31,907 nt of DNA, taken from IMG/VR virus record IMGVR_UViG_3300022925_000101, positions 1 through 31,907 of that record. One strand, written 5' to 3'. Below are positions 1-31,907 of this stretch, one piece after another. The notes beneath the pieces are model-generated. The model worked only from the letters and a program-made list of their open reading frames with translations. It did no database searches and was not told the DNA's origin. Within the stretch, counting starts at the first letter, position 1, and the number at the start of each line of letters is the position of its first letter. The translations under genes and the position numbers were made by a program. The DNA is from a virus.

Positions 1-422
1 ACAAGATCGAAAATCTTGTGAAAGAACTGGAAGAATTAACGAGTGAATACCTCGCAGAACTTTCAGACGGTCGTTTTACTCTGAATTTCGCCGTAAATAA
101 CGATAAGTTAAACGTAGAAATTACAGATAATGGAAATATAATTGATATTCTTGCACTTTCTAGCGGGGAACTAGCGAGAGTAAATACTGCTACTCTTCTT
201 GCAATTCGTAAGTTGATGAGTAGTCTTTCTTCGAGTCGTATCAATGTATTATTTCTGGACGAAGTTATGACAGTTTTAGACGAAGTAGGAAAAGAGAAAC
301 TCGTAGAAGTTCTATTAGAAGAAGACTTGAACACCTACCTAGTAAATCATGGGTGGTCACATCCATTACTAGAAAAAGTGGAAGTTCAAAAATCAGGCAA
401 TATAAGTAGGTTGGTAGCATAA
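1..422 (+). CDS. SbcC/Rad50/gp46-like ATPase, C-terminal part (5' end outside window)
   Basis: This is the C-terminal part of an SMC-like ATPase subunit of a recombination nuclease (SbcC/Rad50, T4 gp46, T5 D13 type), which works with an SbcD/gp47 nuclease to process DNA ends. The frame is open from base 3 to the window edge, so the GTG at 18 is an internal codon and the start lies upstream. An ABC signature (LSSGE), a Walker B strand ending in DE (VLFLDEVM), a D-loop-like VLDEVGKE and an H-loop histidine (LVNHGWSH) occur in the right order for the C-terminal lobe of the ATPase head. The Walker A lobe, coiled coil and zinc hook must be outside the window. The stop overlaps the next start as TAATG, so the two are translationally coupled. 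T4 gp46, T5 D13 and bacterial SbcC cannot be told apart from this fragment. Confidence 0.85.
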   Translation, partial: KIENLVKELEELTSEYLAELSDGRFTLNFAVNNDKLNVEITDNGNIIDILALSSGELARVNTATLLAIRKLMSSLSSSRINVLFLDEVMTVLDEVGKEKLVEVLLEEDLNTYLVNHGWSHPLLEKVEVQKSGNISRLVA

Positions 423-859
423 TGGTAGATTCAAGAGCAAAAGGAGCAAGAGGGGAATATCTTGTAAGAGATATGCTTCGAGATGCCAGTGGCCTACAGT
501 TTGAGAGAGTCCCCAGTTCGGGGGCTCTTTCTTACCTTAAAGGAGACTTATATGTTCCTGACGAAAAGAATTTGTTTTGTATAGAAGTAAAAAACTATGA
601 AAAATCTCCCTTTACAGATAAAGTATTTACAAATAAAACTAACCATTTCTTACAGTGGTGGGAGAAAATCGTAAGACAAGCGGGATTTAAAAATCAAAAA
701 CCTCTTTTATTTTTTAAGTATTCGAGATCGAAAGTATTTGTAGCGACTTCAATAATGCCCAAAAATACGAGATATATGCAAGTGTCTTGGCTAGATTGCT
801 ATGTTATGCTAGCGGAAGAATGGTTAGAACAAGAAGAAGTGGAGTTTATTGGTGGTTAG
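422..859 (+). CDS. PDDEXK nuclease, Holliday junction resolvase-like
   Basis: This 145-aa protein is probably a structure-specific endonuclease acting on branched DNA during phage recombination or before packaging. The layout fits Hjc-like PDDEXK resolvases. A conserved glutamate sits in an N-terminal helix (KGARGEYLV, E12). A PSSG loop (31-34) precedes an aspartate (G41-D42), followed by the E55-V-K57 catalytic pair and a Q86 in the next helix. Its length is normal for a minimal resolvase. The start shares one base with the upstream stop (TAATG). It lies between an SbcC-like ATPase and a flap endonuclease, which supports a recombination role. A different PDDEXK nuclease, such as a nicking or repair enzyme, cannot be excluded without a structure-based search. 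Confidence 0.75.
   Translation: MVDSRAKGARGEYLVRDMLRDASGLQFERVPSSGALSYLKGDLYVPDEKNLFCIEVKNYEKSPFTDKVFTNKTNHFLQWWEKIVRQAGFKNQKPLLFFKYSRSKVFVATSIMPKNTRYMQVSWLDCYVMLAEEWLEQEEVEFIGG
841..844 (+). promoter_or_regulatory. Shine-Dalgarno GGAG deciding the start of the flap endonuclease gene
   Basis: GGAG lies seven bases before the GTG at 852 and only four before the TTG at 849. The first in-frame ATG (876) has only an A/T-rich stretch upstream and no recognisable ribosome site. The GTG at 852 is therefore the best-supported start. Confidence 0.55.
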
Positions 860-1703
860 TTTTAAAAATCAAATTATGGAAAAAAATAACAATGTTCTTA
901 TAGTAGATGCTATGAATATTGCTTTTAGATGGAAACATCAGGGAAAATTAGACTTTGAGTTCGATTATCTACGAACAGTAGAGAGTTTGGCTCAATCTTA
1001 CGAATGCAGTAATATTATTATTGCCGCAGACTGGGGAAATAGTAAGTATAGAAAAGATGAATGTCCTCAGTACAAAGAAAATAGAAAAGAAAGATATAAA
1101 GACCAAACTGAAAAAGAGAAAGAAGAAATAAAACTTTTCTTTGAGGAATATGAGAGAACACTTATTACTCTCTCAGAAAAGTTTCTAGTTCTTCGATACC
1201 AGGGAGTTGAGGCAGATGATATTGCTGCCTACGTTGTTAAAAATAGAGAAAAGTACGGGATAGAAGATATATGGCTCATTTCAAGCGACCGTGACTGGGA
1301 CTTACTTGTTAATGAAAACGTATCGAGATTCTCTACAGTTACTCGAAAAGAAACCACGGTATTTAATTGGGGAGAATTTTTTAGTTTCCCTAGAGAAGAA
1401 TATATTAGCTTCAAAGTACTAACTGGAGACAAAGGAGACAATATAGATGGAATACCTGGTATAGGGCCAAAAAGAGCTACAGACTTAATGGAACAGTTTG
1501 GCAGTGCTTTTGATATATATGATGCTATACCTATAGAAGGAAAATACAAATATATTCAAGCGCTTAACGAAAGCGGGGATTTAATTTTACAAAACTATAA
1601 AATGATGGATCTTATCACTTATTGTGGTGATGCAATAGAGTATCCAGGGCATAGTCTAAAAGAAATAGACGAGAAAGTAGGGGAATTTATTAATGGTAAT
1701 TGA
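852..1703 (+). CDS. 5'-3' exonuclease / flap endonuclease (FEN family)
   Basis: This is a FEN-family metal-dependent nuclease, the type of T5 D15, T4 RNase H and the Pol I 5' nuclease domain. It removes RNA primers and flaps during replication. With the GTG start at 852 the protein is 283 aa. Metal-binding acidic residues are present in order: D19 (LIVDAMN), the E120-A-D122-D123 cluster, D146/D148 (SSDRDWD) and D193/D196 (TGDKGDN). A helix-3-turn-helix DNA-binding motif (GIPGIGPKRA, about 200-209) follows directly. An arginine/lysine-rich helical-arch region (about 65-95) precedes the acidic cluster. The gene overlaps the resolvase-like gene upstream by 8 bases and nrdA downstream by 11. The ATG at 876 is an alternative start that would remove 8 residues before the first strand. 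Confidence 0.93.
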   Translation: MVSFKNQIMEKNNNVLIVDAMNIAFRWKHQGKLDFEFDYLRTVESLAQSYECSNIIIAADWGNSKYRKDECPQYKENRKERYKDQTEKEKEEIKLFFEEYERTLITLSEKFLVLRYQGVEADDIAAYVVKNREKYGIEDIWLISSDRDWDLLVNENVSRFSTVTRKETTVFNWGEFFSFPREEYISFKVLTGDKGDNIDGIPGIGPKRATDLMEQFGSAFDIYDAIPIEGKYKYIQALNESGDLILQNYKMMDLITYCGDAIEYPGHSLKEIDEKVGEFINGN

Positions 1704-3456
1704 TTATGGAAGAGATCGTCTTCTATCGGCGTTTGGCATTCAAACTCTAGAAGACAGATATTTGATAGAGGGGGAGAAGTCGCCTCAGGATGCTTTCGCA
1801 CGTGCGGCGAAAGCCTTCGCAGATGATGAAGCTCATGCACAACGTCTGTATGATTACGCAAGCAATTTGTGGTTTATGTTTTCTACTCCAATTCTTTCGA
1901 ATGGAGGAACTACGCGGGGGTTGCCTATTTCTTGCTTTCTCAACTATGTTGAAGATAGCAGGGAAGGACTAACAGGGCATTACACAGAGAATGCGTTTCT
2001 TTCCTCTGTCGGTGGCGGGGTAGGCGGAAGCTGGAGCGATATTCGCTCTGTGGGCTCCCGCACAAGTAACGGAAGCGAGAGCACAGGTGTAATTCCTTTT
2101 ATGAAGGTAGTTGACGCTGAAATGCTCGCTTTTTCACAAGGAGTAACTAGAAGAGGTTCATATGCGGCTTATTTACACATTTCTCATCCCGAAATCGAAG
2201 AGTTTCTCGATGTACGCAAGCCTACTGGCGGCGATATCAATAGAAAGTCTACCAATCTTCATCATGCTGTGGTCATTCCTGACAAGTTTATGAAACTTAT
2301 CGCGCAAGCGACAGAAGAACCAGGATTTGATGATAGCTGGAATTTGATAGACCCTCATAGCGGTGAAATTACTAAAACTGTTCCTGCGAAAGCTTTGTGG
2401 GTAAAACTCATTCAGAACCGCGTGGAAACTGGCGAACCTTACATTATGTTTGAGGACGCAGTAAATAACGATTTACCCGAATATCAAAGAAACTTAGGGC
2501 TAAAAGTACATCACTCAAACCTTTGTTCAGAAATTACCCTGCCCACAAATAAAGACAGAACCGCAGTATGTTGTCTTTCTAGTGTAAACTTAGAAGAGTA
2601 TGAAAGCTGGAAAAATGTTCCTGAATTCATTCCTGATCTAGTTCGTATGTTAGATAATGTACTTGAATTTTTTATTCAACACGCACCTTCTTCTCTCGAG
2701 AAAGCTAGCTATAGTGCGATGAGAGAGCGATCAATCGGTCTTGGAGCCATGGGGTTTCACGCTTACCTTCAGAGGCATAATATTGCGTTTGAGAGCGCAA
2801 TGGCGAAGAGTTTTAATATGAGAGCTTTCTCACATATAAAGTCTTCAGCCCTCGAAGCAAGTAAGAAATTAGCGGTTGAGAAAGGGGAGTGTCCTGATGG
2901 AGTCGGTTACGGAATTCGTAATGCTCATCTTCTAGCTATCGCCCCGAATGCTAGCAGTAGCATTATTTGTGGAAATACGAGTCCAAGCATAGAGCCTTAC
3001 CGTGCAAATGCTTTTACTCAAAAAACAAAGTCTGGTACAAGTCTTCTAAAGAATGAGTATCTCGAACATGCTCTGGACGAGATTGACATGAACACGGAAG
3101 AAGTGTGGAAAGATATTATGACCCATGGAGGAAGTGTACAGCACCTAGACTTTTTAGATACTTGGACAAAGGATGTATTTAAAACAGCAGTGGAAATTGA
3201 CCAGCGCTGGGTTGTAGAGTTTGCAGCAGATCGACAACAACATGTTTGTCAGTCACAGTCTGTAAATTTATTTTTTCCAGCAGATGTGAGTAAACAGGAA
3301 CTACACAATGTGCATATGATTGCTTGGCGTCGTGGTATGAAGACTTTATACTATGCGAGAAGTGAAGCCTACAAACGTGCGGAAGTAGTTTCAGACGAAA
3401 AACTAAGAGATTTTATATTTGACAACGAAGATTCTTGTCTAGCTTGTGAGGGGTAA
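1693..3456 (+). CDS. nrdA: Class Ia ribonucleotide reductase, large (alpha) subunit
   Basis: NrdA reduces ribonucleoside diphosphates to deoxy forms together with NrdB, supplying dNTPs for phage replication. The catalytic set is complete: C81 (PISCF) and C293 form the redox pair, N276-C278-E280 (NLCSE) is the radical site, Y553-Y554 is the radical relay, and C582/C585 (CLAC) form the C-terminal shuttle. The protein is only 587 aa, against about 760 in E. coli. The first active-site cysteine is at residue 81 rather than about 225, so the N-terminal ATP-cone domain is absent. By family knowledge this suggests loss of dATP feedback inhibition, but that is inference. The start overlaps the upstream gene by 11 bases, and an AGGGGA ribosome site lies inside that gene. 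nrdB follows three bases after the stop. Confidence 0.98.
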   Translation: MVIDYGRDRLLSAFGIQTLEDRYLIEGEKSPQDAFARAAKAFADDEAHAQRLYDYASNLWFMFSTPILSNGGTTRGLPISCFLNYVEDSREGLTGHYTENAFLSSVGGGVGGSWSDIRSVGSRTSNGSESTGVIPFMKVVDAEMLAFSQGVTRRGSYAAYLHISHPEIEEFLDVRKPTGGDINRKSTNLHHAVVIPDKFMKLIAQATEEPGFDDSWNLIDPHSGEITKTVPAKALWVKLIQNRVETGEPYIMFEDAVNNDLPEYQRNLGLKVHHSNLCSEITLPTNKDRTAVCCLSSVNLEEYESWKNVPEFIPDLVRMLDNVLEFFIQHAPSSLEKASYSAMRERSIGLGAMGFHAYLQRHNIAFESAMAKSFNMRAFSHIKSSALEASKKLAVEKGECPDGVGYGIRNAHLLAIAPNASSSIICGNTSPSIEPYRANAFTQKTKSGTSLLKNEYLEHALDEIDMNTEEVWKDIMTHGGSVQHLDFLDTWTKDVFKTAVEIDQRWVVEFAADRQQHVCQSQSVNLFFPADVSKQELHNVHMIAWRRGMKTLYYARSEAYKRAEVVSDEKLRDFIFDNEDSCLACEG

Positions 3457-3459
3457 TTT

Positions 3460-4413
3460 ATGGTTACAGATGAAAGAAATTATTACAAACCGTTTCAGTA
3501 TAACTGGGCGTATGAGGCGTACAAAACACAACAGCACCTCCATTGGATGCCGGAGGAAGTTCCGATGGCAGACGACCTTAAAGATTATCGTTCTCTTGAT
3601 GATAGTAGTAAGCGTTTACTTGGACATATCTTTCGTTTTTTCACGCAGAGTGATGTAGACGTTTGTTGTGGGTATGCGAAGCATTATCTACCTACGTTTA
3701 AAGCTCCTGAAGTACGAATGATGTTGTCTGCTTTTGCAGCGATGGAAGCCGTTCATCAAGACGCATATTCTACTCTCCTAGAAACTCTAGGGTTTCCCGA
3801 AGAAGAGTATCAAATGTTTATGAAAGTTCAAGAAATGTCTGATAAGCATGAATATTTAACTAACTTTAATATGGATAGCAAGAAAGATATTGCTAAAACT
3901 ATAGCAGTATATAGTGGTTTCACAGAAGGAGTACAGTTATTTAGTAGCTTTGCGATTTTATTGAATTTTCCTCGCCATAATCTTATGAAGAATATGGGGC
4001 AGATTGTTACCTGGTCAATTCGAGATGAGAGTTTACATGTAGAAGGAATGTCAAAACTTTTCAGAACATATGTTCAGGAGAACCCTGAGATATGGAACGA
4101 CGAGTTAAAGTATGAAATTTATTGTGCTGCTGAAAGAGTAGTGGAGCTAGAAGATGCGTTTATTGATGTTGCTTTTGGAGCTACCGAAGTAGAAGACCTA
4201 TCGGCAGAAGAAGTAAAGGCATATATTAGGTATATTGCTGATAAAAGACTCTTGGGGTTAGGGATGAAGAAGATTTTCAATTCAGAAAACAACCCTCTTC
4301 CTTGGCTAGACTATATGGTAAACGCTGTAGAGCACACGAACTTTTTCGAAAACCGTTCTACAGAATATGCTAGAGCGAGTACTACAGGTAATTGGCAAGA
4401 TATTTTTAAGTAA
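3460..4413 (+). CDS. nrdB: Class Ia ribonucleotide reductase, small (beta) subunit
   Basis: NrdB holds the di-iron/tyrosyl-radical cofactor that activates NrdA. All expected ligands are visible with E. coli-like spacing: D65, E96, H99, E156, E190 and H193. The radical tyrosine Y103 is in EAVHQDAY, and D189 precedes the RDESLH ligand pair. A true tyrosine places it in the tyrosyl-radical subclass rather than the Mn/Fe class Ic. The protein is 317 aa, somewhat shorter than E. coli NrdB. The C-terminal tail ends NWQDIFK, the part expected to dock on NrdA. Its ribosome site GAGGGG is formed by the last two codons of nrdA, six bases before the ATG, so the subunits are coupled. It is the last gene before the terminator at 4415-4440. 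Confidence 0.98.
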   Translation: MVTDERNYYKPFQYNWAYEAYKTQQHLHWMPEEVPMADDLKDYRSLDDSSKRLLGHIFRFFTQSDVDVCCGYAKHYLPTFKAPEVRMMLSAFAAMEAVHQDAYSTLLETLGFPEEEYQMFMKVQEMSDKHEYLTNFNMDSKKDIAKTIAVYSGFTEGVQLFSSFAILLNFPRHNLMKNMGQIVTWSIRDESLHVEGMSKLFRTYVQENPEIWNDELKYEIYCAAERVVELEDAFIDVAFGATEVEDLSAEEVKAYIRYIADKRLLGLGMKKIFNSENNPLPWLDYMVNAVEHTNFFENRSTEYARASTTGNWQDIFK

Positions 4414-4414
4414 T

Positions 4415-4440
4415 AAAAAGGGGCTTCGGCCCCTTTTTTT
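4415..4440. terminator. Bidirectional intrinsic terminator between convergent units
   Basis: GGGGC (4420-4424) and GCCCC (4429-4433) form a stem closed by a TTCG tetraloop. Five A residues lie before it and seven T residues after it, so on either strand the stem is followed by a U-tract. It lies two bases past the nrdB stop, and on the other strand the stop codon of the last tail-cassette gene (4439-4441) is inside the T-tract. One element therefore ends both transcription units. Confidence 0.93.
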
Positions 4441-4699
4441 AACAACTATCTATATCTGTTTGAAGCTCATCTATAGCAACATCTATTCCTACATGCTCTA
4501 TACCTATGTCAAATCCTATATCCAATACAGAATCAACATTTACAGAAACATCCTCTAATACGGCTAAAGGAGTTGTAAAGTTGATATCTACTGTTTCAAA
4601 ATCTTCTTTAATAAAAAACTCCTCGTTTACATAGACATTTTCAATAAAAGTACCTCTGTAGCCTCTGGTAGCTAGAGATAACCTTCTCTGAAAGCTCAT
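4439..4699 (-). CDS. Small conserved-position protein of unknown function, end of tail operon
   Basis: I do not recognise this 86-aa protein. The first third is basic (MSFQRRLSLATRGYRG). The rest is acidic and rich in alternating Val/Ile/Asp/Asn, with a loosely repeated V-D-I/I-D-V pattern and a terminal cysteine, which suggests beta strands. There is no signal peptide or membrane segment. It looks real because its ATG overlaps the stop of the 200-aa virion protein as ATGA, and its own stop is buried in the terminator. This places it as the last translated gene of the structural operon. A small virion or assembly protein is plausible but unproven. Confidence 0.65.
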   Translation of the reverse strand: MSFQRRLSLATRGYRGTFIENVYVNEEFFIKEDFETVDINFTTPLAVLEDVSVNVDSVLDIGFDIGIEHVGIDVAIDELQTDIDSC

Positions 4700-5298
4700 G
4701 ACCTTGTTACCGTAGTAAGTTGTTGAACTTCGTTATTTTCAATAGTTAAAGTAATATTTCCTACAGTAATCGAAGTGTCTCTTATAGACTGGGGATTGAG
4801 AGAGTCCAATCCTAGAATTCTCCATATTTCTAAAAGTCTATTTTCTGTGTCGGCCCCACCCGCGATCGCAGTTTCAGTAATATTAGATCGTGTTAGAAGT
4901 ACTGATACATTATTAGTTGGATTTACAGGATTCTGTCCAGGCTCGCGAGTATAAATATTTCCAATAACATCTAAAATATACCCCTGTCCGGAAGGCCATG
5001 GCTGAATTCTCCACCCATTCTCCAAAAAGTACGTATCTCCTACGAACGTTGTGTCAGTGATCGGGTCACCGCCAAGAGGAAGGAATGCTTCTGGAAACTT
5101 TGCATTGTCTCTTTGAAGCATCCACTCTTTCCAATTTGAATATACATCCTCTTGAATATCAAGGGTGGTCTCGCCTTCATTTACAAGAATCAAACGATTC
5201 GGGCCATCAAAAGTTACCTTTTGATTGCCTACATAAGTAGGAGGAGCGTAGTCCTCCCAATATGTCCATTCCCCATAATTGAAAACTATATTAGGCAT
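4696..5298 (-). CDS. Conserved phage virion-type protein (NGWRIQP family)
   Basis: This 200-aa protein belongs, from memory of the pattern, to a family found among structural genes of many phages. An N-terminal FDG.NRLILVNEGETTLDIQEDVYSNWKEW block (about 30-60) is followed by GGDP, an aromatic FLENGWRIQPW block (about 90-101) and a GNIYTREPG loop. No enzymatic motif, signal peptide or transmembrane helix is seen. The C-terminal half includes a short helix (LLEIWRILGLD) and beta-like strands. The start shares one base with the stop of the 929-aa gene (TAATG), and the next gene overlaps by ATGA, so it is embedded in the structural operon. A minor tail or appendage role is likely, and its exact position in the virion is unknown. 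Confidence 0.7.
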   Translation of the reverse strand: MPNIVFNYGEWTYWEDYAPPTYVGNQKVTFDGPNRLILVNEGETTLDIQEDVYSNWKEWMLQRDNAKFPEAFLPLGGDPITDTTFVGDTYFLENGWRIQPWPSGQGYILDVIGNIYTREPGQNPVNPTNNVSVLLTRSNITETAIAGGADTENRLLEIWRILGLDSLNPQSIRDTSITVGNITLTIENNEVQQLTTVTRS

Positions 5299-8087
5299 TA
5301 CTGTAACTTCTCACGCCAGAATATATTCCAATTTGTTCTGGAATTTTTCTTAACTGGTGCACTGTCACCGTCAGCGTCTTCGTCTGGATTATCCAAATGC
5401 TTAATCATAAATGTCCATGCTGCTCTTGGATTTGGATTACCGAATAACGCCAAACCAGTATAAGTCGGAGCAGTTGAACTTGATAAATCTTCGGCAGCAT
5501 CCATACCCAAGTCAGTGTAACTAAGTGCATTGATCGAGGTCCAGTAATCTTTAGCAATACCTGCATCGGTATCGGGATTAGAAGCAGTTCCGGAAGCTAG
5601 TGTCGTTATAGGCGATGAACCATCGTTTGTTGTGAATGCTCCAATGTAGTTTGCTTGTGCAGAACTTCTACCCACAATCGCTATTGTGCCTCCGTTTGAA
5701 GTTGCAACAATAGTGCCTGTTCCTGTAGGTGCTGTAGCTGTTGCTGTAAATATTTCTCCAGGAACGCTTCTTGCTGCTCCAACATTACCAGTATAGTCAG
5801 TGTTACCTACAGTAACAATCTGATACTCGACTCCATTTACTGCTGCAGTTGCTGCAATTACATTAGCGTTTTCGACACCTTTATCTACATCAATTTTCAT
5901 AATTTTAGCTTCATGATTACCAGAAGTAATTACAAATGTTTGACCTAAATCCATACCTGTACAATCATCTACATCAACAGTACGAGTCAAACGATCATCA
6001 TCGATATCTGCTTGACTATTATATAACCAAGCCTCGTTTCTATCTATGAACGATATATAATGCCAATCCGCAGGATTATCTACTTGATCTGCAGAAGCAT
6101 ACCCAGAAGCACCTGCTGTTTTAATATTTGTGAAAGTTGTTGCAGTGCTAAATGCGTCACTGATTACTTGATCTCCATCAACCTCTCTGATTACAACAGG
6201 TTGTTTATCTGCAAAATAGTGTACGCTGGAACCATAAACTGGATCTGGACCTACTTGAACCACGACTTTGGCTTGTCCGGTGCTATAACGATCATCGGCG
6301 CTTTTCCATCCTGTCAAAGGTTGTAGTGCTCTTGAAAACTTTTGGTCACTAAGATTTCTTACAGTACCGTATTGGAAATTGTCTGATAGTTCACTGAAGT
6401 TGAATTCCTTTATACCGTCAACCACAAATCTACCAATTTCTATTACGTGGCCTAAATGATCACCGTCTTTATCAAAAATAACAGTTGGGGTGCTTGGTTT
6501 GCTGTCGTCCCATTCGAACCCTCGCATTACACAACCATAGAAAGCACGAATCTCTACAAGAGATGGGTCTCCGGTTTCTATCTCGTGATTATTTAACTGA
6601 AAAATAACTGGTTGATAAACAGAATGATTTTCATCCCCGTTAGATAAAAACTGTTCGGGAGATAAAGTCATTGCATACTGTGTGCTGCTTTGACTGCTAT
6701 ATGTACCTGATTTTAACAGGGCGGGGAACTGGCTGGAACTACCACTTCGAGATTGTTCAGTTCTCCAATAAGGTTGAAGTTCTGGTTGACCCCATGTTTT
6801 TGTCTGTACATCAATACTAACTTGTTGAGAAGCTCGTAACGGATCTGTTGCTGCTTCAATGAATACACCAGCACCATAAGCATAAAATTCTGAACTACTA
6901 CCAGTAGTTCCATAATTAGCCATTGCCCAACATATAGGTCTATTGGGATTAGCAATCGGATGACTATTTTGAGTCATTGGACCTTCTTCTGCATTGCCAT
7001 GAATCATTTCATGACATACAATGCGGTCACCTTTATAGAATACACCCCAACGAGTTCTACCTCCTCCTAAGTATTGATAGTCAATCCAATACGCATTTAT
7101 TTTTGTAACATCTAATTGCATACCAGAGGGGTTTGAAGCACCACCAGTGCCTAAGAGAGTGTCTCTGTTCCACTCATTTTGAACTATTTCGTGATTACCC
7201 GTTGTACCATTGAATGTATAACGATGAACAATTCTTAATGCTGAACCAGCGCCAGGAGTTACTGCAGAAGGCGAACCACCTTGAACTCTACCTCCAGGCG
7301 CTACGTCCGATCCTTTTATTTGGAAAAAGTATCCATCTGTTGCATCAAATGATCCCCAGTTTCGGGCAACATTTTCCTTTCCTGCATCACCAGATCTTGC
7401 TGCCATGATGAACAACATACTTGCGCCATCTTCTGTACTGTGAAACAGGTTTGATGTTTGTGTTACACGATCACCTTGATCTACGCCCACCGCAAGTTTT
7501 ACACCACGAGTAATAGGATCCCAGGTGTTACTTACTGCTGAACCGCCTTCTCGGGAGTTTACAAATTCGTTAGGTAAATTGCTTTTATTAAAATCATAAG
7601 TGGCCAATAGTCTAGCATCGTCAACTTTAAGTGAACCGAACCCAGTAAGCAGAGGTGGACCCTCCGCAAATGTAACAGGTCCAGAACCAAAACGATCAAT
7701 GTTCCACCCATATTCCGGATTGTCATATCCCATAATGTTTTGTGCAGGGATATAAACATCATATGCAGTAGTAACTTCACCAACGTCTACACCGTCAATT
7801 GAGATTAACGAATCAGCGTCCGGAACGTTGTTTTCCATCTTATTGGCTTGAGAGTAATGTACTGCAAGAATACCAGTGCCATCCTGACGGTCATACACAC
7901 CATGAATGTGAACCATTCCAAATCCAGCAATAGTATATCTTTCACCTACTTTCCAGTCGTGATTACCATATGTTGCTGTTGGAGAATTACCACCGTTCTT
8001 AAATTCAACTTCGGCAGTGTGAACCATGTACACGCGGTCGCCAGTACTCTCCGGTGGAATTCTTGTATATCGTTTTTCGCCTGCCAT
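5298..8087 (-). CDS. Large virion structural protein with marine-phage lectin-like domain
   Basis: This 929-aa protein is predicted to be part of the virion, probably a tail appendage or fibre. Around residues 240-365 it has a module I recognise from large structural proteins of marine phages. The module contains a WGSFDATDGYFFQ block, then WIDYQYLGGGRTRWG and a histidine-bearing KGDRIVCHEMIHGN segment, and is likely a concanavalin/LamG-type sugar-binding fold. Near residues 750-785 is a second recurring module (YQIVTVGNTDYTG ... FTATATAPTGTGTI), common in aquatic phage structural proteins. No coiled coil or peptidase motif is seen. The start is two bases after the upstream stop, with AAGGA overlapping that stop. 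Function is inferred from domain pattern and context, and the receptor is unknown. Confidence 0.75.
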   Translation of the reverse strand: MAGEKRYTRIPPESTGDRVYMVHTAEVEFKNGGNSPTATYGNHDWKVGERYTIAGFGMVHIHGVYDRQDGTGILAVHYSQANKMENNVPDADSLISIDGVDVGEVTTAYDVYIPAQNIMGYDNPEYGWNIDRFGSGPVTFAEGPPLLTGFGSLKVDDARLLATYDFNKSNLPNEFVNSREGGSAVSNTWDPITRGVKLAVGVDQGDRVTQTSNLFHSTEDGASMLFIMAARSGDAGKENVARNWGSFDATDGYFFQIKGSDVAPGGRVQGGSPSAVTPGAGSALRIVHRYTFNGTTGNHEIVQNEWNRDTLLGTGGASNPSGMQLDVTKINAYWIDYQYLGGGRTRWGVFYKGDRIVCHEMIHGNAEEGPMTQNSHPIANPNRPICWAMANYGTTGSSSEFYAYGAGVFIEAATDPLRASQQVSIDVQTKTWGQPELQPYWRTEQSRSGSSSQFPALLKSGTYSSQSSTQYAMTLSPEQFLSNGDENHSVYQPVIFQLNNHEIETGDPSLVEIRAFYGCVMRGFEWDDSKPSTPTVIFDKDGDHLGHVIEIGRFVVDGIKEFNFSELSDNFQYGTVRNLSDQKFSRALQPLTGWKSADDRYSTGQAKVVVQVGPDPVYGSSVHYFADKQPVVIREVDGDQVISDAFSTATTFTNIKTAGASGYASADQVDNPADWHYISFIDRNEAWLYNSQADIDDDRLTRTVDVDDCTGMDLGQTFVITSGNHEAKIMKIDVDKGVENANVIAATAAVNGVEYQIVTVGNTDYTGNVGAARSVPGEIFTATATAPTGTGTIVATSNGGTIAIVGRSSAQANYIGAFTTNDGSSPITTLASGTASNPDTDAGIAKDYWTSINALSYTDLGMDAAEDLSSSTAPTYTGLALFGNPNPRAAWTFMIKHLDNPDEDADGDSAPVKKNSRTNWNIFWREKLQ

Positions 8088-8089
8088 AT

Positions 8090-8650
8090 CTATTCCTTAT
8101 CTGTCATTTTCAAAAGAGCTTTTAGCTTCTTTATAAGCTCTTGATCCTCTATGGGCTCTGCATCAGTCATATCCACTATAGTATTTCTAACAGCTGAAGC
8201 CACCGGTTTAGGGGGTGGTTTAGGTACTTTATTGAGTTTAGTTTTTAAACTCTTTACCTCAATTCTTTTAGAGCCTTGATCTACGGATACTCTCCAAGTT
8301 TCTCCAAAACCCGAAAAATCATCTTCAATATTATTCAGCATAACAATTTCAAAAATATTTTTCTGTCTTTTGTCTGCTTGTTCATAAATTTCTTCATTGC
8401 TAAGCCCCATATTGGTTTTTACTTTAAACTCAGTACAGGTAGTATGAATATAATCAAAATCTGTTTCAGGAACTATTCTAGTAATTTCTTTAGGAGTTAC
8501 AAAAACATCCCAGCCTGTAGAAAAGTCTTCCCATTTATCTGTGGGTAACTTAATTTTATCGATTTCTGATATAATTTCTTGGTGTTTTTCTGCGTCAATA
8601 CCTTTTTGTTTTCTATAACAAGCGTATCTGACGTCTGATCTTTCAAACAT
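8090..8650 (-). CDS. Protein of unknown function in tail operon, 186 aa
   Basis: I do not recognise this protein. It opens MFERSDVRYACYRK, followed by a charged helical stretch and a segment rich in Asp/Lys/Glu. The middle has alternating hydrophobic strands (FEIVMLNNIEDDF, ETWRVSVDQG). A proline run (KVPKPPPKPV, near 143-152) is followed by a short C-terminal helix rich in Lys and Leu. The high Lys/Glu content and the helices differ from the Ser/Thr/Gly-rich fibre proteins around it. That suggests an assembly factor, chaperone or adaptor rather than an exposed fibre, but this is inference. The ATG at 8650 is chosen because AAAGGA precedes it by six bases. The longer frame from 8674 would begin inside the hairpin. 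Confidence 0.75.
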   Translation of the reverse strand: MFERSDVRYACYRKQKGIDAEKHQEIISEIDKIKLPTDKWEDFSTGWDVFVTPKEITRIVPETDFDYIHTTCTEFKVKTNMGLSNEEIYEQADKRQKNIFEIVMLNNIEDDFSGFGETWRVSVDQGSKRIEVKSLKTKLNKVPKPPPKPVASAVRNTIVDMTDAEPIEDQELIKKLKALLKMTDKE

Positions 8651-8656
8651 ATAAAA

Positions 8657-8662
8657 TCCTTT
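8657..8662 (-). promoter_or_regulatory. Shine-Dalgarno AAAGGA for the 186-aa gene
   Basis: On the minus strand AAAGGA lies six bases before the ATG at 8650 and directly after the foot of the 8663-8683 hairpin. It fixes the start of the gene and shows that the hairpin lies wholly in the untranslated gap. Confidence 0.8.
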
Positions 8663-8683
8663 GGGCGGGGACAAGCCCCGCCC
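8663..8683 (-). other. GC-rich intercistronic hairpin
   Basis: A perfect 8-bp stem (GGGCGGGG / CCCCGCCC) with a 5-base loop lies in the 48-base gap between the 660-aa gene and the 186-aa gene. It is all G/C in an AT-rich region. Neither strand has a U-tract right after it, so it is not a standard terminator. The position suggests an RNA-processing or 3'-end-stabilising structure, or a partial attenuator. Confidence 0.8.
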
Positions 8684-8698
8684 TTATTGAGGTTAATA

Positions 8699-10681
8699 TT
8701 ATGGGAATGTTGTTCCTTGAGCGTAGTTTCTTTCCAAAGCTGATGTAAGCGTAACATTAGAAGTCTTATCTCGACCAATAGTGCTAGTTGCTTTCACCCA
8801 CTGACTCTTTTCTAGTCCGATTCCGATAACTGTAACCGGAGCATCAGTTTCATTTGTGCCTGCACCTCTCTGAATATTTACATCATAGTCATAAAGATGT
8901 TCTACAAAAGTTCTTTCATTTGGTGTTTGTCCAGGATTAACATTTCCAGTCATTTGACCCGGAATGGCGTCAATATGGTTAACGAGAATAGCATTAATTT
9001 CGCCATAATCATCGTTAGCACCATCCCCTGCTGTAAAGAATACAAAATACTTAGCGTAAGGATCTGCCTGCAAGTTTGCACCGAAGTTAATCGTAAACAG
9101 AGACACGAAGTTAAAGCGTTGAAGAGTATTTGTAGCGTCAAAGAAATCGATTGAGTTCTGGTCCGCAGATGCAAACGAATCGATGTAAACTCCTCTCGAA
9201 GTTACGAGAGTAGGACCAACGAAAGTAAGCAATGAGGCAGCTGTTTTACCAATTACAGTGCCTGGAGCAGCATCGTCAATATCAACAGCTTTTCTAAGCT
9301 CTGCTTGAACGAATTCGTAAATATACGAAGTACGTGCATCACCATCATTTATATTTGCAGTTGTTGTATCTCCATCTATTGCTACAATAAAGGGTCGGAA
9401 ATTATCTGTATTAATTTCTCTTTCAAACGAATATGAAGCCCAAGTAACGCCAGTGTCAGAACCACCAGCTAAATCCGTAGCATCGCCGGAAGAAGTGCCT
9501 GCAACTGTTACAATAAACCATCTGCCTGGAATATTAGAATCCTGAACTACATCTCCTACATTATAAGCAACGCCAGAAGACCAAGCACCCCTTACATAGC
9601 CCTGAGTACCTATAGAAGGTGCCTCAGCGAGAACTCTTTCATCATCAGCATCACGAGCATAGGTAATAGCCATATTTGCGTATAAATCTAACTGTACCGC
9701 ACCACCGGCAGAGAAAGCCCCGCTTTCTGCTCCCGCAATCGTAAAGGTAGTGCTTGTTACAGCAGTAACAGTTGCTGAAGTAGCATTGTAGCCTGCAGGA
9801 GTCATACCTGTAATAGTTACTACATCGTCTACCGCAAGCCCGTGAGCTGTTGTGCCTGTAGTATAAGTCTGAGCCGAACCGGTTCCTGTAGCATTAGTTA
9901 TGAAAGAAGCTGTACCGTTTACTACTTCTTCAGCATGAGTAACATTTAAGTCAACTGCATTAATAAGTGGGAAACGATACGCTTGGAAAGTTGCTGTTTC
10001 CACACCAATATCAGAGAAAGCTGATTCTGCATAAGTTTTCTTCCACTCTCTCACAAATACTTTAAAGTAAGTTTTATTTGAAGTGTCTGGCGAAGGCGCA
10101 GAGTCAAAAATTTGTACTGCCTGATTAACTTTTCCTTTAAGGATAAAGTTAGATGTATTATCTACAGTCTCATCATTTACTTGTTGATAGTAAACTTGGT
10201 CAGTAGCTGCAAGAGCTCCCAGAGTAATAACACCTGCCCACTCTTCGGTAGTAGTACCACCAGTTACAACCTGCCATCCTCCAGTACGAAGAAGCTCTGT
10301 AGTCTCTGCCTGAATACCGTCAGTACCAGAAACTCGTTGAGGAGATGCTGATTTACCTTTATCCCAGTTCCAGCCGTTGATAAGTTCAAAAGATTCGTCA
10401 GTGATTGGTCCCATAGGAAACTCAAACTTAATCAAGTCGGCATCACTTCTCCAAGCATCTTTTAGTTTAGAGTAAACTGCTTTAATAGTTACTCCGTCAT
10501 TTGTAAGGTTATTAGGGGGTGAGTCTCCTGCCCCAACATATAAACCGATAACTTTATTCACATAATCAATAATTAACTCTTCCGCCGGAGGTACAGCCCA
10601 AGCAGTAGCAATATCGGTAGTTTTTAAGAATGAAAGCTGATCGGGATCTGTAATTTCATTATCTTGAAATGCGTCAGACAT
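8699..10681 (-). CDS. Large conserved marine-phage virion structural protein
   Basis: This 660-aa protein is predicted to be structural. The N-terminal block (about 60-115), with VYSKLKDAWRSDADLIKF, then FPMGPITDESFELINGW, then a RTGGW segment, is a pattern I recall from structural proteins of marine phages. Two inserted modules are visible. One (about 265-330) is the YTTGTTAHGLAVDDVVTITG type common in phage fibre proteins. The other (about 365-415) has WSSGVAYNVGDVV...WFIVTVAGTSSG...GVTW and resembles a small carbohydrate-binding module. The C-terminal third looks like a mixed alpha/beta domain. A strong GAGG ribosome site lies nine bases upstream of the ATG in a 37-base gap. The gene is followed by the GC-rich hairpin. 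It may be abundant in the particle, but its exact location is unknown. Confidence 0.72.
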   Translation of the reverse strand: MSDAFQDNEITDPDQLSFLKTTDIATAWAVPPAEELIIDYVNKVIGLYVGAGDSPPNNLTNDGVTIKAVYSKLKDAWRSDADLIKFEFPMGPITDESFELINGWNWDKGKSASPQRVSGTDGIQAETTELLRTGGWQVVTGGTTTEEWAGVITLGALAATDQVYYQQVNDETVDNTSNFILKGKVNQAVQIFDSAPSPDTSNKTYFKVFVREWKKTYAESAFSDIGVETATFQAYRFPLINAVDLNVTHAEEVVNGTASFITNATGTGSAQTYTTGTTAHGLAVDDVVTITGMTPAGYNATSATVTAVTSTTFTIAGAESGAFSAGGAVQLDLYANMAITYARDADDERVLAEAPSIGTQGYVRGAWSSGVAYNVGDVVQDSNIPGRWFIVTVAGTSSGDATDLAGGSDTGVTWASYSFEREINTDNFRPFIVAIDGDTTTANINDGDARTSYIYEFVQAELRKAVDIDDAAPGTVIGKTAASLLTFVGPTLVTSRGVYIDSFASADQNSIDFFDATNTLQRFNFVSLFTINFGANLQADPYAKYFVFFTAGDGANDDYGEINAILVNHIDAIPGQMTGNVNPGQTPNERTFVEHLYDYDVNIQRGAGTNETDAPVTVIGIGLEKSQWVKATSTIGRDKTSNVTLTSALERNYAQGTTFP

Positions 10682-10718
10682 AATTGGTTTCCTCTTTTAC
10701 TTCTTTGTCTAATATAGA

Positions 10719-12398
10719 CTATACTGTACCAGCATCATAATTTCTATCCCCTATTTGGAATACAGTAAAGCTGGTGTTTTCTGTAGAACTTAAAGTTACG
10801 GGTTCTCTAAAGAAAATGAAGTCAAGATTATGTGCGACTAATATAGTGCCAAAATCTCCTCCACTTGAATCGTAACTTTTAGTTACTTGAAACTTTGTTG
10901 CATCGTTTGGGTCAGTAGTAACAGTATCAAATGTACTTCCTGTAGGCACTGAATTTATTAACTCTGCCCCCGCTAATTCTGTGTATGTAGTAGGATCATT
11001 AATATCTGTATAAGTATATATTCTTAGTTCTGTGTCTGGCTCTATATTACTAATAGTTAGAGTTTTAGACGCTACGAATACAGTGTTTGATCCTGCCCCA
11101 ACATTTATAACTGTAGGGGTATTACTAGTTCCTACTAAATTAATAGTTACTTCTTCTCCCGAAGTATTTCTTAATGCGGCACTCGCTGTTCCGTCTGCCC
11201 CAAAGCTAGTGTTATCAAACTCTAAACTGTTAAAGTTAAGAGTTGGTGGAGAGCCTGCTGCAGCTGCCATTGCTGCTGTTATTTCAAAAGCATGACCACT
11301 TCCAACCTGAGTTATTACGGTATCATGTATTCCTGTAGCCCCAAAAGTGCCATCAGTTATTGCCGCTACTCCAGAAGCACTTCTTGGTCGGTATACTGTA
11401 TTCTTAATCTCCGCTCCGGCCTGGGTACAGGATACTACATCAAACGTTCCTCCGTCTATAGTAACGGAAGAAGTTAAGGTTGCTTGACGTACCCCTAGAA
11501 TCGCACAGGAGGTTACTGATGCCGTTCCTGCTGTGCCGGTAAAAATCAGCTCTGGACGGTTTATAGCTGTAGCAACATTAGAAGATTGAAAGTTACAGTT
11601 ATCAAGAGAGAAAGTGGTAGAAGCATTTCCTAAATTAACTCTCCAACCTAACCAGTCAGATCTAATTGCAGCTTGATCTACGTGTACAAAAGTTTTATCA
11701 GTTTCTGAAAAAGTGGTTGCAACTGCCGTTCCCGCAGTTGCTCCTTCACCCACTATTAGTTTAGAGAAAAATAAATCAACCCCTCCCTGATTGAGAAGCA
11801 ACCCATTATAGCCTGTTGTTTTATTGCTTTCAGAAGCTCTAATAAAAGCTATAGTATTATCTGCGGTTCCGTTGATAAAAAAAGGAATTACTTGAGAGCC
11901 CTGAAAATATCTAGCATTATCTACAAAAGAATTGGGCTTATTACCAGAACCCGTATCATTGTTTGAAATTCTAAATGCCAACGCTTGTACAGCAGAGAGA
12001 GTCAGTGTTCCTGAAAATTGATCGGCATCACACCAAATAGGTGTATAGCCTCCGTTTGCAGGATAAAAATCCCCTAAATTTACTATACCCTCTGTAGTTC
12101 CGTCATATATTAAAAAGTCATAGCTGGTTAGAGAAGCGCCTACGGAAGTGTTAAACCAGTATAACGCTGCACTTCCAGAAGAAGACAAATCTACAGTATT
12201 TCCGTTTACTTCACCGATACCCTTAATTAGGTTAGTTTCCGCGTCTATACGAAACTCGCCACAACCAACTCCTTGAAGTTCAAAGCCGTCAGCAGCATTA
12301 ATTGCAATAGCAGCATTACCCCCGCCAGGAGAATACTCGTTAGCTCCAATAGTTGAGTCGAGGTCATTGAAAATCGTTGTGCGAGTTCCGAAAGCCAT
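10719..12398 (-). CDS. Beta-helix-like tail appendage protein
   Basis: This 559-aa protein is rich in Ser, Thr, Gly, Asn and Ala with short alternating strands. From about residue 150 to 380, spaced repeats such as ITDGTFGATGIHDTVI and SSVTIDGGTFDVVSC look like rungs of a right-handed parallel beta-helix, as in tailspikes and pectate-lyase-like proteins. The C-terminal section has LTISNIEPDTELRIYTYTD (about 440-460), resembling an Ig-like domain seen at the ends of phage structural proteins. No catalytic motif is evident, so depolymerase activity cannot be claimed. The start shares one base with the upstream adaptor-like gene (TAATG), which suggests the two products act together, with the small protein possibly mounting this one on the tail. 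Confidence 0.65.
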   Translation of the reverse strand: MAFGTRTTIFNDLDSTIGANEYSPGGGNAAIAINAADGFELQGVGCGEFRIDAETNLIKGIGEVNGNTVDLSSSGSAALYWFNTSVGASLTSYDFLIYDGTTEGIVNLGDFYPANGGYTPIWCDADQFSGTLTLSAVQALAFRISNNDTGSGNKPNSFVDNARYFQGSQVIPFFINGTADNTIAFIRASESNKTTGYNGLLLNQGGVDLFFSKLIVGEGATAGTAVATTFSETDKTFVHVDQAAIRSDWLGWRVNLGNASTTFSLDNCNFQSSNVATAINRPELIFTGTAGTASVTSCAILGVRQATLTSSVTIDGGTFDVVSCTQAGAEIKNTVYRPRSASGVAAITDGTFGATGIHDTVITQVGSGHAFEITAAMAAAAGSPPTLNFNSLEFDNTSFGADGTASAALRNTSGEEVTINLVGTSNTPTVINVGAGSNTVFVASKTLTISNIEPDTELRIYTYTDINDPTTYTELAGAELINSVPTGSTFDTVTTDPNDATKFQVTKSYDSSGGDFGTILVAHNLDFIFFREPVTLSSTENTSFTVFQIGDRNYDAGTV

Positions 12399-12766
12399 TA
12401 TGCAATACTTCTAGTAACATCCTTCACTACTTTCACTTTTCCAATGAGTAGAGTTTGAACTTTACCTGTGCCATCTACTTGCTGTACATCATAATTATAG
12501 GTTGCAGGAGTAACAGTATCTGTCAATGCTTTAGCAGCTGTAATATATACTATTCCTTGACTTGCTTCAGTAGGGCTTCCAGAAACACTAGGAGTTATAG
12601 ATACCTGTAATGCTCCTGGGTCTGCGTCATCAATATTATCTTTCAAGGTAAACCAGTATGTATAACCAGTAATGTTTAAAGGCGAACCAGAGTCGCTTAG
12701 AGTGAGTTTTATAGTCCAATCATCTCCTCTGACGAGGGGAGAAAGATCTCTAGCCTGATACGACAT
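12398..12766 (-). CDS. BppU-N-like small tail protein, first gene of promoter-driven unit
   Basis: This 122-aa protein matches the pattern of small phage tail proteins related to the N-terminal domain of baseplate protein BppU. The visible pattern is a RGDDWTIKLTL strand, then PLNITGYTYWFTLK, a GIVYITAAKA strand and a YNYDVQQVDG...LLIGKVKVV end, giving an all-beta sandwich. In characterised phages such domains anchor receptor-binding parts to the tail. It is translationally coupled to the beta-helix-like gene by a TAATG overlap, which fits an adaptor-plus-fibre pair. It is the first gene downstream of the consensus promoter at 12824-12869, with a leader of about 50 bases. The ribosome site is weak (GGAAA about 10 bases away), which is odd beside such a strong promoter. 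Confidence 0.7.
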   Translation of the reverse strand: MSYQARDLSPLVRGDDWTIKLTLSDSGSPLNITGYTYWFTLKDNIDDADPGALQVSITPSVSGSPTEASQGIVYITAAKALTDTVTPATYNYDVQQVDGTGKVQTLLIGKVKVVKDVTRSIA

Positions 12767-12823
12767 AGTAATTGATTTCCGGAAAATACTTGTTTCTAGG
12801 TACGAAACTGTAAGAATATGAAA
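12767..12823 (-). promoter_or_regulatory. Leader between the promoter and the BppU-like gene
   Basis: This untranslated stretch should be the mRNA leader of the 8.4-kb unit. It contains a perfect 10-base palindrome, TTTCCGGAAA (12776-12785), about ten bases before the ATG. The palindrome includes the only purine-rich match to a ribosome site. It could be an operator or simply the ribosome site in a palindromic context. Confidence 0.4.
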
Positions 12824-12869
12824 ATTATATCAACTGAATAGAAGAATGTCAAGATTTATTTTTTTGTTT
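12824..12869 (-). promoter_or_regulatory. Full-consensus sigma70-type promoter
   Basis: On the minus strand the -35 box TTGACA (12847-12852) is followed by exactly 17 bases and then TATAAT (12824-12829). A TG one base before the -10 makes it an extended -10. An A-rich run (AAAAAAATAAA, about 12856-12867) lies just upstream of the -35, like an UP element. It is in the only intergenic gap of over 100 bases in the tail cassette and points at the BppU-like gene. It should be read by unmodified host RNA polymerase. Confidence 0.92.
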
Positions 12870-12895
12870 CCTGTTATGTATTGAGATAATAGTAT

Positions 12896-13540
12896 CTAAA
12901 AACTGGGCACACCTTTAGTAGGTACGGGTACGGTTGTATCTCCTACTATAAAAGAAATACCTGACCATTCTTCTTCCGAAAACGAGTTCGCATAGTCTGT
13001 TAAATTTAGTTGCTTTTGTACTACAGAATTATATGGGACATTAGAGAGAGAAGTATCGGTGGTCTCATAGTTAGTTACAGCTCTTGCGTCTAATTTTCCA
13101 GCAACCTGAGGTGCAGTATCTGTTACACCCACCTGAGCGTAATCACATTGTAAAAACTGATTTGCAAACCATGAAATTAGCATGAACATCTGAGTAAAAT
13201 ATCCTTTACCTCTTTCTGAACTTTTTATTACAGCTGTTACTTTTGTTAAATAAGTAGTTGTAGTACTTCCATTGTTACTAAAAGTAAAAGTTATAGCGCC
13301 TACTTTTTCATGAGAAGAGTTGCAAAGAAAGAACACTCCCGCGTCAATTCTGGGGTGAGGACTTATAACTGCTCTACTATCATTTAAAGTAGTTGCAGAA
13401 ACACTGCACATATCTAAACATCCGCGAAGAGTTTTCGGAATTACATAGTCTCTAAAAATTGAATTTAAGGTTTCTGCATCCGAAAAAGTTTCTTGTACTT
13501 CTGTAAGGTAACACCCGCTACTTGAATTTAATATTTTCAT
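12896..13540 (-). CDS. GNAT-like acyltransferase domain protein in fibre region
   Basis: This 214-aa protein appears to contain a GCN5-related N-acetyltransferase core. A strand (VGAITFTFSN, 80-89) is followed by the motif A strand VTAVIKSSERGKGYF (101-115), whose R110-G-K-G113 matches the acetyl-CoA pyrophosphate-binding loop. A long helix (QMFMLISWFANQFL) and a further strand (YAQVGVT) follow. The protein has five cysteines, including GCLDMC (40-45). It lies between a collagen-like fibre gene (TAATG overlap, with GGAGGAAA as ribosome site) and the promoter that starts the next unit. It might modify a fibre or host surface component, or it may be a degenerate structural use of the fold. The catalytic residues are not certain. 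Confidence 0.55.
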   Translation of the reverse strand: MKILNSSSGCYLTEVQETFSDAETLNSIFRDYVIPKTLRGCLDMCSVSATTLNDSRAVISPHPRIDAGVFFLCNSSHEKVGAITFTFSNNGSTTTTYLTKVTAVIKSSERGKGYFTQMFMLISWFANQFLQCDYAQVGVTDTAPQVAGKLDARAVTNYETTDTSLSNVPYNSVVQKQLNLTDYANSFSEEEWSGISFIVGDTTVPVPTKGVPSF

Positions 13541-14841
13541 TATTTTCCTCCTGTACTCCCGTCAATTTCAATAACACTGTCTGCTACTCCCGTATAGCTT
13601 ACATATATAGTTTTTAATGCCTTTGTCGGAATATGCTCTATGGTAATTTGATATCCAGAGGCAGCTGTCATATCGTGGTTTTGTATTTCGTCAAATCCAT
13701 TTGTAGTAGGGCTCCCGCTTCCTACCCAGGATGAAGTATACGTAAAAGAAGGTGAAGAAGCACTGGATAAAGTTACTTCATAGTTGCTTTCTGTAGAATA
13801 AACTGACCCAGGGCTGCCGACTACTTCAAATTCGTAATATACGCTCTTAATTTTGTCTGTCTCTTGGACATTTGAAGAGTTAAAAGGTTCTGCAATATAC
13901 CTAATCTTTATTCTTCCTACTTCGGTGTCTCCCGCAAATAGAGAGTGTACACTAGTTGTCCAACTTTTATTGGTATTAGCAGCCCCAACTACAAATTCAA
14001 GATTACCTACTGTATTGTTATAGGTATAAGAGTAAACAGAACTCGATCGGGGGTGAGGTAAATTAGTGCTATCTTCTGTAAAATTTACTATATCAACCCC
14101 TACCCACTTAGTTGCGGCTGCATTAATATCAATTACATTTTCTGTTATAGAGTCTCCGAAACCGTCTTGAACTCGAATGGGAGTAGTAAAGGTTAAGTTA
14201 GGTGGACTGGTGCTGCTTGAGCTTATATCAGCTTCGGAGCTATCTTCTATAGCATTGAATGTAGACTCCCAAAAATTATTAGCATTGCTGGCGGTTATAG
14301 TAGGTCTCTCCAAGCTCCAGTTAGCTGTTAATCCTGTAAAAGATACGGTGCTAAAAGTATAGTTAGTTGCGGTTGGCGAAGGCGTAGGCGATGTCGCAGA
14401 AGGAACAGTATAGTATATTAAACCTGTAATACTTTTTAAACCTTGTTCTCCGTCCGCTCCGGGCGATCCGTCCGCTCCGTCCGCTCCTTCTAGGCCTTCT
14501 ACACCATCTCCGCCTGACTTTGATTTTACAGCAGTATATTTTAAATCTATTTCCTTAGTTCCATAAACTGCTTTAGTAGTAAACTGTTCAGAGTCAGAAA
14601 TCCAAGCTCCAGTTGCTGAAACAGAACCTGTATAACTCAAAGGCCCTCCTCCTTCGTCGGTAAAAGAAGCGACATAACTACTAGAAGTAAAATTTGTTAT
14701 TTCAAAAGTAAAGGGGCTAAACTGTGTTGTAAATGGTCTTATTACACAATCTGTAGCAGTTGTTGGGGTAACCGTCGTTCCTGTAGAAGCGGTTACAGTA
14801 ACAGATATTTTATCAAAAGTTTCTACGTTTTGGGTTGGCAT
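13540..14841 (-). CDS. Tail fibre-type protein with collagen-like segment
   Basis: This 433-aa protein begins with Thr/Ser/Val-rich strands that look like an Ig-type domain (about 1-100). A collagen-like stretch of Gly-X-Y triplets follows (about 106-127: GVE GLE GAD GAD GSP GAD GEQ). The rest is beta-rich and Ser/Thr-rich. Collagen-like segments are a familiar trimerisation device in phage fibres, so this is probably a trimeric fibre or fibre connector. It directly follows J, with an AAGGA ribosome site overlapping the J stop region. The last residues (IEIDGSTGGK) end just as the GNAT-like gene begins. No chaperone or peptidase tail is seen, and the receptor is unknown. Confidence 0.7.
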   Translation of the reverse strand: MPTQNVETFDKISVTVTASTGTTVTPTTATDCVIRPFTTQFSPFTFEITNFTSSSYVASFTDEGGGPLSYTGSVSATGAWISDSEQFTTKAVYGTKEIDLKYTAVKSKSGGDGVEGLEGADGADGSPGADGEQGLKSITGLIYYTVPSATSPTPSPTATNYTFSTVSFTGLTANWSLERPTITASNANNFWESTFNAIEDSSEADISSSSTSPPNLTFTTPIRVQDGFGDSITENVIDINAAATKWVGVDIVNFTEDSTNLPHPRSSSVYSYTYNNTVGNLEFVVGAANTNKSWTTSVHSLFAGDTEVGRIKIRYIAEPFNSSNVQETDKIKSVYYEFEVVGSPGSVYSTESNYEVTLSSASSPSFTYTSSWVGSGSPTTNGFDEIQNHDMTAASGYQITIEHIPTKALKTIYVSYTGVADSVIEIDGSTGGK

Positions 14842-14851
14842 TTATATTTCC

Positions 14852-17800
14852 TTATATAGCTACAGCGGCTTGCAGAGTAATATTTACACTAAAATCTGGT
14901 GAACCTGCGCTTAATTTTCTTATTTGAACATTCACTACTCCCGTAAGAAGTTCCGGCTCTTCTTCATACGCTACTACAGTTGGTCCAGAGATAACTCTTG
15001 TTAAATTTAAAGGAACCCAAGTATCTTCTGCAAAATTTGCGGATACAACTCCACTGATTTTATCCCACTTAATCTCGTACTGATCACCAATAGTACTAGT
15101 CCTGTCAGATACTGGAAGCCAGTCATCTACATCTATCGATCCCGTTAAAAAGTCTCCGAAGTAAACGACTTCAGCATCTCCGTCTCTATAAAAGTATAGA
15201 CTAATGCTGGCAGCTTGTTTACCGCCATTTTCAGAATCACTAGAGGCTGCAAAAGAGGTACTACCTGCCCACTGCGCCGTAGCTCCTGATAAGCTAGTAT
15301 CAACCAGAGTTACGGTCGGTAAAGAAGATAGAGGACTACCTCCTGAAGAAGCTCCATATATTGCCGGTACAAAAGTCTCCGCAGCGTCATTGTCTGGAAA
15401 TACGTCTATAGTATAATCAAATTGTTGTGATGACAGAGTAATTGCTTGTCTAGCAGAAATAGGAGCTACCGATCCGACATTGGGATTTGTAAAGTCTCCA
15501 GTACCCAAACCTGCCGAAGGATTATCGAAAGACAAATATAGAGTACTAACATTGGTATTGTTTGTTTCTATATGTATGGTTAAAGTGTCATTATTATTAA
15601 GACTTGTAGAGCTTACACTAAAATTATACGTCTGCTTTTGTATTGTTATATTATTTGAAGTTGCTAAAAGACTACCTCCTGAAGCAGAACTATAGATTTC
15701 AGCATAAAAAACCTCGTTAGCAGTATCAAAGTCTATAGCAGTTGTATAGGTCAAAGAAGTACCTGCACCAGCCCCATCTAAAACAATAGCTTCTCTAGAA
15801 GAACTAGAGGGTGGGGTGGATGTAAAATCGGTACCATTTGCTGTTAAATATACGAACTGTAAGTATACTGTAGATGAAGCAGCTCCCGAGACAGAAAAAC
15901 TAACTGAGTCTCCTTCTTCTAGTAGGGTGGCTGAAGGGGTTACAGAATTGGATTGAGAACTGCCCCCTACAGTTGCGGCTAAATTATATTTAGTAGGAGC
16001 ATCTAATTGCAACAAAGTATATTCACCCGTAGATTCATCTACTTGAAAGGTTAGTCCATTTTGAGTTTTTGAACTTTTGCCTGCGGCAGAAGTGCCTCCC
16101 ACAACAGAATAAGTTCCTATATTAGTAACATCGTCTCCACTAAAAAACAGTTCCCATTGACCGGAGCCGTTTGGAAAATTACTCTCAAAAGTTCTTCCAC
16201 CCGCGTCGGTATTTACAGTGTGGGTAGGGTTTGTCAATACTCCAGCTAAATTTCCAGAGCCCTGCTTGACTCTAACTATTGAAATAGAATCTTCTAGTTC
16301 AATAACAGTACTCCCTGCTCTTCTAACTTGTACTCTTACTATATCCGCTCCCTGTGTCCACGTAGTAGGTACTGTATAGTTATAGAAAGGATTAGTAGTA
16401 AATTCAGGAAAAGTCACTGAAGAACCATTTAATGTATATTTATATTCCGGAGAAGACGTAGTGCTGGTTCTAGTCTCTATACCTATCGCAGAAGGGTCTG
16501 AGGTCGAGGGCTCGTAAGAAGGATTTAATCCTTCCCCGTCATAAACTATAGAGGCATCCGTTACTACAATACCTATATTTTGTCCATCTGCTCCTTGGGG
16601 CCCAAGCCCGTTAATATAAAATTGAGCAGAATACACTCCAGTATTGTCTGTCTCTATTTTAGCTAAAATCGCATCTCTGGATACGTCCGGTTTAAAGTCT
16701 TGTACAAAAGTATATCCTGAAACTAAATTTTTTAAGAATGGAGTAGTTACTGTTAAAAGAGTATCACTTTCTATAGAAGCTATTACTCTATATTCTGCTT
16801 CTTGAGTTTCTATGTCCGCATCAGGATTAGACGAGGTTTTTAATAAATCCCCTACAGCATACTCTGAAGTAAATAAAGTACCTGTCCCTACTAATGTATT
16901 AGAACCTGAAGAAGTATCAATAACTCCTGTAGTAGTTCCTAAACCAGTACCAGTATACCCAACCGGAACTATATAAGGTCTGTTTAGTAAATTACCGTTT
17001 GAGTCTCTAACCACCCCATCTGTATAAATTTGTACCTCTCTCCAAGGGTTGGGGGTAGCTTCTTCAGCTCCAGAAGCATCAAAATATAAGTACGCCGTTT
17101 CATCGTTGCCCATAGGAGAAAAATCGGCTTCTATTAAAAATGCGTTATCAGGACTTCCGGCAGGAATTGTAGAATAAGAAAATATTTCTCCAGAAGGCGA
17201 AGTGTAAGAGAAAGGGACGGAAGATAGCAGTACCTTTCCTGTAGTGCTAATTAACCTGAAACTATCTCCCGATAAAACGCCTCCAACAGCTATACTATTA
17301 ATTCGTGCATTTCCTGCTGAGCTTAAAGAGACAAAACGCCTTACAATAGTCCAAGGAGATTTTATTCCTAAATCATTTACAGTTCTTACCCTGACAGTAT
17401 AAAATCCTTCTGAAACTCCTGAAATAGAAATAGAAGTGGAAGTACCTGGGACTTTTTCTGTTTTGAACGTGCTGAGCCCAGCTACTTCTTCAAAGTTATG
17501 TTGAACCTCAAAAGAAGATAAAAATCTATAGGGAATAAGAGTGGTAACACCTAATGAGTCTTTATAAGATTCTTCCGGAGTGTCCCAAGAAATTATTACT
17601 CTCTGTCCCGTAGGATTTGCTTTATCAGAAGATCGCGCCTCTGGGATCATTTCTACGGATATAGATGCTGGTCCTGGAACAGAGTCTAGTCTGCCTGAGG
17701 TTGGTATATAGTCTGTAGTGTATACCGGAGGATCTACATCTATTTCATCAAACTTTTCTGGGTAATAAGAAGAAGCGGTAATAGAGTACTCCGAGGTATT

Positions 17801-20551
17801 GTCTTGTTTTATACCCAATATGCGATATTCTTTAAGCTCCTCGGTAGTTGTGTCTTGCTTTCTACCTATAGCCCAAACTACGTCTATAGGGGGTGCCGAA
17901 CTAAAGGCACCTATTACAGTTACTTGGTTTAAAGCACTTAAAGGCCCATTTATGTCTTTTACTTCTACCCTAGTGTTTTTTGAGTAGGTCGTAATTACAG
18001 GATCTCCAGTATCATCTAATAAATTAATAGAGTCTTCTATAGTAGATATAGGGGTTCCACTATTATCCTCTAAAAGAAGTGCTCCTCTTGTATACGATTG
18101 TCCGTTTATATTCGCTGAGTCTTGCGCTAAAAAGATACCTGGTTCGGCATAAATTAGATAAAGAACACAATCGGCAGGATCTCCGCCAGGATACCCAGAC
18201 TCTAATACTCTATCTAAGTTAATAACATTAGTTGTAGATCCTGCAGCAGTTCTTCCGCTAACTTCTATGCCTGAGCTATCTTTGTCTTGTATATTTATTA
18301 TTTCACCGGGAGTTAAGAAAGAGGCATTCATACCTGTACTAAAAGAAACGACGTCCGTTTCATTTAATAATGTAGCCAAATGCCACTTACCAAGCCTTCT
18401 TGCCTGACTTTCCGAAGTACATCCAAAGGCTACCAAATCTTTCTTATTTATTTTGCCCGTAGTAGCAATATTTGCCGTGTCTTCAATGGTAACTATGGTC
18501 TTTTTATAAAACTCTTCTGGATTATTCCAAAGAACATTTACCTGATTAACTCTGGAGCGGCTTCCTGTATAGGTATAATTAAATAGCCCATCTTTTACAT
18601 TTGAAGAATTAAATGTGTAAGACGGCTCTTTTGGTCTGTCCTGCACTGCAGTAATATTACCATCTATCCAATACATCATACCTCGAAAAACGGAACTCAA
18701 ATCCTTTAAAACCTTATACGCTTCTTCTTGTTTTTGAAGATACACATTACAAGAAAATCTAGGTTCTGAATTACCTTTACCATCTGTTACTAATTCGTCG
18801 CAGTATCGGGCAATTTGATATAAAGCATACTTATCCACTTCATCTTCATTTATAAATTCTCCAAGCCCATATTCCTTATTAGTAATAATGTCATAAAATA
18901 CCCAAGCAGGATTATTACAATATACTTTAGGGAAATTAAGGTCTGTAGGCACAAGAGAACTATCACCTCTAAAGCTACCATCCCATGTTTGATAGCTTCC
19001 GGAATCCAAACCAGTGCCCTTAACCCTAGTGTATTGTGCTGAACTACTGCCAAGCTCTTCTCTCGTAAAGTAATTAGTAGGTACTTTTATTTTTTTACCT
19101 CTTAAATGGTACGCTCTTTTAGGAGGAGTTTCAAAATCTTCCGCAGAAAAACTAACCATACCAAGTGCGGTACCGGGGTAAGAAAATTTATCATAAACTA
19201 GGGCTTGGATATTCTTTAATCTAGCCGCCCCGATCCATGTATTATCTTCAGGACAATATTCTCCTAAAGCTTCTGGGCTCAACCTTCGTATTTCTATCTC
19301 CCAATCTTGAAAAGGTTTAAACTTTTCTAGATCAATAAAAAATTCTTTAATAAAACTAGAGTTAGCTGATTTTTTTGTGACTACACCAGTGCTATTTCTA
19401 GGAGAGCCATAAGCATAGTTATTGTGTGCATAGTTGATTAAGGTACTTTCTCCATTTATAACAGCAGTAGGCCAAGAAGGAATAGTATTTGAGAAAGTAG
19501 CTCCACCATAGTCTTTTCCGTAAATTAGCCTACTTTGTTCAGTTAGAGAGCCCCCCACAAGAGTAGTATAATTAATTATAATTTGAAATTCCACATAAGC
19601 ATTTCTCGATTCCCCCTCTCTGCCATTATGCCTTAAACCCCCAGGAAATTCAATAGCAACTTTTATGGCGTCAATTTCAGTTTTCGAGTACTGGCTAAAA
19701 GAAAAGGAGTCTCCTGATATTTTTATAGGAGATTGACTTCCTCCAGCTAGGCTAGAGCGTTGAAGATCATCATTTCGTCCTATAATAACTGAAGCTGAGG
19801 GTGCTCCTGAGCGACCTCGTGTAAAAGAAGTTATGGGAAGTTGATTTCTAGAACCTCTCTGAACTACTGCATAGGTGTCGTCATATGTTATTGAAGGATT
19901 TAAAGATCCGGGAAACTGTACTGCAGGAGAAAGCCTGCAATTAGATAAAACCACGTTCACGGCAACAGCAGATTCCAGAGTGCAAGAATTATTATCAGTA
20001 ATAGAGGCAATTTTTATAACCTCATCCACAGATATTGAAGTACCGCTAGCAACTTCTGTACTTGTTGGAGGGTATAAAGTTGCTTGGGTATCAGATGAAT
20101 TTCCTATAACTATTCCAGCATAATCTCCTCCATCTAGTCCCGCCCCTGGAATTCTTACAATAAATTTTATATAATCAGTAGGGTCTACTTGACCAGTACC
20201 TGTGAAATTTAAAGAATGTTTGTCTAGAAAGAAAGAGCCTGCGGTAGTTATATCGCTACTTCCTTTTACTAGTGTTCCTGAAATTGTTGAGGAAGGACCA
20301 GCACTAAAAATTTGCATATATCGAGGACCGTCATCTAAATTTACATCAGAAAACAGACCATTAGCATCGCTTATCCCCGAACCTATAGCCGTACACTTTC
20401 CCGAGCGCCCCCTTAACTCGTTATATTTAAAATTGCCTACTATAGAGGTTTCGTTTAAAAATACACCAGAGTAGCCTCCAACTAGTCCCTCTATTTCTCC
20501 TACACACAGAAGATCGGTTATATATCCGTATTGTTTTTCTATTGTCGTCAT
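14852..20551 (-). CDS. J: Central tail fibre / host specificity protein, lambda gpJ family
   Basis: This 1899-aa protein is the J-type tip attachment protein. It forms the central tip of the tail, seals the tube and contacts the receptor. The N-terminus (YGYITDLLCVGEIEGLVGG) is the diagnostic J opening. The middle keeps J features such as YDKFSYPGTALGMVSF, NPAWVFYDIITNKEYGLG, and the TASSYYPEKFDEID end of the hub region near 940. After that come a fibronectin-III domain (about 950-1080), a short collagen-like GPQGADGQ element (near 1320), and two tandem Ig-like repeats (about 1530-1755). The variable C-terminal section is the likely receptor-binding end. It is much longer than lambda J (1132 aa). 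It follows I in a TAAAATG junction, in the lambda order K-I-J. Confidence 0.92.
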   Translation of the reverse strand: MTTIEKQYGYITDLLCVGEIEGLVGGYSGVFLNETSIVGNFKYNELRGRSGKCTAIGSGISDANGLFSDVNLDDGPRYMQIFSAGPSSTISGTLVKGSSDITTAGSFFLDKHSLNFTGTGQVDPTDYIKFIVRIPGAGLDGGDYAGIVIGNSSDTQATLYPPTSTEVASGTSISVDEVIKIASITDNNSCTLESAVAVNVVLSNCRLSPAVQFPGSLNPSITYDDTYAVVQRGSRNQLPITSFTRGRSGAPSASVIIGRNDDLQRSSLAGGSQSPIKISGDSFSFSQYSKTEIDAIKVAIEFPGGLRHNGREGESRNAYVEFQIIINYTTLVGGSLTEQSRLIYGKDYGGATFSNTIPSWPTAVINGESTLINYAHNNYAYGSPRNSTGVVTKKSANSSFIKEFFIDLEKFKPFQDWEIEIRRLSPEALGEYCPEDNTWIGAARLKNIQALVYDKFSYPGTALGMVSFSAEDFETPPKRAYHLRGKKIKVPTNYFTREELGSSSAQYTRVKGTGLDSGSYQTWDGSFRGDSSLVPTDLNFPKVYCNNPAWVFYDIITNKEYGLGEFINEDEVDKYALYQIARYCDELVTDGKGNSEPRFSCNVYLQKQEEAYKVLKDLSSVFRGMMYWIDGNITAVQDRPKEPSYTFNSSNVKDGLFNYTYTGSRSRVNQVNVLWNNPEEFYKKTIVTIEDTANIATTGKINKKDLVAFGCTSESQARRLGKWHLATLLNETDVVSFSTGMNASFLTPGEIINIQDKDSSGIEVSGRTAAGSTTNVINLDRVLESGYPGGDPADCVLYLIYAEPGIFLAQDSANINGQSYTRGALLLEDNSGTPISTIEDSINLLDDTGDPVITTYSKNTRVEVKDINGPLSALNQVTVIGAFSSAPPIDVVWAIGRKQDTTTEELKEYRILGIKQDNTSEYSITASSYYPEKFDEIDVDPPVYTTDYIPTSGRLDSVPGPASISVEMIPEARSSDKANPTGQRVIISWDTPEESYKDSLGVTTLIPYRFLSSFEVQHNFEEVAGLSTFKTEKVPGTSTSISISGVSEGFYTVRVRTVNDLGIKSPWTIVRRFVSLSSAGNARINSIAVGGVLSGDSFRLISTTGKVLLSSVPFSYTSPSGEIFSYSTIPAGSPDNAFLIEADFSPMGNDETAYLYFDASGAEEATPNPWREVQIYTDGVVRDSNGNLLNRPYIVPVGYTGTGLGTTTGVIDTSSGSNTLVGTGTLFTSEYAVGDLLKTSSNPDADIETQEAEYRVIASIESDTLLTVTTPFLKNLVSGYTFVQDFKPDVSRDAILAKIETDNTGVYSAQFYINGLGPQGADGQNIGIVVTDASIVYDGEGLNPSYEPSTSDPSAIGIETRTSTTSSPEYKYTLNGSSVTFPEFTTNPFYNYTVPTTWTQGADIVRVQVRRAGSTVIELEDSISIVRVKQGSGNLAGVLTNPTHTVNTDAGGRTFESNFPNGSGQWELFFSGDDVTNIGTYSVVGGTSAAGKSSKTQNGLTFQVDESTGEYTLLQLDAPTKYNLAATVGGSSQSNSVTPSATLLEEGDSVSFSVSGAASSTVYLQFVYLTANGTDFTSTPPSSSSREAIVLDGAGAGTSLTYTTAIDFDTANEVFYAEIYSSASGGSLLATSNNITIQKQTYNFSVSSTSLNNNDTLTIHIETNNTNVSTLYLSFDNPSAGLGTGDFTNPNVGSVAPISARQAITLSSQQFDYTIDVFPDNDAAETFVPAIYGASSGGSPLSSLPTVTLVDTSLSGATAQWAGSTSFAASSDSENGGKQAASISLYFYRDGDAEVVYFGDFLTGSIDVDDWLPVSDRTSTIGDQYEIKWDKISGVVSANFAEDTWVPLNLTRVISGPTVVAYEEEPELLTGVVNVQIRKLSAGSPDFSVNITLQAAVAI
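15296..15950 (-). repeat. Two tandem Ig-like repeats in J
   Basis: Two protein repeats of about 105 aa sit in the C-terminal part of J. Shared landmarks are a leading strand with ATLLEEGDS / TSLNNNDT, then STVYLQF / STLYLSF, DFT near the centre, SREAI / ARQAI, and FYAEIYSSASGGSLL / FVPAIYGASSGGSPL near the end. They are diverged at the DNA level, so they are old repeats rather than a recent slip. Confidence 0.75.
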
Positions 20552-20552
20552 T

Positions 20553-21287
20553 TTAATATCCTACAGTGGTAATGGTGAATATTTCGTCACTCAAATCTGA
20601 TAGCTCATTTTGAAAAAGGAAATCTCTTACAGAAGCATCGCTAGCAATTTGTACAGAAGGACCTTCTCCGCCTGAAAAGTTAATTGGCATGTTTCCGGTT
20701 TCTGAAGTTCCTGCAGCATTGGAAGATACAGTACTTCCTCTTAAAACTACGGGATTTTCTGAATAGTAAGCGGATATTGCTCCCCCGCCTATTATAAGTT
20801 GTCCATAGAGAACCGGTATGGGGAGTCCTTGAGAAATATTGTTTACCGGACCATTAAACAAATAAGAAGGGTCGTTCTGACTATCCTCCGTTTCAGGCCC
20901 TGGAGCTAATAGTTCCGCCACTCCTCCTACAATAAGACTTATGCCTACATCTATAAGAAAGGCTAGCGGCTGATAAAGTACCCCCACAATAATTAAGATA
21001 ATTCCCGCAACAATTTTTAACCCCGCCTTTGCTCCGCCAGGAACTTCAGTTATAATTATCTCTTCTTCCTCTACAGTACTTAGTAGTAGGTCTTCTGGAT
21101 TTTGTAAAATATCTTTCCCTTTCTTTATTTCATAGGCAACTCCCGCTTCCTCTGCTTCTAAAAGATATTTTTTGAATCCCAAAGTCTGGCAAGATATTAA
21201 TTTAAAAATATCTCGAATGTTTGCGCAATCCGTTTGCCAGACTTCTCCAAACTTAGCTATGTCTCCTACTAAGCGAACTGTTTGCAT
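20553..21287 (-). CDS. I: Tail tip assembly protein, lambda gpI family
   Basis: This 244-aa protein is the I-type tail tip protein needed to build the J-containing tail tip. It has an N-terminal ubiquitin-like region and an acidic loop (VEEEEIIITE, 72-81). A long hydrophobic segment follows (about 86-128: GLKIVAGIILIIVGV ... LIDVGISLIVGG), typical of this family. After it comes the conserved SQGLPIPVLYGQLIIGGGAISA block. The segment could insert in a membrane during DNA delivery or pack inside the tip. The start overlaps the end of K by 19 bases and has GAGG nine bases upstream. J follows after a TAAAATG junction. Family assignment rests on these motifs and on the strict K-I-J order. Confidence 0.88.
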   Translation of the reverse strand: MQTVRLVGDIAKFGEVWQTDCANIRDIFKLISCQTLGFKKYLLEAEEAGVAYEIKKGKDILQNPEDLLLSTVEEEEIIITEVPGGAKAGLKIVAGIILIIVGVLYQPLAFLIDVGISLIVGGVAELLAPGPETEDSQNDPSYLFNGPVNNISQGLPIPVLYGQLIIGGGAISAYYSENPVVLRGSTVSSNAAGTSETGNMPINFSGGEGPSVQIASDASVRDFLFQNELSDLSDEIFTITTVGY

Positions 21288-21973
21288 CTTATATACCTCG
21301 TTATATGTTTTGACCAGCCAGAGTAAATAGATTCTCTGCAGGATAGTCTGTTTTCTGCGTGATGTAAGAATAAACCTTCTCCCAAATATACCCCGCAGTG
21401 GTTGGGTATGTTTGAGAGTACACTAAAAATTATCATATCGTGCTCTTGTGGAGTTTCTACCTCGTACCAACCAAAAGCCTCGTATAGATCGTCAAAATAA
21501 TTTAATCCTTTGTTCCACCAGTTATCTTCAAAATTTATTGCAGAAAGCTCTATATTTAGCTTTTCTCTATAGTAATCTCGCACTAAAGAGTAACAATCGT
21601 TAGTTCCGAAATCATAAGTCCTGCCTAGCAAAGGATTACTTTTCTTTATTGGGTTGTGTGTAAATTTCTGTATTTCTGGCAAAGTAAAAACAATATAAGG
21701 AACTCCCAAAAAATTGCTGCTAGCTATATCGTTCTCGCTGGGGCCTTTGTCACTATCTGGGTGGCTGTGTACTATAGCGTATATATCTCCCTGTAGAGTT
21801 GCTTTTATATAGTCTTCCGCAGGAATTTTAAAATTGTTAAGTTTATCTTCTGCTTCATTTTTGCAAGGAATCCAAACTACTTTTCCTCTTTTATTTAGTA
21901 GTATACCGCAACCTTCTTCAGGATAACAGTCCAACAAATGTTCTACTATATCTCTATCTTCTTTGTTGTACAC
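21269..21973 (-). CDS. K: Tail tip peptidase, JAMM + NlpC/P60 domains, lambda gpK family
   Basis: This 234-aa protein is the K-type tail tip assembly protein, thought to cut peptidoglycan and/or process tip components. The N-terminal JAMM/MPN domain is complete, with E19/E20 and the zinc motif H69-S-H71-P with S79 and D82 at the canonical spacing. The C-terminal NlpC/P60 cysteine-peptidase domain has C127 (GTNDCYS), H192 (NHCGVYLG) and a following HH pair (204-205) in the usual LHH context. Both active sites look intact. A GTG start at 21973 is chosen because a perfect GGAGGA lies seven bases upstream. The gene overlaps L by 20 bases and I by 19. The L-K-I order matches lambda. Confidence 0.95.
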   Translation of the reverse strand: MYNKEDRDIVEHLLDCYPEEGCGILLNKRGKVVWIPCKNEAEDKLNNFKIPAEDYIKATLQGDIYAIVHSHPDSDKGPSENDIASSNFLGVPYIVFTLPEIQKFTHNPIKKSNPLLGRTYDFGTNDCYSLVRDYYREKLNIELSAINFEDNWWNKGLNYFDDLYEAFGWYEVETPQEHDMIIFSVLSNIPNHCGVYLGEGLFLHHAENRLSCRESIYSGWSKHITRYIRCKQFA

Positions 21974-23153
21974 CTGGAAATCCTCCGAACCGTAAATGGT
22001 TTGTTTTATTTAAGTTTGAATCAGGTATACCAGAACCTCCAGGCAATTCTAATGCATTATATCTAAGAGTACAAGAGTTTATTTTCTTTCCGCAAACATC
22101 TCCCAAAGTCCAGTATCTTCCTTCTTTTAAATTGTCGTTAACAGAAGTATCTACAGTAATTAATTTCACCTTAAATAGATCTCCTAAAAGTTTTTTTACA
22201 TAGTCATTGTACCCAGACTGTTTATATCCGTAATATGTAGTGCCCGCACTATAAATACTGTATAGTCTTATTCTTCTCCAATTACCTCTGTCGCTATCTG
22301 AAGGAGTTCCTGTACCGGTCGTAATTGCTTGCCAATAATTTGTAACAGTTACCGGAGAAGTAGAAAGTCCGTCTGCACTGTATCTGTCAGCGGTGCTCGT
22401 AGTGGTATATAATGAATTTTTAGTAGAGGAGCCAGACCAAGCAGAAAATTGTCCAAGATTGGTGTCTGATATTACATACTCATCTAAATCATTTATAAAT
22501 AAAACTGAAGAACTACTTGGAGATTGAAATGTAGAGTCCCAATCACAACCACCTAGCCTTGCTTGAGGGGGGACTAGTTGTTGTGCTCCTTTATATTTGA
22601 AAGGACAAGCTCCTCCTATTACAACTCTTCTGGGAATCGTAACTCCTTGCAAGTCAAAAGGTGCTGCTAGTTCAAAGGTTATATTTACTATATTTTTTTC
22701 TTTAACTCTATCTATATAATAAACTGTTCTAGGATATTCTACGGGTGCTAAACCTGGCCCAACATCTCCTGAACCTCCTACAAGGTATTTTTCTAGGGTG
22801 GTTCTCTTAGTAAGTTTAGTTCCGATTAATTCTTCAGGCTTTAAACCCCCTATAGAGTCTGACAAAACGGAGCCTATATTAGCTATAGTCAGGGTAGGTC
22901 TAGAAATTGCCCCGTCATTGCTCGTATCAAAGCCCTCTGCTTCAATAGGAATACCTACGTACTCTATTTCAGCTCCCACCACAAATTCTTGCCTCCACTC
23001 TCTGAATCTAATATTTTCTAAAGTAGTACCATCAAATTCCGCTCTTCCGGAATAAAAATAGGCGAAAGATCCTGTAGAATATTCTAACTCATATAAAGTT
23101 ATTAGAGAAGAGCCAGGATCTTGAAGTTGTGTTGTTCTTATTATATCTGTCAT
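21954..23153 (-). CDS. L: Minor tail protein, lambda gpL family (Fe-S cysteines)
   Basis: This 399-aa protein is the L-type minor tail protein, which forms part of the tail hub between the M ring and I/J. The N-terminus (TTQLQDPGSSLITLYELEY) and the early CDWD-type region fit the family. Four cysteines at C183, C203, C354 and C361 are positioned like the ligands of the [4Fe-4S] cluster described for lambda gpL, with the last pair seven residues apart. Lambda gpL is about 232 aa. The extra length lies mostly in an insertion between C203 and C354 that contains a YWQAITTGTGTPSD block resembling a small carbohydrate-binding module. The start overlaps the M-B stop as ATGA, so M and L are coupled. 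Confidence 0.92.
   Translation of the reverse strand: MTDIIRTTQLQDPGSSLITLYELEYSTGSFAYFYSGRAEFDGTTLENIRFREWRQEFVVGAEIEYVGIPIEAEGFDTSNDGAISRPTLTIANIGSVLSDSIGGLKPEELIGTKLTKRTTLEKYLVGGSGDVGPGLAPVEYPRTVYYIDRVKEKNIVNITFELAAPFDLQGVTIPRRVVIGGACPFKYKGAQQLVPPQARLGGCDWDSTFQSPSSSSVLFINDLDEYVISDTNLGQFSAWSGSSTKNSLYTTTSTADRYSADGLSTSPVTVTNYWQAITTGTGTPSDSDRGNWRRIRLYSIYSAGTTYYGYKQSGYNDYVKKLLGDLFKVKLITVDTSVNDNLKEGRYWTLGDVCGKKINSCTLRYNALELPGGSGIPDSNLNKTNHLRFGGFPGVQQRR
21981..21986 (-). promoter_or_regulatory. Consensus Shine-Dalgarno deciding the GTG start of K
   Basis: GGAGGA on the minus strand lies seven bases before the GTG at 21973, inside the last codons of L. It is a near-perfect ribosome site, supports the GTG as the true start, and implies strong independent initiation of the peptidase. 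Confidence 0.85.
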
Positions 23154-23545
23154 GTTACCACTCCATTAAACGTAGGTATGTTTATTTTTCTAAGATTGGC
23201 TGTACAACTATAACCGTTTTCCTCTGTAACGAAAGATTGACTAAAATCTATGCAAACTACTTGTATAGTTTCTTCTCCTCCCGAAGAAGAGGGAAGTGTT
23301 AAGGAAAACGAAGTAGTCCCTTCCCTTTCTTGGAAAAACGAAGTTAAAGTATCTATAGTTTCTTTGGTTCTGTTTTTAAAAGTTACAGTTAAAAGATCTT
23401 GAACAGGATTTATTCCGGCTCTACCCCTTTGTTCAAAGGAACCTACTTTAAACTGTCTAGCCTCAAGCTTAGTTTGTCTCCCGACATTTCTGTCGGGATT
23501 TATAAAGGTTGGGGGACTTGTTTCTAAATCTATACCTAAAGTCAT
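23150..23545 (-). CDS. M: Minor tail protein, lambda gpM family (module B)
   Basis: This 131-aa protein is a gpM/distal-tail-type protein, expected to form the ring at the end of the tail tube on which L, I and J assemble. Visible family features are an early PDRNVG segment, the DLLTVTFKNRTKETIDTL strand-helix, an FSLTLP strand and a final IQVVCIDFSQSF...YSCTANLRKI strand pair. The ATG at 23545 (MTLGIDLE) is chosen because it lies four bases after the stop of the large B gene, has AGG seven bases upstream, and aligns with the MTVGFEDL start of its paralog at 29664. The longer frame from 23608 would overlap the upstream gene. It is coupled to L by ATGA. Confidence 0.82.
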   Translation of the reverse strand: MTLGIDLETSPPTFINPDRNVGRQTKLEARQFKVGSFEQRGRAGINPVQDLLTVTFKNRTKETIDTLTSFFQEREGTTSFSLTLPSSSGGEETIQVVCIDFSQSFVTEENGYSCTANLRKINIPTFNGVVT

Positions 23546-23549
23546 GCTA

Positions 23550-26500
23550 TTACCTATATGCGCAAGGAATAGAGACAGTGATTGTCTTGCCGGCGTCAGC
23601 TGCGGCACACCTAATCAACCCTTGTCTTGGGAAAACTGAAACTTCTCCGGCAGAGAGTGTTCCATTGTCTTCAATCCCCGTTACTGTAGCCTCTACCCCA
23701 TCTATCTTTATACTAAAAGCTTCTCTAAACGCCATTTGCATATACAAGAAATTGGAATTAAAAGATGCATTTCCAGACCCGCTAGTACCTACTCTTACCC
23801 AGTAATCGTTAGCTGCCGACTTCTTAAAAATGTTGGCCGTACCTAATCCATACTCAGTGTGCCCATTAGCGCCTTGTTGGGTTTTAGAAATTACCTCATG
23901 TAGCTGTGCAGGAATTAGACTTTCACTACTTGAAGCGGCAGAGGTATATATTAATTGGTCCCTCAGGTAGTAAGTTATAGTGGTGCCAACTCTTTTTATT
24001 GTGAAAGGACATCTTCTAGCGTTCACAGGATCTGACATACCATATCTTGCGTCGTTCGCGATCGCGTTCCAGCTCGAGTTCCAAGTGTCCACAGTATTTA
24101 AAGCATCTACTCGACTGCTAAGCGACGTATCCCATGTATGAGTATTAAAAATACTATACCAAAACTCTGTATCTGTATGAGTGTAAACTACGCTTCCTGA
24201 CTCAATGACTTCAATTATTAAGTTGTACACAGTTGGACCAGCTCCAGTAGTATCCGTTACTGGGAGGTAAAAATCGGATTTATTTACCTCATTTTGCCAG
24301 TTGTAATTTGGAGCTGCTGATGTACTATTAAGACTAGCAGAAGTGACTGCAGGGCCGCCAAATCTAATCCTAAACCCGTAATCAAAATCATTTATGCTAT
24401 ATGGGTTACTTATTGGAGAAGTGTCGCTGAAAGAAGCTGAATTAACTACTCCCACATAAGCGTTCGCCTCTAGCAAACCACTTACGTCTGTATAAACTAT
24501 AATATCGTTAACTTGTGTAGTACTTCTCCAATCAAAGTTAAGATGTTTTAATAGCTGAAACTCTACTTCAAAGTCTCCAGCAGCAGCTAAAGTTGTTTTC
24601 TTTCTAATTGCATTTCTGAATTGTCCCGGTGTGCTTTCACTACCATTCCAAGTACTATTAGTGGCCCCATTAGTGGTCCCGCCATACCACAGACTACAAG
24701 GATAGAATTTAGTAGAATACCTGTGCCCCCTTCTAAGTCTGGTGAATGTAGTTTGATTGTTAACAACTTGTGCACCCCAAATATTATAGCTGTCTTCCTC
24801 ATAATATTCTGGATTTGAAGTATTAAGTATTGGTGAAGGGTCTGTAGTACCCTCGTATTCTCCAACAGAGTCATAATAAATCTCTGGAATTAAATCCGAG
24901 GGGGTATTCAGAGCAATAGTGGCTCCCGTAACTTCCGTAACTCTTTCACTGTCCCAGTATGATATATCAGGTGCATGTAAGTTACAATTAGTTCCTGCAT
25001 CATTTAACAATCCTCTATACACGTGAAAAGAAATAGCTTCTCCCGACTCAAAGCTTTGAGTAGCTCCCGCATCATCAAAAGAAATAGTCGCGCCACCAAT
25101 GAGAGCATCTGTACTAGAATGTGTCGTTTTGACGGTTAAAGCATCATTATCGTCCTGCCTTAATATCCAAGAAGATCCGTTCCATTTGTATCTTTGCCAA
25201 ATGTCTCCGACTAATTTCTTCGCAGGATCTATACCCAAGAAAGTTGTTCCGTCACTCATTGCTCCTGCGAAAGAGTTCATAACAACCAAACCTCTACCAA
25301 TATATCTATTATAATAAGTGCCGCTGCTTATGCCCCCGTCTGTACCAGTTCCAAAAGCTCCTAACAGTGTGACTCTACTTCCATTGAACTCAAACATATG
25401 GATATTATTATTTCGTCCGTTTGATTGAACTAAGCACTCATGTCCATCGTCATTTCGATCTAGAATATGTGTGTACATCCAGGCACTATTTACGTTGTAT
25501 GTGTCTGAAAAATTACCGGTGCCGATTCCGATACCATTACCTTCGTATTGATAAGCATACTGCGAAGAATCATTTACCCATTTCTCATCAAAAGTATCTC
25601 CAACAGTGAACTCAGAATAATTAGCTGGAGAACCTCCAATCTGCTGCTCCCAAAATATCTCTAACGGTGCTGTATTGTAAGTACCTGAAAGACCAAGACG
25701 GTCTAAATAAAACTGACTAAAATACCAGTTGGACTCTCTTGGAGTACAGCCAATAAGGTGTTGAGAGTATCTACGTACGGGAGCATAGTTTCCATCAGCA
25801 AGCCATTGTGCTCTTAGCCCGTTGTTTCCGCTAGTTCGAAAAAACCATCCAATATCCTTAGTTGCATTGCTCGAGCCCCCATAAAGTATAGGAAGATCTC
25901 CGGAAGTAGTTAGTACGTTTGTAGCTCCTGTAGTGGGAGACCACCACTCTCCTTTATATTTTCCATAGTAAACATTGCCGGCTAATTGGCCTGGAGAATT
26001 ACTATTAGGACTTGGATCAAATAAATACAGAAGTCTGTTTGCATTATTTCTATCTGCTTTTATAACATGAGCAGCGCTCCAAGTTGCTTCAATTGTAGCG
26101 TTTACAAAAGTTGTTCCTCCGGTAGAGGTACTATCATAACCTGTCCAAGTTGCTCCATTATCGGTAGACTTAACTAAAGCGCCTTCCATAAATGCCCAAA
26201 TAACTCTGTAACTGTTTGCGCCTGATTGAGTGCCAACAGTTATAGCATAGCACTTATTCTGGACTGTGGCAGAAACATCAGTAACGGTAGATAAATCATA
26301 GCTTGTAAAAGTCGGTGTGCCAAAAGGATCTTGAATACTGTATATACCTGTTCCATAGCAAGAGAGCCAAAGAGTATCACTTAATTCATCATATTCTACT
26401 TGTCCTAGTGCTGTCGGAGCAAAAGTGGGGTCATAAAAACTTCCGTAAGCAATAGAATAAGGTTTGTCTGCTTTAATGAAAGTAATGGTGGTATTGTCAT

Positions 26501-27956
26501 AAGTAAAGAGCTTAGAGGGATCGCTAAAATCCATACTATGAAGTTGAGAGTTTTGAACTGCGTTTCCGTTTTCTGCATACTCACCCCTGATCCTCTCCGG
26601 ATTGGGCTCCGTCATAGTAGAAAATTCCGTAGTGACGGTACTGACATGACTGGTCAAAGTACCTGTAATAATTGGCTCAAATCTTGGAACTAAAGTATTA
26701 TTTGTCCAACCCAGAGTGTATCTTTTCATAAAAGAATATTCTGGAACTCCAACATTTCCTGTAGTTCCGGAAATATCTACTTTCCACTGTTCTGGAAAAG
26801 TTGTATTATAAGAAGAAGTATCTACAACTATTGTTCCATCTGTATTTGGTACTTCTCCGGCGTCAAAAAAGGGAACAGTTGCGTTGCTAATTTTTCCAAA
26901 ATATTGTTGAGTTTTATCTGCCCCAGGGGGGAGAATCGGACCCCAATTATGAATAGGATAACTTGAGCCTGAAGCTTCCTCGGTTGTAGAATTGGTTCTG
27001 TGCCAAGAGCCTCGAAAAGCTCCTACATCGGTATCAGTACTCTTCATCTTATAACTACCATGCCAAATCCCGTCCCAGCCTACCCAATTTACGTCTGATT
27101 CATTTTTCCAAGCAGAGATGCTACCGTTCAAATAAACTGCTTCCGAATTAGGTTTTCCAGCAACATACAATGAATTTGGAATTCTTCCCCTGTCGGGGTT
27201 ACCCCAAAAAGAGTATCTTCCCTTACCCCCTAGAATTTCATAGTATAGCCCTGTAGTAAAATCGTTATACGCGCCTACCCTTCCAGAAAATGTAGTTGAA
27301 TTTCTTCCCACTAAATTATGTGCAAAATGTATATAATTATTTAAAGATTTTGTAGAGCTTGTAGAATATGGAAACTGTAATCTGTATAGAATGACAACAA
27401 CTTCTGTAGTATCCTGAGTTACGGCAGATGCGAAAGAAACACCAGTTAAAGGAACCTGCTGTCCTGTCCAAAATTGGGAACCGGACTGGGAACCGGAAAC
27501 GCCGTAGGCATTTAAACCAAAAGTATGAAGAGTTCGGGTGCCTGTAGTTGGGGGCAGAAGTTGCTGGGTCATTTTAAGTTCAGTAGTTGCTGTTGCTCCC
27601 CCATCTCCCTGTAGAATCATGTGCGGAGTTCCAGCTATGCTCTGTGGCAGATACATAGTTCCTGGCAAACTATTGCAGGAAGGAGAAAAGTTTGCAACAT
27701 AAGTATCTGTAGCATATAAATAAAATAGCCCTCCTCTGTCTCGGTCTTGCGAACTGTACATTAAATCTTCTGGGTCGTCGTTTAGCTCGTCATTCGCAGG
27801 ATTAGTTGCCGACTGACCTGTGACGTAGGCTCCCGGCTGGTAGTTGGTAAAAAAAGAATCAAAAACTAAATTCTCTTTCCAGCCAGACTCAAAAGTAGTT
27901 TCGTCTGTATCTACTTTTTTCTTAATTATATTTACTAGTCCTTTTACATTATTCAT
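23550..27956 (-). CDS. Large beta-rich tail appendage protein (module B), propeller and lectin-like regions
   Basis: This 1468-aa protein looks like an exposed tail appendage, not a tape measure: it is rich in Gly, Ser, Thr, Asn, Tyr and Trp and lacks long helices. An Asp-box/BNR motif (KSTDNGATWTG, near 590) and repeated aromatic strands suggest a beta-propeller in the first half. The second half (from about 725) is a clear paralog of the protein encoded at 29666-31907. It shares GCTP/GCTK, PLEIFWEQQ, RYKWNGSSW, QDDND and STDALIGGATISFDDA. Next is a lectin-like region with CPFTIKRVGTTITYY and LIYTSAASSSESLIP. It ends with a conserved terminal domain (AAADAGKTI...PCAYR). It starts after a TAAAATG junction and is followed by M-B. 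A host-surface glycan-binding role is inferred. Confidence 0.7.
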   Translation of the reverse strand: MNNVKGLVNIIKKKVDTDETTFESGWKENLVFDSFFTNYQPGAYVTGQSATNPANDELNDDPEDLMYSSQDRDRGGLFYLYATDTYVANFSPSCNSLPGTMYLPQSIAGTPHMILQGDGGATATTELKMTQQLLPPTTGTRTLHTFGLNAYGVSGSQSGSQFWTGQQVPLTGVSFASAVTQDTTEVVVILYRLQFPYSTSSTKSLNNYIHFAHNLVGRNSTTFSGRVGAYNDFTTGLYYEILGGKGRYSFWGNPDRGRIPNSLYVAGKPNSEAVYLNGSISAWKNESDVNWVGWDGIWHGSYKMKSTDTDVGAFRGSWHRTNSTTEEASGSSYPIHNWGPILPPGADKTQQYFGKISNATVPFFDAGEVPNTDGTIVVDTSSYNTTFPEQWKVDISGTTGNVGVPEYSFMKRYTLGWTNNTLVPRFEPIITGTLTSHVSTVTTEFSTMTEPNPERIRGEYAENGNAVQNSQLHSMDFSDPSKLFTYDNTTITFIKADKPYSIAYGSFYDPTFAPTALGQVEYDELSDTLWLSCYGTGIYSIQDPFGTPTFTSYDLSTVTDVSATVQNKCYAITVGTQSGANSYRVIWAFMEGALVKSTDNGATWTGYDSTSTGGTTFVNATIEATWSAAHVIKADRNNANRLLYLFDPSPNSNSPGQLAGNVYYGKYKGEWWSPTTGATNVLTTSGDLPILYGGSSNATKDIGWFFRTSGNNGLRAQWLADGNYAPVRRYSQHLIGCTPRESNWYFSQFYLDRLGLSGTYNTAPLEIFWEQQIGGSPANYSEFTVGDTFDEKWVNDSSQYAYQYEGNGIGIGTGNFSDTYNVNSAWMYTHILDRNDDGHECLVQSNGRNNNIHMFEFNGSRVTLLGAFGTGTDGGISSGTYYNRYIGRGLVVMNSFAGAMSDGTTFLGIDPAKKLVGDIWQRYKWNGSSWILRQDDNDALTVKTTHSSTDALIGGATISFDDAGATQSFESGEAISFHVYRGLLNDAGTNCNLHAPDISYWDSERVTEVTGATIALNTPSDLIPEIYYDSVGEYEGTTDPSPILNTSNPEYYEEDSYNIWGAQVVNNQTTFTRLRRGHRYSTKFYPCSLWYGGTTNGATNSTWNGSESTPGQFRNAIRKKTTLAAAGDFEVEFQLLKHLNFDWRSTTQVNDIIVYTDVSGLLEANAYVGVVNSASFSDTSPISNPYSINDFDYGFRIRFGGPAVTSASLNSTSAAPNYNWQNEVNKSDFYLPVTDTTGAGPTVYNLIIEVIESGSVVYTHTDTEFWYSIFNTHTWDTSLSSRVDALNTVDTWNSSWNAIANDARYGMSDPVNARRCPFTIKRVGTTITYYLRDQLIYTSAASSSESLIPAQLHEVISKTQQGANGHTEYGLGTANIFKKSAANDYWVRVGTSGSGNASFNSNFLYMQMAFREAFSIKIDGVEATVTGIEDNGTLSAGEVSVFPRQGLIRCAAADAGKTITVSIPCAYR

Positions 27957-27957
27957 T

Positions 27958-29664
27958 TTATATCCTTGTAATTTCTATGATGGAAGTAGAGGAAAAATTC
28001 CCCTGATCTACGGGATCTGCTGTATCTGTCGCGGAATAAGTGCTGCGAGCAATATTATCTGTTAAATTTGTGTCTATAAACTCTAACTCTAATGCCACCG
28101 ACTCAGTAGCTCTCAGAACCTTGTTGTCGGAACGGCTTACTTCTATAGCTTGTGTATTTATAAAATCAGAATCTATTGTTATAGAGTCTATTATATCCTT
28201 AGAAATATATCTATATCTTGCTATAGAAGTATTTTTTGTCGCTATAAAATCTAAAGAGCTTAGATCAACACTATCGGAAGCAGTTCTTTGTATGAAACCT
28301 GTAGTTTCTACAATTAAATCTACTGTGTCTAAAATTTGTCCTGTGAATCCTGTCTTTCTTAAGTTTAGAGTGTAAAACTCTACTAATTCTGGAGAAGGAA
28401 CCTGCTTTGTTATAACAAAACTTCCCTCAGAAAAATTATCGTCTCCAGTAGGCAGAAAACTCCCCTGCACTTGATCAAAATCTACTCCTTGAACAGCTCC
28501 TTCAATAGTCCAGTAAATTTGTTCTATAGGAAATAAGGTTCCTTTAAAAAAGACAGTAGTTTCGTAAACTGGGCTGGAGTTTGGTCCGACAGATACTGAG
28601 TCTATTACAGCTCCCTGCTCATCTACTGCTTGTGCGCCTGCAAAAGGAAGAGTAAATAACGTTATAGTATCTACTATAGCTCCGCTAATACTGTCCTTTC
28701 TGAGCCTTAAAGTATTTGTTAAATCTACATTAGTAGAGGGAGCAGTAATAGAAAAACTTCCAGAACTAGAAGCAAAGTCTCCGGTAAGAGAAATAGTGCC
28801 GGTACTGGTAGAATAATCACTGCCGCTAATTTCATAATATATGTCTTCGGGCTCAAAATTTTGTACACTTACATAAACTGTATCAGTGTCTTGTTGAAGT
28901 ATGTAGAAAGCTCCTATTAGAGTGTCTTGAGCATCAACAAAATTAAAAGTTTCTGGTCCTCTAGAGGTATCTATTATAGTAACAATTACTTGGGCTAAAA
29001 CTGTTCCGGAAATAGACGCTTCTCTTACTGAAAGAGTAAAAGTTTCGGGACCTTCAGTAGCTAAATCAGCCAAAGTCCCTATATCAAAAGAGCCTTGAGA
29101 AAGGGAGGTAGTTCCAGACATGTTAAAAGAGCCGTTTAAGGCTTGAAAGTCAGCTAAAGAAGCTCCGTCTAGACTCCAATAAAGAAGTTCAGGACCTCTT
29201 TCTAAACTACTAACATTTACTGTTTTTACTTCTCCTTCGTTTATATTGAAGTTTCCTGAAGATACAGTAACGGAGGAAGTTCCGGAAACTAACTCGTATA
29301 CTCTCACAAATTTGGCGGTGATAGACCCTATTACATCATTTAAATAAGTTACTGTATAGCTGTCACAATACACTACTACTATTTTTTCGCCTGAAGGCTC
29401 GTTACTGTCCGGCACAGTAAAATCAAAAGTTTTGTATTTTCCCCTATTATCAAAAAAGCCCGAAATAGCTCTTATTTCCTCTATAGGTCTGTTTGTAAAA
29501 GTAATAGAATAAGTTTCTTCTCTAGCATCTGTACCTATAGATACGCGGTTTTCGTATCCATCACCAAAAGTGGTGAGGGAATAAATCGGCTTTATATTTT
29601 TCGTAACTCCGCCCCTATCAGGAACCCGAAAAGTAAATGCTAAATCTTCAAATCCTACTGTCAT
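27958..29664 (-). CDS. gpM-family tail protein fused to Ig/Calx-beta-like repeats (module A)
   Basis: This 568-aa protein starts with a second gpM-family domain (about 1-126). Landmarks are FGDGYENRVSIG, EETYSITFTNRPIEEIRAI, a FFDNRG turn, and KIVVVYCDSYTVTY...ITAKFVRVYE, parallel to M-B. Three repeats of roughly 95-110 aa follow (about 127-455), each with an LYWSLDGAS/IYYEISGSD/IYWTIEGAV strand and an FTLSVRE/LRLRKD/LNLRKT strand ending in SISGTVL-like sequence. They resemble Calx-beta or Ig-like modules. The last 110 residues are rich in Ser, Asp and Ile. The ATG at 29664 is chosen because it is one base after the upstream stop and aligns with the M-B start. The GTG at 29688 would overlap the upstream gene. 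It is probably a decorated distal tail ring protein. Confidence 0.78.
   Translation of the reverse strand: MTVGFEDLAFTFRVPDRGGVTKNIKPIYSLTTFGDGYENRVSIGTDAREETYSITFTNRPIEEIRAISGFFDNRGKYKTFDFTVPDSNEPSGEKIVVVYCDSYTVTYLNDVIGSITAKFVRVYELVSGTSSVTVSSGNFNINEGEVKTVNVSSLERGPELLYWSLDGASLADFQALNGSFNMSGTTSLSQGSFDIGTLADLATEGPETFTLSVREASISGTVLAQVIVTIIDTSRGPETFNFVDAQDTLIGAFYILQQDTDTVYVSVQNFEPEDIYYEISGSDYSTSTGTISLTGDFASSSGSFSITAPSTNVDLTNTLRLRKDSISGAIVDTITLFTLPFAGAQAVDEQGAVIDSVSVGPNSSPVYETTVFFKGTLFPIEQIYWTIEGAVQGVDFDQVQGSFLPTGDDNFSEGSFVITKQVPSPELVEFYTLNLRKTGFTGQILDTVDLIVETTGFIQRTASDSVDLSSLDFIATKNTSIARYRYISKDIIDSITIDSDFINTQAIEVSRSDNKVLRATESVALELEFIDTNLTDNIARSTYSATDTADPVDQGNFSSTSIIEITRI
28300..29285 (-). repeat. 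Three tandem Ig/Calx-beta-like repeats in the M-A protein
   Basis: Three diverged protein repeats of about 95-110 aa follow the gpM domain. Each has a GxEtF/YWxxxG strand, a DF...G(S/T)(F/I)...GSF(D/S/V)I middle and a (F/L)(T/R)LxxR(E/K)xxxxG end. The arrangement suggests a stalk projecting from the distal tail. Confidence 0.7.
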
Positions 29665-29665
29665 T

Positions 29666-31907
29666 TTAGGTAGCGTCGTAATAAGCACATGGCATAGAAA
29701 TTGCTATGGTCTTTCCTGCGTCTGCGGCGGCGAATCTTAAATATCCTTCTTGTGGGTAAATAGAAACTTCTCCTGCAGCGAGAGTAGCTGCATTATCAAA
29801 CCCAACAACATTTGCCTCAGTACCATCAATTGTAATACTATAGGTTTGTCTGTACGCGGCTTGAAGATGGCTAAAATCTGTTCGATAGGCTCCGGTTGCA
29901 GGGCTTGCCTCTCCTACTTTTAGCCAATAATCGTTTGTTGCTGCTTTTTTAAAGCTATGGTATGTTCCGGAATTTTGCGTCCAAAAAGTGTTGTTATTGG
30001 TATTGGTGCCTATCGCATTATTATACTTTGTTGTGCAAGGAATAAGACTCTCTGAGCTAGTAGCCGCGGAAGTATGAACTAATAGTCCTCGAATATAGTA
30101 TTTAACTGTAGTTCCTGTTCTTTCAATAGTAAACGGGCAGAAAGAATATTTTGGAAACAGGGCCATGCTAAGCTCAGGTCGCGATCCAGATGCTACATTT
30201 GATGTTGGACCGCGAAATCCTGTCTGTAAATTTCCATCATAGTAAGATCCTGGATTAAGGAATTCGTCATCTACATTTAAAAATATTTGCGTCTGGGGTT
30301 GCGTTGTAGAGTACACCACGGATCCCCCTTCTATAACTTCTATCAAAACTGGCGTGCCATTTCGGATGGAAGTAAAATTTTCACTCTCGTTATTTGTTGC
30401 AACGTCATTCGGATATTCGAGATAATTATTGATACTCAGGGAGGAGCTTGTCTGTTGAACCCCTCCTGAAGAAGCGTAGGGGTGGTTTTCTGTAGGATTT
30501 TCCACAATACTTAATCTAAAGCCATAGTTTATATCTGAAAAAGAGTCTACATTTGTATTATTTTCTTCGGGACTAATAGAGTCCGAATATAAAGTTGCAT
30601 CTGTCAAACCCCAAGCTATTTGTCTCTCGACCCCTACTGTAGGAGGAGAGTTCCAGGTGTCCTGAAGATTTAGTATAGGATAGTCATACCAATTAGTACT
30701 ATCTAGGTCGCCAAAAGGTTGAGTAGTAAGAGAAGTATCCCCGGAGGCTGCGGAGGAAATTTTCAATCGAGTAGATACAAAATAAGTATTAGCGGTCGAA
30801 CTAGTGTTGCCATCCTGCCTTCCTGTAAAATGCCAGAAAGGAGTTCCACGATCAGTGCGCTGTATGTTGCCACGAAACGTAGTATCCACTAAAGCCCCCG
30901 ACAACAGAGTTCTTGTAATAACACCCGTATCCGTATTAAAAGATCGTGTATCAAGGCCACTAGACGATGTCACAAGACCACTGTTTACTCCTTGGCTGTC
31001 ATTCAAGAAAAAAGGAATTAATTCTGAAGGAGTGCTTAATCCTAAGGTAGTACTAAAAGAAACTGATTCGCTTGGATAATAAGAGACTGTGGGAGAAAAA
31101 GACTCAAAAGAAGTTGCTGCATCATTTTGTATACCATCACAAACAGCTACCGATATTAACTCTCCGGCTGTATAATTTTGAGTTCCCGATGCGTCGTCAA
31201 AAGAAATTGTAGCCCCTCCAATTAAAGCATCGGTGCTCAAATGAGTACTTTTTACCCCGAGAGGATCGTTGTCGTCTTGTCTTTTTACCCAAGAAGAGCC
31301 ATTCCATTTATATCTGTCCCAAACCTCTCCTATGAGTTGTGCAGAGGGATCCCAGCCGTAAAAAGAAGTTCCTACAGATTGTAACCGTTGGTTACTGTCG
31401 ATCCATAAGCCCCTTCCTAAATAATAATTTAATACATTTGAATTACTTTGCAGTAGAGTAAGCGAGTGGTCTGAAAAATCTAGCTTATAAAAACCAAAGA
31501 TAGCATCTGTATCATTGTAATAAGGAGCCCAAATTAAGCAGTCATTTCCATCATCATCCGTAGTTTCATAAAAAAAGAAACCTTGTTGAGTGGCTCCGGA
31601 ACTAGTTCCCTCTAAAACACCGTTTGTGTATATTCTATTTGCCAACCCAAAATCTCTTATATTAGGGGGGGTGTTTGTGCGACTATCATAACCAAAACTT
31701 GTAGAATTAGACCAAGTTAAAGGAAACTTACTATACCCAGGAGATCCGGTATCAATCTGAGTCTCAAAAAATATTTCAAGAGGAGTCATTCCATCTCTCT
31801 GATCTACATTACCTTCTAATTCTCTAACTTGCCAGCAGTTTGATAACCACCACTTTGATTGTGTTTTAGTACATCCAAATCTTTTTTTAATTCTTTTTCG
31901 TATTAGA
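29666..31907 (-). CDS. Large beta-rich tail appendage protein (module A), N-terminus outside window
   Basis: This is the C-terminal 747 residues of a large appendage protein paralogous to the one encoded at 23550-27956. The frame is open past the ATG at 31789 to the window edge. The upstream residues (RFGCTKTQSKWWLSNCW) align with the GCTPRESNWYFSQF region of module B, so the ATG at 31789 is internal and the gene is cut by the window. Shared landmarks are PLEIFFETQ, RYKWNGSSW, QDDNDPLGVKSTH, STDALIGGATISFDDA, the lectin-like CPFTIERTGTTVKYY and LVHTSAATSSESLIP, and the end domain AAADAGKTIAISMPCAYY. The stop is one base before the M-A start. A glycan- or receptor-binding role is inferred from composition and context. 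Confidence 0.72.
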   Translation of the reverse strand, partial: LIRKRIKKRFGCTKTQSKWWLSNCWQVRELEGNVDQRDGMTPLEIFFETQIDTGSPGYSKFPLTWSNSTSFGYDSRTNTPPNIRDFGLANRIYTNGVLEGTSSGATQQGFFFYETTDDDGNDCLIWAPYYNDTDAIFGFYKLDFSDHSLTLLQSNSNVLNYYLGRGLWIDSNQRLQSVGTSFYGWDPSAQLIGEVWDRYKWNGSSWVKRQDDNDPLGVKSTHLSTDALIGGATISFDDASGTQNYTAGELISVAVCDGIQNDAATSFESFSPTVSYYPSESVSFSTTLGLSTPSELIPFFLNDSQGVNSGLVTSSSGLDTRSFNTDTGVITRTLLSGALVDTTFRGNIQRTDRGTPFWHFTGRQDGNTSSTANTYFVSTRLKISSAASGDTSLTTQPFGDLDSTNWYDYPILNLQDTWNSPPTVGVERQIAWGLTDATLYSDSISPEENNTNVDSFSDINYGFRLSIVENPTENHPYASSGGVQQTSSSLSINNYLEYPNDVATNNESENFTSIRNGTPVLIEVIEGGSVVYSTTQPQTQIFLNVDDEFLNPGSYYDGNLQTGFRGPTSNVASGSRPELSMALFPKYSFCPFTIERTGTTVKYYIRGLLVHTSAATSSESLIPCTTKYNNAIGTNTNNNTFWTQNSGTYHSFKKAATNDYWLKVGEASPATGAYRTDFSHLQAAYRQTYSITIDGTEANVVGFDNAATLAAGEVSIYPQEGYLRFAAADAGKTIAISMPCAYYDAT

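Follow-up and report, generated by a model that had tools for sequence, protein, structure and literature searches.

Gene organization of the tail-tip locus

The window, that is, the whole 31,907-nucleotide stretch analyzed (IMG/VR record IMGVR_UViG_3300022925_000101), is a contig of an uncultured bacterial virus. Its tail-tip genes are listed below in the order of reading, 5' to 3' on the minus strand.

29666..31906, minus strand: LgA (large protein A), C-terminal 746 aa; open frame, cut at the window end
27958..29664, minus strand: M1 (M-A of the sequence-only reading), gpM-type ring domain plus extension, 568 aa from ATG; PF05939 E 9.5e-13
29299..29664, minus strand: M1 gpM (distal ring) domain; PF05939, residues 25-131 of the GTG-started frame
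28303..29298, minus strand: M1 beta-sandwich domains D1-D3 (D1-D2 Calx-beta-like); AF2 model and fold match, the D1-D3 borders being our reading of the structure alignment
27961..28302, minus strand: M1 variable tail, putative docking arm for LgB; low identity to L004, disordered model
23550..27956, minus strand: LgB (large protein B), 1468 aa, putative adhesin docked on M1; paralogue of LgA, starts 1 base after the M1 stop
23763..28295, minus strand: segment exchanged relative to L003/L004, M1 tail plus LgB minus its last ~70 aa; blastn breaks
23150..23545, minus strand: M2 (M-B of the sequence-only reading), bare gpM protein, 131 aa, at the lambda-M position before L; PF05939 E 4.5e-8 (below cut-off), M2 clade
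21954..23153, minus strand: L (hub) protein; PF05100 E 7.3e-23
21269..21973, minus strand: K-type NlpC/P60 + JAB protein; PF00877 E 1e-12, PF14464 E 3.6e-11
20553..21287, minus strand: I-type tail assembly protein; phrog_32 E 1.5e-39
14852..20551, minus strand: J-type central fibre protein, 1899 aa; tblastn to annotated phage tail / tail fibre proteins

The 3' end of the window lies inside LgA, so the M0 region falls outside it. The part of LgA within the window shares 96.5% identity with residues 713-1458 of the L004 gene; full-length LgA has 1458 aa in the relatives L003 and L004. In relatives that extend further, the order is TMP (tape measure gene)-M0-LgA-M1-LgB-M2-L-K-I-J. M0 is a third gpM-type gene (583 aa) between the tape measure gene and LgA, and the phage of the window probably carries it too. 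The relatives have three gpM-type genes, two with an extension of ~450 aa and one bare, where the sequence-only reading had counted two M-type proteins. That reading had also proposed a tandem two-gene module of the form large-M, large-M. The duplication itself stands; however, since M0 is found upstream of LgA, the repeat unit is M-large, present twice ahead of a bare M.

The genes are separated by 1-4 bases or overlap in the window, and gaps are at most 9 bases in the relatives. The ATG of M1 lies 1 base past the LgA stop and that of M2 lies 4 bases past the LgB stop, exactly as first read from the sequence. In L004, M0 overlaps the end of TMP by one base and M2 overlaps the start of L, with M1 between them. 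No gene lies between any M and the Lg that follows it.

The gpM-type proteins

M0, M1, and M2 have a gpM-family domain in common, and all are encoded after TMP and ahead of the L-K-I-J genes. Against PF05939 (cut-off 39 bits), M1 scored 48.9 bits and M0 43.4 bits. The M2 of the window scored 33.9 bits, below the cut-off, but aligns with M1 at E 2e-9. Its orthologues scored above the cut-off in G003 and G004 (53.9 bits each), G006 (46.6 bits), and G007 (44.8 bits), and below it in G001, G002, G005, and G009 (33-34 bits). M1 profiles also matched lambda gpM (8iyk_M) at E 7.6e-6 (A2 profile) and 1.8e-5 (A3 profile). The earlier assignment of both window proteins to the gpM family is borne out.

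In M0 and M1, beta domains and an arm extend the protein by ~450 residues beyond the gpM domain, and this extension would lie outside the ring. The AF2 model of M1 reached pLDDT 71-92 (blocks of ten) over residues ~141-460. Residues 138-346 of the model matched the tandem Calx-beta protein CBD12 (3rb7_G; Z 10.6, 183 residues aligned, rmsd 8.7). Foldseek ranked a mixture of large, beta-rich proteins highest, at low TM-scores; in the second fold comparison, only the Calx-beta tandem rose slightly above the other matches. Galectin folds were absent among the matches listed for residues 136-348, of which the best were Calx-beta tandems, although this absence excludes nothing. The gpM domain was modelled unevenly (pLDDT 42-82 by block), and only residues 136-463 are covered by structure matches; the ring fold of M1 therefore rests on sequence. 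The arm modelled alone was unfolded (pLDDT mostly 22-28), and thus no docking fold is visible.

A phylogenetic tree of the M proteins was reconstructed, leaving out the near-identical L003 and L009 and keeping the long-branched L010 M1. M0 and M1 together form one group (100/100), M2 another (100/100), and M0 is a group in its own right (85/89); L010 M1 sits on a long branch without firm grouping with other M1 proteins. These groups suggest that the two slots are older than the divergence of the lineages.

The large proteins LgA and LgB

LgA and LgB are paralogous (BLASTP, 34% identity over 795 columns, E 3e-99), with the alignment running across all of the LgA within the window. The conserved blocks quoted in the sequence-only reading are present. 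Homology to gpM and between the C-terminal parts of the large proteins, on which that reading depended, was found in both cases. At the DNA level the two genes have diverged widely, as it had stated; in the window they match only in three short stretches, at 70-78%.

The proposal that the large proteins bind glycans found no backing. There was no Pfam match at E <= 1 for either protein and none among solved structures; PHROG matches were weak and of unknown function (window LgA, E 0.19 and 0.3; L008 LgA, E 0.0054). A recognizable domain, FG-GAP repeats, occurs only in the divergent L010 LgB and in its partial copy in L024. The AF2 model of LgB residues 269-1468 had a mean pLDDT of 38.6 and was dropped from the fold search. 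In the Lg tree, from which the partial window LgA was left out, LgA and LgB fall apart (99/97; 88/95); L010 LgB, kept despite its long branch, lies outside both. An old duplication with both copies kept, as originally proposed, is supported by the M and Lg trees and by the presence of both copies across 13 loci.

Distribution among relatives and other phages

Among 92 annotated loci, 37 have both TMP and L in view, corresponding to 30 contigs (7 loci are repeat views of the same contigs). The order M-Lg-M-Lg-M was found in 13 of the 37 (6 contigs, 4 lineages, all uncultured contigs), and the complete arrangement is known from these four lineages. A single bare M is present in the other 24 loci, each on its own contig. 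No intermediate with only one M-Lg unit was seen among the 37 loci, and the outgroups have only a bare M at the M2 position.

Searches beyond this group were made by tblastn against 50,697 phage records. The window LgB gave no match at E <= 0.01, and the C-terminal part of LgA gave one weak match, in Xanthomonas phage XacN1. M1 gave gpM-domain matches only, in 6 records; the first 251 residues of L008 M0 at E <= 1 likewise gave gpM-domain matches only (38 records, 38 places). Fourteen phage records, a small sample hand-picked from the tblastn matches, were searched for PF05939; 13 matched, 12 of these with one copy, and XacN1 had none. Pseudomonas phage ZQG1 had one match and a weak second one (15.7 bits) ~45 kb away in a 618-aa frame. 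Pattern scans of genomes, which detect only the chosen short patterns, gave 49 matches for the Lg alignment and 19 for the M alignment, none of them in a relative.

Exchange junctions and substitution rates

Three DNA-level exchanges were identified. In each, the left junction lies inside M, past the gpM domain, and what remains of M moves with the downstream Lg. The blastn alignments of the window with L003 and L004 break at 28295 and 23763. Sliding identity is 95-100% outside the exchanged segment and 50-66% inside; the bin that spans the right junction has 85%. LgB is only 41% identical between the window and L004 (32-52% by segment, 84% in the last part), though its flanks are 98% identical in DNA. 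The M1 tail is 21-24% identical, whereas the rest of M1 is 96-99% identical; dS is at most 0.036 in LgA, the M1 core, M2, L, K, and I. The L004 M1 tail is 58% identical to that of the distant L007 but 21% to that of the near-identical window, and LgB follows the same pattern. The arm and the large protein downstream of it co-vary.

A similar picture was found between L008 and L012. In M0, dS is 1.68 for residues 1-180, 0.019 for residues 233-454, and 0.033 for the tail, followed by 0.061 in LgA. In M1, it is 1.36 for residues 1-232, 0.18 for residues 233-454, and 0.033 for the tail, followed by 0.19-0.29 in LgB (0.033 at its end) and 1.67 in L. This pattern indicates two separate cassette transfers, with the ring domain left behind each time. 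The sequence-only reading had paired large A with M1 and large B with M2; instead, the exchanges link M1 to LgB and, in the relatives, M0 to LgA. An older exchange of M0 D3 and LgA on the L008/L012 stem was also considered. The alternative clade was rejected for LgA (p-AU 5e-49) but not for D3 (p-AU 0.0996), and gpM+D1 points the opposite way (p-AU 0.027). Because this support is mixed, the event is not among the three counted.

The substitution rates differ along the cassette. Omega is 0.09 for residues 1-232 of M1 (the gpM domain side) in the L008/L012 orthologues and 0.06-0.24 in L and J; it is 0.86 and 1.05 in LgA, and 1.27 and 1.03 in the M0 and M1 tails. LgB reaches just 0.53-0.62 (0.31 at its end) between L008 and L012, and values up to 0.51 (M1 core) and 0.56 (I) also occur between the window and L004. 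LgA differs between L008 and L012 by 211 nonsynonymous and 59 synonymous changes overall, and by 25 and 5 in residues 661-720; the neutral expectation from site counts is ~3.4 nonsynonymous per synonymous change. Amino-acid change in LgA is near-neutral, with a high nonsynonymous share, and its omega near 1 could reflect relaxed constraint. Diversity-generating mutagenesis was considered for LgA and appears unlikely: the base changes between L008 and L012 are spread across all twelve types. The arms share 11-21% identity in 42 of the 45 M pairs compared (L003, L009, and L011 left out).

Comparison with known tail systems

Lambda has one bare gpM of 109 aa, which forms one hexamer (PDB 8iyk; PMC10721106). 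The loci described here share with its tail tip the gpM-family domain, the site between TMP and L, and the L-K-I-J order, but they carry three gpM-type genes, two of which are extended by ~450 aa and have giant partners. Alishewanella phage LSH1, which also has a Gram-negative host, encodes in gp24 a gpM homologue with a decoration domain. LSH1 is described with a single gene of this kind, whose decoration is galectin-like and N-terminal (PMC13243795). The present loci have two, in which Calx-beta-like domains and a variable arm form the C-terminal part, and a bare gpM as the third.

Distal ring proteins also serve as platforms in Gram-positive phages. The Dit arm (extension) of p2 anchors the N-terminus of the RBP, and for such RBP-carrying Dits, the 'evolved Dits' included, the account is of one Dit with a galectin-fold second domain (PMC7291167). 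The genes described here, by contrast, are tandem and gpM-type; they belong to a lambda-type tail, and their products have Calx-beta-like domains and end in an arm. The baseplate of lactococcal phage 1358 is described with a second Dit hexamer, for which the account in that article makes no mention of distinct paralogues. In T5 and DT57C, the p140 ring is a duplicated tube-fold ring beside Dit that serves side fibres; p140 is derived from the tube protein, and the fibres sit on a separate collar protein, p132/LtfC (PMC10038345, PMC10713586). Here the duplicates are gpM-type and have their own arms, twice. The T5 authors expect adhesin attachment in lambda-type phages to differ from the T5 collar (PMC10038345). 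Receptor-binding proteins on distal tail rings are already known, and the tandem gpM-type version with arms appears to be a further variant. No description of it was found in the open-licence PMC literature covered, where the search for tandem distal tail proteins was a coarse one.

Proposed architecture of the tail tip

We consider it probable that M0 and M1 are extra distal ring proteins of the lambda type, whose arms dock the exchangeable LgA and LgB, and that M2 is the ancestral gpM. M2 would form the usual gpM ring, with the tube on one side and the gpL/gpJ hub on the other. M0 and M1 would have kept the ring domain and extended it by three Calx-beta-like beta-sandwich domains, with a variable arm at the C-terminus. 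Each arm may dock the giant protein encoded downstream (M0-LgA, M1-LgB), and one tail might then bear two different adhesins. The link between arm and LgB is drawn from the genetic co-exchange of the M arm with the downstream large gene. The ring domains would belong to the phage backbone, and arm plus adhesin would form a plug-in cassette, swapped between related phages by homologous recombination with the left junction within the M gene.

The same exchanges could also arise by hitchhiking. The arm might vary with LgB because the M body is the nearest upstream homology, with LgB attached elsewhere, e.g. to the tube or the hub. The junctions do lie in conserved domains, and the low identity of the arms makes junctions within them mechanically unlikely. 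However, the ring protein is conserved apart from the arm, which changes faster than any other part of it, and in the compared lineages the arm follows its own large gene. Moreover, neither the M/Lg border nor the start of Lg, which is moderately conserved, contained a junction; with three events, this is weak evidence. Hitchhiking is considered unlikely.

Two further readings concern the rings and the large proteins. M0, M1, and M2 retain the same ring domain, and the gpM of lambda forms just one hexamer (PMC10721106), which would suit a mixed ring, or mutual replacement of M0 and M1, with one adhesin set or a random mixture per virion. Yet M0 and M1 are two orthologous groups (L010 M1 apart), and LgA and LgB stay in their own slots, except for L010 LgB, all of which fits fixed positions; and the close spacing of the genes gives no sign of alternative expression. 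Such mixing appears rather unlikely. The large proteins might instead be structural sheaths, or capsule-degrading or other surface enzymes at the tail tip. They have no recognized binding domain, and the FG-GAP propeller repeats of L010 LgB are also found in proteins that do not bind receptors. Against this, no enzyme family was matched, and allele exchange and a high nonsynonymous share, both seen here, are usual in receptor-binding proteins. A role other than receptor binding seems quite improbable, and LgA and LgB are regarded as putative adhesins.

It is plausible that the distal structure is layered and that one virion carries two adhesin sets. In the most specific form of this reading, three gpM-type rings would be stacked, and the upper two would have arms for their own interchangeable giant adhesins; either receptor system could then be replaced independently while the chassis stays fixed. 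This form is offered as a serious but tentative possibility. The distal ring protein of a lambda-type tail has apparently been multiplied and made into an adhesin socket, and the natural swaps locate the evolutionary cut after the ring domain, inside the mount. The arrangement offers a concrete hypothesis for adhesin attachment in lambda-type phages, and for how one phage may keep two independently replaceable host-recognition parts.

Gene order of the tail module

The window comprises an entire IMG/VR virus record (31,907 bases). Its minus strand carries large A (LgA), which the window end truncates, followed by M1, large B (LgB), M2, L, K, I, and J. M1 matches PF05939 (E 9.5e-13), as does M2 (E 4.5e-8, below the curated cut-off), and the two match each other (E 2e-9). 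The proposed adhesins LgA and LgB are paralogues (34% identity, 795 columns, E 3e-99). Both the gpM homology and the duplication had been claimed by the sequence-only reading. That reading also took the large proteins to bind glycans, a putative role for which the window's LgA and LgB gave no Pfam match (E <= 1). The similarity of LgA and LgB extends upstream past the obvious ATG choice for A, an early hint that A is cut.

The near relatives L003 and L004 (98% DNA identity to the window outside one segment) extend further upstream. Their order is tape measure gene (TMP), M0 (583 aa), full-length LgA (1458 aa), M1 (579), LgB (1452), M2 (131), L, K, I, and J. M0 is gpM-type (PF05939, E 5e-11). 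M0 and M1 are similar along their entire length (39%, E 6e-116), as are LgA and LgB (31%, E 2e-153); thus, the repeat unit is an M gene plus the downstream large gene, present twice and closed by a bare M. Two M-type proteins and a large-then-M unit had been proposed; the relatives have three, in the order M-then-large. M0 is presumably also present in the window's own phage, since the 98% identity reaches the window end.

Structural analysis

M0 and M1 consist of a gpM ring domain, beta domains D1-D3, and a variable tail (arm). The M profile found lambda gpM among solved structures (E 7.6e-6 and 1.8e-5). In the M1 model, residues ~141-460 are beta domains (pLDDT 71-92); tandem Calx-beta domains were matched over residues 138-346 (183 residues aligned, Z 10.6, rmsd 8.7). 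Values of pLDDT were uneven across the gpM domain (42-82), which was hardly covered by the fold search; the tail (464-576) was unfolded when modelled alone. The LgB model was discarded as unusable. The M0/M1 arms carry near-identical internal repeats (93-96% DNA):

L004:7404-7511/7596-7703, repeat pair, spacing 192 bases
L004:13602-13655/13689-13742, repeat pair, spacing 87 bases
L008:3427-3555/3625-3753, repeat pair, spacing 198 bases

Distribution and phylogenetic analysis

Among 92 annotated loci, 37 had the tape measure gene and L both in view. The M-Lg-M-Lg-M order was found in 13 of the 37 (views of 6 contigs, 4 lineages), and one bare M of 111-125 aa in 24 (24 contigs); a single M was found in 18/18 further loci, mostly short contigs. 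Pfam counts over 25 records gave three copies in 6, two in the partial L007, one each in the fragments L011 and L020, and one in each of 16 outgroup records. The M-domain tree separates M0+M1 from M2, with support of 100/100 for each group; M0 groups at 85/89, and M1 minus L010 at 90/93. The loci and outgroups with one bare M suggest, most simply, that M2 is the ancestral lambda-like M, and that insertion of the two M-Lg units between TMP and M2 preceded divergence of the clade. The duplication is old, as previously proposed.

No relative of the window LgB was found in 50,697 phage records (tblastn, E <= 0.01), and none of the module in genome pattern scans with Lg and M alignments, which detect only pattern carriers. 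No description of the arrangement was found in the portions of the literature searched.

Exchange of arms and large genes

The window and L004 are 96-100% identical in DNA from LgA through M1 to base ~28295; from there to ~23763, an interval holding LgB and the M1 tail, identity is 50-66%, and beyond it 95-100%. This pattern suggests that the M1 ring and beta domains belong to the backbone, and the M1 tail to LgB. In the M1 tail and LgB, L004 is less like the window (tail 21%, LgB 16-83%) than it is like the distant L007 (tail 58%, LgB 59-93% by segment). The loci L008 and L012 provide two more exchange cases. Synonymous sites of their backbones are near saturation (dS 1.67 in L); M0 from D2 onward and LgA are nearly identical (dS 0.02-0.06); identity falls again over the first part of M1, ring domain plus D1 (dS 1.36), and rises from M1 D2 through LgB (dS 0.03-0.29). 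The left junction lies inside M, past the gpM domain, in 3/3 cases. These junctions pair M1 with LgB, instead of with LgA as first read. Support for a candidate fourth, older exchange (M0 of the L008/L012 stem) is mixed.

Other genes of the window are as follows:

13540-14841, minus strand, collagen-like gene (433 aa) downstream of J
422-4413, plus strand (opposite to the tail genes), RusA-like resolvase, exonuclease, and both ribonucleotide reductase subunits
4696-12766, minus strand, further genes past the fibre gene, several without family
5298-8087, minus strand, virion structural protein (phrog_1645)
8699-10681, minus strand, weak major tail protein match (E 8.7e-4)

The collagen-like gene, which probably encodes a fibre, has dS 0.20 to L020 (J, 0.027); it seems to be another exchanged gene.

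Evolution of the large proteins

The omega values of LgA, 0.86 between the window and L004 (C-terminal half) and 1.05 between L008 and L012, are close to neutral overall. Omega is 0.20 and 0.06 for L in the same pairs, 0.24 for J (window/L020), and 0.51 and 0.56 for the M1 core and I (window/L004). For L008/L012, the values are 0.53-0.62 in LgB (end 0.31), 1.27 in the M0 tail, and 1.03 in the M1 tail. The LgA differences of this pair are clustered, with, e.g., 25 nonsynonymous vs 5 synonymous at residues 661-720, 21/4 at 1081-1140, and 45/11 at 181-300; the neutral expectation from site counts is ~3.4 to 1. This pattern may reflect selection or relaxed constraint, which are not separable on the L008/L012 data.

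LgA (3787-8259) and LgB (9995-14464) of L012 share a 122-base block (RYVW...ISFDD) with 95% identity; the figure is 83% in L008 and 73-74% for the window and L004. A recent conversion between the paralogues would fit this difference. Domains within the large proteins change as well: the longer LgB of L010 (L010:15929-21508, 1859 aa) has four FG-GAP_2 repeats (E 1e-24), as does that of L024:1-5253 (1750 aa in view). Part of the L010 LgB matches cyanophage structural proteins, e.g. S-TIM5. The C-terminal part of LgA is also shared (33%, E 9e-8) by a hypothetical protein from jumbo phage XacN1 (AP018399.1, 255134-258442), encoded three genes away from a sheath stabilizer gene.

Proposed mechanism

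The tail gene order of lambda mirrors position along the tail, so M0, M1, and M2 might be stacked from the tube toward the hub. The M0 arm would anchor LgA, and the M1 arm LgB. The exchange pattern supports such anchoring but is not proof, because hitchhiking yields an identical pattern; it accounts equally for the joint exchange of arm and large gene, and we consider it rather unlikely. In lambda, a gpM hexamer links the gpL/gpJ hub with the tube (PMC10721106). As for anchoring on rings, a Dit extension holds the receptor-binding protein in phage p2 (PMC7291167), and T5 attaches its side fibres through a collar protein together with an extra ring of tube fold (PMC10038345); the authors of the T5 work expect a different way of attachment for lambdoid phages. 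For Alishewanella phage LSH1, a gpM homologue bearing one decoration domain is known (PMC13243795). Adhesins mounted on rings and additional rings at the tail tip are each already known, separately; the M-Lg-M-Lg-M module would be a variant within ring-mounted adhesins, not a separate category.
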